Assembly (NCBI RefSeq): GCF_000737325.1
Contig: NZ_CP011125.1
Coordinates: forward strand, 620,001 to 684,000
Length of the DNA: 64,000 nucleotides
Source of the DNA: Sandaracinus amylolyticus
GTDB taxonomy: Bacteria > Myxococcota_A > Polyangia > Polyangiales > Sandaracinaceae
Direction: 5' to 3'
Made by a program: the position numbers and the translations under genes. Shown piece by piece: positions 1 to 64,000 of the stretch. Position 1 is the stretch's first letter; each line of letters opens with the position of its first letter. Under the pieces are notes generated by a model, which ran no database searches, was not told the DNA's origin, and saw only the letters and a program-made list of their open reading frames with translations.

Positions 1-596
1 TCGTCGTCATCGCAGTCGTCCCCGCAGCGCACGGTCCCATCCAGCGCCTCCTGACAGCAGTCGGTGCGTGCGTGTCCGTCGTAGTCCGCGTCGCCGTCGT
101 AGCCGAACGTCTCGGGGTCGCAGTCCTCGTCGCGACCACCGCAGGGCTCGGCGCGCAGCGGATGCACCTGGTAATCCGTGTCGTCGCAGTCGATGCGCAC
201 GTCGGGCACGGTGCAGCCGGCGGCGGGGTAGCCGTCGTGGTCCTCGTCGACGCAGCAGCGATCGGCCGCTTCGTCACACGGCGCGAGCCCACACGGGCGC
301 TCCCACGGCGAGTTGCAGTACCGCGCGCCTTCGTACGAGTCGCAATGCTCGACGCCGTTGCAGAAGAGGCCGTCGTCGCAGTCGGAGTCCTCGTCGCACG
401 CGGGCGTGCTCGCGTCCTCGCGCGCGGCGTCGTGCTCGGCCGGCTGCGCGTCGTCGTCGGGCGTCGATGCGTCCTCGATCACGCCGGTGTCGCGCACCGG
501 GAGCGAGCCCGCGTCGTCGCTCGTGCGCGGCTCCGCGCACGCTCCGACGAGCACCATCAACAGGAGCGACGGGAACGTCCGTGCTGGGCCGAGCAT
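1..596 (-). CDS. Cys-rich Asp-repeat lipoprotein, C-terminus beyond window
   Basis: The reading frame opens at ATG 594-596 and runs off the left edge without a stop, so only about 198 residues are visible. The first 20 residues form a lipoprotein signal (hydrophobic LLLMVLVGAC, with Cys as the lipidated residue). An Asp/Ala-rich linker follows. Next come Cys/Asp-rich segments of the kind DEDSDCDDGLFCNG, DCDDTDYQVHP and CGGRDEDCDPE, which match the Cys/Asp putative metal-binding repeats (MopE-like) common in myxobacterial surface proteins. Calcium or another divalent metal is the likely ligand, and the protein should sit on an outer-membrane leaflet. It is divergent from the lipoprotein pair that starts at 661, with about 64 bp between. 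Family assignment rests on repeat style only; the function is unknown. Confidence 0.8.
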   Translation of the reverse strand, partial: MLGPARTFPSLLLMVLVGACAEPRTSDDAGSLPVRDTGVIEDASTPDDDAQPAEHDAAREDASTPACDEDSDCDDGLFCNGVEHCDSYEGARYCNSPWERPCGLAPCDEAADRCCVDEDHDGYPAAGCTVPDVRIDCDDTDYQVHPLRAEPCGGRDEDCDPETFGYDGDADYDGHARTDCCQEALDGTVRCGDDCDDD

Positions 597-660
597 CGCG
601 CGGAGCGTACCGGATGCGCGCGGCTGGCGCGCGCCGCGCGCGGCGTGCGAGCATCGCGGC

Positions 661-1920
661 GTGCGTGGACCATCGAAGCTCCGCGCAGCGCTCGTGACAC
701 TCGCGATCGCGCTGCTCGGTTGTGCGGAGTCGGATCGGACGGGCGCGCTCGCCGAGCCCTGCTCCGAGTCGGGCGCGTGCGACGAAGGCCTCGTCTGCGA
801 GCGCGGCGTGTGTGCGCTGCCGGCGATCGCGCAGGATGCGAGCGCCCCGCGCGAAGACGCGTCGGTGGTCGAAGAGCACGACGCAGGAACGCCGGTCGAC
901 GCGAGCGGCTGGGACGCGACGCTCGTCCCGCCCGAGCCCCCGCCGCCACCGCGCGACACCGGTCCGCGCCTGCCTCCCCCGCCGCTGCGATCGCACACCG
1001 CGGAGCCCGGCTTCTTCGACGCGGCGCTCGACTGGGAGCGGCACCGCCTCTTCCTGAGCCAAGGCGCGTCGGGCCGCGTCGAGGTCATCGATCTCGTCAC
1101 CGGCGCGCGCGGCATCGTGAACACGGGCCACATCGCCGAGCACATGCACTTCGATCCCCACCGCGACGAGATCGCGATCGCGCTGCCGGTGCGCCTGCAC
1201 TCGAGCTACTGGTGGGACGACGAACAAGAGGGCTACGTCACGACGATCGATCCCGCGGCGCTCACGGTGCGCGAGCCGATCTACGTCGAGATCGATCCCT
1301 GGGACGTCATCGCCGACGGCTACGGTCGGATCCACGTCTCGAGCGGCTCGGGCCAGCACACGATCAGCGCGACGATCGACCTCGTGCAGGGCCAGAGCCG
1401 CGTCCTCACCGACTCGTTCGGGCTCTACGAGCGGACCTCGCTCGAGCTGCATCCGTCGGGCGATCACGCGTACGGCGTCGGGCCCCACGACGCGACGGCG
1501 CGTCTCGAGCTCGGCTCGGTGCTCGCGATCCAGTACCGCGCCCCCCACGACCCTTCGATGCCGACCGCGTGCGCCGCGATCCGCATCGATCCGCGTGGCC
1601 GCACGATCCACACGGCGTGCGGCCAGGTCCTCGTCGCGACCGACAATCCGCTCACCGACATGACGCCGACCGGGACGCTCGACACCGGATGGACCGATCT
1701 CGTGTTCCACCCGTCCGGTGATCGTCTGTACCTCATCGACGACGACGCGCCCGGCATCGGCGTGTACGACGTCGCGACGCTCACGCGCGTCGACACGATC
1801 GACGTCGAGGGCAGACCGGTGCGTCTCCTCGCCGCGCCGGACTACCTCGTCGTGCTCACCCCGGTGCTCGGCGGTGTGCCCACCACGCGCGTCGACGTGC
1901 GCTCCTACGATGCGCGCTGA
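661..1920 (+). CDS. beta-propeller-like (YncE-type) lipoprotein, copy 1
   Basis: I chose GTG 661 (419 residues) because it gives a compact lipoprotein signal: RGPSKLRAALVTLAIALLGC. The frame is open further upstream, but that part reads as antisense of the divergent gene. After the lipid Cys comes a short Cys-containing module (EPCSESGACDEGLVCERGVC), then an Asp/Pro linker. A domain of about 300 residues follows, with recurring blade-like segments such as FDPHRDEI, LHPSGDHAYGVG and FHPSGDRLYLI...VYDVATL. This pattern is typical of YncE-like or 7-bladed beta-propeller proteins. It should be an exported, membrane-anchored protein; the ligand is unknown. It overlaps the next gene, a clear paralogue, by 11 bp, which implies translational coupling. 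Confidence 0.8.
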   Translation: MRGPSKLRAALVTLAIALLGCAESDRTGALAEPCSESGACDEGLVCERGVCALPAIAQDASAPREDASVVEEHDAGTPVDASGWDATLVPPEPPPPPRDTGPRLPPPPLRSHTAEPGFFDAALDWERHRLFLSQGASGRVEVIDLVTGARGIVNTGHIAEHMHFDPHRDEIAIALPVRLHSSYWWDDEQEGYVTTIDPAALTVREPIYVEIDPWDVIADGYGRIHVSSGSGQHTISATIDLVQGQSRVLTDSFGLYERTSLELHPSGDHAYGVGPHDATARLELGSVLAIQYRAPHDPSMPTACAAIRIDPRGRTIHTACGQVLVATDNPLTDMTPTGTLDTGWTDLVFHPSGDRLYLIDDDAPGIGVYDVATLTRVDTIDVEGRPVRLLAAPDYLVVLTPVLGGVPTTRVDVRSYDAR

Positions 1921-3226
1921 TCGCCCGATCCTCGCCGCGATCCTGCTGGCGGCGTGCAGCGGCGCGACGCCCGACCTCGGCGCGCTCGCCGCGCCGTGTG
2001 CGTACGACGGATCGTGCCGCGGCGCGCTCGTGTGCGAGCGCGGCATCTGCGTGCTCCCCGTCGATGCGGCGCGCGCCGTGATGGACGCGTCCACGCCCGA
2101 CGCGGGCGCGCACGAGCTCGATGCGCAGGTCGACACCCCGACGATCGACGCCCACGTGCAGCTCGACGCGAACGCTCCCGTCGACGCGAACGCTCCCGTC
2201 GATGCGGGGCTCGATGCGTACGCCGGGTGGGACGCGACCCTCGCCGAGCCCGTGCCCGCGCCTCCACCGCCGGCAGACACCGGCCCGATCGAGCCGGCGC
2301 CCACACCGCGCACGTGCACCGTCCCGGGGCACGGTGTGGACCACGAGCTCGACTGGGAGCGGCACATCCTGGTCGCGTCCATGCGCTCCGACCGAGCGGT
2401 GCACCTCGTCGATCTCGCGACGTGCGAGGTGCGGACGCACGCGCTCGATGCGCGGCCCGAGCGGATCCACTTCGACCCCCATCGCGACGAGCACCTGATC
2501 ACCGCGGTGGTGGGCACGCCGGGCGACTTCGACGAAGCAGGAGCGCTCCATCGGATCGACGCGTCGAGCGGCGCGATGGACACGCCCATCGCGCTCACCG
2601 TGGATCCCTTCGGCGTCGTCGCGGACGGACGCGGAAGCGCGTACCTCAGCCGCGCGCGCAGCGCCTCGCTGAGCCTCGTCACCGTCGATCTCGAGACCGG
2701 CGCTGCGCAGCTCGAGCGCAGCGTGCTGTTCTCCGGGGGCGCCGTGTTCGCGCTCCACCCCGCGCGCGATCGCGCGTACTCGATCTCCGCCGGGGTCGTC
2801 CCGCAGGACCTCGCGCGCGTCGAGCTCGGCAGCTCGACGGGTACGTCGTACGACTCGCCGTACCACGGGCAGTACGAGCTCTGCGGCGATCTGCGCGTCG
2901 ATCCGCGCGGTCGCACGATCCACACGGCGTGCGGCGAGGTCTTCCTCGCGAGCGACGTGGCCGCGACGGACATGACGTGGGTGGGCTCGCTCGGACGCGC
3001 GTGGATCGACCTCGCGTTCCATCCCGACGGCGAGCACGCGTACGTCCTCGGCGACACGCCGGACGTCGACGTGTACGACGTCGCGACGCTCGCGCGCGTC
3101 CGCTCGGTCCCGCTCGCGCGGCGAGCGCGTCGCGTGTTCGTGACGCGCGACTACGTGGTGCTCGTGTACGAGCTCGACTCGCCGTCGTCGACGCGCATCG
3201 AGGTGCGCGCGCTCGACTCGCTCTGA
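1910..3226 (+). CDS. beta-propeller-like (YncE-type) lipoprotein, copy 2
   Basis: ATG 1910 lies inside the end of the preceding gene (11-bp overlap) and starts a 438-residue lipoprotein with signal ADRPILAAILLAAC. Architecture matches the upstream paralogue: lipid Cys, small Cys module (PCAYDGSCRGALVCERGIC), Asp-rich linker, then blade-like segments (FDPHRDEHLI, FHPDGEHAYVLG...VYDVATLARV). The linker includes a direct repeat of the unit DANAPV near 2165-2205, encoded by 18-bp repeats. Shared phrases such as DPRGRTIHTACG in both proteins show recent duplication. The two probably form a heteromeric or functionally paired surface complex. No enzyme motif is visible. It ends 4 bp before the convergent VWA gene. 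Confidence 0.8.
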   Translation: MRADRPILAAILLAACSGATPDLGALAAPCAYDGSCRGALVCERGICVLPVDAARAVMDASTPDAGAHELDAQVDTPTIDAHVQLDANAPVDANAPVDAGLDAYAGWDATLAEPVPAPPPPADTGPIEPAPTPRTCTVPGHGVDHELDWERHILVASMRSDRAVHLVDLATCEVRTHALDARPERIHFDPHRDEHLITAVVGTPGDFDEAGALHRIDASSGAMDTPIALTVDPFGVVADGRGSAYLSRARSASLSLVTVDLETGAAQLERSVLFSGGAVFALHPARDRAYSISAGVVPQDLARVELGSSTGTSYDSPYHGQYELCGDLRVDPRGRTIHTACGEVFLASDVAATDMTWVGSLGRAWIDLAFHPDGEHAYVLGDTPDVDVYDVATLARVRSVPLARRARRVFVTRDYVVLVYELDSPSSTRIEVRALDSL

Positions 3227-3230
3227 TCGA

Positions 3231-5162
3231 TCAGCGCCCGAGCGACACCGAGAACGACAGCATCGACGCGCCGAGCGCGCGCCGGTCGTGCCATGACGCG
3301 CTCGGGACGAGACGCTCGAGCGCGATCGCGAGGGTCTCGACGTGCCCCGCGCGCGCCTCGAGCGCCACGTCGCGACGCGCGCGCACCTGCACGCGCGCGC
3401 GCACCGCGTGATCCCGCAGCGCGACGCTCGCCGCGTGCGCATCGCCGTTCGTCACCGCCTCCGCGGCGAGCGCGAGCGAGGCCGAGAGGTCCGCGTCGAG
3501 CGCGGCGAGCGCGCCGCCCGCGAGCACCGGCGTGCGCGACACAGCGACCGCGAGCGCCTTGTCCGCGTGCTGCGCGACGCCCGCTCCGGCCGGCGTCCAG
3601 CGCGCGTCGATGCGCGCGATCGCACGCGCGTCGGTGCCCGGCGGGACCATCACCGGCACGACGACGACCTGCTCCTCGCCCGATGCGATCGAAGGCGCCG
3701 CGATGCGCACGCCACCCTCGGTGCGCACCACGCCGGCGGGCAGCTCGCCGTCGATGCGCACACCGGCGCCGAGCGCGATCGACACGTCGATGTCGTGCGC
3801 CGCGACACGACCGCGCGCCGCGAGCTCGGCCTCGAGGATCGCGCCGAGCTCACCCGCGCGCGGCGCGATGCGGAATCGACCGCGCCCACGCTCCGCCAGC
3901 GCGCGCAGGATGCCGGGATGGAAGTCCCACCCGATGCCGATCGCGGTGGTCACCGCGCCGCGCGCGTTCGCCTCGGCGGAGAGCGCGCCGAGCTCGTCGG
4001 GCGTCGAGAGCCCGCCGTTCGGCACGCCGTCCGAGAGCACCACGACGAGCGACGCGTGCGGGCGCACCTCGCGATACGCGATGCGCAGCCCGGCCTCGAT
4101 GTTGGTGCGACCGTCGGGGCGCAGCGCGCGAATGACGCGGCGCGCGCTCGATCCGTCGCCGACGCGCACCGGCGCGAGGGCCTCGCGCGCGTCGGTGCCG
4201 TACACGACGATCTGCAGCTCGTCCTCGGGGCGGAGCCGCGCGACGAGGTGGAGCGCGGCTTCCTGGAGGTGCGCCCACGTCGACTGCATCGACGTCGACG
4301 CGTCGATCACGAGGTGCACGCGGAGCGGAGGCACGCGCGAGGGCGCATGACCGCCGGCGACTCGCACGACGACGCTGGTCTGCCCACCGGCGCCGGGGAG
4401 CGCATCGTGCGCGAGCGACGCGTCGATCGTGATCGAGCCGTCCCCGCCGACGCGCGTGGACGCGTCGAACGACGAGCCCGCGAGCGGACCGAGCAGACCG
4501 AGCGCCGCGATCGCGCCGTCGATCGTCACACCTTCGTTCGCGATCGCGAGCAGCCCGCGACCCTGCCCGGTGATCGCGACCCCGCCGCTCGCGCTCGCAT
4601 CACCGCCCGCGACGCTCGCGCTCGCATCCGCACCGCCGACGAGCGCGCCGGCCGAGCTCGCATCACCCGCGGCGACGAGCACGCCACCCGAGCTCGCGCT
4701 CGCATCGCCGCCCGTCACGACGACACCGCTCGCGCTCGCATCACCGCCCGTCGCGACGACGCCGCTCGCGCTCGCATCGCCGCTCGTCACGACGACGCCG
4801 CTCGCGCTCGCATCACCGCCCGCGACGACGATCCCGCTCTCGCCCGCGTACCCCGCGCTCTCGACGATCACCACGCCGCTCGCGCCTCCTGCGCTCGCGA
4901 TCGTCGTCGTGCTCGCGCGCGCCGTCGTGTCCTCCACGACGACCACACCGCCCGGCGCGCAGGGCCCCGCGCTCGCGCACGCCGCGCCCATCGCGGGCTG
5001 CTCCACGACGTACGTCGGTCCGGCCGGCGCGGACCACCCCGCGCCTGCCCGCACCAGCGGAACGCGCGCGTACATCACACACCCTGGAGCGCTCGCCGCG
5101 ACCGCGATCGCGAGCACGAACCGGAGCCCGTCGTCGATTCTCACGTCCGGGCCGACGTGCAA
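3231..5162 (-). CDS. VWA-domain lipoprotein with 12-residue repeats
   Basis: This 643-residue protein begins with a charged n-region and hydrophobic stretch ending in ASAPGC, a lipoprotein-like signal, so it is probably membrane-anchored outside the cytoplasm. Residues from about 85 to 210 are low complexity, built from repeats of the kind GGDASASGVVVT. From about residue 280 a von Willebrand factor A domain is visible. It has a MIDAS motif (VIDASTSM, DxSxS), the Thr-containing loop GRTNIEAGL and the Asp loop VVLSDGVPNGG, so metal-dependent ligand binding is likely intact. The C-terminal 200 residues are beta-rich, as in VWA proteins of the YfbK/TerY-like exported type. It is convergent with the lipoprotein pair to the left. 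Partner unknown. Confidence 0.8.
   Translation of the reverse strand: MHVGPDVRIDDGLRFVLAIAVAASAPGCVMYARVPLVRAGAGWSAPAGPTYVVEQPAMGAACASAGPCAPGGVVVVEDTTARASTTTIASAGGASGVVIVESAGYAGESGIVVAGGDASASGVVVTSGDASASGVVATGGDASASGVVVTGGDASASSGGVLVAAGDASSAGALVGGADASASVAGGDASASGGVAITGQGRGLLAIANEGVTIDGAIAALGLLGPLAGSSFDASTRVGGDGSITIDASLAHDALPGAGGQTSVVVRVAGGHAPSRVPPLRVHLVIDASTSMQSTWAHLQEAALHLVARLRPEDELQIVVYGTDAREALAPVRVGDGSSARRVIRALRPDGRTNIEAGLRIAYREVRPHASLVVVLSDGVPNGGLSTPDELGALSAEANARGAVTTAIGIGWDFHPGILRALAERGRGRFRIAPRAGELGAILEAELAARGRVAAHDIDVSIALGAGVRIDGELPAGVVRTEGGVRIAAPSIASGEEQVVVVPVMVPPGTDARAIARIDARWTPAGAGVAQHADKALAVAVSRTPVLAGGALAALDADLSASLALAAEAVTNGDAHAASVALRDHAVRARVQVRARRDVALEARAGHVETLAIALERLVPSASWHDRRALGASMLSFSVSLGR
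4585..4850 (-). repeat. 36-bp coding tandem repeats
   Basis: Within the VWA lipoprotein gene, near-identical 36-bp units encode 12-residue repeats around GGDASASGVVVT. Several adjacent units differ by only a few bases, for example those starting near 4729, 4765 and 4801, while units further on are more degenerate. The stretch is likely prone to length change and forms a flexible stalk between the lipid anchor and the VWA domain. Confidence 0.75.
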
Positions 5163-5255
5163 CTCGCGCGCTCGATTCAGCGCGCCACGAAATCCTGCAC
5201 GTTCTCTCGCCCAGCGCGTGAACCGCGCTTCGCGATCCGAGAACGCGGGCTCACA

Positions 5256-6011
5256 TCACTCGTCGTCGCGGGGCCGGTCGCGCTCGATGAGCCTGCTGAG
5301 CGGCGGTACGCCCTTCGGGCGATCCACCACCACGTCCGGCCCGCCCTGCGGCTTCGCGAGGGGCGCCGCGCGCCGCCCGACGCCCGAGAGCGCCTCCGCC
5401 GCGCGCGCGAACGGCACCTCGAGCACCAGGCGCCCGCCGCGCAGCGACACCCGAGACTCCGGCGCGTGCTCGAGCAAGCCCGACTCCGCGCGCATCCACA
5501 GCGCGACCGTCTGCTCGTCGGCGATCTCGCAGGGCACGTCGAGCGCCGCCGCGCCCTGCTGCGCCAGCGCCCGCGCCCGATCGATCCCGAGCCCGAGCAC
5601 CGCCTCCGCGAACACGTCGAAGTCGACGATCTTGTGCCCGCGCCAGACCCCGAGCCGCACCGCGTCCGCGAGCTCCTCGGCGAGCACGTACTCGTCGCCC
5701 GCGTCGATCGCCGAGCGCAGCCGCTTGATGCGCGCGTCGCACACGATCCGCGCGTCGCGGTTCGCCACGCCGGGCACGAGCGTCGCCGCGACGGGGCGCG
5801 GATCGTTCACCCGACCGCGCGAGCGCTCGCGGCGCCACAGCGCGTCGTCGTCGCCGCGCGCGAACGCCTCGAGCTCCGACGGGAGGCGCTTGCGCGGATC
5901 GTCGGGCCGACGCCGCACCACGCCCATGTCGCGCTCCCGCGAGCCCTGCGGCCGCGGCGGCTTCGGTGCCCTCGGATCGCCCTTGCTGTCGTCGTCCTTG
6001 CGCCTGGCCAT
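5256..6011 (-). CDS. conserved hypothetical cytoplasmic protein
   Basis: I chose ATG 6009-6011 (251 residues); the longer open frame upstream is antisense of rplU. The first 50 residues are Lys/Arg/Asp/Pro-rich and probably disordered (MARRKDDDSKGDPRAPKPPR). The rest is a mixed alpha/beta domain with no Cys cluster, membrane segment or recognised catalytic motif. It is divergent from rplU, so the 174-bp gap carries promoters for both. I do not recognise the family. Confidence 0.65.
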   Translation of the reverse strand: MARRKDDDSKGDPRAPKPPRPQGSRERDMGVVRRRPDDPRKRLPSELEAFARGDDDALWRRERSRGRVNDPRPVAATLVPGVANRDARIVCDARIKRLRSAIDAGDEYVLAEELADAVRLGVWRGHKIVDFDVFAEAVLGLGIDRARALAQQGAAALDVPCEIADEQTVALWMRAESGLLEHAPESRVSLRGGRLVLEVPFARAAEALSGVGRRAAPLAKPQGGPDVVVDRPKGVPPLSRLIERDRPRDDE

Positions 6012-6068
6012 GATCGGGGCGCGTCGTGTAGGAGTCGGACGACTCCGGGTCAAGCGCGCTCCTGAAGC

Positions 6069-6096
6069 TTGCGCCGGGGCGGACCCCGCGTACACT
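6069..6096 (+). promoter_or_regulatory. possible sigma70-type promoter of rplU-rpmA
   Basis: TTGCGC (6069-6074) and TACACT (6091-6096) are separated by 16 bp, in front of the ribosomal protein genes. The leader to the rplU start is about 85 nt, long enough for L21-type leader regulation. This is pattern match only. Confidence 0.4.
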
Positions 6097-6185
6097 ACGC
6101 GCCCTCTCGAGCGGGGATCACCTTCGATCCCCCGCCTGCCGGGCGCGAAAGCGTCGCAGCCCGGAGCGCAAAGAAAGAAGAGCTC

Positions 6186-6494
6186 ATGTACGCAGTGATC
6201 AAGACCGGCGGGAAGCAGTACCGCGTCACGGAGGGCGACCGCCTCCGCATCGAGAAGCTGCCGGGCGACGTCGGCGCGAAGCTCACGTTCGACGAAGTGC
6301 TCATGGTCGGTGGCGACAAGGTCGCGGTCGGCACCCCGCTCGTGAAGGGCGCGAAGGTCACCGCCGAGATCGTCGCGCAGGATCGCGCGAAGAAGGTCAT
6401 CGTCTTCAAGTTCCGGCGCCGGAAGAACTACCGTCGCAAGCGCGGCCACCGGCAGCCCTTCACCGAGATCAAGATCACGGGCGTGAGCGCCTGA
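6186..6494 (+). CDS. rplU: 50S ribosomal protein L21
   Basis: The 102 residues start [18 protein letters not shown], the diagnostic L21 N-terminus. They continue with the internal [16 protein letters not shown] segment that contacts 23S rRNA and the C-terminal phrase [11 protein letters not shown]. Length is normal for the family. The longer open frame to 6069 is ignored because ATG 6186 follows a GAAGAG ribosome-binding site and matches the family start. It is followed 19 bp later by rpmA, the conserved L21-L27 pair. The usual downstream GTPase gene obg is not here; a strong hairpin closes the operon instead. Confidence 0.98.
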
Positions 6495-6513
6495 TCGACG
6501 GGAGTAACGGAGA

Positions 6514-6801
6514 ATGGCGCACAAGAAGGGTCAGGGCTCTTCGCGCAACGGGCGCGATAGCAAGGCGCAGTACCGCGGCGTGAAGGTCTACGGGGGCCAG
6601 GAAGTCCTCGCGGGCAACATCCTCGTCCGCCAGGTCGGCTCGAGCATCCACGCGGGCAACAACGTGGGCGTCGGCAGCGACTTCACGCTCTGGGCGAAGA
6701 TCGACGGCGTCGTGAAGTACGAGCGCCAGGGCAAGGATCGCCAGCGCGTGTCGGTGTACACGAAGGACGATCCCCGCCTCGCCGTGACGAAGGCGAGCTG
6801 A
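6514..6801 (+). CDS. rpmA: 50S ribosomal protein L27
   Basis: The 95 residues begin [16 protein letters not shown], the invariant L27 N-terminus that reaches the peptidyl-transferase centre. The protein lacks the cleavable N-terminal extension found in Firmicutes. [21 protein letters not shown] is the conserved core. It is translated from a GGAG site 19 bp after rplU and is the last gene of the operon. Confidence 0.98.
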
Positions 6802-6820
6802 GCTCCACCGAGCTCGGAGC

Positions 6821-6854
6821 AAGAGGCGACTTCCCGCGAGGGAGGTCGCCTCTT
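6821..6854 (+). terminator. rho-independent-like terminator after rpmA
   Basis: A 15-bp stem (6821-6835 with 6840-6854, one T-G wobble) is closed by the GNRA-type loop GCGA, 19 bp after the rpmA stop. The stem is nearly perfect. The 3' T-tract is weak (TCTTCGCGTT), as is usual in such GC-rich genomes. Confidence 0.8.
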
Positions 6855-6896
6855 CGCGTTCCGTCGCTCTTTCATCGCGGCGCGAGACGTGGTCCG

Positions 6897-7478
6897 ATGA
6901 AGCGCATGGCGAGGCGGGTCTCGGGCGGGGTGATCGCGGCGATCGGGGTCGTGGGCGTGTTGCTCTTCTGCTGCGTCGGGGGCGGCCTGATGGTCGCGGG
7001 CGGGATGGCGCTGCAGTCGCGGGTGTCGGCGCTCGGGAGCGCGTGCGACGGGCAACCGGTGCCGACGGCGGCCGCGTACACGCCGGGCGCGGCCTCGCGC
7101 GCGACCGTCATGCAGCGCGGCATGGGCGGCGGCTGGAGCGCGCAGTTCGGTCGCCTGCGCTCCGAGTGGGCGAGCGACACGACCGAGACCACCGCGATCG
7201 TCGTGTGCCTCGACGACGAGGTCGAGCGTCTCGCCGAGCGCTGCGACTACGAGGGCGGCATGGTCGCCAACCGTTACACCTACGATCAGCACGTGCGGAT
7301 CGTCGTCGCGCAGACCGCGATGCCGCTGATCGACACCGTGATCGCGGGCGGCGACGCGCCGCTCTGCCCGGAGGTCCTCACCGGCGAGGCAGGCTCGTCC
7401 TACCGCTACGACGGGCCCCACGTCTCCGAAGCCACCGCGACGTTCGAGGCCCTGCTGCGCCCGATTCTCGGCGGGTGA
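6897..7478 (+). CDS. membrane-anchored hypothetical protein
   Basis: The 193 residues have a basic start (MKRMARR) followed by one hydrophobic helix (about residues 10-40, IAAIGVVGVLLFCCVGGGLM). A soluble domain with four well-spaced Cys follows (SAC, VVC, RC, LC), suggesting disulfides outside the cytoplasm. The topology is probably N-in with an exported C-terminal domain. No known motif is recognised. It sits alone between the rplU-rpmA terminator and the nucleotidase gene. Confidence 0.7.
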   Translation: MKRMARRVSGGVIAAIGVVGVLLFCCVGGGLMVAGGMALQSRVSALGSACDGQPVPTAAAYTPGAASRATVMQRGMGGGWSAQFGRLRSEWASDTTETTAIVVCLDDEVERLAERCDYEGGMVANRYTYDQHVRIVVAQTAMPLIDTVIAGGDAPLCPEVLTGEAGSSYRYDGPHVSEATATFEALLRPILGG

Positions 7479-7532
7479 CGACGACGAATCCTCTTCCCGG
7501 TCGCGCGCACGTCACGTGGTAGGCTCCGTCAC

Positions 7533-9029
7533 GTGACCTCGCAGCTCGCGCTGCCGCTGACCCGATCGCTCGCTCACGAGTCGCAAGCGCAGGTCCCGCG
7601 CGCCAAGCGCATCCACGTCAATCGCAACCTGCGGCTCGACACGGTCGCGTGGGTCGGGTTCGACATGGACTACACGCTCGCGATCTACCGTCATCCCGAG
7701 ATGGATCGCCTCTCGATCGAGGCGACCGTGCGGAAGATGGTGGAGCGCAAGGGCCGCCCCGAGTCGCTCCTCGCGATGCCGTTCCGCAGCGACTTCCCGA
7801 TCCGCGGCCTGCACGTCGACAAGAAGCTCGGCAACGTGCTGAAGATGGACCGCTATCGCTACGTGAAGCGCGCCTATCACGGCATGCGCGAGCTGAGCAA
7901 AGAGGAGCGGCGCCAGAACTATCACTCGCGCCCGGTGCGCGCGGGCACGAAGCGGTACCACTGGGTCGACACGCTGTACGCGCTGCCCGAAGTGACCGTC
8001 TACGCGGCTGCGATCGAGCACCTCGAGCAGCAGGGCATCGAGGTCGACTACGCGCAGCTCTTCGACGAGGTGCGCGAGTGCATCGACATCGCGCACCAGG
8101 ACGAGTCGATCCCCGGTCCGATCGCCGCCGATCCCGACAAGTACCTCGTGCGCGATCCGAACCTCGGTCCGACGCTCCACAAGCTGCGAAGCGCGGGGAA
8201 GAAGCTCTTCCTGCTGACGAACTCGCGCGCCGAGTACACCGAGCGCGTGATGTCGTGGATGCTCGACGGGCAGGTCTCGGAGTACCCGCGCTGGCGCAGC
8301 TACTTCGACGTCGTGATCTGCGCCGCGAAGAAGCCGCGCTTCTTCCAGGAGACCGAGCTCAAGTTCGCGCCCGCGCAAGAAGGCGTCGTCGCGCCCGAGA
8401 CCGCGTTCGTCGACGGCGCGATCTACCAGGGCGGCTGTCTGACCGAGCTCGAGCGGCTCTTGAAGGTCGCGAGCGACGAGGTCCTCTACGTCGGCGATCA
8501 CATCTACGGCGACGTGCTGCGCGCGAAGAAGGAGACCGCGTGGCGCACGATGATGATCGTGCAGGAGATGGGCGCCGAGCTCCGCGTGCACGACGAGGTG
8601 CAGACCGATCTCGCGCGCATCGACGAGCTGCACTCGCACTGCGACACGCTCTTCGACGAGCTGCGGTTCCGGCAGTCGCAGATCAAGGCGATCGACCGCG
8701 AGAACGAGGAGCGCGAGGCCGAGCTCGGCCGCGTCGCGCCGTCCCCTGCGCACGCCGCGGCGCGCTTGACGCATCGACGCGCGATCGATCGCATCCGCGC
8801 GCGCTTGCACGCCATCGAGGAAGAGCAAGAGGAGCTCGAGGCGAAGGTCGACCGGGCGTTCCATCCCTTCTGGGGATCGCTGTTCAAGGCCGGTCCCGAG
8901 GTGACGTCGTTCGGCGACCAGGTCGAGCAGTACGCTTGTCTCTATACCGAGCGCGTCTCGAACCTCTTGCATTACTCTCCGGTGCACTACTTCCGCGGCC
9001 CACGCGACCGCATGCCGCACGAGCTGTGA
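7533..9029 (+). CDS. HAD-family IG 5'-nucleotidase
   Basis: This is a 498-residue member of the haloacid dehalogenase superfamily, of the cytosolic purine 5'-nucleotidase type that dephosphorylates IMP/GMP-like nucleotides. Motif I is GFDMDYTLA near residues 43-50 (nucleophile D44, acid D46). Motif II is in FLLTNSRAEY and motif IV in YVGDHIYGDV. The helical C-terminal part contains charged coiled-coil-like stretches (DRENEEREAELGR). The start is GTG 7533 with a weak site. Length fits bacterial homologues. It is separated from the phosphoesterase gene by 112 bp on the same strand; a linked role in nucleotide turnover is possible but only inferred. Confidence 0.9.
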   Translation: MTSQLALPLTRSLAHESQAQVPRAKRIHVNRNLRLDTVAWVGFDMDYTLAIYRHPEMDRLSIEATVRKMVERKGRPESLLAMPFRSDFPIRGLHVDKKLGNVLKMDRYRYVKRAYHGMRELSKEERRQNYHSRPVRAGTKRYHWVDTLYALPEVTVYAAAIEHLEQQGIEVDYAQLFDEVRECIDIAHQDESIPGPIAADPDKYLVRDPNLGPTLHKLRSAGKKLFLLTNSRAEYTERVMSWMLDGQVSEYPRWRSYFDVVICAAKKPRFFQETELKFAPAQEGVVAPETAFVDGAIYQGGCLTELERLLKVASDEVLYVGDHIYGDVLRAKKETAWRTMMIVQEMGAELRVHDEVQTDLARIDELHSHCDTLFDELRFRQSQIKAIDRENEEREAELGRVAPSPAHAAARLTHRRAIDRIRARLHAIEEEQEELEAKVDRAFHPFWGSLFKAGPEVTSFGDQVEQYACLYTERVSNLLHYSPVHYFRGPRDRMPHEL

Positions 9030-9141
9030 AGCGACGGGAGGTGCGACCCACGATGACCACGTTCCACGGGCGGATGACGCGACGGTCGCGGTATGGACAC
9101 GCACGACCGAGTGTCCTATACACGGGGTTCGGCTGACCTCG

Positions 9142-9879
9142 ATGCGCCTTGCCATCTTCAGCGACGTGCACGCCAACATCGAGGCACTGAGCGCGGTGCT
9201 CGAGGCGTACCGTCGCGAGAGTGTCGACGAGTACTACTGTCTCGGCGACGTGGTGGGGTACGGCGCGAGCCCCAACGAGTGCGCGGACCTCGTCCGCAAC
9301 CTCGCCAAGGTCACGATCCTCGGCAACCACGATGCCGCGGTCGCGGGCCGGATGGACTACTCGTACTACTACGAGGCCGCGCGCCAGGCGCTCGACACGC
9401 ACGCGCGACAGCTGACGCCGGACAACATGGCGTGGCTGCGGAGCCTGCCGTACAAGCACGACCTCGCGAACATCGGGCTGACGCTCTGCCACGGCTCGCC
9501 GCTGCGGCTCGAGGAGTTCGAGTACATCTTCGCGCCCGAGCAGGCGCGCGAGTGCTTGTCGATCTGGGACGAGCTCTCGGACCTCACGCTCATCGGGCAC
9601 TCGCACCTGTGCAAGGTGTTCGCGCTGCGGCCCGGCGAGGTCGAGGAGCTTCCGGCGCGTCGCTTCACGCTGCGCAAGGGCTGGAAGTACATCGTGAGCG
9701 TCGGGTCGGTCGGGCAGCCGCGCGACTACGACAACCGCGCGAGCTACACGCTGTTCGACAGCGACACGCGCGAGTTCGACTTCAAGCGCGTCGAGTACGA
9801 CATCGAGAGCGCGGCCACGAAGATCTTCGAGGGCAACCTCGAGCGCAACTTCGGTCACCGCCTGTTCATCGGAGTCTGA
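9142..9879 (+). CDS. calcineurin-like metallophosphoesterase (YfcE/MJ0936-type)
   Basis: The 245 residues carry all the metal-binding motifs of the family: SDVHANIEA near residue 7 (D-x-H), GDVVGYG, GNHDAAV, CHGSP and GHSHL. Two divalent metals should be held for phosphodiester hydrolysis; the substrate is not predictable. There is no signal peptide, so it is cytoplasmic. The gene ends 9 bp before a UUCG hairpin. Confidence 0.92.
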   Translation: MRLAIFSDVHANIEALSAVLEAYRRESVDEYYCLGDVVGYGASPNECADLVRNLAKVTILGNHDAAVAGRMDYSYYYEAARQALDTHARQLTPDNMAWLRSLPYKHDLANIGLTLCHGSPLRLEEFEYIFAPEQARECLSIWDELSDLTLIGHSHLCKVFALRPGEVEELPARRFTLRKGWKYIVSVGSVGQPRDYDNRASYTLFDSDTREFDFKRVEYDIESAATKIFEGNLERNFGHRLFIGV

Positions 9880-9887
9880 CGGCGGAT

Positions 9888-9907
9888 CGCGCGCCTTCGG
9901 GCGCGCG
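9888..9907 (+). terminator. UUCG-loop hairpin terminator
   Basis: A perfect 8-bp GC-only stem (9888-9895 with 9900-9907) closed by a TTCG loop sits 9 bp after the phosphoesterase stop and before the next start at 9953. There is no T-tract. Confidence 0.65.
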
Positions 9908-9952
9908 CTCCGGCCGACGAGCGTGTGGTTCGGTCCTGCGCCAAGTAGGGGG

Positions 9953-10534
9953 ATGAGCACGCGCCTCCAGGGATTCGGCGTCGTCGTGACGCCGAGCGAG
10001 CCGTATCGCATCGAGCGGGTCGACGACGCGCCGGAGACGACGCTGCGCGTGAACGGCGAGATCGTCGACGTGCTCGCGAGCGATGGCGCGGAGATCACGC
10101 GCGCCGATCGCCGCGCGACGGAGTGGACGATCGAGACCGACGAGCTCGCGTGCGCGTGGCCGCATGGGCTCGCGCTCGTGAGCGACCCGGACGGGCGCTC
10201 GCCGTTCCTGCTCGTCGGCGCGAACGATGCGATGGTGTGGATCGACGGGCCCATCGCGCGCGAGCGCGCGTGGCCGATCGAGACGCTCGCCGACGAAGGG
10301 CAGACGATCCGCGCGATCGCCGACACGCGTGAAGGGCGCGACGCGCGCATCGACCTCGACTACGTCGAAGAGGGCGAGCTGTGGTGGCAGCGCCGGTACG
10401 TGCTCGGCTGGGGCGACGGCGACGAGAAGGTGATCGTGATCAGCGCGCAGGCGCGGGCGGCGGACGAGGACGTCGTGTGCGCGGCGATCGATCGCATCGA
10501 GGCGACGATCGCGCGGCGGGAGCGAGCATCGTGA
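9953..10534 (+). CDS. hypothetical cytoplasmic protein
   Basis: ATG 9953 follows an AGGGGG ribosome-binding site and gives 193 residues. No signal peptide, membrane segment or Cys cluster is visible. The sequence is beta-rich (RVNGEIVDVLASDG, PFLLVGANDAMVWIDG) with a helical end. Its stop overlaps the GTG start of the PilZ-like gene (GTGA), so the two are probably translationally coupled and may act together. I do not recognise the family. Confidence 0.65.
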   Translation: MSTRLQGFGVVVTPSEPYRIERVDDAPETTLRVNGEIVDVLASDGAEITRADRRATEWTIETDELACAWPHGLALVSDPDGRSPFLLVGANDAMVWIDGPIARERAWPIETLADEGQTIRAIADTREGRDARIDLDYVEEGELWWQRRYVLGWGDGDEKVIVISAQARAADEDVVCAAIDRIEATIARRERAS

Positions 10535-11166
10535 TCCCGTTCGCGATCGGCGATCGTGTGTTCGTGATGCCCGATCTCAGCGCGGATCTCGCGTGGGTCG
10601 GCACGGTGCGCGACGTGGACGGATCGCGCGCGACGATCGAGATCCCGCCGGTGCCGACGCCGCTCGCCGTGGGCACGACGACGCAGCTCGCGATGCGGCG
10701 CGACGGTGGGATCGTGCTCGTCGCGGCCGAGGTGATCGCGAGCACGGTGCGATCGATCCACGTGCGCGTGCTGACCCAGGACGGAGCGCTCGGGCGCGCG
10801 CCGCGCGCGGTGAGCCGCAAGCACCTGCGCACCGAGCTGCGGAGCGCGTGTGAGGTGGAGGTCGAGGGCGCGCGGGTGGACGCGGCGTGGGTCGCGGATC
10901 TCGGCGCGGGCGGCGCGCAGCTCGTGCTGCCGGGCGCGGTCTCGATCGCGGCGGGCGCGCGAGGGACGTGCGTGATGGCGCTGCCCGGCGAGCCGCGGTG
11001 GACGATCGCGTTCCGCGTGGTGCGCGTGACGAGCGAGGACGGAGACACGCGCGCCGGGGTCGTGTTCGAGGGGCTCGACGCGGAGATCGAGGCGCGCATC
11101 GATGCGTTCGTGCACTTCGTGCGGCGCACGCGATTGACGCGACGTCCGCCGGAGCCGCTGAAGTAG
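10531..11166 (+). CDS. PilZ-domain-like protein
   Basis: The start is taken as GTG 10531, overlapping the previous stop by 4 bp; the protein has 211 residues. The C-terminal half resembles a PilZ domain: an Arg-rich switch SRKHLRTELRSACEVEV (the RxxxR position), followed by VADLGAGGAQLVLPG at the usual DxSxxG position, with Gly in place of Ser. PilZ domains bind cyclic-di-GMP, but the substituted second motif makes binding uncertain. The N-terminal half is a beta-barrel-like region of the YcgR-N type. It ends 13 bp before the kinase gene, so these may form a signalling unit. Confidence 0.65.
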   Translation: MIPFAIGDRVFVMPDLSADLAWVGTVRDVDGSRATIEIPPVPTPLAVGTTTQLAMRRDGGIVLVAAEVIASTVRSIHVRVLTQDGALGRAPRAVSRKHLRTELRSACEVEVEGARVDAAWVADLGAGGAQLVLPGAVSIAAGARGTCVMALPGEPRWTIAFRVVRVTSEDGDTRAGVVFEGLDAEIEARIDAFVHFVRRTRLTRRPPEPLK

Positions 11167-11179
11167 ACTCGATCACCTG

Positions 11180-15089
<3,910 letters not shown>

Positions 15090-15112
<23 letters not shown>

Positions 15113-15512
15113 GCCCGGCCGCGAGCCCGAACGCGAGCGTGTGCGCGTAGAGCGCGGCGAGCTCCCGACGCGACCAGTCGCGCAGCGGGCGAACCAGCCC
15201 GACGGCGGGGATCACGGCGAGCTCGAAGGCGCAGATCGTCGTCGCGAGCGCGATGCCTTCGAGCACCGGATGGCGCGGCACGATGCCGCGGGTCGCGCGC
15301 GTGTACACGACGCCCCACGTGGGGCCGTACGTCCAGCGCAGCAGCAGCGCGGCGCGCGTGGCGATCGGGATCGGCACGCCACGCATGCGGGCCGCGAGCG
15401 CGGCGAGCGAGTAGGGCGGTACGTGGCCGAGCCAGCGCCGCTCGAGCGGCTCGAACGCGCTGAGCACGGCGGTGCCGACCAGACCGACGACGAGCGCGCG
15501 TGCGAGCGACAT
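15090..15512 (-). CDS. small membrane protein, last gene of the lux-like operon
   Basis: It has 140 residues from ATG 15510-15512 (a GTG one codon upstream is also possible). Two to three hydrophobic helices are visible: ARALVVGLVGTAVLSAF near the start, then ALATTICAFELAVIPAVGLV and LYAHTLAFGLAAGL. No conserved motif is recognised. It lies 34 bp downstream of the LuxC-like gene on the same strand, so it is probably co-transcribed and may anchor or export the product of that pathway. Its 3' end overlaps the convergent kinase gene. Confidence 0.7.
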
Positions 15513-15546
15513 CACGCGTGCCGATGCACGCCCCAGTCCACGTCAG

Positions 15547-16821
15547 CTAGTCCACGTCGACGAGGCGCACGAAGCCCGACCACGGCGGCTCGCCGTCGGT
15601 CGCGGCGAGCAAGCCCGGCGTCTGCATCGCGCCGACCTCGCTGACGCGCGGCGCGAGCGGCGCGGGCAGCGCGCGCGCGACGTTCCATCGCACGTAGACC
15701 TCGCCCGCGACCCCGAGCGCCTTCAGGTGCACGCCGAACGGCTCGAGGCGCGCGCCGAGCTCGCGCACGTCCGCGACGTCGTGCACCGCGACGTTGCGCC
15801 AGCCCGGCGAGAGGCGCAGCGGCGCGTCCGCTTCGTACGTCACGGCCCAGCCGTCGCCCTCGAAGAGCTCGCCGCGCGTCGCGCCCACGCCTCGCCACTG
15901 CACCTGCATCGCGCCCATCGAGACCGGCAGCGCGCCGCGCGGCATCTCGCGCGCCTGGCTCGCGAGCGCGCGCTCCGAGAGCACGCGCGCGAGCTCGATT
16001 GCGGGCACGTTCCCGCCGCGCTCCACCAGCACGAAGTGCGGCGACAGACACCCGCGCTGATCGTAGAGCGCGACGTCGATTCCGATCTCGTCGGCGACGT
16101 GCTCCACCGCGCTCGCGCTCGAGAGCGCGCCCTTCGGCACGAACACCGCGCCGAGCCCGTGCCCGTGCGCGACGAACGACGTCGTCGCGGGCAGCGACGC
16201 GCGGATCTCGGCGACCGAGCGATCGCTGCCCCACGCGTGCACGACGTCGCAGCGGCTCCCCATCGCGGAGAGCATCGCCGCGTCGCTGCGCGCGAAGCGC
16301 AAGAGCGCGATCGCGTCGGCGAGCTCGGCGTCGCACTCCGCGAGCGCGACCGCGAAGAGCTCGGCGAGCCCTTCGTCGCCGCTCGACGGCTTCACCACGA
16401 CGGGCACGCGCAGCAGCAGCGACCACGCGAGCGGGCGCAGCGCGGCGCTGAACACGTTGCTCGCGAGCACCATCCCCGCGAGGCACACCGGCGCCGTCGT
16501 GCGCCCGTGGTGGGCGCGCTCGAACGCGGTGAGCGCGCTCTTGAGCCGATCCTCGCGGAGCGCTTCGAGCGACGTCGAGAGCGCGTGCTCGACGTTCTCC
16601 TCGCTGAGCCCGGAGCGCGCGGGGATCACCGCACGTGCCTCGCCGCCGACGCGCGAGCTCGGGTCGCCGAGGCGCGCCGCCGCACCCGCGATCGCGCGGA
16701 TCACACGCTCGTGCGAGGTCGCGCGCAGCACCGTACCGGCGTCGCGCACGCGCGCGATCACACGATCGATCGAGCCCGAGGGATCGATCGCGAGGACCTC
16801 GCCCGGACGCTCGTCGCTCAT
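15547..16821 (-). CDS. LuxC-like fatty acyl-CoA/acyl-protein reductase
   Basis: The 424 residues resemble the aldehyde-dehydrogenase-fold acyl-CoA reductase family (LuxC), which reduces an activated fatty acyl group to the aldehyde with NADPH. Visible features are the Rossmann/ALDH segment VVVKPSSGDEGLAELF and the catalytic Cys region YDQRGCLSPHFVLVE near residue 257. ATG 16819-16821 overlaps the stop of the LuxE-like gene by 4 bp (ATGA), so translation is coupled. No luciferase genes luxA or luxB are in the window, so the aldehyde is not made for light here. With the aminotransferase upstream, the aldehyde may instead be aminated. Confidence 0.85.
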   Translation of the reverse strand: MSDERPGEVLAIDPSGSIDRVIARVRDAGTVLRATSHERVIRAIAGAAARLGDPSSRVGGEARAVIPARSGLSEENVEHALSTSLEALREDRLKSALTAFERAHHGRTTAPVCLAGMVLASNVFSAALRPLAWSLLLRVPVVVKPSSGDEGLAELFAVALAECDAELADAIALLRFARSDAAMLSAMGSRCDVVHAWGSDRSVAEIRASLPATTSFVAHGHGLGAVFVPKGALSSASAVEHVADEIGIDVALYDQRGCLSPHFVLVERGGNVPAIELARVLSERALASQAREMPRGALPVSMGAMQVQWRGVGATRGELFEGDGWAVTYEADAPLRLSPGWRNVAVHDVADVRELGARLEPFGVHLKALGVAGEVYVRWNVARALPAPLAPRVSEVGAMQTPGLLAATDGEPPWSGFVRLVDVD

Positions 16822-17879
16822 CGTCCGCTCCTTCCGAGCGCCTCTTCGATCGCCAGCGAGCAGCCGCGCGGCGTCGCGCCGGGCGCGCGCCCGATCAACG
16901 TGAGGCGTCCGTCGGATCCCACGCGCGCGAGATCGGCGGTCTGGATCGACACCGCGGTGTCGAGGTTCGCGAGATCGTCGATGCGCAGGATGCCGATCTC
17001 TCCGTCGCGAACGGGACGCAGCGTGTCGGGATCGACGGGCGTCGCGCGCACCCACGCGAGCACGTCGAGCCTGCCCTCGCGCTCGTACATCTGCGACGAG
17101 AGCTCGGTCATGCCGTACTCGCCGATCACGTCGCGCGTCGGATCGAGGCCGAAGCGTGACGCGATCAGCGCGCGCATCTCCGCGGGATCGACCTCGCGCG
17201 AGCGTCCCTTGAACCCGCCGGTCGGCATCGCGAGGCTGCCCGGGGGCAGGCGCCACCGCTCGTCGGGCGCGAGCGCATCGTCGGCGTGCACGATCGCGAA
17301 CGACGTGCCGAGGATCGCGAGCGGCGCTCCGTCGCGCACCGATGCGTCGAGCGCGGCGCGCAGCGCCGCGAGATCGAGCGTGCCCTCGCGCCAGCACCAC
17401 GTAACTTGGTCGGCGAACCAAGAAACGAAGCGCCCGAGCATGTACGAGAGCGACGAGTCCGGCGCTTCGTCGGGGTGCGGCGCGAGCATCGCGAGACGCA
17501 TCCGGCGCGGTCCGAACAGGAAGTCGCGCGCCGCGCGCTCTGCCGCGAGATCGTACAGCGAGAGATCGCGCGACGGATGTGCGCCGCGCGCGCCGCTCGT
17601 CGTGCCCGAGGTGCGGAAGGTGCGGATGTCGAGCGAGGGATCATCCCACGTCGCGACGCGCGCATAGCGGAACGCGTCGGTCGGGATCGCGGGCCACGCC
17701 TCGGGCACGAGCGGCAGCGCGAACGACACCTTCCGGGCGCGGCACAAGCGCGCGAACACCGGGTTGTGCGCGGCCTGCCAGCGCGCGACCTCGAAGAGCA
17801 GCGCGTCGCGCTCGGGGGCGGTGATCGCGCCCTGGATCGACGCGGCGATGCGCGCGTGCAGCGCGTCGCGCTCGGTCAT
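16818..17879 (-). CDS. LuxE-like acyl-protein synthetase (acyl-activating enzyme)
   Basis: The 353 residues belong to the adenylate-forming superfamily in its short LuxE form. The ATP/AMP loop is SGTTSGARG at residues 91-99. Later segments are LAILGTSFAIVH, PTGGFKGRSREV, GEYGMTELSSQMY (the A5-like motif) and the C-terminal RIDDLANLDTAVSIQTADLARV. The family activates a fatty acid as acyl-AMP and passes the acyl group to LuxC. It overlaps both neighbours by 4 bp, which ties activation, reduction and transamination into one translational unit. Confidence 0.85.
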   Translation of the reverse strand: MTERDALHARIAASIQGAITAPERDALLFEVARWQAAHNPVFARLCRARKVSFALPLVPEAWPAIPTDAFRYARVATWDDPSLDIRTFRTSGTTSGARGAHPSRDLSLYDLAAERAARDFLFGPRRMRLAMLAPHPDEAPDSSLSYMLGRFVSWFADQVTWCWREGTLDLAALRAALDASVRDGAPLAILGTSFAIVHADDALAPDERWRLPPGSLAMPTGGFKGRSREVDPAEMRALIASRFGLDPTRDVIGEYGMTELSSQMYEREGRLDVLAWVRATPVDPDTLRPVRDGEIGILRIDDLANLDTAVSIQTADLARVGSDGRLTLIGRAPGATPRGCSLAIEEALGRSGR

Positions 17880-19219
17880 GCGACCTCCGCGAGCGACGCG
17901 TCGAGCGCGGCGACGAACGCGTCGAGCAGCGCGTCGTCGATCGTGATCGGCGGGAGGATCTGCAGCACCTCGGCGCGCGCGCCGGCGGGCAGCGTGATCC
18001 ATCCGCGCGCGAGCAGCGCGGGGACGACGCGGAGCGTGCGTGCGCCGGTGTCGAGCTCCATGCCGATCAGCATCCCGCGGCCTCGCACCTCGCGCACGCA
18101 TGCGTGCTTCGAGGCGAGCACGCGCAGCGCGTCGAGCCAGCGCGCGCCGCGTGCGCGCGAGACGCTCGCGAGGTCCTCGCCTTCGATCACGTCGAGCGCG
18201 GCGAGCGCTGCGGCGCACGCGAGCGGATGACCGAAGAACGTCGCGGTGTGGATCGCCTCGCCGCTCGGATCGCCCCAGCTCGCCATCACGTCGGCGCGAC
18301 CGAGGCACGCGCTGAGCGGCATCCCACCGCCGAGCGCCTTGCCGATGCACACGAGGTCGGGCGCGAGCCCTTCCTCGACCGACACGTAGCGCGCGCCGCA
18401 GCGCGAGAGCCCGACCAGGATCTCGTCGGCGATCACCCGCGCACCGCGCGCTCGCGCGAGCTCACCGAGCGCGCGCAGGAACCCGGACGGCGCGATGCGC
18501 ACTCCACCGCGCCCCTGGATCGGCTCGACGAAGAGCGCGCCGATCGGCGTGGGCGACGCGTCCCACGCGCGCTCGACCGCCGCGATCGCGTCGTCGACCG
18601 AGTCGATCTCGCGCGGCCACGGCGCGAACGTCACGTGCGGATTGAGCTGCGCCGCGAACGGCGCGCGGAAGTCGGCGCGGTATCCGCTGATCGCGAGCGG
18701 CCCGTGCGAGAGCCCGTGGTAGCCGCCTTCGAACGCGAGCACACCCGCGCGTCGCGTGTCGAGCATCGCGGTCTTCAGCGCAGCCTCGATCGCGTCGGCA
18801 CCATGTGCGCCGAGCATCACGCGCGCGTCGGGGAACGGCGCGAGCGCGGCGAGCCGCTCGAGCAGCGCGACCTTGGTCGTCGACGGATGCACGTCGCCGA
18901 AGCCGTGGATCAGCGTGCGCGTCTGCTCCTCGATCGCGCGCACCACGCGCGGGTGCGCGTGCCCGATCGCCGCGACGCCGAACCCCGACGCGAGATCGAC
19001 GAACACGTTGTCGTCGGCGTCGACCACGTTCGCGCCGCGCGCGGCGGACCACACGATCGGATCCCAGCTCGCGCCCGAGGTCTCGGCGCGGCGCGCGCGA
19101 CGCGCGGTGAGCGCGGGCGACTCGGTCGACGCGAGACGCTCGACGAGCGCAGCCGAGCGCGCGCCGGGCAGCGGCGTGCGGATCGAGGGGAGGAGCGAGC
19201 CGAGATCGGGGCGCGTCAC
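17876..19219 (-). CDS. class III PLP-dependent aminotransferase
   Basis: The 447 residues follow the omega-aminotransferase fold. They show the glycine-rich cofactor segment HGADAIEAALKTA, the aromatic segment FEGGYHGLSHG, the cofactor Asp in VIADEILVGLSRCG and the Schiff-base Lys in CIGKALGGGMPLSA near residue 296. TATFFGHPLACAAALA and RGRGMLIGMEL are also typical. The motif DEI replaces the more common DEVQ. The 4-bp overlap with the LuxE-like gene suggests that its amino acceptor is the aldehyde made by LuxC, giving a long-chain primary amine. That role is inferred from context; an unrelated substrate is possible. Confidence 0.88.
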   Translation of the reverse strand: MTRPDLGSLLPSIRTPLPGARSAALVERLASTESPALTARRARRAETSGASWDPIVWSAARGANVVDADDNVFVDLASGFGVAAIGHAHPRVVRAIEEQTRTLIHGFGDVHPSTTKVALLERLAALAPFPDARVMLGAHGADAIEAALKTAMLDTRRAGVLAFEGGYHGLSHGPLAISGYRADFRAPFAAQLNPHVTFAPWPREIDSVDDAIAAVERAWDASPTPIGALFVEPIQGRGGVRIAPSGFLRALGELARARGARVIADEILVGLSRCGARYVSVEEGLAPDLVCIGKALGGGMPLSACLGRADVMASWGDPSGEAIHTATFFGHPLACAAALAALDVIEGEDLASVSRARGARWLDALRVLASKHACVREVRGRGMLIGMELDTGARTLRVVPALLARGWITLPAGARAEVLQILPPITIDDALLDAFVAALDASLAEVA

Positions 19220-19267
19220 GAGGGCGGAGTGTGTAGAGCGCGCCCGCCGAGCAGGCCAGCCGCGCCC

Positions 19268-20257
19268 TCAGCGACGGCGCCAGGGATAGAAGACGAGCGC
19301 GTCGGCGCGCGCCGCGCGCATGTCCTGCGGGTCGTCGAGCAGCACGACGGGCAACGTCGCGGGCGAGGCCGCGGTCGCGACGTGCGACGCGATCTCCTCG
19401 ACGCGCTGCCGCATCCGCGAGTCGACGCGCAGACCGATCACCGGATCGCGATCGAGCGTACCGAGGCACGCCCACTCGACCTCGGGAAACGCGCGCAGCA
19501 CCGGCTCGAGCGCCTCGAGCAGTGCCTCGTCGATCGGCGCGACCGGAGCGCCGAGCTTCGCGGACGCGAGCACCGTCCCGGGCTCGGTCGGCGCGACGAG
19601 CAACGAGCCCGAAGGCCGGCGCAGCGTGCCCGGTGACGAGCCGCTCGCGGGCGTCGGTGGACGCGCGATCGTGCCCGGCGAGGAGCCGGTCGCGGAGCGC
19701 GCGGAGGGCAGCGATCCCGGCGGCGGCGTCGCGGCGCGGATCGGCGACTCGATCGAGCCGGGCGTCGGCGTCTGGGTGTGCGGCCGCACCTTGCTCATCA
19801 GCGTCGACGAGATGCGCCCTGCGCCCGCGAACGGGCCCGATGACTCGCGACGCGCGGCGGGGGAGAGCAGCGGCTCGAGCTCCTCGCGCGCGACCTCGAG
19901 CCCGTGCTCGGCCGCGATGTCGACGACGACGAACGCGAGCGTCTGCGCGCGTGCGTAGTGGAACGCCTGTCGCGCGCCGATCTCGATGGCGGGCACCGAG
20001 CCGTCGGCGGCGAGCCACCCGTAGCGGCGCGCGGCGGCCTCGAGCTGCTCGCGCTCGGTGAACACGGGCAGCGCGGCGATGCCCTGGCTGTTGACGAGCG
20101 TTCGATAGCCTTCGGTGCCGGCGGGCCACGGCGCGACGAAGAGCGTGCGCTGCATCAGCGCGAGCAGCGCGTCGACCTTGGCCTGTCCGCCGTGCGCAGC
20201 TTCGGAGAGGAGCCGGTACAGCGCGGCGGTCTGCCGGTCGTGGGGTGCGTCGCGCAA
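19268..20257 (-). CDS. SseB-domain protein
   Basis: The N-terminal third matches the SseB fold: LFVAPWPAGTEGYRTLV, then NSQGIAALPVFTEREQL and AAARRYGW. A Pro/Ser/Thr-rich linker with repeats of the type SSPGT follows (about residues 165-225), then a C-terminal domain resembling the SseB C-terminal module (VEWACLGTLDRDPVIGLRVD). The start is uncertain: no ATG or GTG fits. TTG 20255-20257 has a GAAGGG site 8 nt upstream; TTG 20308 is the alternative. It is 48 bp upstream of the aminotransferase and may head the same operon. Confidence 0.7.
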   Translation of the reverse strand: MRDAPHDRQTAALYRLLSEAAHGGQAKVDALLALMQRTLFVAPWPAGTEGYRTLVNSQGIAALPVFTEREQLEAAARRYGWLAADGSVPAIEIGARQAFHYARAQTLAFVVVDIAAEHGLEVAREELEPLLSPAARRESSGPFAGAGRISSTLMSKVRPHTQTPTPGSIESPIRAATPPPGSLPSARSATGSSPGTIARPPTPASGSSPGTLRRPSGSLLVAPTEPGTVLASAKLGAPVAPIDEALLEALEPVLRAFPEVEWACLGTLDRDPVIGLRVDSRMRQRVEEIASHVATAASPATLPVVLLDDPQDMRAARADALVFYPWRRR

Positions 20258-20325
20258 AACGGAAGCCCTTCGATCGCAGTGTATCGTGGCTCCGCATCGC
20301 CCCGGCAAGTTCCCGGAGGTCGTGC

Positions 20326-20353
20326 TTGACAGCCCAAGAGATTCGGCTAGTTT
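20326..20353 (+). promoter_or_regulatory. promoter of tRNA-Phe
   Basis: A consensus -35 TTGACA (20326-20331), a 16-bp spacer and a TAGTTT -10 (20348-20353) lie 12 bp before the tRNA. This is the best sigma70 match seen in the window. Confidence 0.75.
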
Positions 20354-20365
20354 CGGCGTCCCTTC

Positions 20366-21795
<1,430 letters not shown>

Positions 21796-21865
21796 CGATC
21801 GTCCTCGTCGGTCGCCCGCAACGTCCCGTTGCGAACGGCTGTGACGCGTTCGCGTGCGACCGCAT

Positions 21866-22219
21866 TCACCTCGATCGCGCGCGCCGGACAGAGGCGCAAC
21901 CGATCTCGCGAAGCACCTCGTCCGCTCCGTCGACCGACCGTTCGATCCCGTCGCGGTGACGCGCCATCCGATCGATGAACGCCAGCAAGGCCTCTCGCCG
22001 GACGAGTCGTAGCTTTCCGATGGGCGCCACGGGCGGAGCGTCGGGGCGGCGGAGCAGCTCGAGGAACTGTCGTCCGGTGATCCCCAGCAGATGACAGTTT
22101 CGCTGTGAGTAGTAGTCGGGGCGGGCCGCGGGAAGCGCCCCGGTGGGCAGCACGACCCGCAACTCCAACCCGTCTGGCGCGCTCATCACGGCGTCATGGA
22201 CATTCGCCGCCGGTTTCAT
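21866..22219 (-). CDS. excisionase-like helix-turn-helix protein
   Basis: The 117 residues start at ATG 22217-22219, behind an AAGGAG site about 12 nt away. The middle resembles a MerR/excisionase winged helix: YYSQRNCHLLGITGRQFLEL, then APIGKLRLVRREALLAFIDRM, the pattern of an AlpA/Xis DNA-binding domain with a beta-hairpin wing. It lies 70 bp upstream of the integrase on the same strand, the position expected of a directionality factor. It could instead be a transcriptional regulator of the integrase. Confidence 0.65.
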   Translation of the reverse strand: MKPAANVHDAVMSAPDGLELRVVLPTGALPAARPDYYSQRNCHLLGITGRQFLELLRRPDAPPVAPIGKLRLVRREALLAFIDRMARHRDGIERSVDGADEVLREIGCASVRRARSR

Positions 22220-23308
22220 GTCCGTCGTCGTCTCCTTGCTCCAGCGATGGTCGATAAATGATTTTCCGAGCTCGCGTACAGAAATGCCAATCCGCAGGGA
22301 GGAGTTTCGGCCCTCACACGCGACCCGAGATCGCGCCGTAGACACTTCCGTCTTCGGTGGACGCTCGGATCGCGCCGCAGACCTCGATGGCAGTCCTGCG
22401 TGTCCCAGAACCCGAACGCAGCCGCGCCGGTCCCCGGTGGTGGCGCTTCAGCGCCGGTCGCGCGCGCGTCGTCGACGCACTCGATCTCGCGCACCGCGTC
22501 GCGCCGATCGCGACATCGCTCGCCCAGGTCGAGCGCAACCAGCGCCGTTACGGGGGGCGGCGCATCGGAGCGCGCCTTCCCGGATTTCGTCGCGCCGTGT
22601 CGTGGCGCTCCTCGCCCGAGGTGCTCTCAAGCAGCGTTGAGACGTCGCGCATCGATCGGGATGGTCACGCCGCTGGTCTCGGTCACCGGCGCCGCGACCT
22701 TGAGGTCCTCGGGCGGATCGGGCGCGCGCGGCAGCTCGCGCTCCGGCGCGCCGTGCGGCGTCGACTGGCTCGCCGGCGTCTCCTCGCCGCCGGCGAGCAC
22801 GATCAATCGCAATGGCTGCACTCCTACGTACCGCGTCTACGGCTGATGACGATGCGGGACCGGGCGGGAGCGCGACCGCGATCTCGCGCGCCCACGGCGC
22901 CTCAAGGTGGAGCGTCCCGTTGCTTCCGCCGAAGATCGCATGCTCGTGATCTACCGCCAACTGCCGCGCTCGAGCTTCGACCGCGAGTTAATCGCTCATC
23001 GCGGGGCGCCGCGTGCTTCCGAGCGGCGTGAGCGCACGGAAGCGAGCATCAGAGAATAAATGACCTGGAAGGCAATCACCCTCGCGGGTGATGAGCGTCC
23101 GATAGGTCCATTCTGCGGACACGTCACTCGCATGCACGACTAGCGCGCTGAAGCAGCGAGCCGGTTTGGGCGAGCGTTAGAGGGAAAGTCCTGTCACCCG
23201 ATCGGGTGATCGCGCCGTTCGAGCGTTAGTGGGACCACCGATCGCCCTCTTGACGTGTTATCGCACTTGCGTTGTGCTCCCATGCGGCAAATAGGCGGGA
23301 GGGAGAAC
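22220..23308. other. gene-poor stretch behind the integration module
   Basis: Most of this 1.1 kb holds no gene I can support. On the minus strand, two segments in different frames read like protein: around 22840-22960 (MAVDHEHAIFGGSNGTLHLE...) and the small frame 22627-22821. They may be pieces of one gene broken by a frameshift. Plus-strand open frames here are Arg/Ser-rich shadows. Confidence 0.4.
22627..22821 (-). CDS. possible small protein
   Basis: A 64-residue frame starts MQPLRLIVLAGGEETPAS and ends VTIPIDARRLNAA. Support is a clear AGGAG ribosome-binding site 7 nt before ATG 22821. The product is Pro/Glu-rich with a hydrophobic start. No family is recognised. It could be the C-terminal piece of a decayed gene that began near 22960. 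Confidence 0.4.
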   Translation of the reverse strand: MQPLRLIVLAGGEETPASQSTPHGAPERELPRAPDPPEDLKVAAPVTETSGVTIPIDARRLNAA

Positions 23309-24895
23309 GTGGGCGTAACGATCCAACAGTTGGCGCAGCAACTCGGGTTCGATATCGAAGAGCCGCGAAGGGCGAAGGGCAACTATCACAACAACAGCAT
23401 CGCGTACGGTCGCCCACCATCGCCCATGCGATTCTCTTACGGTGCGATGCTCTCGATCCCCAGGCCGAACGCCGTGCAGGACGTGGGCGAAACGGCGCGG
23501 AAACTTCAAGAACTCTGCGCGTGGGCGAGGGCGAACAGCTGGACAGTCCGCGCGATGGGCAGTGCCTGGTCGTTCTCGGACGTGATCGCGCCGGGGCGTA
23601 CGCTGAATGATCGCAAGAGTGTGCTGATTAATACCCGACGAAATTTCAAGCTGATCCGTCGTTCCGGAGTGAATCCGACGCTCTGTTACGTTACGGCCGG
23701 AGTGACTCTGCGGGACATCAACAAACAGTTCGAATCTGTTGGCTTGAGTCTGAAGACATCGGGGTCAAGCGATGGACAGACGATCGCGGGCGCCATCGGC
23801 ACAGGAGTGCATGGGTCGGCCTACCGCTTCGGTGCTGTGCACGATTCCGTTCGTGCGTACCACGTCGTAACCCCGCAACAACACGTGCTTGTTTGTCGCG
23901 ACGAAGCGAGCTTTCCGAGCGCGCTCAGGAACGAGTTCGGTCCGCTGTTGAGCGACCCCACGATTCGGGTTGATTCGCACCTCTTCGACGCGCTGTCGGT
24001 CAGCTTCGGAAGCTTAGGGATCGTCGTTGGTGTCGTGCTGGAAGCTGATGAGCGCTACGCGCTGAACGTAATTCGACGACGCCTCCCAGCCAACAAGCTC
24101 GGCAGGCTCATTCAGATCATTCGGACGGATGGCGATTTCTCTGATCTCGATCCCGCGTTAGCGCCGGATCGTGCCAGTGACGCTCCGCATCACTGCCAAG
24201 TCCTCGTGAATCCGTACAATCGGAATGAGTATCGGGTCGTTCTGATGTACCAGCGGCCTGGGTTTTCGCCCCCGAGCGACTTTGAATGGCCGCAAGTGTT
24301 CGATGAGCACGGTTTGGAAATGGCCAGGCTGCTGTGGAGACTTGCTCCTCACTTCGACAACGCCTACGAAGGTAAGGTCTCGGAGAAGTTCGACGAGATG
24401 CCCGATCTCAATGCGTGGGGGTTTCGTTCGAAGGTGTTCGGGAAGCCGGAGCAGCCGCTGCCGGTGCACAGTTTCGGTGTGGGAGTGGCGCTTGCTAACA
24501 CCGAGCGCGCGCTTGCCTTGGCTCATGACGCCGTGGCTCGCGAGAGGTTTCCTGGCGCTGGCGAACTGCGCTTCGTCAAGAGCTCGCCTGCCCACCTGGC
24601 GATCAATAGATTCGCTCCGATTACGGCCGTTATCGGATTCGATGGACTAGACAATGAGGATTCGTGGGAATTCTCGCAGCTCTATCTCTCAAGTCTCCGT
24701 CGTGAACATATCGCGTTCACGTTTCACTGGGGGAAGATGACGGATATGAAGTCGAATGTGTCGCGCAACTCTGCTGCTCTGGCGGCGGTGTACGGACAGT
24801 CGCTCGTTGAGTGGAAGAAGGCGCGTAGGGAGTTTCTTGGCGATGACGGCGCCGTATTTGAGAATGCGTTCGTGAGGCGGCTCGGTTTCGTATGA
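23309..24895 (+). CDS. FAD-linked oxidase (PCMH/VAO family)
   Basis: I chose GTG 23309 because GGGAGG lies 6 nt upstream; ATG 23282 and the start at 23255 are also in frame. The roughly 528 residues show the PCMH FAD-binding fold: RAMGSAWSFSD, then SSDGQTIAGAIGTGVHGSA near residue 160, and FGSLGIVVGVVLEAD closing the domain. The layout resembles sugar-lactone and sterol oxidases such as L-gulonolactone oxidase. At the site where many relatives have a covalent flavin-linking His (GHSF), this protein has AWSF, so FAD is likely non-covalent. The base composition is lower in GC than the left flank. It precedes a CxxCH protein that may be its electron acceptor. Confidence 0.88.
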   Translation: MGVTIQQLAQQLGFDIEEPRRAKGNYHNNSIAYGRPPSPMRFSYGAMLSIPRPNAVQDVGETARKLQELCAWARANSWTVRAMGSAWSFSDVIAPGRTLNDRKSVLINTRRNFKLIRRSGVNPTLCYVTAGVTLRDINKQFESVGLSLKTSGSSDGQTIAGAIGTGVHGSAYRFGAVHDSVRAYHVVTPQQHVLVCRDEASFPSALRNEFGPLLSDPTIRVDSHLFDALSVSFGSLGIVVGVVLEADERYALNVIRRRLPANKLGRLIQIIRTDGDFSDLDPALAPDRASDAPHHCQVLVNPYNRNEYRVVLMYQRPGFSPPSDFEWPQVFDEHGLEMARLLWRLAPHFDNAYEGKVSEKFDEMPDLNAWGFRSKVFGKPEQPLPVHSFGVGVALANTERALALAHDAVARERFPGAGELRFVKSSPAHLAINRFAPITAVIGFDGLDNEDSWEFSQLYLSSLRREHIAFTFHWGKMTDMKSNVSRNSAALAAVYGQSLVEWKKARREFLGDDGAVFENAFVRRLGFV

Positions 24896-25029
24896 TTGTT
24901 TGTTCGACTCGGCTGTGCTTCCTCCTGCATTCGCATACATTGCTGCGAGGTCCTTCGCGCCGGCACGCGGAGCGAGCGACAATCTGTCGAGCGCGTGTCT
25001 CGAGCGGGGAAACTCACCGAAGTGACGCG

Positions 25030-26613
25030 ATGCGTGGACGATGCGCCATGAGAACCTGCTTCTTTGCGCTCTTCGTGCTCGGCTCGACCTCGTCGGTCGC
25101 CTCGGCACAGGGTTTTCCGTCGTTCGAGTCCTCTCGCGGCCCGCCGCCCGGGTACACGGGGCAAGTATTTGAGCTGCAGCAGGACTACCCGGACACCGCT
25201 CCTCCTCAGAGCCCGCGCCCGTGGGACGCCATCGATTTTCGTTCCCAGCCGGCCGCGTATTTGCGTGCAGTGCTCGACTTCGCGTTGGAAGGCACTGTCG
25301 ACAACAACGGCCTCGTAGCTCGCCCCGGTTGGTTTCATGCGCCGTGGATGACGAGCGGCTGCAACGGTCGCGAGTTCTCGCACGGTCTCACACGCGAACT
25401 GGCGAGCGGCCCGCGATCCGTCCATCCACAGCAGGACGGTTTCCTCGAGAACTGGGCGGTCAGCCTCTACGATGAACGCGGCGGGTACACCATCGGGCGT
25501 GTGTGGTCGGACCCGAACGGGCCGCCCGCACCGCAGCACGCGGACTTCCCAACTGGCGCGACCGCGATCAAGTTCCTCTTCACGACGGCCACGCCCGCTC
25601 AAGTGCCTTATCTGGAAGGTTCCATAGAAATCGAGGCTCACGTGTACCCGGACGCCGGCAGGAACCCGTGCACAGCTCCGGAGGTGCCGCGGCAGATGCG
25701 CACGATGAGGCTGCTGCAGGTCGACGTGGCGGTTGCCGACGACCGCGCGACCGACACCGGTTGGGTCTTCGGTACGTTCATATACGACGGCGCACAGCCG
25801 GCGCCTCGGATCTGGGATCGCCTCGTTCCCGTGGCGGTCGCGTGGGACAACGAGAGCGAGGTGACATCGCGCCTGCGCGATGATGGGGCATTCGTTAACC
25901 CGGACCTGACGCATGGGTGGGTGAATGCCGACCTGCTTGAGCCAGAAAGCGATCCGCGCGCTGCGTTCGTCCTACACTTCGGCCTCGGTGGCCGAGCGAA
26001 CGGTCCAGTGGACAACCCGATCTCGTCGTGTCTGTCGTGTCACGCGCGAGCAGCGACCGTGGATTGGTCGCTGGCCGGCGCGCGCCGAGTGCTACCGACC
26101 GTCCCACCCGGCGTCGGCAGCGTGGGCGCGTATCCGATCGAGCAATTCGCCGAGTTCTTTGGTGACGTCCCCCCGGGATTCGTGCCGGTCGCGATTGAGC
26201 CCTCACGACGGCACCTCGACTATTCGCTCCAGCTCGCGGTCGGTATCCGAAACTACTGCAACCAGCACTCGTCGGACCCTGCGTGTCGCGCCACGTCGCC
26301 CGCACCGCCGCCGTCGGCGCCTCTAACGTTCGCCTCGGCACCTCTGGCATCCACGAGCCGCGTCGACGAGGAACTCGCACGCATCGGGCGCGGAGACGAA
26401 GATCCATGGCGCGCTCGACGCGCGGACAATTGGGATGCGACTGCGGTCGCGCAACACGTGCCAGAGACGAGTGCGCACGAGCCGCCTCAACCCGTGGCCG
26501 AGGCCAGGGCTGGCGCGCACGAGGGACCCCCGACGACGCTCCTCGCCGGGATCTTGCTCTCGGTCCTCGCGGCGATCGGCGCAGCTGCGGTCCGCGCACG
26601 ATCGAAACGCTAA
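25030..26613 (+). CDS. exported CxxCH (c-type haem-like) protein with C-terminal anchor
   Basis: The 527 residues start at ATG 25030 (ATG 25048 is the alternative), with signal peptide RTCFFALFVLGSTSSVASAQ. The mature region has about 330 residues of unknown fold, rich in Trp/Pro (FHAPWMTSGCNGREFSHGLT). The motif SSCLSCHARA follows near residue 330, which fits a single c-type haem site. Then come a Pro/Ala-rich linker and a C-terminal hydrophobic helix (LLAGILLSVLAAIGAAAV) with a basic tail. It should be periplasmic and membrane-attached. It follows the FAD oxidase by 134 bp. The product resembles uncharacterised myxobacterial cytochrome-like proteins; haem binding is inferred from one motif only. 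Confidence 0.75.
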   Translation: MRGRCAMRTCFFALFVLGSTSSVASAQGFPSFESSRGPPPGYTGQVFELQQDYPDTAPPQSPRPWDAIDFRSQPAAYLRAVLDFALEGTVDNNGLVARPGWFHAPWMTSGCNGREFSHGLTRELASGPRSVHPQQDGFLENWAVSLYDERGGYTIGRVWSDPNGPPAPQHADFPTGATAIKFLFTTATPAQVPYLEGSIEIEAHVYPDAGRNPCTAPEVPRQMRTMRLLQVDVAVADDRATDTGWVFGTFIYDGAQPAPRIWDRLVPVAVAWDNESEVTSRLRDDGAFVNPDLTHGWVNADLLEPESDPRAAFVLHFGLGGRANGPVDNPISSCLSCHARAATVDWSLAGARRVLPTVPPGVGSVGAYPIEQFAEFFGDVPPGFVPVAIEPSRRHLDYSLQLAVGIRNYCNQHSSDPACRATSPAPPPSAPLTFASAPLASTSRVDEELARIGRGDEDPWRARRADNWDATAVAQHVPETSAHEPPQPVAEARAGAHEGPPTTLLAGILLSVLAAIGAAAVRARSKR

Positions 26614-26861
26614 ACGTCAGTTGTGGTCATCGGCGAGGCTCTCGTGGAGGACGGTCATCGCCGCGCGCAGGCCACAGTCGAGTCCTGTCGGTGGGTACGC
26701 ACTTCCCGCTTGCCGCGACAGCCCATCGCAGCATTCTCATTTCGCGGATATCACGCTCTCTTAGAGCGCCGCAGTCGTGAGATGCGCGCATGTTTGCGGT
26801 GGACTGAGCACCGCGATTGGGACTACTGCTCCGGTCAACCCCGTTACTCAGAGGACTCCAG

Positions 26862-27533
26862 ATGGACAAGCTGAAGGCGCTCCTGGAGGCGATTCCAAAC
26901 CTCCGCAGGCCGATCCAGGTCGCGTGCGTGATCTTTCTGGGGTTCGCGAGCTACGCCGGGAATGTCGCCCCGCAATACGTTCCAGGCGCTATCGCATTCG
27001 GGGTGATCGCCGTTTTCCTGCTCGCGGTCAGCTTGATGTTGACGAAGACGGTCCTCGACGGACTGAGCGGCGAGACGCGCTTCCGCCTGCTGCTTGCGAT
27101 TCTCGCTATTCTGCTCGTGCTCGGGCTCTCCTCAATCGCGGCCGCCGTACAGATGGCCACCGTGCCAGGCCCGGACGTCGTGTCGTGGGATGCAGTCCGA
27201 TTGGACGACAGAGAAGGGCTGGTCGCGACCTTGCCGTTTGAGGCGACGGGCCGTCCCGTAGCATGCGTACAGCTTCATTTCGACGACGGATGCTGGTTCG
27301 ATATCGAACGCGAGACCGTTGTGACGGCGGAGTGCGCAACGGTGGACGACTCTCCGCACCTCGACCGCGAGGATACGGAGATGATCGATCCACATGTGAT
27401 GCAACTCCGGCTGCGCTTTAGCGGAAGCCCGAGTTGCAGAGCGTCGATCCGCTTGCCGGTGCAGTGTACGGGCGATCAGCGGATCGTGCCGGGCTTTAGC
27501 CCTCAGTGTACACTCACGCTCGCGGATTCCTGA
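26862..27533 (+). CDS. membrane protein, unknown
   Basis: ATG 26862 sits 7 nt after a GAGGA site; the protein has 223 residues. Three hydrophobic helices fill the first 110 residues (VACVIFLGFASYAGNV, AIAFGVIAVFLLAVSLML, LLLAILAILLVLGLSSIAAAV). A soluble C-terminal domain with five Cys follows, probably exported and disulfide-bonded. No family is recognised. It ends 10 bp before another exported protein gene, so the two are likely an operon. Confidence 0.7.
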   Translation: MDKLKALLEAIPNLRRPIQVACVIFLGFASYAGNVAPQYVPGAIAFGVIAVFLLAVSLMLTKTVLDGLSGETRFRLLLAILAILLVLGLSSIAAAVQMATVPGPDVVSWDAVRLDDREGLVATLPFEATGRPVACVQLHFDDGCWFDIERETVVTAECATVDDSPHLDREDTEMIDPHVMQLRLRFSGSPSCRASIRLPVQCTGDQRIVPGFSPQCTLTLADS

Positions 27534-27543
27534 TCGATTAGCC

Positions 27544-28386
27544 ATGAGGCCTTTCGCACGAGCACGAGCCTGGAGTGTGGTGCTCTTGGCGGGGGCTTGC
27601 GTCGGAGCTGCCGGCGTTGCCCGATCTCAGCCCGAAACGGGTCCTCAGCCCGGACCCGAAACGGCTCTCCATCCCGCAATGTTCACCGTCGAGGTGACGG
27701 GCCGCCTCACCGAACAGGACACTGGCCGTCCTCTCCGCGTCAACAGCGTCGTCGGGTTTTACCGCCGAGTGCCCGGTGGATACGAGTTGATCGACTATGC
27801 TCGCGTCGGCGCGGATGGTCGCTACGCAGGCGAGGTCAGGTGGAATTCAAGCTGGCCGGCAATGCACCTCGAGGAGTCCGATTGGGGATGCCACTATCGT
27901 CTCGACACGATCGCGGTGCACCGCCGGACTCGGACCTACCACCATGAGCACGCGATCGGTTTGCGCGAGAGCCAGTGTACGCGCCCCCACCCGCTAGCCG
28001 TAGGTGCAGCAATGCGCATCTACGACTGGCTCTACCGCTCTGTCTTTCGTATGCGGTCTGCTACGCGCATCGACCAGACGGCCCAACTGGGCGGAGGCGC
28101 GCTCGACGTTTGCGATCAGGTGTTCTGTCATCGCGAGACCGCGGCCACGTCGATTCCGCGCGAGCTCGCCGATTTTCAACATATCGAGCGAGAAATCAGA
28201 GAGCGGAGCGCTTCCGACATCACGTTCGTACGCGCGTTGGCGGAGCGGCGCAGAATTCAGGATCGTGACGGGCGGAGCACACGTGCGCTGCTCTATCTCG
28301 ACGAGATACTGGCAGAAGAACGAAGTAGTGAAATCGAATCCACTGAAACGGCTGCAGAAACCGAGGCCGCGACGGACGGCCTGTAG
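27544..28386 (+). CDS. exported hypothetical protein
   Basis: The 280 residues begin with a signal peptide (RARAWSVVLLAGACVGAAGVARS). The mature part has a beta-rich stretch resembling a carboxypeptidase-regulatory or transthyretin-like fold (EVTGRLTEQDTGRPLRVNSVVGFY). A helical, charged C-terminal half follows. The Cys within the signal could be a lipobox variant (LLAGAC), in which case it is a lipoprotein. It is transcribed with the membrane protein 10 bp upstream. Confidence 0.65.
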   Translation: MRPFARARAWSVVLLAGACVGAAGVARSQPETGPQPGPETALHPAMFTVEVTGRLTEQDTGRPLRVNSVVGFYRRVPGGYELIDYARVGADGRYAGEVRWNSSWPAMHLEESDWGCHYRLDTIAVHRRTRTYHHEHAIGLRESQCTRPHPLAVGAAMRIYDWLYRSVFRMRSATRIDQTAQLGGGALDVCDQVFCHRETAATSIPRELADFQHIEREIRERSASDITFVRALAERRRIQDRDGRSTRALLYLDEILAEERSSEIESTETAAETEAATDGL

Positions 28387-28539
28387 AGGGCGCGATGTGA
28401 CCGCTGCTCGCAGTCGCCTGGAGCGGCAACTGTCCGTTCGGAAACGCGATGGACCGTTTCCGGGGCACCGCTGAAATGGACGTGCATCGGATCGCCTTTG
28501 AGGAACGGTCGCCGTCGCGGGCGGGCGCATCTCGACGAG

Positions 28540-28936
28540 CGCGCTGTCGCTCCGGTCTCGAGATCGGTGGAGCGCAGCACGTGCTCGTCGTCGAGGGTCA
28601 GCACGCCGAGCGTGGCGAGGCGAACGCACCCGGGTTGGACGGCGGGCGCCGCGATGTTCCGCATCGGAAGGCGCTCGACGCAGCGGTGTTGTTCGGCGCG
28701 AATTCGCTGCCAGCGATGAACACCACCTCGCCATCGATGACGCCGAGCTGCGCGGGCTCCTCGGCTCGTGCCAGGAGCTCCTCACGGCCGCCGTCGCGCG
28801 CCACACGGTAGAGCGCATCCACCGTGGTAAGACGGTTGGTGTCGAGGACAGCCACGCCCGACAGGTGGAGTCTCCCGACGAGGGCTCGTTCTCCATCGCG
28901 CCGCTCTGCCGTGACGCGGCGCTCGCTCCCGGACAT
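28540..28936 (-). pseudogene. decayed beta-propeller protein fragment
   Basis: Two minus-strand frames together read like part of a repeat beta-propeller protein: 28936 down to about 28690 (VDALYRVARDGGREELLARA, then LGVIDGEVVFIAGSE) and then about 28664 down to 28560 (RLATLGVLTLDDEHVLRSTD). The phrase 'YRVARDGG...' is common in TolB-like propellers of myxobacteria. No start, signal or stop fits either piece, and the frames are broken, so this looks like a remnant. Confidence 0.5.
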
Positions 28937-29118
28937 CGATCACGAATCGCCGTTCGGATCGCCCACGAGGTCTACGCCCGAGCACCGCGTGCGTAGCGTG
29001 CGCATCGTCTTGTTGTCCCGGCTCACCGCGACGACCGGTCCCCGAGCACGTCACGTAGATCGCCGATACGCGCTTGTTGCTCGGCTGAAACATCAAAATG
29101 CGGTATGCTTGAGGGCCG

Positions 29119-31122
29119 ATGAAGAGATTCCTCGGAATCGAGATCGGTACCACGGAAAATCGTGCCGGCCTGTTCGAACGTGGTCGATTCCATCCTGTGC
29201 TCAGCAAGAGTGGATCATCCGCGTTTCCGGCTGTCGTCAGTTTCGCTGACGACGGTGTGCGCACAGGCACGGAGGCCGTTGCTCAGGCATCGGAAAACTA
29301 CAGCACGACCATCGTCGGTGCATCCGAGCTCCTCGGCGTTCGCGTCGATTCAGTGCCTGAGTGGGTCGAATGTCTTCCGGTGAGGCTCGTCGCCGTTAAC
29401 GATTCTCGGGAACGACTGCCAGGAGATCGGAGTCATCCATACCGCGATGCGCTCGCAGCTCCTACCGATCAGGAATCGCCGCGCGTGCGCGCAGCTTTCG
29501 ACGTCCACGGAACCCCAACATCCTTCGTCGAGGCGATCGCGTACCAGTTCGCCGAGATTCGAGAAGCGGCTCAGGTGAAGTTTGGTGAGCCAATTCTCGA
29601 TGTGGTTGTCGCAGTCCCGGCGAGCTTTCGGCGATTCCAGCTTGCCGCGATCGAGCATGCGGCGATGCTCGCTGGTCTGCGCCCGCGACGTCTAATGCCG
29701 GCATCGAGCGCGGCCTCGCTGAGCCTCCTCGCGCGTGCACGCAAGGAGGTCAGCACGGCAGTAGTGCTGGCGGGAGGTTTGGGCTGTGAGGTCTGCGTAG
29801 CGTTTGGGGCCCAGGGCGTCGTGCAAGTGTCATGGTCCGCTTTTCTGACCTCGTCGTTCAGCGATCTCGCGCTCGTTCGTGATCTCTGCGCGCAATCCAA
29901 GCGCCTCACGAAAGCGCGGTACGGTTTGGATTGCGAAGCCGATGGGAGCGCCCGGCTGCGGTTGCTGCTTCAGGCACTTGCCCAACTCGACGCGGTAGTC
30001 GCAGAGGGCGGTGCGTGTATCGACATGGGCAAGGTCATCCACGAGGGCGGGAGTAGAGTGCTTCCGATCGATTGTCTGCGACCTCGAATCGATCGAGAGG
30101 CGTCCACGCTGGTCGAGGCGCTGACGGCAGCAAGGCAAGGGGACGATCCAGGGACGGTGGTCATCGCCGGCCGATGGACGGCATGCACCGACCTCGCCGA
30201 AGAGCTCGGAAATCGGTTGGGGGTCCGCATCAGAACGCTTGAGCGCGATATCGGTCAGACCGCGGTAGTGCAGGGAGCTGCGCTACAGGGCGCCATTCTG
30301 TCGGGCGACACGGCCGACCTGACGCTATTGGACTCGACTCGACACTCGCTTGGCATCGGGACAGCCGGTGGAGCGACCCGCGTTCTGATCGGAAAGGACG
30401 CAACGATTCCAACGCGTGCGTCGACGGAAATTCGGCCGGCCGCGTCCGAGCAGACCATCGCGCTGCAGGTCGTTGAGGGCGAGTCGACATCGACACGCAA
30501 AAACGTCGAGGTATGCCGCAGTCGTATCGAGATCACGCCGCGATGCGACGTGTCAGTCACGCTCGATCTCGATGCGAACAACATACTGACGGTGATAGTG
30601 CTCGCTCTCGATAGCGGAGTGCGGGCCGAAGTGCCTGTCCGACCGCACGCGCTCATGTCGCAACACGATGCGCGACGCATCGCTGCGCGATTGGGAGGAG
30701 TTGTGCCTCCCACGCTGGATACGGACGTACCACGAATCGCCCTGCACGGGGCGAAGCTGAACAGCATTTCGCCTCACCATCACCCCGGCGGCGAAGAGCG
30801 TCGCGCCGTCAAAGCAGCGCCGACCGCGTGGTGGCGCACGGCGTGGTTCGCTGCGCGGAGGATGGTCGCGCGAGCACTCGGACGGGCCGCGTTCCAAGCG
30901 CCTGCGCTTCCCACTCCCCCCGAGCAACGCACGCCGGACTCAGGAACTACCCACATGCAGAACGAATCCGAGACTATCGAGAACCGGATTCGTTCACTCC
31001 TATCCGCCGACGATCGCGCCTTCGAGCGTCTTCTACGCCGAGCGTCCCACCGCGCGCCGACGGCGTCTCGTGCCGAACTCCTCCGCCAGGTGCTCGATGA
31101 GCTTGAGCGCGACCGCCGGTGA
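29119..31122 (+). CDS. divergent Hsp70-like protein with degenerate ATPase
   Basis: The 667 residues follow the DnaK/HscC plan. Phosphate-1 loop: GIEIGTTENRAGL at residues 6-18. VVVAVPASFRRFQLAAIEHA and the helix after it are conserved. The phosphate-2 loop reads LAGGLGCEVCVAF near 217, where DLGGGTFDVS is usual, so the key Asp is lost. The adenosine loop is VVIAGRWTACTDLAEELGNRLG. The substrate-binding beta domain is visible (VSVTLDLDANNILTVIVLAL). The C-terminal 130 residues are basic and unrelated. ATP hydrolysis is probably weak or absent. Hsp70-like paralogues of this sort often accompany accessory regions; the client is unknown. Confidence 0.8.
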   Translation: MKRFLGIEIGTTENRAGLFERGRFHPVLSKSGSSAFPAVVSFADDGVRTGTEAVAQASENYSTTIVGASELLGVRVDSVPEWVECLPVRLVAVNDSRERLPGDRSHPYRDALAAPTDQESPRVRAAFDVHGTPTSFVEAIAYQFAEIREAAQVKFGEPILDVVVAVPASFRRFQLAAIEHAAMLAGLRPRRLMPASSAASLSLLARARKEVSTAVVLAGGLGCEVCVAFGAQGVVQVSWSAFLTSSFSDLALVRDLCAQSKRLTKARYGLDCEADGSARLRLLLQALAQLDAVVAEGGACIDMGKVIHEGGSRVLPIDCLRPRIDREASTLVEALTAARQGDDPGTVVIAGRWTACTDLAEELGNRLGVRIRTLERDIGQTAVVQGAALQGAILSGDTADLTLLDSTRHSLGIGTAGGATRVLIGKDATIPTRASTEIRPAASEQTIALQVVEGESTSTRKNVEVCRSRIEITPRCDVSVTLDLDANNILTVIVLALDSGVRAEVPVRPHALMSQHDARRIAARLGGVVPPTLDTDVPRIALHGAKLNSISPHHHPGGEERRAVKAAPTAWWRTAWFAARRMVARALGRAAFQAPALPTPPEQRTPDSGTTHMQNESETIENRIRSLLSADDRAFERLLRRASHRAPTASRAELLRQVLDELERDRR

Positions 31123-31177
31123 GACGGCGGCCGCGGATGTCGCGCGCTGACGAGACTCGTCGCTCAACGATGAAGCT

Positions 31178-31400
31178 CATGACCTGAAGTGGGCCGCTGC
31201 TGGCGTCGAACTCGCGTTGTTGCGGAGCAAGGCGACCAAGAAGCGCGCAGCGACGTGTGCTGTGCTCGAAGCAACTCCGAGCGAGCTCGAGCTGTGCCCG
31301 GTGCGCGCGCTCCGCGGCTGGCTCGACGGCGCCGGGATCGCGCCGCTTCGCGGGGCGTCGTCCGATGCCTCCATGATCGAGCGCGCGGCAGGGCTCCGCT
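31178..31400 (+). pseudogene. tyrosine recombinase remnant
   Basis: The + frame through 31217 reads DLKWAAAGVELALLRSKATK, then ELCPVRALRGWLDGAGIAPL. This is the stretch between the first catalytic Arg and the HxxR box in phage integrases (VRALRAWL...GPLF). The N-terminal domain, HxxR and Tyr are missing. It may mark an old junction at the left edge of the phage-like element. The rest of 31123-31897 holds no supportable gene. Confidence 0.55.
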
Positions 31401-31852
31401 CGCGGCCCGCTAGCGTGAGGTTCACGATACCGACGAGCAACACACGCTGCGAGCCATTCGCAACAGAAAATTGCGTCCGCATGCCGACCACTCACGGGTG
31501 GGGACCGGCGCGGGACCCGCAACGACCGCGGGGAGTCGCATCGCCGCCGGGCTCGGCTGCACCCCGAGTACGCGGCTGCTGATCGACACTCATGCGCGCC
31601 AAGCGCGACAACTCCCGCCAGATGCGAGGACATTGGCGCAGACAGCCTCGGGCGACCATAGCGGCTGAGTGGGTCGTCCAGAGGTGATGCTCGGGCGATT
31701 GCCAGTTTGATGGTAACTCGCTGGTAATACCGCAGCCTCGCGCCTGCCGGGAACCCGGGTTCTCGGCAATCGGCGTGGCGAACGAGCACGCACCAGACGG
31801 GCTCTCTGGTTGGAATCCGAGCATCCTGAAGCGCGGTTGATGGCCTCGGGGC

Positions 31853-31863
31853 GAAACGGTTTC
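31853..31863. promoter_or_regulatory. operator-like palindrome 1 (GAAACGGTTTC)
   Basis: An inverted repeat GAAAC-G-GTTTC ends 34 bp before the ATG at 31898. It is one of seven related sites in the element. Confidence 0.45.
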
Positions 31864-31897
31864 TGTGAGAGTTCGAAGCTCTCGTGGAGATGAACCC

Positions 31898-32248
31898 ATG
31901 ACTGAATCGGTCAGCTATGGTGAAGAATGGAGATCGCGCGCGCGGCTCGGGCTGACGCTCTCAGCTGACGAGCGCAATCAGTGGGAGTCGGAGCAGAGCT
32001 GGGAGCGTGCGAACGTCGAGCTCGCAACCCGGCTGGACGCACTCGTCGGGACGATGGTCGCGACCGGCCGAGTTCTGCATACGATCGACGATTCCACTAT
32101 CCCGAGCGGCACGCGATTCCTCGTGCGCGCGCGCTTCGGTGATCGACTTCTGTGCGAGAGCGTGAAGCACGGTCTTCTGTCGCTTGCGCCGGCCTGGATC
32201 GAGTTGCGAGAGCTCGAGCAGGAGGAGGCCGTCGAAATGATAGCCTAG
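31898..32248 (+). CDS. small hypothetical protein, first gene of the phage-like element
   Basis: ATG 31898 (116 residues) follows a GGAG site. It is acidic and mostly helical at first (SADERNQWESEQSWERANVE), then beta-rich (TRFLVRARFGDRLLCESV). No family is recognised. It lies just downstream of palindrome 1, the position of a phage early gene. Confidence 0.6.
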   Translation: MTESVSYGEEWRSRARLGLTLSADERNQWESEQSWERANVELATRLDALVGTMVATGRVLHTIDDSTIPSGTRFLVRARFGDRLLCESVKHGLLSLAPAWIELRELEQEEAVEMIA

Positions 32249-32313
32249 CCGGTCTTCGTTCTGCGCGACTTGAGATTGGCGCAGACCGTATAGCTCGCGA
32301 GGTTCGCTCGGAC

Positions 32314-32323
32314 GAACGGTTTC
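32314..32323. promoter_or_regulatory. operator-like palindrome 2 (GAACGGTTTC)
   Basis: A slightly shortened copy (one A fewer) in the gap before the ParB-like gene, 143 bp before its preferred start. Confidence 0.35.
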
Positions 32324-32466
32324 TGGCGGCGCTGCCCGCGCCGTCCTGACGGCCACTCGCGCGCCGAGTCGCTGCGTGCTCCCGCAGACCAACATCTGCG
32401 ATGTCGAGCGTGCATGCCGTTCTTTCTGACGTTCGAGAGGGAGTTGTTCGCCGGAGGCTTGAAGAC

Positions 32467-33375
32467 ATGGAAGCGATGCTGCGCCTGGCGCCCGAGGAGG
32501 TCGTGGTCATCGGCGTCGATACGGCACACAAGAAAGGGGAGCACACGCTCTTCGACGAGCGTGTCTTCCTTCCGCTCGATGACGACATGCTGCACTCGAT
32601 CGAGATGTACGGCGTGCTGAAGCCGATCTTCGTGCGCCGAGCCGGGGCAGTGTTCGAGGTCGTCGACGGCCGGCGGCGCGTGCTCCACGCGCGCGAGGTG
32701 AACCGTGCCCAGCGCGAGCGTGGCGGAGGAGATCCCCGGACGGTGCGGGCGATTACGGAGGACGGCGACGACGCGCACCTCTTTGGCCTGTCGCGCCTCG
32801 CGAATCGAGGCGCGAAACCGGAGCACCCGATCCAGACGGCCGAAGCGGCACGGGAGCTCCACGCGAGCGGAAAGTCCCTCAGCGAGATCGCAGGCTATCT
32901 TAACGTCGGTGTTCCGATGGTTCGGAACTATCTCAGCCTCCTCGAGCTCCACTCTCAGGTGCGCGAGGCCGTCGCGGACGAGGCGGTGACGATGACTGCC
33001 GCGCTGAAGCTCGTCGTCCTGCCGGCGGAGCTCCAAGTCGCTGCGCTCGAGGAGCTCCTGCGGAGTGAGAATCGGACGGTCGCCGCCGCGCTGGCGGTAC
33101 GCAATCGACTCTGCACGACCGAGAGCGATGGCAGGTCAGTCCGCGAGCCTCCTCCGCCTCGACGCGTTGTTCAACGGTTCCTGAGCAATCCGTCCGCGTT
33201 CGGACTCGGACACGTGAGCGAGGACTTCTGGCTCGGAGTGCGCTGGTGCCACGGATTCGTTCCGAGCTCGCGAATCCGCGGAATGGCCAATGCCGTCAGA
33301 ACGGCTCTTGAACGAGGTCGGGGGCGCAAGCGCAGCGATGAGCCGCGAGGTGGGGGGAGTGAGAGCCCGAGATGA
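32467..33375 (+). CDS. ParB-like DNA-binding protein
   Basis: ATG 32467 has a GGAGG site 9 nt upstream; the frame is open from ATG 32401. The 302 residues carry a ParB/Sulfiredoxin-type N-terminal domain: DDDMLHSIEMYGVLKPIFVR and FEVVDGRRRVLHAREVN, the latter being the usual GxRRxxA box. A helix-turn-helix follows (KSLSEIAGYLNVGVPMVRNYL). Such proteins bind centromere-like palindromes or act as phage regulators. No ParA ATPase gene is adjacent, which is unusual for a partition pair. It could be the protein that recognises the AAAC-S-R-TTT palindromes. Confidence 0.8.
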   Translation: MEAMLRLAPEEVVVIGVDTAHKKGEHTLFDERVFLPLDDDMLHSIEMYGVLKPIFVRRAGAVFEVVDGRRRVLHAREVNRAQRERGGGDPRTVRAITEDGDDAHLFGLSRLANRGAKPEHPIQTAEAARELHASGKSLSEIAGYLNVGVPMVRNYLSLLELHSQVREAVADEAVTMTAALKLVVLPAELQVAALEELLRSENRTVAAALAVRNRLCTTESDGRSVREPPPPRRVVQRFLSNPSAFGLGHVSEDFWLGVRWCHGFVPSSRIRGMANAVRTALERGRGRKRSDEPRGGGSESPR

Positions 33376-33409
33376 AAAGGAGTCGCACGCAGACGGGCGG
33401 AGTCGGCAG

Positions 33410-33763
33410 ATGCATGCGCTGAAGCAAGTGGTTCGCGCCGCACGCGCTGTGGTGCGCGCGCACCACTTTCTCCGCAACGCATACGCCGACGAGGCCAGTG
33501 AGCGGATCAAGAGGGCCAGACAGCTCGAGCTGAGACGGGCTCTCGACCGCTTGACGGAGGCGATGGTGTCGCTCGAGCGCGAGCTTGCGCTTCTACGTGC
33601 CAAGCCGAAGGTGAACCTTCCTGTGTTCGACTGGTCGGGGTTCTTCCGGACGTCGCTTGGAGTCATCGATCTGGTCAAGACAGCGATGTCGCAAGACGAG
33701 CGTGTTGACTCGCGCGTGCCGGTCGACTTCATCGATGCCGAGATTGTTGCAAATGATCCCTGA
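33410..33763 (+). CDS. helical hypothetical protein
   Basis: ATG 33410 (117 residues) has GGAG 7 nt upstream; ATG 33338 inside the ParB-like gene is an alternative. It is almost entirely helical and charged (RIKRARQLELRRALDRLTEA), likely a coiled coil. No membrane segment or motif is recognised. Confidence 0.55.
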   Translation: MHALKQVVRAARAVVRAHHFLRNAYADEASERIKRARQLELRRALDRLTEAMVSLERELALLRAKPKVNLPVFDWSGFFRTSLGVIDLVKTAMSQDERVDSRVPVDFIDAEIVANDP

Positions 33764-33823
33764 TGCGCGCAGCGGGCGACGTGTGCGGCTCGTCGAGGCA
33801 CGTGCACGGCATTCGGGTGGGAA

Positions 33824-35107
33824 ATGGCTGCAGTCACGATCAAGCTCGAACGACAGTCGGCCCTGACGGAGCTCGACCGGGCCCTCGCGTCCCTCACGCG
33901 GGCGGAGCTCGTCGGCGCCTCGCGACGGCGGCCCGCACGCGCGCCCGAGCTCGGAAGCGCGGGAGCCGACGACTCGGACACGCTTCGCGTCGCGAGTGAG
34001 GCACTGCAGAAGTCCCACGCCCAGCTCGAGCAGATGGCGTGGGTTCGCGCGGTACTCCAGCGCGCGCTCGTCGGGAATCAAATCACACCGGTGCTCGATG
34101 GTCGGCAAGTGTGGCTCGAGCTCGAGCATCCCTTGCCGAGCGTGCCGGCGTGGAACCCGCCGCCTCATCAGGTGAGCTTGCGACGGTTTCAGCTGCTGTC
34201 GTGGACTAGCAAGATGGGCACGCCGTCGTTCAGTCTCCCTGCCGGGGCGACCACGATGGGCGGCACCTGTCCGGGCGCCAACGCCGGTCAATCCGTGGTG
34301 CCGCTCGCAACGCTTCGTCGAGCGGCTCGGAAAGTCACGGAGCAGATCGGCGCGCCTGTTCACCTTGCTCAGGCGATCTGCCAACACTGCTACGCGGAAG
34401 GCGGCCAGTATTCCACCGCGACGGTGCAGTACGCCCAACTCGTGCGGCTCGCGTTCGTCAGCGAGATGCTCACCTCGAGAACGAGCCAAGGCGATCTCAC
34501 CGCGCTGTTCGACTACGCCGTCAAGAATGCGAACTACTACCTCAACGGGCGCCGCGGCGCCTCAGATGACGCGGAGCGCTCTCACCGACGTCGAGGAGAG
34601 CGCGATTGTCGGCGCTACTTCCGACTGCACGACAGCGGTGACTTCTTCACCCCGGTCTATTTGGCGGTCTGGAAGACGGTCGCCAATTTGAATCCAGACG
34701 TGAGCTTCTGGGCGCCGTCGCGCGTGTGGGTCAACGAGACGCTGCGCGAAGCGGTGAATGTGGTGAACGGCCCGGCCGAGCATTCGAACCTCGTGATCCG
34801 CCCGAGCGCGTTTCACATCAACGAGCCGGCACCCGATCCGCGCGCGCTCGGCGTGGGTTGGGCCGCGGGCGCGACGACGTACAAGGACGCGCTGAAGCCT
34901 GCGGGACCGCGCGTCAGTGCGCCTGACGGGAGGCGGCCGCCGTACGATTGGGATTGTCAGGCGTACGACCCGGAGAACGAGCTCGCGAGCTGTCGCGAGG
35001 CGCGAGCGCCGGATGGACGTGTCGGATGTCGCGCGTGCTGGACTTACGGCACGCGGAGCCCGGAAGGCGGACCCGGCGGGCTGGCGATCAACTACACGCT
35101 GCACTGA
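33824..35107 (+). CDS. Gp88-like phage protein
   Basis: The 427 residues contain the signature order of phage Gene-88 proteins: GGTCPGANAG, then ICQHCYAEGGQYS, then RLHDSGDFFTPVYLAVW, and a late CRACW. The spaced Cys residues suggest a metal or Fe-S site. The family is found almost only in phages and related elements, and its function is unknown. It may be translationally linked with the Cys-rich gene 11 bp downstream. Confidence 0.75.
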   Translation: MAAVTIKLERQSALTELDRALASLTRAELVGASRRRPARAPELGSAGADDSDTLRVASEALQKSHAQLEQMAWVRAVLQRALVGNQITPVLDGRQVWLELEHPLPSVPAWNPPPHQVSLRRFQLLSWTSKMGTPSFSLPAGATTMGGTCPGANAGQSVVPLATLRRAARKVTEQIGAPVHLAQAICQHCYAEGGQYSTATVQYAQLVRLAFVSEMLTSRTSQGDLTALFDYAVKNANYYLNGRRGASDDAERSHRRRGERDCRRYFRLHDSGDFFTPVYLAVWKTVANLNPDVSFWAPSRVWVNETLREAVNVVNGPAEHSNLVIRPSAFHINEPAPDPRALGVGWAAGATTYKDALKPAGPRVSAPDGRRPPYDWDCQAYDPENELASCREARAPDGRVGCRACWTYGTRSPEGGPGGLAINYTLH

Positions 35108-35118
35108 CCGGGAGACCC

Positions 35119-35868
35119 ATGAACAGGAAGCAAGCTGCACGGCCGTCGACACGTCGGTGCGTGACGCAGCCGCTGTGGCGACGTCCGACGTCGTGCCCGA
35201 GCGGGTTCTCGGAGCAGGCGCGCGTCAGCGCGAGCGGCCGCGCGAAGATGGTGTGCGTTCGTCGCGCCGTCGACATCGTGGAACACGCTCGCGCGGACGT
35301 GAGCTCGGGTGCGCACTCGACTTTCGCAAAAATCGTGATCTCGCGGCCGCAGAACTTCCGGCACACGTCGCCGAGCGCCGTCGACACTCGTTCAAGGGAA
35401 CATCGGCGCGAGTTCACGTGCGCTCGCGCGTCCGCGAAGGGGGCGGAGCGGGGCATGCGGCTGCCGTACGCGTGCCCGCGGCCCTACTCGTACGAGCCCG
35501 ACGGTGGCGTGTGCTCGCACCCGGCCCTCGGCACGGTGGCGCCCGTTCCGGCGCCCGCGTGCGCGGGGGCGTCGCGCCCCTGCGATCAGTTTCGGAACGC
35601 ATGCCCGATCCAGCTCTACTGGGATGCGGGTCGGCCGCATCTGCGCGCGTGCCGCAAGCCGGGAGACGGACGCCGCGGGTACAAGTTCGCAGTCAACGGT
35701 CCGCTCGACGCGCAGGAGCTCGCCGCGAGGCTCTGCGAATGTTGGGAGCGGAGCGGGCCTTCAGCGCGGTCGAGATCGTTCTCGGGCTGCGAGGACGTCA
35801 TGAGCCTCCTCGCGAGCGTGCCGTCGCGCAACGACGCGCTCGGTCGAGCTCGAGGAATGAAGCGCTGA
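35119..35868 (+). CDS. Cys-rich hypothetical protein
   Basis: ATG 35119 follows GGGAG by 5 nt; the protein has 249 residues. The first 110 residues are Arg/Ser-rich and may be disordered. The second half has about nine Cys in a compact pattern (YACPRPYSYE, GGVCSHPALG, ACAGASRPCDQFRNACPIQL, HLRACRK, LCECWERS), suggesting zinc or Fe-S binding. No family is recognised. It directly follows the Gp88-like gene. Confidence 0.6.
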   Translation: MNRKQAARPSTRRCVTQPLWRRPTSCPSGFSEQARVSASGRAKMVCVRRAVDIVEHARADVSSGAHSTFAKIVISRPQNFRHTSPSAVDTRSREHRREFTCARASAKGAERGMRLPYACPRPYSYEPDGGVCSHPALGTVAPVPAPACAGASRPCDQFRNACPIQLYWDAGRPHLRACRKPGDGRRGYKFAVNGPLDAQELAARLCECWERSGPSARSRSFSGCEDVMSLLASVPSRNDALGRARGMKR

Positions 35869-35987
35869 CGGCGTCGCACGATCGTGATCGCGGGACGTGG
35901 TCGCCGCCGGACCGCCATCGTGACCACGGCGGCCGGCGATGGTTTCAGGCGGTGCCGCACTCGTGGCCTCGCGTGATCGACGGATTC

Positions 35988-36833
35988 TCACGAAGCGCGT
36001 CGGCCGCGCGCGCGTGCAATCGAGTGTTCGACCTCGGAACGAACCAGCGGATCTAGGCGGACGGCTGAGTAGGTGAGCACGCCGCCGACGGCGAGGATGG
36101 TCCCCCAGAAGATCGCGCGCCCGACAGCGTCCCCGACCGCCCGCGCGCTGGCCGCGACATCGGGAACGAGGCCGTCTTGGCGCGCCTGCTCCGCTGCTGC
36201 CGCACGATAGCGCGTCCAGTCATCGCCGGTGCAGGGACGCCCCGCCGCGGCGTCGAGCTCGCACGCGCGCTCGGCAACTGCGTAGCTCTGCACTCCGTGT
36301 TGGATTGCGGAGACGAGTGCGTACAGCAGAACCGCGGAGACGACGAGAACGCCGGCCCACGCGACGATTGCGGCGATCGCGACGGCGACAGGAATCGCCG
36401 GGCTCGCGAGACCGCCTCCCCGCACCCGCCTCGTGGCGTCGCGGCCCCACGCGATCCCTGCGACGAGACGCCGCGTGCGTCCGATGATCCGGACGGCTGA
36501 TGCGACCAGCGCCTGCGCGATTCGCCGGTGCTTCGCGATTTGCGACCCGCCGTAGATCACGGCCGCGAGCCCGAGGTTTCGGCCGACCTGGGAGAGCGCG
36601 GCGCGCAAGAGTATGGAGACCTGTTCTCGGGTGACAGTGACGACTGAGTCGCCGCGGCGGCTTGCGATCGCGTTGACGAGTACGGAGTAGCTCTCTGGCG
36701 CGTAGGCGGGATAGGCACTGAACAGCGCCTGTACGTCAGCCTTGAGCTGCGTGTAGTCGTCGTGCGCGGCGCGGAACGTCGTGGGCGCGTCGCCGACGCT
36801 GCCGAGTCGCCGATACCTGGTGCGCGAAACCAT
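35988..36833 (-). CDS. membrane protein of the phage-like element
   Basis: The 281 residues have a helical first half and two hydrophobic helices (IPVAVAIAAIVAWAGVLVVSAVLLYALV, then GRAIFWGTILAVGGVLTYSAV). Between them is a Cys-containing exported or lumenal loop (ERACELDAAAGRPCTGDDW). The ATG overlaps palindrome 3, so a start downstream may be used. It faces the + strand gene at 36881 across 47 bp. Confidence 0.6.
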   Translation of the reverse strand: MVSRTRYRRLGSVGDAPTTFRAAHDDYTQLKADVQALFSAYPAYAPESYSVLVNAIASRRGDSVVTVTREQVSILLRAALSQVGRNLGLAAVIYGGSQIAKHRRIAQALVASAVRIIGRTRRLVAGIAWGRDATRRVRGGGLASPAIPVAVAIAAIVAWAGVLVVSAVLLYALVSAIQHGVQSYAVAERACELDAAAGRPCTGDDWTRYRAAAAEQARQDGLVPDVAASARAVGDAVGRAIFWGTILAVGGVLTYSAVRLDPLVRSEVEHSIARARGRRAS

Positions 36834-36836
36834 TTC
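36826..36836. promoter_or_regulatory. operator-like palindrome 3 (GAAACCATTTC)
   Basis: It lies in the 47-bp gap between two divergent genes and covers the annotated ATG of the minus gene. Confidence 0.4.
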
Positions 36837-36880
36837 GTGCAGAGTGGCTCACTGCGATCGACTCTTCAAAACTGGCGAGG

Positions 36881-37429
36881 ATGTCGCGCTACTATATCGC
36901 TCGATGGGTGGCATTCGGGCCGCGCGGCCTCGATGCAGTGCTTTTGACGTCGCTGGCCGCGCCCGTGCTCTCGGCCGACTTCAACGTGTCGCCGCCCTCG
37001 ATCGAAATCGTGCCTGTCGAGCTCGATTTCGTGCGTTCGCCCGATTCCGACTCACCGGACGGCAAGGTGCGGACGCCGCCCTACGACGGATTCATCATCG
37101 TGGGTGCCGAGTCGATTCTTCGCGCGATCCAAGTCGCGAGCGCAGTGGAGGTCCGGCTGCGCGCGCGCCGCACGCTCACTGGTGATGAGCTACGCGCGCT
37201 CCAGCGGACGTTGAACCGCGCGATGACCGCCCTCGAAGGTCAGGGTTTCCTCGGGTCGTCGCTTGGCTGGACGATTCGAACCTCGAGCGCGGGCGGCAGC
37301 GGCGGCGCGACAGTGATGGCAGCACTCGCGCTGGCCGGGGTGGGGTACTACCTGACCCGGCGCCGCCCCCCGAAACTGCGCAAGCCCGAGGTCGTCGCAA
37401 TCGGCGCGGACGATCAGGCGCGCATATGA
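36881..37429 (+). CDS. hypothetical protein with C-terminal membrane anchor
   Basis: The 182 residues have a soluble N-terminal 130 residues, then a Gly-rich hinge and one hydrophobic helix (GGATVMAALALAGVGYYL) followed by a basic tail (TRRRPPKLRK). Tail-anchored proteins like this recur in this element. No family is recognised. Confidence 0.55.
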   Translation: MSRYYIARWVAFGPRGLDAVLLTSLAAPVLSADFNVSPPSIEIVPVELDFVRSPDSDSPDGKVRTPPYDGFIIVGAESILRAIQVASAVEVRLRARRTLTGDELRALQRTLNRAMTALEGQGFLGSSLGWTIRTSSAGGSGGATVMAALALAGVGYYLTRRRPPKLRKPEVVAIGADDQARI

Positions 37430-37647
37430 GCGCCGACCCCGCCGAATGGCTCGCGTCGTCCCGCGAACCGCCGCGCTCGCGGGCGTCGAAGTCGACGAGC
37501 CCGCGACGTGGATCGCGCGCGCCGAGCGCGTGCGGCACGTCGCACGCGCGCGGGCGCGGCGATGACGCACGCGATCGGGCGCGCGATTTGGTGCGCGCCG
37601 CAGATGAGCTGTTGCAGGCACCGCGCGACGTGGACGAGACCGGGTAG
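37426..37647 (+). CDS. doubtful small gene, possibly frameshifted
   Basis: ATG 37426 overlaps the preceding stop by 4 bp. The 73-residue frame is Arg/Ser-rich at first and more protein-like at the end (RDLVRAADELLQAPRDVDETG). A second + frame from 37446 (MARVVPRTAALAGVEVDEPA) also reads well and ends just where the first becomes protein-like, which suggests a frameshift near 37560. After the TAG the same frame stays open for about 100 codons. I see no other gene in 37648-37857. Confidence 0.3.
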   Translation: MSADPAEWLASSREPPRSRASKSTSPRRGSRAPSACGTSHARGRGDDARDRARDLVRAADELLQAPRDVDETG

Positions 37648-37857
37648 AGCATCGTCGGACGCGCGCTCCGGCTCGGTCGCGGTCCGGGCAACGATCTTTC
37701 GGCCGCGACGCCGATTCGCGCCCGTGCTCGAGCTCAGACTCGGGCGGGCGTCTCTTCGTCCCGTGCGCACCTCGTCGGCGCGCTCGCATGCGCGCTCGAG
37801 GAGGCGCGGGGCGCGAGCTCGCCAGGGTGGGATCCGCTGGACGAGGACAGCCCCAGG

Positions 37858-38448
37858 TCAGAGCGCGCGATACCGAGGCGGCAAGAGTCCATAGCGGCGT
37901 GTGAATCGCCGCGCGACGTCGTCGATGTGATGGACCGGCGGTGGCTCAACGATTCGCAACTGCCACGCACCTCGCACGTGATCGCGAATCCGAGCAGCGA
38001 ATCGGGGTATGTCCGGGTCCTCTGCGGCGAATCGCAGGAGGTCACTCCACGCACGAAGCAGCGTGGCTAGACTCGCGGCCGCCACGACTTCGAGCTGCGT
38101 GACCTCATAGCGGAAACTTCCGAATACCGAGGCGAGCGGGTCATCGACGCCTCCTCGCATCGCGCGCTCGACGGCGTCCCACGACGCTCTGATCGGGTCG
38201 GGCCACCGCGGGGGGCAGTGATCGCCGGCGTACTGCGCGATGAACACGGCGACCATGAGTCTTCCCCTCGTCTCGGCCTGCGTGATCGTGTCGCTACCGA
38301 GCTGCGTGTGCTCTTCGCGGGCGCGCCTGCCCGCGGCGATGCGCGCGAGCGCGTCGGCGAGCACATCGGGCATCGATATCGGGCGCCGCTCATCGCGCGG
38401 AGGATACGGCGCATTGACGCGCTGCTCGTGGCTGCGGGTTCCGATCAT
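37858..38448 (-). CDS. hypothetical protein
   Basis: ATG 38446-38448 gives 196 residues; the frame is open to 38487. It is mostly helical with no membrane segment (DVLADALARIAAGRRAREEH, then LVVAVFIAQYAGD-type core). No motif is recognised. It is the last of the minus-strand run that starts with the recombinase at 45347. Confidence 0.55.
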   Translation of the reverse strand: MIGTRSHEQRVNAPYPPRDERRPISMPDVLADALARIAAGRRAREEHTQLGSDTITQAETRGRLMVAVFIAQYAGDHCPPRWPDPIRASWDAVERAMRGGVDDPLASVFGSFRYEVTQLEVVAAASLATLLRAWSDLLRFAAEDPDIPRFAARIRDHVRGAWQLRIVEPPPVHHIDDVARRFTRRYGLLPPRYRAL

Positions 38449-38511
38449 GGCGGCTCGGTCTCCTGACGGGTTTGCGTGTGGACACACGCGCGCGGTGGAT
38501 CGCGTGCTCGC

Positions 38512-39723
38512 TCAGCGACGCGAGCCGCCGACGGCGGCGACGAGGTCGCGAAGCGGCTGCGGCTCACCGGAGGCGCCGCGAGGCGTCGTCGTCGAGCGAC
38601 TCGCAGGGGCACCGCGTCCGGTGCCGGAGAGGATGCGGGCTCGCTCGCGCTCGAGCTCGCGGTAGCGGTCGAAGTCTCCCGCGGCGCGCGCCTTCTCGAG
38701 GTCGTCGATCAGCTTCAGGGTAGCCTGGAGTTCCGCTATTCGCGCGCGCTCGCTCGCCGCGGCGCGGGCCCCGTCGGCGTAGCGGGCCGGGTCCTTCGCG
38801 AGGCGGCCCCAAGGCCAGCGGTGCTCAGTGGCCCAATCGTCTGCGAAGAAGCCATCGAGCGCAGCGTCGGCGCGTCCGATCGGATCTCCACCCGCTCGCG
38901 CCCACGCAGCGACAGCCGCAATCGCACGACGGTTGCTGAGTCCGGCGAGCCAGCGCTCACCAGTCGCGGTCTGGTACCGCGCGGCGTACCCCTCTTCGAG
39001 TCGATCAGAGACTTCGTCCCTCACATCGTCCCAGCCCCCTTCCGGGGGGTTGGGGGGATCTGATCTCTTTTCTTCTCCTCTTCTCTCTTCTACCGGAGCG
39101 GTCCTCTGGACATGCGCGGAGTTAGCTCGAAGTCCGGGCGCGCCGTGCGCGGCGTCCGCGCTCGGTCCGTGGGAGCTGCGCGTGGCGTGCGAGCGCGCAG
39201 CGTGGTGCTGCGCGCTCGCACCCTGCTCGCGGTACACGCGCTGCGCGGTCGCAGCGGGCTGCTGGGCGTCACTTTCCTGCGCGCTGCGCGACTGGTGCGC
39301 GCTGGCATCGATGCGTCGTACCGACGGGGGCGGTGCTCCGCTGGCAACGTTGCCGCCATCGTTCGCGACGCACTCGGGTACGTCGTGCGCGTCGGAGTGA
39401 CGCGTGCCTCCGCTCGCACTGCGAGCCGCCAGCGCGAGGTCGGGCAGCTGCCCGCGCAGAATCGTGCGGCTGTCGCGCTTCTCGACGAGTAGGAAGCGCT
39501 CGCGGACGAGCTCGGCGACTGCCTGGCAGATGCGCCGACGCTCCTTCGGGTGCGCGGCAGTCAGACGGCACACGACCGCCGTGTGGTCCTCGGAGCCGCA
39601 GTCGATCTCGCCGTCGTCGTCGAGCGCACGGAGGATCTCGTCTCCGACGCCGCGCGTGATCAGCGGCAGGCGCTTCCATGCGGTCGGAGGATTGGAGAGG
39701 AGCTTGCGCCAGATGAAAGACAT
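38512..39723 (-). CDS. replication-type protein with N-terminal winged helix
   Basis: In the 403 residues, the first 100 look like the winged-helix domain of phage replisome organisers: MSFIWRKLLSNPPTAWKRLP, then ICQAVAELVRERFLLVEKRD. A long low-complexity linker rich in His/Ala/Ser follows (about residues 105-225). The helical C-terminal half is charged (LIDDLEKARAAGDFDRYREL). That is the layout of phage replication O-like or DnaT-like helicase loaders. It lies downstream of the helicase gene on the same strand. Assignment is by architecture only. Confidence 0.5.
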   Translation of the reverse strand: MSFIWRKLLSNPPTAWKRLPLITRGVGDEILRALDDDGEIDCGSEDHTAVVCRLTAAHPKERRRICQAVAELVRERFLLVEKRDSRTILRGQLPDLALAARSASGGTRHSDAHDVPECVANDGGNVASGAPPPSVRRIDASAHQSRSAQESDAQQPAATAQRVYREQGASAQHHAARSHATRSSHGPSADAAHGAPGLRANSAHVQRTAPVEERRGEEKRSDPPNPPEGGWDDVRDEVSDRLEEGYAARYQTATGERWLAGLSNRRAIAAVAAWARAGGDPIGRADAALDGFFADDWATEHRWPWGRLAKDPARYADGARAAASERARIAELQATLKLIDDLEKARAAGDFDRYRELERERARILSGTGRGAPASRSTTTPRGASGEPQPLRDLVAAVGGSRR

Positions 39724-39830
39724 ACGTCCTGTTGCTCGGGTGAGGGTCGATTCGGGCGCACGTCCGCCGATCTCGCTCCGCCGGTCGGGGCGAGTCGGGT
39801 CGCGCGATCACAGTCCGCGTGCGGTTCGGG

Positions 39831-41591
39831 TCAGCTCGGCTGTTCGGGCTCGAGCTCGCCGGTCGGAAGGACCGGGACGCGTGAGGACGCCGGGACGTCG
39901 ACGTCGGCGTAACAGAGCTTCTGTGCGTGCCCGGTCGTGTCACTGATGTAGCGAGCGTCCGCTCGTGCGCGCTCGAACGCGGCCGCTTGCTCGCGCAGAG
40001 CGATGACGAGGTGGCAGCTCACCTCATCCTCGGCCTGTCCATGTCGATGCGTGCGACCGAGGAGCTGCTCCCAAGTCGCACCGACGGTCGGCGGGCTCGT
40101 GACGAGGTTCGTGCTCCATGCCTGTAGGTTCCGACCTTCGGCGTTGGCCTCGATTGAGCAGACGAGCGGCTTGCCCGGCGAGTGATCGAGAATCGATCGA
40201 CCCGTCCGATCGAGTCCGCCGCGTCCGAAGAACGGCACGCCGGCGAGCTCGGCAACGCGCGCACCGAAGTCGACGTGCTCGACCCATGCGATGCCGCCGT
40301 CACCGTCATCACGTCGGCCGTGAAGCCAGCTCGCGCACCGGCGGGCGACTCGCTCCGAGAGCCACACAGCTCGTGTCTGCGGCTTGTACGTCGGCCGCAG
40401 GCGCTGCCACGCCGCAAGGTCCGCTGCGTACTCGGGGAAGCTGCCTGCGGCGATCGCGCGCGTGACCTGCGCCTCGGAGTCGAGCGTGGGGTCGCGACGC
40501 AAGACCTCGCGCACGACGCGCGACCAGACACGACGCGCCTCGAGCCAATCGTCCGGGGGCGCGGGATCCCACCGGTACCAGAAGCCGAGCGCGAGCTCGC
40601 GCAGGTGGCGCCAGACCTCGAGCGCGTTGAGGACCGGCTCCCCATCGGGCCGCTCCCACCGACGCAGCGCCTCGACTGCGTGCACGACTTCGGGCACCGC
40701 GATCAGCTCTGCGTCTATCCGCAGGCTCGCACCGAGCGCGCTCTCGACGGATGCGACGACACCCGGCGTCTCGACGAGCCGCCGCCGGTACGCGCGACGG
40801 ACAGCGCGCACCTCGTCCACGCCGAGCTCGGCGAGCTCGTCGGGCAACTCGCAAAGCCGTCGGAGCGCGCCGACGCGCGGCGGCTCATCGGTGCCGGGGC
40901 GCTCGTCGAGGATCTCGCTCCACGCAAGGCGCGTCTCAAGGTCGCGCGGTGTCGGGTTCGCGCCCTTCAGCGCCCATTTTGCGATGTGCGCGTAGTCGAG
41001 GATCGATCGCTTGGTGATCGTCCCGCTCATCGCGATGAGGCGCGTGCGCGGGTACTTGTCGAAGTACCGCTTCACGCGGCGCGTCACCGCAGCGCGCGAG
41101 TTCTTCAGCTTGTGGCACTCGTCCGCGACGATGAGGTCGGGGCGGATCTGCTCGAGGAGATCACTCGCGTGCGCGCGCCCGAGGAGCTCGTAGCTGACGA
41201 TGCGCACGTACGACGGAACGAGCCAGTGGGCTCGGTACGCGCGCAGCTCGCGCCGTGTCTTCTCGACGAGCTTCGCCGGCACGAGCAGGAGCGGGGCTTC
41301 GGCGGCCCCGACGACTGGCGCGAGGAGCGAGATCAGCGTCTTGCCCTCACCGACGCCAAGCGGCGCGAGCGCGCCGCCGTAGTCGTGCAGATCGCAGAGC
41401 ACGGCGGTCTGCGCGGGGCGCAGCGTCTGGGTGCCCCCCTCGGTGCGTAGGCGAACCGAGAGGTCAGTCGCCAGACTGCTTGCGCGCTCGAGCCAGCGCC
41501 TGCGCGGCAGTCGAAGAATGCGATCGAGCTCAGCGCTCGATCTCACGCCCTCGGCTGCATCGACATCGTTCCTGGCTTCGGCGGCCGACAT
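39831..41591 (-). CDS. SF2 (SNF2-like) helicase
   Basis: The start ATG 41589-41591 gives 586 residues; the longer frame to 41858 is Arg-rich shadow. Helicase motifs are clear: Walker A LGVGEGKTLISLL, DEAH-type box VADECHKLKN, motif III AMSGT, and motif VI QLLGRTHRHGQ, where the Arg finger is expected. SNF2-type enzymes of phages remodel or unwind DNA during replication or recombination. It is the only clear NTPase in the whole element besides the degenerate Hsp70 outside it. Palindrome 4 lies 107 bp upstream. Confidence 0.85.
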   Translation of the reverse strand: MSAAEARNDVDAAEGVRSSAELDRILRLPRRRWLERASSLATDLSVRLRTEGGTQTLRPAQTAVLCDLHDYGGALAPLGVGEGKTLISLLAPVVGAAEAPLLLVPAKLVEKTRRELRAYRAHWLVPSYVRIVSYELLGRAHASDLLEQIRPDLIVADECHKLKNSRAAVTRRVKRYFDKYPRTRLIAMSGTITKRSILDYAHIAKWALKGANPTPRDLETRLAWSEILDERPGTDEPPRVGALRRLCELPDELAELGVDEVRAVRRAYRRRLVETPGVVASVESALGASLRIDAELIAVPEVVHAVEALRRWERPDGEPVLNALEVWRHLRELALGFWYRWDPAPPDDWLEARRVWSRVVREVLRRDPTLDSEAQVTRAIAAGSFPEYAADLAAWQRLRPTYKPQTRAVWLSERVARRCASWLHGRRDDGDGGIAWVEHVDFGARVAELAGVPFFGRGGLDRTGRSILDHSPGKPLVCSIEANAEGRNLQAWSTNLVTSPPTVGATWEQLLGRTHRHGQAEDEVSCHLVIALREQAAAFERARADARYISDTTGHAQKLCYADVDVPASSRVPVLPTGELEPEQPS

Positions 41592-41697
41592 CGCTCTCGC
41601 TCCGTGTAGCGCTCGATCTCGCCCGCGCGCACGCGTGACTGGGCATCTCCGCGCGTGCGCAGTCGACGCCGGCCGGACGTCGGGCCGCCCGGCGCAT

Positions 41698-41710
41698 GAA
41701 AACCGTTTTT
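41698..41710. promoter_or_regulatory. operator-like palindrome 4 (GAAAACCGTTTTT)
   Basis: It sits in the 184-bp gap between the transglutaminase-like gene and the helicase gene, the only sizeable gap in the minus-strand run. Confidence 0.45.
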
Positions 41711-41775
41711 CGCAGGCGAGCCGACGTGACCGCAGTCGGCCCGAATTCGTTGCTGCCGACGGAGATCGTCTTCGC

Positions 41776-42468
41776 TCAGCCGAGCACCTCGAAGACGCGC
41801 GAATCGGCGACCTGGTGCGCCGGAACTTCCCAGCCCACCGGGACATTGACGCTCGCATCGAGCGTCACCCAACGCCGCGGCGCGTCCTTCGGAATGCCGC
41901 CCTGCACGTAGATGTGATTCCACGACCGGCTGTCGCGCGTGCGCACGACCTTGAACCGGCAGGGAACGCCGATGGCCATGAGCGACGCACATGCGAGCGA
42001 GCTGTAGTCGTCGCAGTCGCCCGCCCTCATCTCGAGCGTTCGGCGCGGCGTGGCATACGTATCGACGCCGAGGACGTCGCTGGTGTAGCGGACGTCGCGG
42101 CGCAGGCCCTCGAAGATGGCGCGGATCTCCGCGGCGGTATCCTTCTCGGGCACGCACCACGTTTGCCCGCATCGCCGCGTCACCTGAGCGCGCGCCCACC
42201 GGATGACCTTCGGGTCGATGCGGCCGCGCTTTGCGCGGTCCCGGATCGCATTGATGCGCTCCTCGAGGCTCTTCACCTCACGAAGCTCGAGCGCCATCCC
42301 TCCACGCGCAACGCGGCCCACCGAACGTCCGGCGTGTCCGCGCGGGCCCGGGTCCCTCTCGACGCGCGCGCCGCGCATGCCGTACTGCACGCGGCGAGCG
42401 CCCTTCTGGAAGGCGCTCGCGCCGAGCAGCATCCCCGCCACGCCCACCGCGATCTCACCGAGGTTCAC
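41776..42468 (-). CDS. transglutaminase-like cysteine protease-fold protein
   Basis: The 230 residues begin with a hydrophobic segment (LGEIAVGVAGMLLGASAF) followed by basic residues, so the N-terminus is probably membrane-inserted. A transglutaminase core follows, with the triad visible: Cys in GDCDDYSSLACAS, His in SWNHIYVQGG, Asp in VTLDASVNV. DVRYTSDVLGVDTYATPRRT is also typical. The reaction may be amide hydrolysis or cross-linking. In a virus-like element a role in virion maturation or host wall/protein processing is plausible; it is inferred. Confidence 0.75.
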   Translation of the reverse strand: MNLGEIAVGVAGMLLGASAFQKGARRVQYGMRGARVERDPGPRGHAGRSVGRVARGGMALELREVKSLEERINAIRDRAKRGRIDPKVIRWARAQVTRRCGQTWCVPEKDTAAEIRAIFEGLRRDVRYTSDVLGVDTYATPRRTLEMRAGDCDDYSSLACASLMAIGVPCRFKVVRTRDSRSWNHIYVQGGIPKDAPRRWVTLDASVNVPVGWEVPAHQVADSRVFEVLG

Positions 42469-42501
42469 GATCGCAGCCTACCGAGCGCCGCACGTACGGG
42501 C

Positions 42502-44283
42502 TCATCCGTCGAGGTGCTCGTCGAGCTCGAGCTCGCCCACGTCCTCATCGCTCGCGCTCGATGCGCGTTCGTCGAGCGGCGGTTCGCGGCGCTCTTCCGG
42601 CCTGCTCGTTTCGTTCGAAGGCGTCGCGGTGTGCTGCGCCGGCGATCCCGATGACGAACCTCCAAGGCGTGCGGCGCCCACCATGCGCGCGACCTCCTCG
42701 TGAACCTGCTGCCAGTGCTCACCGAAGGCTGCGACGGCTTCCCGCGCCGCCGCGCCCGAGACGAAGCGGTGCTTCGTGAGCAGCGCAAACCAGTTGGTGA
42801 GCGCACGAAGCGCGTCGTCTCGTCGACCGTCCGCGGCGAGCTGCAGCAGCTCGCTGACGAACGGCCGCCACTGCGCCGTGGGATAGAGCGTCATGAGCGC
42901 TCCGATCGTCGCCGCGATCCGCTGTTCGGCGCTCTCGGCCCGCTCGAGCTCGCCGAGCTTCGGTCGGAGCTCCTCGGGCAGATAGATCCGCGGCTCCGCC
43001 GCACGCGGCGCGAGCGTCGTAGCGCCACCTTGCTTGTCGACGGCCGGCGGGAGCGCGCGCTCGGCGCTGGCGGCGATATCCTGAGCGCCACGCTTCTGAC
43101 CGATCGCGAGCGCGATCGCGCGCCCGAGGTTCGCGCCGAACGCCTCCTGGCTCAGCAGACCCGCGAGCGCGTCCCAGAACGTCGTGCCCGCCGGGCCCGG
43201 CGGCGCGCTCGGCGTAAACTCGCTCGCAAACTGCTTCATCGCGAGCAGCGCTTGCATCTGGTCCTGCAGTGTCACGCTGGGTTTTTCGTCGCGACGCTGC
43301 TCCCGCACGAGCTCGATCACGTCCCGCGTCGTCAGGCGGTCGGGGTCCTTCTCGCGCAAGAGGCCGAGCACATCTTTCAGCGAGAGCTGGTCGGAGTTCT
43401 TGAAGAGCGCCGCGACTGCGACGACCGACTCCGCGATCTCGCGGATGTTCAATCCCGCCAGAGGCGATGCAGGCGGCGGCGGGGGCGCGGGGAGCGCGGG
43501 CGCGCTCGCAGTCTTCTCGAGCTGCTCCATGCGCCGATCGAGGCGGTCGACGATCGCGGCGAGCGCGGGATCGACGCGCGGCTGCTGGAATGCCTGCATC
43601 GCGAGCATCAGGAGCATCGGATCCGAGGCGCCGTCCTTCTGGCCCGAGATCTCCTTGAGCTGCTGCATCGCGCGCTGCGCACGCATCATCTGTTCGATGG
43701 GATCGGGCTGCGGCGGGATGTTCATCGTCTTCTGCTCCAGCTTCGTGACCATCTCGCGCACGAGGTGAAGTGCGGAGTCCTGCGGCGCTTCGGCGGGAGG
43801 ATCCACGAGGGCGATCACGCCCGCCTGATGCTCCATCCCGCGCGAGTCAAAGATGGAGACGTAGTAATCGCCGCCCTTGTGGATGGGCCGGACGTAGCGG
43901 TGCAGATGCACCTCGAGGTCACCACTCGTCTCGATGTCGCGAATCGAGTAGTCGCCGACGTAGCCGACGTTCCCGGTCTCGAGCTTCTTCCGGATGCGCA
44001 CGCGCTCGGCGCCGGGCACGAGCTCGGCGACCTTGCCGAGGCGGCGCAGCGCGGGCGAGACGTGCGCCCGAGCGTTCTCTTTGGCTTCCTTGGCGTGCGC
44101 GCGTACCTCCGTCTGCGTGGGCAGCCGGTGCCCCGCGCCGAGCGCCTCCAGCAGCGGCCCAGTAGCGGGCGATCCGGGCGGCTCGGGCGGCTGGCCGATG
44201 ATCTGTGCGAGCTCGGGCGACAGCTCGTCGAGCAGACCGTCCACCGAGGGGCCGTCGGTTGCAGCGTTGGGATTGAGGCTCAT
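42502..44283 (-). CDS. large helical protein, possible virion or scaffold component
   Basis: The 593 residues start 4 bp inside the recombinase stop (ATGA overlap). An N-terminal region is Pro-rich, then a beta-rich segment of about 80 residues (VGYVGDYSIRDIETSGDLEV and DYYVSIFDSRGMEHQAGV). The long helical region that follows contains Gln/Met-rich coiled-coil-like stretches (MMRAQRAMQQLKEISGQKDG). The C-terminus is strongly acidic. No motif is recognised. It has the look of a scaffolding or internal protein; this is an inference from composition. Confidence 0.5.
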   Translation of the reverse strand: MSLNPNAATDGPSVDGLLDELSPELAQIIGQPPEPPGSPATGPLLEALGAGHRLPTQTEVRAHAKEAKENARAHVSPALRRLGKVAELVPGAERVRIRKKLETGNVGYVGDYSIRDIETSGDLEVHLHRYVRPIHKGGDYYVSIFDSRGMEHQAGVIALVDPPAEAPQDSALHLVREMVTKLEQKTMNIPPQPDPIEQMMRAQRAMQQLKEISGQKDGASDPMLLMLAMQAFQQPRVDPALAAIVDRLDRRMEQLEKTASAPALPAPPPPPASPLAGLNIREIAESVVAVAALFKNSDQLSLKDVLGLLREKDPDRLTTRDVIELVREQRRDEKPSVTLQDQMQALLAMKQFASEFTPSAPPGPAGTTFWDALAGLLSQEAFGANLGRAIALAIGQKRGAQDIAASAERALPPAVDKQGGATTLAPRAAEPRIYLPEELRPKLGELERAESAEQRIAATIGALMTLYPTAQWRPFVSELLQLAADGRRDDALRALTNWFALLTKHRFVSGAAAREAVAAFGEHWQQVHEEVARMVGAARLGGSSSGSPAQHTATPSNETSRPEERREPPLDERASSASDEDVGELELDEHLDG

Positions 44284-45347
44284 TCGTCTTCCTCCTCGTG
44301 CTCGTCATCGGGATCGTCGTCGGGCGGCGGCACGGTCAGCACGCGCGCTTCGGCGGTCTGCGCGAGCAGTGCGCCGACGGACGCTCTTGCTCGGCTCACG
44401 AGCTCCTCGCGCGCGCCTTTCGCGACGAGACGAGCGCCGCTCGTCGCGTTAGCCACGTCTTGCACCTGAATCTCGAGGTAGTGGTCCATGGTGGTCTGGA
44501 CCGACTCGTGCCCTGCGATCTTCGTCAGCGTAGGGACGTCGATGCCGTGCCGATAGAGCGTCGTCAGGTAGGTGCGCCGGAGCGTGCGCGGCGTGAGCCG
44601 GACGTAGCGCCCGAGAGCCTCACTGATGCGCTCTCGGATAAGCTTCACGTGATGTCGAAGCGTACGAGTCGCGACATGCCCGCCCCCCGGCATGGGGAAG
44701 AGCCACTTACCACTCTGCCGGCGCCTCCAGCCGCGCAAGTAGGCTAGAAGAAGAGGCTTTCCATCGAGTAGCAGCGGCACGACGCGGTGCTTGCCGCCTT
44801 TGCCGTTGACGGAGATGACGATCATCTCCTGCGGACGCGACCCCGACGCTCCGCGCGACGCCCCGACCGGCAGCGTCAGCTTCGAGAGATGACCGAGCTC
44901 GAGCGACGCTGCCTCGAACGTTCGAAGCCCTGAGTACGGCAGGAGCAGGAGAGCCGTGCGCACCGGCTCGTGCACGCGGGATGCGAGCGCGAGATACGCC
45001 AGCAGCGTCTCGCCGCTGAGCGCGTTCGGAGGAGGTCCGTGCCGACGCGGGATGTCGGCGCGGCCGAGCACAGGAAGCGACTGGCCCTTGTCGGCGCACC
45101 ACTCCAGGTAGCGCTTCGCGCCCGCAGCCATCGTCTTCACGCTCGCCGGCTTCATGCCTGCGTGGAGTAGGTGTTCGGCGAAGAGCCGAATCGCTCCGGG
45201 CGGCAGCGCCGACATCTCGAGCTGGTGCTGCGCGCAGAAGAGCATGAAGCGCGACGCGGCCTGGGCGTACTTGATGGCCGTGTTCTTCGACCTCACCGCG
45301 AGCACGTACGAGCGGAACGACTCGATGCTGAGGTCGGGGAGCGGCAT
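44280..45347 (-). CDS. second tyrosine recombinase
   Basis: ATG 45345-45347 gives 355 residues. XerC/D-type SAM-like N-domain: SIESFRSYVLAVRSKNTAIK, then RLFAEHLLHAGMKPASVKTM. Catalytic residues are Arg in YSGLRTFEAASLEL, Lys in NGKGGKHRVVPLL, and GHESVQTTMDHYLEIQ with the late His and Tyr. The HxxR box reads TPRTLRRTYL, with Arg in place of His, an unusual substitution. It has an acidic C-terminal tail. It sits in the middle of the element rather than beside an attachment site, so it may resolve or integrate the element itself or invert DNA. Palindrome 5 lies 35 bp upstream. Confidence 0.88.
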   Translation of the reverse strand: MPLPDLSIESFRSYVLAVRSKNTAIKYAQAASRFMLFCAQHQLEMSALPPGAIRLFAEHLLHAGMKPASVKTMAAGAKRYLEWCADKGQSLPVLGRADIPRRHGPPPNALSGETLLAYLALASRVHEPVRTALLLLPYSGLRTFEAASLELGHLSKLTLPVGASRGASGSRPQEMIVISVNGKGGKHRVVPLLLDGKPLLLAYLRGWRRRQSGKWLFPMPGGGHVATRTLRHHVKLIRERISEALGRYVRLTPRTLRRTYLTTLYRHGIDVPTLTKIAGHESVQTTMDHYLEIQVQDVANATSGARLVAKGAREELVSRARASVGALLAQTAEARVLTVPPPDDDPDDEHEEEDE

Positions 45348-45382
45348 GTGCCGAGAGATAGCCACTCGGGAATGCGCCTGTC

Positions 45383-45393
45383 GAAAACGATTT
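45383..45393. promoter_or_regulatory. operator-like palindrome 5 (GAAAACGATTT)
   Basis: It lies in the 178-bp gap between the divergent left and right arms (recombinase at 45347, structural-type genes from 45526), 35 bp before the recombinase start. Confidence 0.5.
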
Positions 45394-45525
45394 GCTGAAG
45401 GCGTCGCCTGGTGCGAAGTGGCGATGTCGGAGTTTGGCGCGATGTGCTCAGTCGCGTAGATCGAGTCACGCAATCGTTCGACCCGCTGGCTCGACGGGAG
45501 CTTGCGGACGAACGGGAGGTCTCGC

Positions 45526-45870
45526 GTGCCGCTCCGACGACGTCCGTTGAACCGCTTCGGTCTCCCTCAGAACGTCGAGGGCGGCAGAGGCTCTCTCGTC
45601 CACGTGTGCGACGCGACCTCGGCGCAGCTCGGCGGACCGTTTCTCGATGAGGTGACGGTGATTGTCGTGAACAGCGATCTGTCGCCCGCTCGCGTTCAGG
45701 TGCAGGTCGGCGCGGGGGCGGCGTTCGCGGTCGACGTGCCGCCCGGGACGCGCCTCGCGGTGCTGACGGATCAGCCGGTTCGAGACTCCGGTGCTGAAAT
45801 CCGCCTGACGGACATCTCTGGCAATCCGGCGCCGATGCAGGCGTTCGGCTGGTTCACGAGGACGACCTGA
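45526..45870 (+). CDS. small beta-rich protein, first gene of the right arm
   Basis: GTG 45526 has a GGGAGGT site 5 nt upstream and gives 114 residues. The sequence is almost all beta-strand-like (VTVIVVNSDLSPARVQVQVG, PPGTRLAVLTDQP). Such small sandwich proteins are common as virion decorations or spikes. No family is recognised. Its stop overlaps the next ATG by one base. Confidence 0.6.
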   Translation: MPLRRRPLNRFGLPQNVEGGRGSLVHVCDATSAQLGGPFLDEVTVIVVNSDLSPARVQVQVGAGAAFAVDVPPGTRLAVLTDQPVRDSGAEIRLTDISGNPAPMQAFGWFTRTT

Positions 45871-46226
45871 TGCTGCTCAAGTTCACCACGAAGGAAGAGC
45901 AGCTCGCGCGCGGGGCCACCTACCTCGACGACCTCGACATGATCACGTCGCCTCGAGGCGGGCACCTCGTGCCTGTCGCGATGAAGTACGGTGTGCACGT
46001 TTGCTGGGCGTGCGGCGAGCCGTTCCAGGCCGAACATCCGCGCCTGAGTCTCGCGGAGAAGCGCATCGACGGCGGCACCGTTCCCGTCGCGGTGCATGCG
46101 AAGTGCGTCGCGCCGCGCGTGATGAGCCTTCCGTTCCTCCACACGGTGCTCGGCCTCGGCGTTCGGAGGCAGATCGCCGACGTCGTGCGCCGCGCGGCGG
46201 ACGTTCTCGAATCGGAGCGCACGTGA
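45870..46226 (+). CDS. zinc-ribbon-like hypothetical protein
   Basis: ATG 45870 shares a base with the previous stop; the protein has 118 residues. CWACGEPFQAEHPRL and the later HAKC could bind zinc. The C-terminal region is helical. No family is recognised. Confidence 0.5.
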   Translation: MLLKFTTKEEQLARGATYLDDLDMITSPRGGHLVPVAMKYGVHVCWACGEPFQAEHPRLSLAEKRIDGGTVPVAVHAKCVAPRVMSLPFLHTVLGLGVRRQIADVVRRAADVLESERT

Positions 46227-46285
46227 CGCGCCCGGCTGCGCGAAGTGACCCAATCGACTTTGCTCGGCTCCCCGTGGCCGAGTCA

Positions 46286-46296
46286 CAAACGGTTTG
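46286..46296. promoter_or_regulatory. operator-like palindrome 6 (CAAACGGTTTG)
   Basis: The perfect inverted repeat CAAAC-G-GTTTG ends 33 bp before ATG 46330, the same spacing as palindromes 1 and 5. Confidence 0.5.
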
Positions 46297-46329
46297 TCGC
46301 TGGCGCGTGAGAGCCAGTCGGGAGGAACG

Positions 46330-46899
46330 ATGGACTACGACATGGCGGGCCTCGCGATGTACGACGACGCGATGGGCCTCGATGGGGGCATGAGCGGACC
46401 GTTCATCACGGGCGAGATGCTGAAGCAGAAGCTGATGGCGGCGGGGGCCGGGGCCCTCGGCATCGCAGTTGCGGCGAAGCTCGTCAGCTACGTCGGCGAC
46501 GCGGTGCTGCCGGAGGAGTGGGAGCCGAAGAGCAGGGCGACCGCGAAGAGCGCGCTCGCGATCGCGCTCGGACTGCTCGGCGGGCGCGCGCTCTATGACA
46601 CCAACCGAGATGCCGCGATGGGACTCGTCGGCGGCGTGGCCGGGCTCGGGATCGCGCAGCTCCTCGGAACGCTCGTCAACGAGGAAGGCGCAGAGCCGCT
46701 CATCAGCACGTCGCTCGCTGGCTCGCACGGCATCAGCTCGCTCGACCTCGCGGCCCTCGAGAGCGCCGTGGTCACGACCTCACCGTCGTTTACGCCGATG
46801 TCGATGGACCTCGCCGCTCCGGTCGTGACCGAGAGGAGGCTCGGTGGGCCTGTCGTCACCAACGAAGTGCTCGCCGAGTACATGCCGTACCTGTCGTGA
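46330..46899 (+). CDS. multi-helix membrane protein of the right arm
   Basis: ATG 46330 follows GGAGG by 4 nt; 189 residues. Hydrophobic stretches MAAGAGALGIAVAAKLVSYV, AKSALAIALGLLGGRAL and AMGLVGGVAGLGIAQLLGTLV alternate with short charged loops. The C-terminal 70 residues are Ser/Thr/Leu-rich and soluble. It is the first gene of a likely transcript under palindrome 6 and could be a virion membrane protein. Confidence 0.55.
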   Translation: MDYDMAGLAMYDDAMGLDGGMSGPFITGEMLKQKLMAAGAGALGIAVAAKLVSYVGDAVLPEEWEPKSRATAKSALAIALGLLGGRALYDTNRDAAMGLVGGVAGLGIAQLLGTLVNEEGAEPLISTSLAGSHGISSLDLAALESAVVTTSPSFTPMSMDLAAPVVTERRLGGPVVTNEVLAEYMPYLS

Positions 46900-46997
46900 C
46901 GACGCCGGCTGACCTCGTTCGCAACACCCAACCTGTGATGCGTGGCGGATAAGGCGTCATACCGACGCCACCGCGTCGCGCTCAGAAAGGATCCGAG

Positions 46998-47696
46998 ATG
47001 TCGCTCCAGCCGGTGGAGGGGCAGCCCGGACTGTTCCGCGAGTTCAACGAAGCGGGAGAGCCGGTCGGTCCCATCGTCAACATTCGTGAGTTCCGGGAAG
47101 ACGATAAGTACGACACGATCGCGATCCCGACCGGTCCGATCCCGCTCGGGACGGTGTTCCTGTTCTTTCAGGACATCCAGGGCAAGCGGAACCTCGACAC
47201 GAACTTCCGCACTCCGAGCAAGCTGTCGGCCGGCGAGTCGATGGTGCTAGACCGCGTCGGACTCTACGTCCGATCGATCACGGGAACTGCGGTCGTCCCT
47301 CCCGTCGACTTCAAGACGATCACGGACTGCGCGTTCTACGAGCTGCGCATCAACGACCTGCTCCAGACGCAGGGGCCGGCGATCAAGTACCCCTCGGGCT
47401 ACGGCCTGTACGGCTCGACGAACGAGGAGGGCGCAGGTGTCGTCTCGATCGGCGTGCCTGCCACCGCGAGCGTGTCGAAGCTCGTGAAGAAGCAGATGCT
47501 CAATCAGAACCATGATCTGCAGGCGTCGCTCAGCTTCGAGCAGCGCCAGTGGCTCACCGCGGGCCAGAACCCTCCGTTCGCGAGCTCGAGCGACGTGGTG
47601 CCCCGCATCACGACGATCGGAGTCAAAGAGCAGCAGGGCGCGGTGCTCGTCACGAACGTGCTGCATGGACTCCTGCGCACGCCGGTCAGCAAGTGA
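46998..47696 (+). CDS. candidate large capsid protein
   Basis: ATG 46998 has AAGGA upstream; 232 residues. It is beta-rich throughout with short loops: TIAIPTGPIPLGTVFLFFQD, GESMVLDRVGLYVRSIT, TDCAFYELRINDLLQTQG, VTNVLHGLLRTPVS. There is no signal or membrane helix. Together with the 165-residue neighbour it has the size and order of the two major capsid proteins of single-jelly-roll membrane-containing viruses (Sphaerolipoviridae/P23-77 type, roughly 230-290 and 170-185 residues as I recall). No sequence motif proves this. Confidence 0.45.
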   Translation: MSLQPVEGQPGLFREFNEAGEPVGPIVNIREFREDDKYDTIAIPTGPIPLGTVFLFFQDIQGKRNLDTNFRTPSKLSAGESMVLDRVGLYVRSITGTAVVPPVDFKTITDCAFYELRINDLLQTQGPAIKYPSGYGLYGSTNEEGAGVVSIGVPATASVSKLVKKQMLNQNHDLQASLSFEQRQWLTAGQNPPFASSSDVVPRITTIGVKEQQGAVLVTNVLHGLLRTPVSK

Positions 47697-47752
47697 TGAG
47701 AGCGCGAGCGCCGTAGCAAGCGCTCGCGACTCGCACGAAGGGAGCGAGCAAC

Positions 47753-48250
47753 ATGACCAGCGCGGGATCGGGTGCCGGAGCGCTTCCGCCGGGCCACGTC
47801 CGCAGATACTACGGCGACCTCGCGAGCGGTGAGCTGCATCCCGACAGGATGCGGATCGACAATCTGACTTTCCGCGCGGTCATCGACCGCGCCGGCCTGG
47901 TGTTGGCGCAGACCCCGAAGATCTCGATCGTCAGCCAGTATCAGTTCGCGTTGCGACGCGTCTTCGCATCGATGGTGCACGACGAGCTCGACGGCGGCTC
48001 GTCCGACCTCCTGCAGTTCAACGTGCGCGAGCAGGGCCGCGGCTTCGACGTGTTCAAGAAGCCGATCTCGTTCGCGGCGGCTCTGCGGCTCGGACCCATC
48101 GAGCACGATGGTACGTACATCTGCATCGCGGGAACGGATCTCGAAGTGACGTGGACCGTCGATGTGCCGCTCTGGCAGTCGCTCGTCGATGCCACTCGCA
48201 TCGTGAAGGTGACTCTGTCGGGCGACTACGTGAGCTGTTCGACGCGATAG
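47753..48250 (+). CDS. candidate small capsid protein
   Basis: ATG 47753 follows GGGAG; 165 residues. Beta-rich (MRIDNLTFRAVIDRAGLVLA, DLLQFNVREQGRGF, TYICIAGTDLEVTWTVDV) with one amphipathic helix and no membrane segment. It directly follows the 232-residue candidate, 56 bp away. A jelly-roll fold would be the key test. Confidence 0.45.
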   Translation: MTSAGSGAGALPPGHVRRYYGDLASGELHPDRMRIDNLTFRAVIDRAGLVLAQTPKISIVSQYQFALRRVFASMVHDELDGGSSDLLQFNVREQGRGFDVFKKPISFAAALRLGPIEHDGTYICIAGTDLEVTWTVDVPLWQSLVDATRIVKVTLSGDYVSCSTR

Positions 48251-48271
48251 GCGATCAGATGGCGAGGAATC

Positions 48272-48637
48272 ATGAGAGGCGAGGTCGAGCAGGAGCTCGC
48301 GATACGCGCGTTCCGGGCTGCACAGGTCGGTCCTCTACGTCGCGCGTTCGGCGGGATCCGTACGAATCGCGTCAGCCGTGGCGAGGGCGCGCTGCTCGGT
48401 GCGAATCGGAGCGAGGACCGCGCGCTCTACGTCGCCGTGCAGCTCCTCGGCACGAGCGCAGCAGTGGTGCCGACGACGTTCGGGAGCACCGGCGCCGGTC
48501 GCGGTAGCGGCCTCACCGAGGTCCTCATGGCCGACGACGATGTCGCAGACTTCGTGCTGCTCCCCGGCGACGAGTTGTGGGCCGTGCAGGGGACCCTCGA
48601 CGTCGCGACATACGTGATTTCGGAAGTGACGTTCTGA
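48272..48637 (+). CDS. small beta-rich protein
   Basis: The 121 residues are helical for the first 30, then beta-strands (ALYVAVQLLGTSAAVVPTTF, FVLLPGDELWAVQGTLDVATY). The 'PGD-L' phrase is close to PPGTRLAV in the protein at 45526, suggesting a related sandwich fold. Virion decoration or spike is a reasonable guess only. Confidence 0.5.
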   Translation: MRGEVEQELAIRAFRAAQVGPLRRAFGGIRTNRVSRGEGALLGANRSEDRALYVAVQLLGTSAAVVPTTFGSTGAGRGSGLTEVLMADDDVADFVLLPGDELWAVQGTLDVATYVISEVTF

Positions 48638-48668
48638 GCGCGCGGAGCGCGCAGTCGCGAGGTGGCTC

Positions 48669-49373
48669 GTGCGAGAGATGATCGCGATGCTCGACGGACT
48701 CGCCCCTCACGTGACCGCGGGCGGGGGCCAGAACTACACGGGCGGTGCGGCCTACCCCGAGCGTGCCGGCTTTCCGACGTACGCGAGCTCCGAAGGGCTC
48801 GCATCGTACCTTCGCGAGTTCCGCACGACGACCCGCGAGTACGGCGTCGCACCGGGTGGTGGGGCGCTCTACGTCGGAGGAGCGACTTACCCAGGCCAGG
48901 GGATGCCCGTCGGCTCGAGCGCGACGGCGCTCGACGAGTACATTCGAGCGCTCGGCGGCTCGAACTACAGCATAGAGCCCGGTGGCGGTCAGAGCTTCGT
49001 CGGGGGAGCCGCATACCCCGGCGCTGGGTTCCCCGTCTACGCAAGCAGCGAAGGACTCGCCGGCTCGGCTGTATCGGCACGGGCGTACGTTCTGCGGCGC
49101 CTCATCCACTCCGCCGAGCGGGTTGCGCGCGGCGTCGTCGAGCACTGTCCTGTTGCCGCGTCGCACTACAACACGGCGTCGCGCCTGGACCGGCTCCATG
49201 CGCATGCCGGGCTTTCGCCCGCCGCCGAGCTGGCGCGGCAGCGACGCCGCGGAGCGGTCTGGCTCTCCGCGCTCTCCGCGCTCCGTGTTTGTCGTTCGAC
49301 GGTCGTCGCGCGCGCGCCCGGGCTCTGGCCCGTGGTCGAGCGCGCGCACTCGATGCTCCGCGGCGCGATCTGA
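48669..49373 (+). CDS. protein with three tandem Gly/Tyr-rich repeats
   Basis: The start is GTG 48669; 234 residues. Three repeats of about 45 residues fill the first 130 residues, each with the pattern GGGQNYTGGAAYPERAGFPT followed by SSEGLASYLREF or a variant (GGALYVGGATYPGQGMP; GGGQSFVGGAAYPGAGFP). The C-terminal 100 residues are Arg/Ala-rich, helical. A spike, fibre or anchor protein is possible. Confidence 0.55.
   Translation: MREMIAMLDGLAPHVTAGGGQNYTGGAAYPERAGFPTYASSEGLASYLREFRTTTREYGVAPGGGALYVGGATYPGQGMPVGSSATALDEYIRALGGSNYSIEPGGGQSFVGGAAYPGAGFPVYASSEGLAGSAVSARAYVLRRLIHSAERVARGVVEHCPVAASHYNTASRLDRLHAHAGLSPAAELARQRRRGAVWLSALSALRVCRSTVVARAPGLWPVVERAHSMLRGAI
48716..49075 (+). repeat. tandem coding repeats
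   Basis: Three diverged units of about 120-135 bp encode the GGG-YP-SSEGL repeats; units 1 and 3 are the most alike. Confidence 0.6.
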
Positions 49374-49380
49374 ATGCAGC

Positions 49381-51030
49381 ATGGCTTCTCGTCTCCATCG
49401 CGCGCGGGCTCTCGGAGCGAGCCCGGTGCCGCTCTTCACGGCGACGTCGCTTCGTGCCGACCCGGCGTTCAGGTTGGCGCTGTCTCGATCACTCCTGGAC
49501 TCGATCGTGAGCGATCAGCGCATGTGGACGCTCGATGCGAGCTACCGCGTCGGGCGCGAGAGCAATTCGATGTGCAGTCCCAAGGGATATCCGTCGCGGC
49601 CGTGGGCGCCTGGGGGCCGCTGCGGGTACTTCGAGATGGACTGTCAGCACTCGATCTACGTGCTCGACGTCCCGTGCACGCTCGCGAACACGAACGAGCT
49701 CCTCTGGCAGTTCCCACGCTACGTGTGGGCGCAGGCAAAGCTGCGCGAGCTGCTCTCGAATCGTCCCGAGGCGTCCTACCCGACGCCGGCGCGCGCGCGG
49801 CAGTGGGCGCGCTGGTGTTGGGACGTGTGCGAGCTGATCTCGCTCGCCGTCTGGTCGACGAACATCCGCGACGCGTACGCCGGCAAGCTCGTACCGGGCT
49901 CGAGCGGGACGCGGCCCGACGTGTGGGATTCGACTCCCTACCTCGACCTCAGCGACGGACCGAAGCTGCGCGCCTTCCGCGAGCGGCTCGCCGGCGAAAA
50001 GACCGAAGCGCGTTATGGCGCGCACGCGAGGTCGGAAGTACGGATGCCCACCAGGTGGCGGCTGTGGAACCGTGTCGTCAATGGACATGGTTGGAAGCGC
50101 GAGAGCAATCGTGTCTTCCTCCAGCCGCCCGAGATTCCGCGCCAGCGCAGCGACTTCTCTCCCGTCGAAGCGTTCTGGCCGAACGCATGGAAGGACGCGA
50201 TCGGCCGACGCCCGGACTCACTCGGATTCGAGAAGCCGTACTACACCGAGAGCCCGCCGACAGATCGGTTCGAGCGCCTCGTGCGGCTCTTCGAGCTGTC
50301 CCGCTCGCCGCGCGCTCTGCTCGTGCCTGTCGAGTACCTGGACGTGCGCAATCGCCCGCAGCAGGGAACCTATCTGAGTCTCGAAGGCTTCGTCGGGTAC
50401 CTCGAGGCGGCCGCGTCCGACTTGGTGATCGATCGCCCGTACGCGCGATGGGTGTCGCACGGTCTGAAGGTCTGGAACGACGCATTCATGCGCCTACCCG
50501 GTGATTACCGTCGGAACCTGCAAGGCAATCTCGACTTCTCACGCGCGCTCGCGACGATGGCGACCGAGGCGCATGCCGACCAGTACTTCCTCGGCGCGCA
50601 CACGGCGCTGAGCGCGACGGGAGCGGTCCTGGCGTCGATACCGTTCGGGCAGATCGCTGCGGTCGGCATCGCCGTAGTCCAGGCGCTCCTCACCGTGCTC
50701 CACGAGGTCTTCAAGGCTCTCGACATCTATGCTCAGGGTGGCGGTGCGATTCCTCCCTGCCCGCCTCCTCCCGTGATCCGAATCATCAAGGGAGGGCAGG
50801 AGTGCAACTGGGACGACCCCGAGCGCGACGGCATGCGCCGGGACGAGCTCGAGTCGGAGGCGCAGCGGCTCTTTCCCGAGCGCTCCCTGCCCGGCAGTTC
50901 CATCTTCACGCTTCCGGTACCGATTCATCCGCCGCGAGGTGGGGCACCTCGTCGAAACCCGAGAGCGACAAACCTCGTGCTCGGAGCTGCCGGCGCCGCG
51001 GCTCTCGTGTACTGGATGAGGCAGAGATGA
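49381..51030 (+). CDS. large tail-anchored protein of the right arm
   Basis: ATG 49381, 549 residues, the biggest right-arm product. Trp/Tyr/Arg-rich soluble part (YPSRPWAPGGRCGYFEMDCQ, WARWCWDVCELISLAVW). A hydrophobic stretch lies near residue 420 (LSATGAVLASIPFGQIAAVGIAVV). The C-terminus ends in a single helix plus basic tail (LVLGAAGAAALVYWMRQR). No family is recognised. Its stop overlaps the next ATG (ATGA). It is a plausible virion membrane or vertex protein. Confidence 0.55.
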   Translation: MASRLHRARALGASPVPLFTATSLRADPAFRLALSRSLLDSIVSDQRMWTLDASYRVGRESNSMCSPKGYPSRPWAPGGRCGYFEMDCQHSIYVLDVPCTLANTNELLWQFPRYVWAQAKLRELLSNRPEASYPTPARARQWARWCWDVCELISLAVWSTNIRDAYAGKLVPGSSGTRPDVWDSTPYLDLSDGPKLRAFRERLAGEKTEARYGAHARSEVRMPTRWRLWNRVVNGHGWKRESNRVFLQPPEIPRQRSDFSPVEAFWPNAWKDAIGRRPDSLGFEKPYYTESPPTDRFERLVRLFELSRSPRALLVPVEYLDVRNRPQQGTYLSLEGFVGYLEAAASDLVIDRPYARWVSHGLKVWNDAFMRLPGDYRRNLQGNLDFSRALATMATEAHADQYFLGAHTALSATGAVLASIPFGQIAAVGIAVVQALLTVLHEVFKALDIYAQGGGAIPPCPPPPVIRIIKGGQECNWDDPERDGMRRDELESEAQRLFPERSLPGSSIFTLPVPIHPPRGGAPRRNPRATNLVLGAAGAAALVYWMRQR

Positions 51031-52136
51031 ATGCGTCGGTTCGGCGCGGCTGTGGATGCGGTGCGACGAGCGCACTTCCTTACCGCACGCCGCAGGAGTA
51101 TCGCGAAGCAGCGAATCGGTTTGTCGCGATCGGCAGCACTCGCGCGCCGAGTGCGCAGCGGGCCGCTTCCGTTGCGTACGCTACGGCTCGCGCATCGCGC
51201 CGCGGAGATGCGCGCGCGGCGCTCGCGGGCCTGCGAGAGCTCCGCGCGCTCGCGGACGCCGAGCAGGACCAGATCCGCACCCTAGAAAGGCAGCTGTCGA
51301 CGCGCGCGGGGACGATCCGCGGCCGCATCCAGATGGTCGCGCAGCTCGCGTCGGGGGTTGCGAACATCATCGGTCTGGCCACGCGCGACCCGAACGTGAT
51401 GAAGGTGATCCGCTGGATCGACTACATCATGGGAGTCAATCCGTCCCCGCCCGAGCAACTGAACTTCCGCGAGCTCGCGGAGTTCTGCCGCGTGTGGAAC
51501 GGTGGGGTGGGCGTTGCGGCGCTCGCCGGCGTGCGCGGCATTGCGGCAGTCGCCGCCGCCGCGGGGGCGGCGACACGCACGTCGTCGCTCGCCGAGCTCG
51601 GCCGCATCGTCAACGAGGTCGCCGGATACGTGGAGATGGCGACACAGCAGATCTGCGCGCTGGCGCAGACGCAGGCGCCCAGCTCGGAGGGCTCCTCGAG
51701 CAATCCGGGCGATGCTCCTCGCCCGCATCCGGCGCCGGACCCGCTCGCCGAGGCACGCCGCCGCTGGCGAATCGCGATGAGCGCTCGGGTTCTCGCAGAA
51801 GCCTTCATCAAGGCGACTCCCAACTCGAGAAACCAACGCATTCGGGAGAATGCGATTCGCAACAACTGCAAGTACGCGTGCGACCTCGAGAACGCGGAAC
51901 GCAGCTACCTGGAAGCGAAACGCGCGGCAGGTCAGGACGCGACAATCGAGAGGTTCTCGAGCACCGTGACTCCGAGCGTGCGTCCTCGTCGGTATGTCGA
52001 CGGCGCGACGGCGCCGAGCGGCTGCACCTGCGGCGGAGGCGCCGACGCGTCGAGAGGCACGGGCAGTGGCGCCGCCGGCGTCGCTGCTGCGGCAGCTGGC
52101 GTTGCCCTCGTTGCGTATCTCTCACTGCGCGCGTGA
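51027..52136 (+). CDS. tail-anchored helical protein
   Basis: ATG 51027 overlaps the preceding stop by 4 bp; 369 residues. Starts with a Cys cluster (RRGCGCGATS), then a long coiled-coil-like helix (LRALADAEQDQIRTLERQLS). Hydrophobic segments follow (IQMVAQLASGVANIIGL, VGVAALAGVRGIAAVAAAAG). It ends with CTCGGG and a final helix GAAGVAAAAAGVALVAYL. No family is recognised. Confidence 0.55.
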   Translation: MNASVRRGCGCGATSALPYRTPQEYREAANRFVAIGSTRAPSAQRAASVAYATARASRRGDARAALAGLRELRALADAEQDQIRTLERQLSTRAGTIRGRIQMVAQLASGVANIIGLATRDPNVMKVIRWIDYIMGVNPSPPEQLNFRELAEFCRVWNGGVGVAALAGVRGIAAVAAAAGAATRTSSLAELGRIVNEVAGYVEMATQQICALAQTQAPSSEGSSSNPGDAPRPHPAPDPLAEARRRWRIAMSARVLAEAFIKATPNSRNQRIRENAIRNNCKYACDLENAERSYLEAKRAAGQDATIERFSSTVTPSVRPRRYVDGATAPSGCTCGGGADASRGTGSGAAGVAAAAAGVALVAYLSLRA

Positions 52137-52150
52137 TCCGCTCGGCCGCA

Positions 52151-52161
52151 GAAACGATTTC
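52151..52161. promoter_or_regulatory. operator-like palindrome 7 (GAAACGATTTC)
   Basis: It lies in the 108-bp gap between 52136 and the small gene at 52245, the largest gap in this part of the right arm. Confidence 0.5.
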
Positions 52162-52244
52162 GCGTCTCGCGACTTTGCTTCGCTCCGAGAAATCTCGAAC
52201 CCTCAGCGATATCGACGCTCGCCAAGCGACGATAGGAGGAGCGA

Positions 52245-52403
52245 ATGACGTACTGCGTGTGGACGAAGTCCAGCCGCGCAACGAAGAAGAAGTCGGTGCG
52301 CTGCGGTCTGTCGAAGGCCGAGGCGCGCGCGGCATTGAAGCGCGCCTTCGCGGCCGGCAAGAAGGTCGGTACCGCGGGCATGTATCGCAAGAAGGGGCGC
52401 TGA
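52245..52403 (+). CDS. 52-residue basic protein
   Basis: A small gene with an excellent AGGAGGA site 3 nt before ATG 52245. The product is Lys/Arg-rich with two Cys (MTYCVWTKSSRATKKKSVRC) and a helical middle (LSKAEARAALKRAFAAGKKV). Its charge suggests nucleic-acid binding; it could condense genomic DNA in a particle. Confidence 0.6.
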   Translation: MTYCVWTKSSRATKKKSVRCGLSKAEARAALKRAFAAGKKVGTAGMYRKKGR

Positions 52404-52405
52404 CG

Positions 52406-52546
52406 GTGAAGGCGCCGAAAAAGACGCGGCGGCGCCTCGGCAAATGCACGTGCGGCAACGTGAAGCGCCGCGGCCGTTGGTACCGATTCTGCTGGGACCG
52501 ACTCGGAATCCGCAGCGTCGAGAGGCTTCCGAGGCGCTCGCGATAG
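52406..52546 (+). CDS. 46-residue basic Cys protein
   Basis: GTG 52406 is 2 bp after the previous stop. The product is very basic with a CTC...C pattern (KAPKKTRRRLGKCTCGNVKR, WYRFCWDRLG). It pairs with the 52-residue protein; both look like small nucleic-acid-binding factors. Confidence 0.55.
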   Translation: MKAPKKTRRRLGKCTCGNVKRRGRWYRFCWDRLGIRSVERLPRRSR

Positions 52547-52559
52547 GAAAGGGACGTCG

Positions 52560-52979
52560 ATGTCGAAGGACAAGCGGAGGCAGGACTGCTGCCCGTGCCC
52601 GCTCACGCTGGCTCGTCAGGCGTTCCGCAGCGCGAAGTCGTGCGAGGAAATGCGCGAGGCCACGAGCGCATTCATGCATGCGGCCTCGGCCGAGCTGAAC
52701 CAGCGGCAGCCCGGGCCTGCGCGTGAACGCTACGAGCGCCTCATCGACGCGGAGTTCGATCGCATGGCGGAGAAGTCCGCTGTCCAGTGCCAGTACGGCC
52801 AGTCGCGAAGCCCTCGCGCCATCGAGGCGATTACTCGATCGCGTCTACGTGTGCGTCAGGCCATCCGGCAGCGCGCACGGGCAGAGGAGCGATCGCGCGC
52901 GCGAATCGATGCTGCGCTCGCCTCGCAGCGAGCGGCGATGACGCTCCGCGGAGCACGACCGCCGCGCGGCAAGCGGTGA
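52560..52979 (+). CDS. helical Cys-containing hypothetical protein
   Basis: ATG 52560 has AGGAAAGGGA upstream; 139 residues. N-terminal Cys cluster (RRQDCCPCPLTLAR), then charged helices (RERYERLIDAEFDRMAEKSA, RQAIRQRARAEERSRARID). No family is recognised. Confidence 0.55.
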   Translation: MSKDKRRQDCCPCPLTLARQAFRSAKSCEEMREATSAFMHAASAELNQRQPGPARERYERLIDAEFDRMAEKSAVQCQYGQSRSPRAIEAITRSRLRVRQAIRQRARAEERSRARIDAALASQRAAMTLRGARPPRGKR

Positions 52980-52986
52980 GCGCGTC

Positions 52987-53190
52987 GTGGCGGAGACCGT
53001 CTATGTGTCTCACCTGCATGCGCGTCTTCGCGCGCTGGGCGCGCAGTTCATGTCGGACCGCAGTTCGGCGCGCGCGCACGTGTACTGGATCGGCGCTTCA
53101 CGTATCTGGGTGAAGGTCGTGAGGCACCCGCACGAGCCGACTGCGGTCGTGCTCACGTTCCATGGCGAGTGTCCGTGCTCGCGCGCGTAG
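52987..53190 (+). CDS. 67-residue hypothetical protein
   Basis: GTG 52987, 8 bp after the previous gene. Beta-rich with several His/Trp (HVYWIGASRIWVKVVRHPHE) and ends in GECPCSRA. No family is recognised. Confidence 0.5.
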   Translation: MAETVYVSHLHARLRALGAQFMSDRSSARAHVYWIGASRIWVKVVRHPHEPTAVVLTFHGECPCSRA

Positions 53191-53200
53191 GAGGTGCGTG

Positions 53201-53545
53201 ATGGCCACGAAAAGACGGCGAAAGCCCGCGGAGATGACGGTCGGCGTGAAGGCACTCGTGCGAGCGCTCGTCGGGAATGAACGCGTCTCGATGCGCGACT
53301 CGGAGGTGCGCACGAAGTTCCGGAAGCGATGCGCGAGGTATGTCGCGAAGCGCGTCATCGACGAATGCGCCGAGTACGCGGTCGCTGTGCATCAGGAGAA
53401 CCGCGGCATCTACGCCGACGTGATGAGCGGGCGTGTCGGTCGCGACCGCGGTCGGGTCCCTTTCGAGGGCGTAGGGGGAGCCCGCCGCGCGCGTACCCCG
53501 CGCCACGCGACTGGCTCGCTCGGTTGCGGTTGTCGCCGCTCGTGA
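53201..53545 (+). CDS. basic hypothetical protein, possibly histone-fold-like
   Basis: ATG 53201 follows GGAGGT by 6 nt; 114 residues. The helical core (VGVKALVRALVGNERVSMRD, then RCARYVAKRVIDECAEYAVAV) with basic ends resembles the length and helix pattern of small histone-like or CopG-like DNA-binding proteins, but no motif fixes this. The last 35 residues are Arg/Gly-rich. Confidence 0.5.
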   Translation: MATKRRRKPAEMTVGVKALVRALVGNERVSMRDSEVRTKFRKRCARYVAKRVIDECAEYAVAVHQENRGIYADVMSGRVGRDRGRVPFEGVGGARRARTPRHATGSLGCGCRRS

Positions 53546-53551
53546 GGCTGC

Positions 53552-54395
53552 ATGTCCATGGATTGCGCGGTGCCCCCGCTCGACCAGGCGGCGACTCGCA
53601 TCGGGCGCGGCTACAACCGCGACCGCACGCGGCGCGATCAGCTGCACGCGGGCATGGACTTCGTCGCGGATGCAGGCACGCCTGTGCTCGCGCCGATCGC
53701 GGGCACAGTCGTGCTCAAGAGCACAGACACCGGTCCACTCGTTCCTCCGCCCGGGCCCGGGGCAGGTGCGGGGCATTGGCGGGTACGGCAATGCACTCGT
53801 GTTGCAGCACGAGCTCGCGCTGCCTGGGCTGCCGGTGCCGTTCTGGACTTCGTACAACCATTTGCGGGAACCGTCGCTCATCGACGTCGGGCAGCGCGTC
53901 GAGTCGCAGGCCCTCATCGGATTCGTCGGAAGCACGACGAACCGTCAGTTCCTCGGGATGGGTGCCCACCTCCATTTCGAAGTGCGCGGGCGACCGTTTC
54001 CCGGCACCCATGCTCGCGACACGATCGATCCGGCGCGACTGTTCGCGGCGCTCGGGATCGACGTCGTCGGCGCCAGGCGCGAAGTCGCGCGCTCAGTTGG
54101 CGGACAGTTGCTCGTGCGAGTTGCAGGCCCGAGTGACTGCTTCCACTCGGATAACGCCGGGCTCGCGCTCGCGTCCCTGCCCGGCGCGCACGTCGACCCG
54201 GAGCGACTCCGTCGGACATACCAGCGCTACGGCTATTCAGGGAACAATCAGAACATCGAATCACCGTCGCTGAGGCCACCCGACTATTCGGGTCAAAGCG
54301 AAGCGGTCGCGGTGAACGGCGACTCCACGGCAGGTGCCGTGGCGAGGCGCGTCGTTGCGATAGCGGGGGCTGGAATCGGCGCCGCTTGGATCTGA
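53552..54395 (+). pseudogene. M23-type endopeptidase with a +1 frameshift
   Basis: Read as one protein this is an M23 (LytM-like) peptidoglycan endopeptidase with C-terminal extension. The first frame starts at ATG 53552 and contains the Zn-binding LHAGMDF motif (H32, D36) and AGTPVLAPIAGTVV. The second frame picks up GIGGYGNALVLQHELALPGL and supplies the second Zn motif HLHFEVRG. It runs on to DPARLF and a C-terminal hydrophobic helix near 54340-54380. The frames join at a G run (53759-53762) in a CCCGGGCCCGGGG context: one extra base. It may be a true inactivating mutation, a sequencing error in a GC run, or programmed slippage. Neither half alone has a full Zn site. Confidence 0.75.
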
Positions 54396-54424
54396 CGTCG
54401 ATGGGTCCGGCCAGGAGAGACGAG

Positions 54425-54985
54425 ATGACGACCTATGCGGAGCTCGACGAGAGCGCGGTCGAGGCGAGCGAGGTGACGCCCGCACGTCGCGTTCAGGCGC
54501 GCGCGATGTGTGCGTCGACGCGAGCCGAGTATCGATGGCTGCTCGTCGACGTCTGCGCGCGTCGGCGCGCGGGCGCGCGCCCGATGGAGAAGATCTCCAC
54601 TTCCCGAGATGCGGCCCGCGTCTGCCGCGAGTTCGTGAACCAGAGTGCACTCGTGCAGGAGCTCTTCGGAGTGCTCTGTCTCGACACGAAGAATCGCCCC
54701 GTCGGATTCGCAATACCGCATGCGGGCGGGCTCGACGCGTCAATTGTCGACGTGAAGACGGTTTTCAAGCCCGCCTTGCTCATCCCGGCCGCGTCCGTCG
54801 TGCTCTGTCACAATCACCCGAGCGGTGATCCGAGACCGAGCGCCGACGATGTGGCGCTCACCCGCCGGCTGCTCGTCGCAAGCGAGTATCTCGGCGTGCG
54901 CCTCCTCGACCACGTCATCCTCGGAGAGGACGACCAGTACTTCTCGTTCATCGATGCGGGGCTGCTCGGGGGAGTCACGGCATGA
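54425..54985 (+). CDS. RadC-like JAB/MPN-domain protein
   Basis: ATG 54425, 186 residues. JAMM metal motif intact: CHNHPSGDPRPSADD, preceded by VDVKTVFKPALLIPAASVVL and followed by LLDHVILGEDDQYFSFIDAG. RadC-family proteins are frequent in mobile elements; their molecular role is disputed. The N-terminal half lacks the helix-hairpin-helix of full-length RadC and is replaced by a short unrelated helical region. Its stop overlaps the next ATG by 4 bp. Confidence 0.88.
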   Translation: MTTYAELDESAVEASEVTPARRVQARAMCASTRAEYRWLLVDVCARRRAGARPMEKISTSRDAARVCREFVNQSALVQELFGVLCLDTKNRPVGFAIPHAGGLDASIVDVKTVFKPALLIPAASVVLCHNHPSGDPRPSADDVALTRRLLVASEYLGVRLLDHVILGEDDQYFSFIDAGLLGGVTA

Positions 54986-55290
54986 ACCCTCTGCTTCTCG
55001 TTCTCGCGGCCGCATTCCTCATCGGCGTGAGCGTGCCGGGCCTCGTTGTGATCCTGCGAGCGCCCGATGCGATACAGGCGCTCGTGCGCGCCGGCGTCAA
55101 GCCGTGGGCATGCGACCTCTGCATGTGCCTATGGACAACGTTCAGTCTCGTCGCGCTCGCCGCTGCATCTCTCGGTGAGCCGCGCGTGCTGCTGGCTGCG
55201 GGACCGAGCTACACGCTCAGTCTCCTGGTGCTCCGAGTGGTCCAGGCGCCGTACGGCGCCAGCTCGCCGACGAAGCCGCCGGACCTCTGA
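54982..55290 (+). CDS. small membrane protein
   Basis: ATG 54982 overlaps the RadC-like stop (ATGA); 102 residues. Three hydrophobic helices: LLLVLAAAFLIGVSVPGLVVIL, then CLWTTFSLVALAAASLG, then SYTLSLLVLRVV. A CDLCMC motif lies at the entry of the second helix, as in the DUF1360-type phage membrane proteins. Position beside wall hydrolases makes a holin-like role possible. Confidence 0.55.
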   Translation: MNPLLLVLAAAFLIGVSVPGLVVILRAPDAIQALVRAGVKPWACDLCMCLWTTFSLVALAAASLGEPRVLLAAGPSYTLSLLVLRVVQAPYGASSPTKPPDL

Positions 55291-55343
55291 CTGGCCGCTA
55301 CAGGCCAGACCGGACGATCGAACACGACGTATCCGGACGCCCT

Positions 55344-56000
55344 ATGACGACGAATATGATCTCGTCTGCGGACGGCTGGGCATACGCGCTCACGCCAAAC
55401 GACAAGCTGTGGGCCGCGCGCATGATCGCCGGGGAGGGTGGCGATCCGACTGCCGTGCTCTGGACGATGGCCTCGCGTTTCGCGCTGCTGAGAAATACGT
55501 ACGGTACGTTCACGTCCCTGCTTCGCGCGTACTCGCAGCCCATCAATCCGGCCTGGTCGCGCGAAGGAGCCTTCTGCCGCCCCGGAAGCGAAGCGCACGC
55601 AACGGCCGCGTGTGCCGAGTCGCTCCTCGCCAGACGCTCGCGCGTCTCGGCGCTCTCTCTGGCGCAGCTCGTTCGCGAGGGTGCGGTCGTGGAGCGCTGG
55701 GCTCGGGGCGAGTTCTTGAACCCCGTCCCGCGAGCGGTCCACTTCGCGTCACCTGGTGTCGCTCGCTCGTGTTTGCGTCGCGGCGCCTGCACGCGGGTTA
55801 TCGCCCGGAGCGGCAATTGGCATCTCAGCACCGCCGAGAGCGACACCTGGCCCACTCACTTCGTCAGCGTCGGCGGCGCCGGGGACGGGGGACGACCGCG
55901 TCGTCGAGTCGGCGCGGTCTGCATCGTCACGGTAGGCGGACTCGCATGGTGGGTGTGGTCGCATCGCAGAGGCCCGGTCCCCACGCGCGCGGCCCTCTGA
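55344..56000 (+). CDS. SleB-like wall hydrolase with C-terminal membrane anchor
   Basis: The 218 residues show a wall-hydrolase-like N-terminal region (LWAARMIAGEGGDPTAVLWT, with Glu in the expected position). Cys residues and a basic stretch follow. A C-terminal helix (VGAVCIVTVGGLAWWVW) precedes a short basic tail. The family acts on peptidoglycan; release from or entry into the host are the likely uses. Assignment rests on a short motif. Confidence 0.5.
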   Translation: MTTNMISSADGWAYALTPNDKLWAARMIAGEGGDPTAVLWTMASRFALLRNTYGTFTSLLRAYSQPINPAWSREGAFCRPGSEAHATAACAESLLARRSRVSALSLAQLVREGAVVERWARGEFLNPVPRAVHFASPGVARSCLRRGACTRVIARSGNWHLSTAESDTWPTHFVSVGGAGDGGRPRRRVGAVCIVTVGGLAWWVWSHRRGPVPTRAAL

Positions 56001-56065
56001 CGTGGCTCCGTCGTGACGGCTTCTGCGTCGCGGGATCATCGGGTTCCACCACGCACCGAGCCACA

Positions 56066-56533
56066 CTATCCCGCGCGGTCAAGCCGGCCAACGACGTCCT
56101 CATACTGACAGAACTCGATGGCGTACGGCCGCTGTGGCAGTTGGCTGAACGCGGAGACCAGAGCATCGACTATCCGCTCACAGGCAGGCTCAATCAGCGC
56201 TACGTCCTCATTAGGATCCTGCGAGAATCTCTCCCACGCCGCAGCGAGTCCAGGCCAATTCACCTGGAAGTTCGCGCGGACTGCCGCCTGACCGCCCCGG
56301 AAGAAAATCACCACGCGAGCGGTATCGGCCCAAAGCTCCACGCGAAGCGTGCCCCAGGTCTTGGGTGCCTGATGTTTCAACAGCTCTCGTCCTACAAACG
56401 ACACAATCGCCGACGCCGAGTCGCGCAGGGACTCGTTCGACGAGTCGTCGCCGATGCTGTCGTAGTAGAGGACGCCATCCGAGGCAGCGATGCTCGACCA
56501 TTTCATCTCCATCACCGTGCCCCACCTTGCCAT
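56066..56533 (-). CDS. hypothetical protein
   Basis: The 155 residues start at ATG 56531-56533. The mixed alpha/beta protein is acidic (ASDGVLYYDSIGDDSSNESL, PNEDVALIEPACERIVDALV) with no signal. It is the only minus-strand gene in the last 11 kb of the element, divergent from the SGNH gene across 34 bp. No family is recognised; it could be a later insertion. Confidence 0.5.
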   Translation of the reverse strand: MARWGTVMEMKWSSIAASDGVLYYDSIGDDSSNESLRDSASAIVSFVGRELLKHQAPKTWGTLRVELWADTARVVIFFRGGQAAVRANFQVNWPGLAAAWERFSQDPNEDVALIEPACERIVDALVSAFSQLPQRPYAIEFCQYEDVVGRLDRAG

Positions 56534-56567
56534 GCCTGAGCTCCTCCGCGAAGCCAGTTAGTACGCC

Positions 56568-57173
56568 ATGGCAATCGAAGCAGCGTTCATCGGCGACAGT
56601 CAGGCCGGCGGGCTGGCGGCGGTGCTCCGTCGCGAGCTGGCGCGGCGCGGCGTCGACGTGATCGCGAGCGAGCACCGGAATGGCGCGAGCACGCGCGTCC
56701 TCGTGCAAAGCGGCGTCCTCGCGCGAGCGCTCCGTGCGCGCCCTGCGGTCCTCATCGTCGCAGCAGGTGGCAACGACACGACAGCGGCTGCCTCGACATG
56801 GTCGGACGTCGTAGATCGCGCGCTACGCGCAGGCGTGCGGCGCGTCGTGTGGATCGGCCCACCTGCGTCCTTCCCGCACGGCACGCAGCGCGACGCCGAG
56901 CGCGCGGCCGTGAGCGAGCTACAGGCGGCAACGTTCGCGAGAACTCTCGGCGTCGCTTGGATCAGCGGGCGCGCGACTGCGAACGGGATCCCTCGTCGCG
57001 ACGAGGTTCATTTCGACTCGGCTGGATATGCAGGCTGGGCCGCAAGGCTCGCACCCCACATTGCGGCGGCGCTCCGATTGCGATCTGCTCATTGGAGCGC
57101 GGTCGGAGTTGTGGTCGCGATATGTTGTTGGATGGCGCTTACCGCGCCGGGCCGGTTTGCTGTCACAAGGTAA
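56568..57173 (+). CDS. SGNH/GDSL-type hydrolase with C-terminal anchor
   Basis: The 201 residues show block I (FIGDSQAGG, catalytic Ser), block III (AAGGNDTTA) and block V (RDEVHFDSAGYAGWA, catalytic Asp and His). The last 30 residues form a hydrophobic helix (VGVVVAICCWMALTA) with a basic end. SGNH enzymes cleave ester bonds, for example O-acetyl groups on sugars. As with other products here the tail would hold it in a membrane. It is the last gene of the + strand run. Confidence 0.75.
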   Translation: MAIEAAFIGDSQAGGLAAVLRRELARRGVDVIASEHRNGASTRVLVQSGVLARALRARPAVLIVAAGGNDTTAAASTWSDVVDRALRAGVRRVVWIGPPASFPHGTQRDAERAAVSELQAATFARTLGVAWISGRATANGIPRRDEVHFDSAGYAGWAARLAPHIAAALRLRSAHWSAVGVVVAICCWMALTAPGRFAVTR

Positions 57174-57330
57174 TTCGTGCCGGGCTAACTAGTAGCCACG
57201 CAAGACCGCGAAACACCTTTACGTAACATCAGTCGGCGGTTGGGATCGTCTCTTGTCGGCCCAGCTGGCGCCTGAAAGGCAACCTGACACGTCCCTGACG
57301 GCACGTCGCCCGACACGTTCGCCGCGGCCG

Positions 57331-58149
57331 TTATCGGCACTCGCCATTCGTTTCAAGCTCGACGCACGTCTGGCCCGCGCGACATTCCGACGATTCGTTG
57401 CAGCCTTGACAGCGATACCCGTCGCCGCGGTCGACGCAGCCGAGCTGCGGGAGCGGGCAGTCCTCTGCAGTACTGCACGGAACGACGCACGCATCGTACG
57501 GGTCGCTGCCGACACACCGCGTCCCCTCGGGGCAGCCAGTTGGACCCGCATCGCAGCGGGTAGTGCAATAGCCGCGGAACGCGCCAGACGTGTCTCGAGC
57601 GTACAGCCTGCATACCGGCGTCCCTTCGAACGCGGTGCAGTCGGAGTCAGTCGAGCAGACGCGGAACGCGTTCTCGATCTCGCCCGTGCATCGCTGGCTC
57701 GCCGAGTCGCACAGCAGAGGGGACCGGCAATCTGTGTCTGTGCTACACAGCGCATCCCGCCCGCCGTTTCCGACAGGACGGCATGTCGCGTCGACAGGAT
57801 CGCAGACGTAGATGCCTCCAATGGGACGCGACGCGCATCCCACGCGCGGATCGCACGTGCTGCCCAGCGTGCGGCACGCGCCCGCGGCAGTGTTGCAGCT
57901 CATCGAACCGCACTGATCGTCGGCAGTGCACGTTTGCCCGTCGAGCCTCGAACCGTTCGCGTAGCACGTTGCGATCGTGCGACCATCGAACGCCGCGCAG
58001 AAGAAGCCGGCGCCGCATGCATCGGCCCCCCAGCTCGTGCAGCAGGGCTCAGCAGGTCCTTGGGCCGGCGCGTACGCGCAGTTGTCAGGACCGCCGTTAC
58101 AACCGAGCGTGAGCGCGGCCATCGTTGTCCAGACCACGAGGATACGCAT
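57331..58149 (-). CDS. Cys-rich lipoprotein
   Basis: ATG 58147-58149 follows AAAGGAGC; 272 residues. The lipoprotein signal is MRILVVWTTMAALTLGC. About 36 Cys follow, many in the pattern C...D-D-C...C (TCTADDQCGSMSCNTAAGAC, LCSTDTDCRSPLLCDSASQR, VCSTDSDCTAFEG). This is the EGF-like or Cys-knot repeat style of myxobacterial surface proteins such as the truncated one at 1-596. The function is unknown. Confidence 0.8.
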   Translation of the reverse strand: MRILVVWTTMAALTLGCNGGPDNCAYAPAQGPAEPCCTSWGADACGAGFFCAAFDGRTIATCYANGSRLDGQTCTADDQCGSMSCNTAAGACRTLGSTCDPRVGCASRPIGGIYVCDPVDATCRPVGNGGRDALCSTDTDCRSPLLCDSASQRCTGEIENAFRVCSTDSDCTAFEGTPVCRLYARDTSGAFRGYCTTRCDAGPTGCPEGTRCVGSDPYDACVVPCSTAEDCPLPQLGCVDRGDGYRCQGCNESSECRAGQTCVELETNGECR

Positions 58150-58868
58150 CTCGATAGCTCCTTTGCTGGTACCGGCGCGGATCCGCGGTCGGTCCCTGGA
58201 GCTCGGGCCTTCGAGCGTGCGCCGCCGCAAGTGGGGCGCGATCAGCGAAACGTATGCTGAAACGGACTGGGTGCGTGTGATCATGGCGATTCGGTCCCAC
58301 TTTGCGAGTTCGGTCGGTGCGATGAGGTGGCTTCGCAGCGCGGCGACTGCTGTGCGGTGCTGCCGCCCCTCTCGAGCTCCAGCGTCGCAGCAGGTGAAGC
58401 GTTCTCGCGCGTCCTCAGGTCATCGGTCCGCCGTCACGCTCGTTGCGTCGAAAGATGCACTCCACGCGCGTTGGGCGAATATCTCGAACAACGTCGATCG
58501 ACGAGCCGAGTGCCCGTCAGGAGGCTGCCGCACAACGGCGTTGCAGTTGCAACGTGGTCCGGAGCGCCCAACGAGGGTGGCCGGCGAGCGTGTCGTAGAG
58601 CACTGCGCGGCGCAGGCCGACCGGTGAACACGCGCCGAGCATGAGAAATTCTGGTTGCCATCGATCCGTGCGCGCGGGCGTCGGCATGAAAGATTTAGGC
58701 GCGCAGCGAGATCGGCGCGCTCTCGTATACGCCTCGTCAGATGCATCGTGCGTCCCGACCGGGTCGCGACGATGCGCGTTACAAGTGCCGGCTGCACTCG
58801 TCGGGTCGTGGATTCGCGCGGGCGCTCCTTCGATTCGCGATGCTTGCGAGACAAGCGATCGAGCACGA
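58150..58868. other. intergenic, no supportable gene
   Basis: Open frames on both strands here are short and Arg/Ser-rich with no start signal or motif. I see no RNA gene. Confidence 0.4.
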
Positions 58869-59609
58869 TCACTGCGGCAGGACTCTCCAAGGAGGAGGCG
58901 TCACGCGCGGAGGTGCCACGAACACACCGCTCTCGGCACGCGCGCTCCCGACACATCCAGTTCGCATGTCAGCGGCGAGGAGCTCGAGGCCGCCGGCTTG
59001 CGCATCGAGTCCGTACAGGCGGCACAACGCGGCAACGCGGTCTGCTGCCCCGACGAGATCCGACTGTTGTGGCTTGGATCTGTTGCCCACGCCGAGTGCT
59101 CTGATAAACACGTTCGTTGCCTCGTCGTCTCGCCCGACCCAGGCGAGAAGCTGTCCAGCGGACTGCAACGCATCCAGCGCGTGCAACCTCAATCCTCGCT
59201 CCAACGCGAGCCGACCGCATTGGAGGTACCCGACGATCGCCCCCTCGACTTCACCGCACGCGTAGAGGGCTGCAGCGAGCACGGAGCGCGCTTGCACCTC
59301 GAGCCCGCGACGGCGCTCCTGGCGTGCCTGTGCCGCGACAAGCTGCGCCTCCACGCGGGCCGAGTCGTGCTCACCCTCACGGCGGAGGGCGTTGGACAAG
59401 GCCAGCGAGAGCGCAAGGGCCTCGTTGATGAGACCTCGACGGGTTGCGTCATCCCGGTGGCGGACGAGGCATCGGAACGCTTCTCCTTTTTCGCCGCACC
59501 CCAGCAGATCGTCGGCTTCTGCGGTCGCGTCTTGAACGCGCACGAGCTCGACCGGTGACAAGTCGATGAGCGTGATCAGTGGCTCGATGAAGGGAGGGCG
59601 GCGGAGCAT
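58869..59609 (-). CDS. TPR-like helical protein
   Basis: ATG 59607-59609 gives 246 residues; the frame is open further upstream with Arg-rich residues. Repeated helix pairs (ARVEAQLVAAQARQERRRGL, LEVQARSVLAAALYACGEVE, LALERGLRLHALDALQSAGQ) have the Ala/Gly/Leu spacing of TPR units. It is probably cytoplasmic and a protein-binding adaptor. Divergent from the CARDB-type lipoprotein gene across 272 bp. Confidence 0.65.
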   Translation of the reverse strand: MLRRPPFIEPLITLIDLSPVELVRVQDATAEADDLLGCGEKGEAFRCLVRHRDDATRRGLINEALALSLALSNALRREGEHDSARVEAQLVAAQARQERRRGLEVQARSVLAAALYACGEVEGAIVGYLQCGRLALERGLRLHALDALQSAGQLLAWVGRDDEATNVFIRALGVGNRSKPQQSDLVGAADRVAALCRLYGLDAQAGGLELLAADMRTGCVGSARAESGVFVAPPRVTPPPWRVLPQ

Positions 59610-59881
59610 GGCCTCACATCGGCGGTTCAGGCCGGCCGTTGCGCGGAGCGGTCGCCGAGATACGCCGAATACAGCCGATGTTCGATCGTCGGTGGGCCTG
59701 ACGCTCGGCTGCGCGTTCGTTGCGCGGCGGGGAGCGCCCCGGTCACCGCTCGCGTGCACGCCGGCCGGTTGACGACGGCCGGGTCGTTGCGCGACCGCGA
59801 GTCGATGCCAAGCTCGCGACCTCGGAGGCGCGGGCAGACCGATCTTCGCAACCTGACGGCGCTCGGCACGATGACGGGTAT

Positions 59882-60871
59882 ATGACGAAGCCGATGCTGA
59901 CGAAGCACGTTGGAACCCCGAGCTTGCCGTTCGCGATGACCTACGCCTTGGCCGTCGCCGCGACGCTCGCTGCCGGGTGCCAGCCACCGCTGGCCTGCGG
60001 CGAGCTCCTCGTGGCCGACGACGATGAGCGTGTCTGCGTGTGCCCGAACGGCGGAGTGTACCGCGACGGGTTCTGCTATCTCGACGGCAGCGTCGTGCCG
60101 CTCGACGGCATGACCCGCGACGATGCGGGTGGACGCGATGCTGGCACCCAGACGGTGGATGCGTCAGTCGATGCCGGGCTCGTCGATGCTGGCTCGGATG
60201 CCGCGCCGGACGGCGAGGACGCGGGCGGGGACGTGGATGCGGGAGCCATGCTCGATGCCGGTGGCACGCCCGACCTCACTGTATCTTGCATGGCGGCCGA
60301 TATCGCGGGAGCGGGGAGCGAGGGCCGCGTCGACATCCGTGTCACGAACATCGGGTCCGCGGCCGCCTCCGGGTTCCGTGTGCGCGTCACCGCGACGATC
60401 GTCGGGGAGACCACGCGAACCGAGACGATCGGTACTTCGATCTTCGTTGATCCCATCGCACCCCTTGGGAGCGCGACCCAGAGTGTCGGGTTCACTGCTT
60501 GGGCCGACACGACGGCGGGGATGATTGACGCGACCTGCGTCGTCGACGCACTCGGCGAGATCGCGGAGCAGGACGAAGGTAACAACACCTCGACATTCTC
60601 GTTCGACGCTACGGATCTCCCGGATCTCCGCGGGTCATACGCAGCGGGATCAATCACGATCCGCAACACTGGCGCCGGTAACTCGCGTGGGTTCTTCGTG
60701 GCCGCTTGGACGATGGGCAACTGCCTCGGCGCGCCGATGCTCGAGCGGAATGTGGCGTACCTTGCGGCGGGTGGTTCCGTGCGCTTCGACGGCCCGGACC
60801 CGACCTGCGCGCGCGTCGACGTCTCGAATATGGTGGCCGAGACTGACGAGTCGAATAACGGCTTCCAGTGA
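59882..60871 (+). CDS. CARDB-domain lipoprotein
   Basis: ATG 59882, 329 residues; ATG 59936 (MTYALAVAATLAAGC) is the alternative start with a very clean lipobox. Asp/Ala-rich linker (DAGSDAAPDGEDAGGDVDAG) after a small Cys module, then two CARDB-like beta-sandwich domains: VDIRVTNIGSAAASGFRVRV, CVVDALGEIAEQDEGNNTST; GSITIRNTGAGNSRGFFVAA, MVAETDESNNG. CARDB domains mediate adhesion on the cell surface. It should be outer-membrane anchored. Confidence 0.82.
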   Translation: MTKPMLTKHVGTPSLPFAMTYALAVAATLAAGCQPPLACGELLVADDDERVCVCPNGGVYRDGFCYLDGSVVPLDGMTRDDAGGRDAGTQTVDASVDAGLVDAGSDAAPDGEDAGGDVDAGAMLDAGGTPDLTVSCMAADIAGAGSEGRVDIRVTNIGSAAASGFRVRVTATIVGETTRTETIGTSIFVDPIAPLGSATQSVGFTAWADTTAGMIDATCVVDALGEIAEQDEGNNTSTFSFDATDLPDLRGSYAAGSITIRNTGAGNSRGFFVAAWTMGNCLGAPMLERNVAYLAAGGSVRFDGPDPTCARVDVSNMVAETDESNNGFQ

Positions 60872-61070
60872 GGTGAGCGTCGATGAGCGTACGGTGCCCA
60901 CGCTCCGCCCCCAGAGAACACGCCGTCGCTTTCGATCGGCGGCGCCCTCTCGTCTGCACCGCGCCCTGCCTGGTCGAACTGCCTCGGCGAACCAACAGCG
61001 ATCTTGAATGTCATGGTAACGCGTGGCCCGGAGTCTTCGCGACTCCGCGAGAAAGCATATCGGAGACGAC

Positions 61071-61355
61071 GTGAATCAGCGGCGACGCCCGCCGGCCAGC
61101 GAAGTCGAGGAGCCCCCTCGGTCCCCCACGACCGCGTCTGATGCTCGGCGCGCGATGCAACTGCTGTCCGTCATCAACAAGGGGATCACGCTCAAAGCCC
61201 AGAACGAGGAATTCCTGCGAACTGTGCTCGGTCGGATGCCCGAGTCCGGTCGCGAGGCGCGACTCTGGAAGATCTGGATGAAGCAGCTTTGGAAGCGTCT
61301 ATCGCAATTGGAGGAGAACAGCTCCCCTGCGGAGGACGACGACGCCGATTCGTGA
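61071..61355 (+). CDS. small hypothetical protein
   Basis: GTG 61071 (94 residues) has GGAG 6 nt upstream. Pro/Arg-rich start, helical middle (LLSVINKGITLKAQNEEFLR), acidic end. No family is recognised. Confidence 0.45.
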   Translation: MNQRRRPPASEVEEPPRSPTTASDARRAMQLLSVINKGITLKAQNEEFLRTVLGRMPESGREARLWKIWMKQLWKRLSQLEENSSPAEDDDADS

Positions 61356-61446
61356 CGCGGCGATTCGGAAAAAGGCACCCCGACCGAGTTCGAGCCCGCG
61401 CACGCGCGCGCGTGGGCGTAGACGCGCCACTTGACTCGAAGCTGTC

Positions 61447-61575
61447 GTCGGTGCTAGCGGGACGCGCTCATCCATACATAGCTCTCCGTTTTGCGGCAAA
61501 CCGGTGCGAATCCGGTACGGCCCCCGCCACTGTGATGAGGCAATCCCGCCTCGAGTCAGGGCTGCAGCTCGGGAG
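61447..61575 (+). ncRNA. cobalamin (adenosylcobalamin) riboswitch
   Basis: The B12-box core is present: GGCAAACCGGTGCGAATCCG (61494 on), then GGCCCCCGCCACTGTGA and GAGTCAGGG around 61553. The order and spacing match the cobalamin riboswitch class. P1 and the expression-platform hairpin are not fully resolved by eye. It lies 38 bp before the GTG of a lipoprotein gene, so binding of cobalamin should switch off that gene. Confidence 0.85.
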
Positions 61576-61612
61576 AGATCACGGCCCACGAGGGGTGGGC
61601 GCGGAGGTCGAT

Positions 61613-62818
61613 GTGCACCTGAAGCTCGTAATGGTCGCTGGCGCGGTTGTGTGCTTCGTCGGCTGTAGCGGCGACGACGATCTCGCATCGGACGACGCCA
61701 GTGTAGGGAGTGATGCCGGCTGGGCCGATGCCGGCGCGCTCGGAGACGCGGCAAGTGAAGTCGACTCCGCGGTTCAATCCGATGGTGGGCCGACGGATGG
61801 CAGCGCCGGTGCGTGCTCGGAATGCGGTGAGATGCAGGCCTGCGTCCGGTCTGTCTGTGTCGACACCTGCGGCGCAGATCTGTCGGCGTGGGAGGGGGCT
61901 CTCGGAGCCGGTCTCGTTCCGGTAGCCAACTTCTGCCGCTCTGCCGATGCGTACGGAGTCATCGGCGCCGCTGGCCGTGCTCCGGTCGTGTACGACCTGC
62001 TGGCGAGCACGGACGACGACGACTTCGTCTACGCCGTGTCGCGATGGACGGCTCAGACGGGGATGGATATCGCGCCCAGTGAGGTGGCGACGGTCAGAGT
62101 CGAAGTGGATCCCGCCTGGGGCGCTGCTCGGCCGTTCCCGAATGGATTTGTGGCGATCAACGCCGATGAGACTGCGCTTCTCTTCGGATACACGGTGTTC
62201 GTGAGTCCCGAATCCGTTCCCGGGGAGATCTTCCGCGTCACGATCGGTTCCGGTGAGACCACGGCATTCACCGCCCCCGGGAACTTCGATGCAGCGTGGA
62301 TCGACGACGCCGATTTCGTCGTGAGCGGCCTCGGACTTGGCACCGTGGCTGATGGGCACGGACTCTACGCGTACGACGCATCTGAAGACGAAACGGCGCA
62401 TGTCGCCACGAATCTCGGCGTGTACAGCGGCGCGGTGGGGTTGACGGCGGACTACGCGATTGCGGGAGGATCCGCGGCGGACTTCTCCTCGCAGGTGTTC
62501 TCGGTTTCCCGGTCTGCCTTCGACGGTGCCTTCGCGAGCGGCACACCGATCGACATGATGCTCACGGGCAGTCGCGTGGCCGCCGGTGGAATGACGATCC
62601 CGTCGGCATTCTCCATCTCGGCCGACGGTCGGCAGCTCACCGCGGCTGAGTATATGGGCCCGATCCGCGTGTGGTCCGTCAGCCAGGACTCGGGCTCTCT
62701 CACTCTTTCGCCTCAACCGAATCTCGCGTCGGGCACTTTCACCACCGCCTTCGCTGCCGGCGACGGCCGGGTGATGCTACGGCACTCTGACGGCCTTCTG
62801 CTCGTCGCCGAGAGGTAG
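61613..62818 (+). CDS. beta-propeller-like lipoprotein under cobalamin control
   Basis: GTG 61613 has GGAGG 5 nt upstream; 401 residues. Lipoprotein signal HLKLVMVAGAVVCFVGC. An Asp/Ala linker and a Cys module (CSECGEMQACVRSVCVDTC) follow, then about 300 beta-rich residues with blade-like repeats (FVAINADETALLFGYTVFVS, FSISADGRQLTAAEYM, GDGRVMLRHSDGLLLVAE). A surface propeller lipoprotein controlled by cobalamin is the description of BtuG in Bacteroides, which captures B12 before BtuB. That role here is an inference from the riboswitch and the fold. No btuB or btuF is in the window. Confidence 0.8.
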   Translation: MHLKLVMVAGAVVCFVGCSGDDDLASDDASVGSDAGWADAGALGDAASEVDSAVQSDGGPTDGSAGACSECGEMQACVRSVCVDTCGADLSAWEGALGAGLVPVANFCRSADAYGVIGAAGRAPVVYDLLASTDDDDFVYAVSRWTAQTGMDIAPSEVATVRVEVDPAWGAARPFPNGFVAINADETALLFGYTVFVSPESVPGEIFRVTIGSGETTAFTAPGNFDAAWIDDADFVVSGLGLGTVADGHGLYAYDASEDETAHVATNLGVYSGAVGLTADYAIAGGSAADFSSQVFSVSRSAFDGAFASGTPIDMMLTGSRVAAGGMTIPSAFSISADGRQLTAAEYMGPIRVWSVSQDSGSLTLSPQPNLASGTFTTAFAAGDGRVMLRHSDGLLLVAER

Positions 62819-62897
62819 AGCCGTTCTGCCTGAATGAGCACGACTGAGCGCGAGCTCCGTTGAAGCGCTCTCAACGAGCCCTGGCCCCGAGACAGGG

Positions 62898-62932
62898 CGA
62901 CGTCGCCGGCGCTCCTAGCGCCGGCGGCGTCG
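62898..62932 (+). terminator. strong hairpin terminator
   Basis: A 16-bp stem (62898-62913 with 62917-62932, one T-G wobble) and a 3-nt loop (CCT) follow the propeller lipoprotein by 79 bp. GC-rich arms, no T-tract. Confidence 0.7.
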
Positions 62933-63119
62933 CGTGAGTGGAGCATCTCGCCGTGCGATACCGGTCGCGCGGACTAGCAGCTTGAAGGGAGAGCTCTCAA
63001 AGGTCGAACTGACGACTGCCGCTTATGCGCGAAAGCACGGGTGCTTCTTGTATGTGCTGGTGATCCGAACTCAACGGCACGGCTCAATCACGCTGGTCGG
63101 CCGACTGGACCATGCGCTC

Positions 63120-64000
63120 CTACGAGACTCTCGCCACAGACCACCGCGACCCGCTGACGACGTCACGCAGATCGAGGCGAGCCCAGCGATCAGCGAGCTC
63201 TTCACGGAAGAGATCCTCGACGAGGGCCTCGCGCACTGCAGTCTCCATTTCCGCGCGCGCGAGTGCGCGACGCGGCATGATATCGACTTGTACGATCCCG
63301 TTGCGCTCGCTCCAATTGCCGATTTCGAGCACGGCTTCACCGGAGTCGAGCACGCATACTTCGATTCTCTCCGCGCCATCGCTTTCGACCCTGATCGCGC
63401 CCACATAGGACGGACGATCAGGAGCCAATCCGTGAACGGCTGCTACGCGCCGAACTCGGGCTACCCAATCGAGCTCGTCGGGTTTGGATGCAAGGTCCAG
63501 ATAGTGGAGCCAGTATTCGCGCCGGAGAGGGGCCTGCTGGTCCGCGTCGGTGTTCCAGGGGAGCTGCCCCGTGAGGGCTACCGTCGCACGCATGGGGAGA
63601 TCCCACGCCTCCGGGTCGAGGTCTTCGTCTCGCGAGGGACCATCGAGAGTCCCCTTCGGACGTGGACGTAGGGCGCGAATCGCGCTGGCGGCAACCTGCA
63701 CCGCGAATTGCTGCGCGTCTCCTCTGCCCGCCCAGTCCATTGCGAGGACCTGAAGTCGGTCCGCATGCGCAAGAGCGTCTGTCGCGGCGAACCTACGATC
63801 GCCGACATTGAGAAGAATGAGGACCGCATCGTGTACGGCCTGCAGTGGCTCGGAATCAGTAAATATCGAAGGTCGGCGGAGGAACATGTCGAGCGAATCG
63901 ACAGCAACGCAGAGACGAAATTGGGTGAGCGCATCGACACCGGCGCTCGCACTGATGCGCCGTTCGACGTCGCCTCGGTCGGCCAGATCAAGGTGCCCCG
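63120..64000 (-). CDS. hypothetical protein, N-terminus beyond window
   Basis: The frame has a TAG at 63120-63122 and stays open to the right edge, giving at least 293 residues. The segment (AVHDAVLILLNVGDRRFAAT, LPMRATVALTGQLPW, LDSGEAVLEIGNWSERNGIV, VREALVEDLFREELADRWAR) is a mixed alpha/beta cytoplasmic-type protein. No motif is recognised. Internal ATG 63887 could be the true start, in which case it is complete at 255 residues. Confidence 0.6.
   Translation of the reverse strand, partial: GHLDLADRGDVERRISASAGVDALTQFRLCVAVDSLDMFLRRPSIFTDSEPLQAVHDAVLILLNVGDRRFAATDALAHADRLQVLAMDWAGRGDAQQFAVQVAASAIRALRPRPKGTLDGPSRDEDLDPEAWDLPMRATVALTGQLPWNTDADQQAPLRREYWLHYLDLASKPDELDWVARVRRVAAVHGLAPDRPSYVGAIRVESDGAERIEVCVLDSGEAVLEIGNWSERNGIVQVDIMPRRALARAEMETAVREALVEDLFREELADRWARLDLRDVVSGSRWSVARVS

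Follow-up and report, generated by a model that had tools for sequence, protein, structure and literature searches.

The window, i.e., the whole stretch of 64,000 nucleotides analyzed here, carries two neighboring open reading frames on its forward strand, which encode proteins of 232 and 165 amino acids (Table 1). Both are preceded by purine-rich stretches resembling ribosome-binding sites (GAAAGGA and GAAGGGAG, respectively), and neither protein contains a hydrophobic segment. The initial annotation had described the pair, at these positions and side by side, as beta-rich proteins without membrane helices situated behind a membrane protein gene. These features are borne out: the secondary structure of both AlphaFold2 models is rich in beta strands (at low confidence for the 232-aa protein), and the gene in front encodes a protein with two hydrophobic segments.

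Conservation and gene neighborhood of the pair

Homologs of the 232-aa protein (52–61% identity) are found in three IMG/VR contigs (L001–L003) and one MAG contig labeled Fimbriimonadaceae (L011), and the same four contigs encode homologs of the 165-aa protein (38–44% identity) with the gene order retained. Together with the window copy, these contigs constitute the five elements referred to below. With homologs arranged alike in four other contigs, both reading frames lie far beyond chance. Within its block, the 232-aa protein shows the strongest conservation (52–61% as opposed to roughly 24–48% for the others), which is what one would expect of the main protein of a capsid. No kinship between the 232-aa and 165-aa families is detectable with hhalign.

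The 232-aa protein has no tblastn match among 50,697 phage and 72,556 plasmid records, and the 165-aa and 593-aa proteins have none among the phage records. Wider profile scans of viruses returned the same three contigs and added none, and no further members were found in 379 genomes of the window's phylum or in 291 genomes of the MAG's phylum. In Pfam and PHROG scans of the pair and its neighbors, the transglutaminase fold is the sole family recognized. Short segments from the N-terminus of the 232-aa family (EGQPGLFRD..NIRDFRE type) reappear in other small reading frames (E 2e-6 to 8e-5), namely G057 52509–52736, G057 58590 onward and G058 78794–79180, the rest of which bears no relation to the family or no clear one. 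The segments possibly represent a shared docking arm or duplications of the gene start.

Table 1. Coordinates of the features in and around the candidate capsid module (positions in the window).
Feature	Position	Strand	Remarks
attL, 45-bp 3' end of tRNA-Phe	20395..20439		exact repeat 85,119 bp away, outside the window
Tyrosine integrase of the tRNA-Phe island	20377..21795	-	Pfam Phage_integrase E 3e-15; overlaps attL
SNF2-like helicase	39831..41591	-	5/5 elements; sub-cut-off Pfam SNF2/DEAD matches
230-aa transglutaminase-fold protein, candidate maturation protease or cross-linker	41776..42468	-	Pfam Transglut_core E 6e-13
593-aa conserved protein, scaffold or core candidate	42502..44283	-	5/5 elements; gene flanked by those for the recombinase and the transglutaminase-fold protein
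XerC/D-like tyrosine recombinase of the block	44280..45347	-	Pfam Phage_integrase E 1e-17; 5/5 elements
107-aa small protein of the module	45547..45870	+	G060 relative, E 5e-4
118-aa CxxC protein of the module	45870..46226	+	relatives in L001-L003, G060
189-aa protein, two hydrophobic segments, candidate virion membrane protein	46330..46899	+	5/5 elements; directly 5' of the 232-aa gene
Candidate large major capsid protein, 232 aa	46998..47696	+	5/5 elements
Candidate small major capsid protein, 165 aa, predicted single jelly roll	47753..48250	+	5/5 elements
121-aa protein, candidate spike or vertex protein	48272..48637	+	role from position and size
GGG-repeat protein of the module	48669..49373	+	N-terminal half similar to G060 250-aa and G057/G058 324-aa proteins
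369-aa protein, C-terminal hydrophobic anchor	51027..52136	+	G060 relative, E 2e-16
M23 peptidase (peptidoglycan hydrolase), frameshifted	53552..54395	+	Pfam Peptidase_M23 E 2e-9
102-aa protein, three hydrophobic segments	54982..55290	+	relatives in L001-L003

The proteins common to all five elements are the SNF2-like helicase, the XerC/D-like recombinase, the transglutaminase-fold protein, the 593-aa-type and 189-aa-type proteins and the pair itself. The conserved order of the block runs from the tyrosine recombinase over the 593-aa, transglutaminase-fold and membrane proteins to the 232-aa and then the 165-aa protein. In the IMG/VR contigs, the genes from the recombinase to the 165-aa protein form a single run on the same strand, and in the window copy the recombinase, 593-aa and transglutaminase genes lie on the strand opposite to the pair. 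The helicase gene is part of the replication region in the free genomes. No Pfam family matches the 593-aa protein. The gene of the 121-aa protein, located directly 3' of the 165-aa gene, has relatives in G058 and G060 and a partial one in L001. Several module proteins, including the M23 and endolysin-like ones, carry a C-terminal membrane anchor. Further genes with relatives in these genomes encode a GP88-family protein (Pfam PF17338, E 2e-26; 33824–35107, relative in G057), adjoined by a ParB-like gene (32467–33375, relative in G060), and a RadC-like JAB protein (54425–54985, relative in G057) directly 3' of the frameshifted M23 gene.

Free circular relatives and the chromosomal island

The three IMG/VR contigs measure 82.7, 88.8, and 101.9 kb. 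Identical terminal direct repeats of 123 bp indicate that the 82.7- and 101.9-kb contigs are circular and probably complete assemblies, and a short tandem repeat lies at the end of the 88.8-kb contig. The free genomes of the lineage are probably circular and presumably consist of double-stranded DNA. They also encode a family A DNA polymerase, primases and helicases. PHROG scans of most G059 and G057 proteins show replication genes, peptidoglycan hydrolases and fiber-like proteins among the 25 leading families per scan. Two of the fiber-like proteins, encoded at 3093–9218 of G059 (L022), match the PHROG family “head decoration” (phrog_2647, with E values as low as 5e-100), and the YadA stalk family is matched by one. 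These matches suggest host-binding fibers on a tailless particle. The closest relatives of the window copy (61% identity for the 232-aa protein) lie on a 96-kb contig (G060:C10, L029–L033) which was binned in the Fimbriimonadaceae MAG. Its G+C content of 67% and its closeness to the window copy cast doubt on this host assignment.

The window copy is located in an 85.1-kb island at tRNA-Phe, which spans positions 20395 to 105558 and thus extends past the end of the window. The G+C content drops from about 73% outside the island to 66% inside. Within the island, only the part at about 32.5–55.2 kb and a helicase near 95.5 kb show matches to the virus contigs. The island is much larger than its virus-related part, and the large reading frames at 64080–73111 (outside the window), for example, are unmatched in the virus contigs. 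The polymerase and nuclease were not found in the island. Furthermore, comparison of the M23 gene with its relative in the G060 MAG reveals a frame switch near 53728–53760, with 62% identity before and 43% after, which reflects either decay or a sequencing error. Owing to the missing replication genes, the frameshifted M23 gene and the confined matches, the host copy looks partial or decaying. It probably represents an incomplete provirus; alternatively, a composite island may carry the virion module.

Predicted folds, the SSIP-1 link and the search for packaging and tail genes

AlphaFold2 models of the pair were built on the alignment of the five sequences. The model of the 165-aa protein (pLDDT 72.6, pTM 0.66) has its best solved match in the capsid protein of Sulfolobus polyhedral virus 1 (SPV1; 6oj0_A, rmsd 3.6, 126 aligned residues), with a Z score of 8.6 that is barely above the background reported by the tool. 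Lower matches include the capsid chains of STIV (Z 7.5), HHIV-2 (7.0) and SH1 (6.8). The prediction of a single jelly roll for this protein is well supported. A capsid-specific relation is suggested rather than proved, since the model also matches non-capsid jelly rolls such as nucleoplasmins (Z 8.2) and phage cement proteins (6.3–6.5), and plain Foldseek finds nothing better than E 0.01 in the PDB. The model of the 232-aa protein is poor (pLDDT 49.7) and mostly beta, and nearly all of its neighbors at Z 5–6 are jelly-roll capsid or beta-sandwich proteins, with SPV1 chain 6oj0_Z at Z 5.3. These neighbors count as weak evidence, and the 232-aa protein would probably be a single jelly roll as well. 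Profiles of the pair searched against all PDB chains return nothing meaningful, BFVD searches give no informative match, and known jelly-roll capsid proteins show no sequence similarity to either protein. The two-protein jelly-roll capsid which the initial annotation had proposed, to be examined by structure prediction, is supported in part, namely by the predicted fold of the 165-aa protein and the conserved virion-type context, and the 232-aa model is suggestive at most. The proposal is probably correct in kind and in some of its details.

The transglutaminase-fold protein connects the module to Salisaeta icosahedral phage 1 (SSIP-1), a tailless virus that has two types of major capsid protein and is built from vertical single beta-barrels (PMC6356626, PMC4958249). 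Among the 50,697 phage records, it matches the SSIP-1 “structural protein” gp34 with E 2e-8 as its one clear relative, the next match being to a Methanobacterium virus (E 0.03), and in the IMG/VR scan the family is limited to the three contigs and SSIP-1. The residues Cys152, His185, and Asp204 of the catalytic triad are invariant, SSIP-1 gp34 included. For the 232-aa and 165-aa proteins, blastp, hhalign and shuffled Smith-Waterman comparisons with SSIP-1 gp44–gp48 detect no significant similarity. By eye, the 232-aa protein looks similar to gp46, but this likeness was dismissed, as its z is 2.4 and other SSIP-1 proteins scored higher.

Profiles of the large terminase subunit (TerL; phrog_2, PF03237), portal (PF04860) and HK97 capsid protein (PF05065) have no matches in the three virus contigs, and phrog_2, portal and HK97 profiles have none in the MAG contig. 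In controls, 4–13 of 14 genomes were positive for terminase, portal or HK97 profiles. At the sensitivity of the motif and profile searches, the elements share no conserved Walker-A (P-loop) protein, and neither relatives of the P23-77, SH1, or PRD1 packaging ATPases nor any FtsK/HerA match were found. Matches to PHROG “tape measure” families were rejected as indicating a tail gene, as their only source is the M23 peptidase domain. These results bear on the possibility that the 165-aa and 232-aa proteins serve a tailed phage as cement or decoration, its HK97 capsid protein and terminase having diverged too far to be recognized. The cement proteins of KHP30/KHP40 and Pam1, which are jelly rolls, do lie among the structural matches of the 165-aa model, and the fiber-like proteins of G059 match both “head decoration” and “tail fiber” families of PHROG. 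However, the absence of terminase, portal and HK97 matches and of a conserved P-loop ATPase, together with a transglutaminase partner that is specific to a tailless phage, makes a tailed phage unlikely.

A candidate tailless lineage and its known counterparts

The pair is likely the two-protein capsid module of a lineage of tailless, probably membrane-containing viruses with large genomes, allied to SSIP-1 and distinct from the sphaerolipoviruses. The observations comprise the conservation and order of the genes, the free circular genomes, the lack of matches to terminase, portal, HK97 or FtsK/HerA genes and the link to SSIP-1 through one structural protein, and from them we infer the capsid role of the pair, the internal membrane and the mode of packaging. 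The 232-aa and 165-aa proteins would form jelly-roll capsomers around an internal vesicle, which would carry the 189-aa membrane protein and the peptidoglycan hydrolases with C-terminal membrane anchors. The 121-aa and 107-aa proteins may be parts of vertices or spikes, and the transglutaminase-fold protein might mature or cross-link the shell. Since no packaging ATPase was found, the DNA may be enclosed by co-assembly rather than pumped in, as in the portogloboviruses and FLiP, which lack such an ATPase (PMC8812541). The broader proposal of a lineage at family level or higher, combining a tailless and membrane-containing particle, circular genomes of 83–102 kb, two single-jelly-roll proteins and ATPase-free filling, is about evenly balanced.

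An origin independent of SSIP-1 would be implied if the elements were bacterial viruses of the Portogloboviridae type, with single-jelly-roll capsomers and ATPase-free encapsidation. SPV1 provides the best structural match of the 165-aa model, possesses two single-jelly-roll capsid proteins and shares with the lineage a circular dsDNA genome and the lack of a packaging ATPase. Yet the match hardly exceeds the background, no sequence similarity to SPV1 or any PDB chain is detected, host domain and genome size differ (SPV1 has a 20-kb genome and an archaeal host), and the transglutaminase-fold protein points to SSIP-1. This reading is about as unlikely as a tailed phage. Slightly less likely, and already disfavored, is membership in the true Helvetiavirae with their small and large single-jelly-roll proteins and FtsK/HerA-type packaging ATPase: the two adjacent beta-rich proteins, their size, the accompanying membrane protein and the structural matches to chains of SH1 and HHIV-2 would fit, but the searches yielded no such ATPase, the genes stand in the opposite order, sequence similarity is lacking and the genomes are about 3–5 times larger.

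The same points set the SSIP-1-allied lineage apart from the Sphaerolipoviridae, to which the initial annotation had likened the pair. Two adjacent capsid genes of similar size among virion genes are indeed found in P23-77 and SH1/HHIV-2, SH1 VP4 even comprising 232 aa, and P23-77 encodes peptidoglycan hydrolases as does the lineage. The likeness in size thus stands, while that in order does not, as the small protein comes first in P23-77 (VP16, 173 aa; VP17, 291 aa) and SH1 (VP7, 185 aa; VP4, 232 aa) and the large one in the window. The absence of sequence identity noted at the outset is confirmed by phmmer and hhalign searches against VP16/VP17 and VP4/VP7. Genomes of the Helvetiavirae measure 16–31 kb (SH1 31 kb), as opposed to 83–102 kb in the lineage. 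FLiP and the Odin-group double-jelly-roll viruses likewise have prokaryotic hosts and no packaging ATPase but differ in their double jelly-roll capsid protein and in genomes of about 7–18 kb.

In SSIP-1, the arrangement resembles that of the lineage. A coiled protein and gp34 are followed later by gp44 with hydrophobic stretches and then by gp45 and gp46, paralogs of about 210 aa. Both genomes are circular dsDNA (presumed to be double-stranded for the lineage). In contrast to the lineage, no XerC-like gene is seen in the SSIP-1 block, and SSIP-1 gp40 carries a P-loop which the conserved module lacks. If the proposed kinship holds, a group of 83–102-kb genomes tied to SSIP-1 would extend bacterial tailless capsids to medium phage genome sizes, raising the question of how DNA of this length enters the shell if there is no packaging motor. 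Experiments could start from the copy in the chromosome of a Myxococcota-type genome. An ancestral state has been proposed for small ATPase-free viruses, among them SPV1 and FLiP (PMC8812541). Published prokaryotic double-jelly-roll genomes measure about 7–18 kb (PMC5894146) and those of the Simuloviridae 16–19 kb (PMC12642351). The 83–102 kb of the lineage far exceed all described prokaryotic jelly-roll viruses found in the literature, among which SSIP-1, with 44 kb or half the size of the lineage, comes next and so far stands alone.
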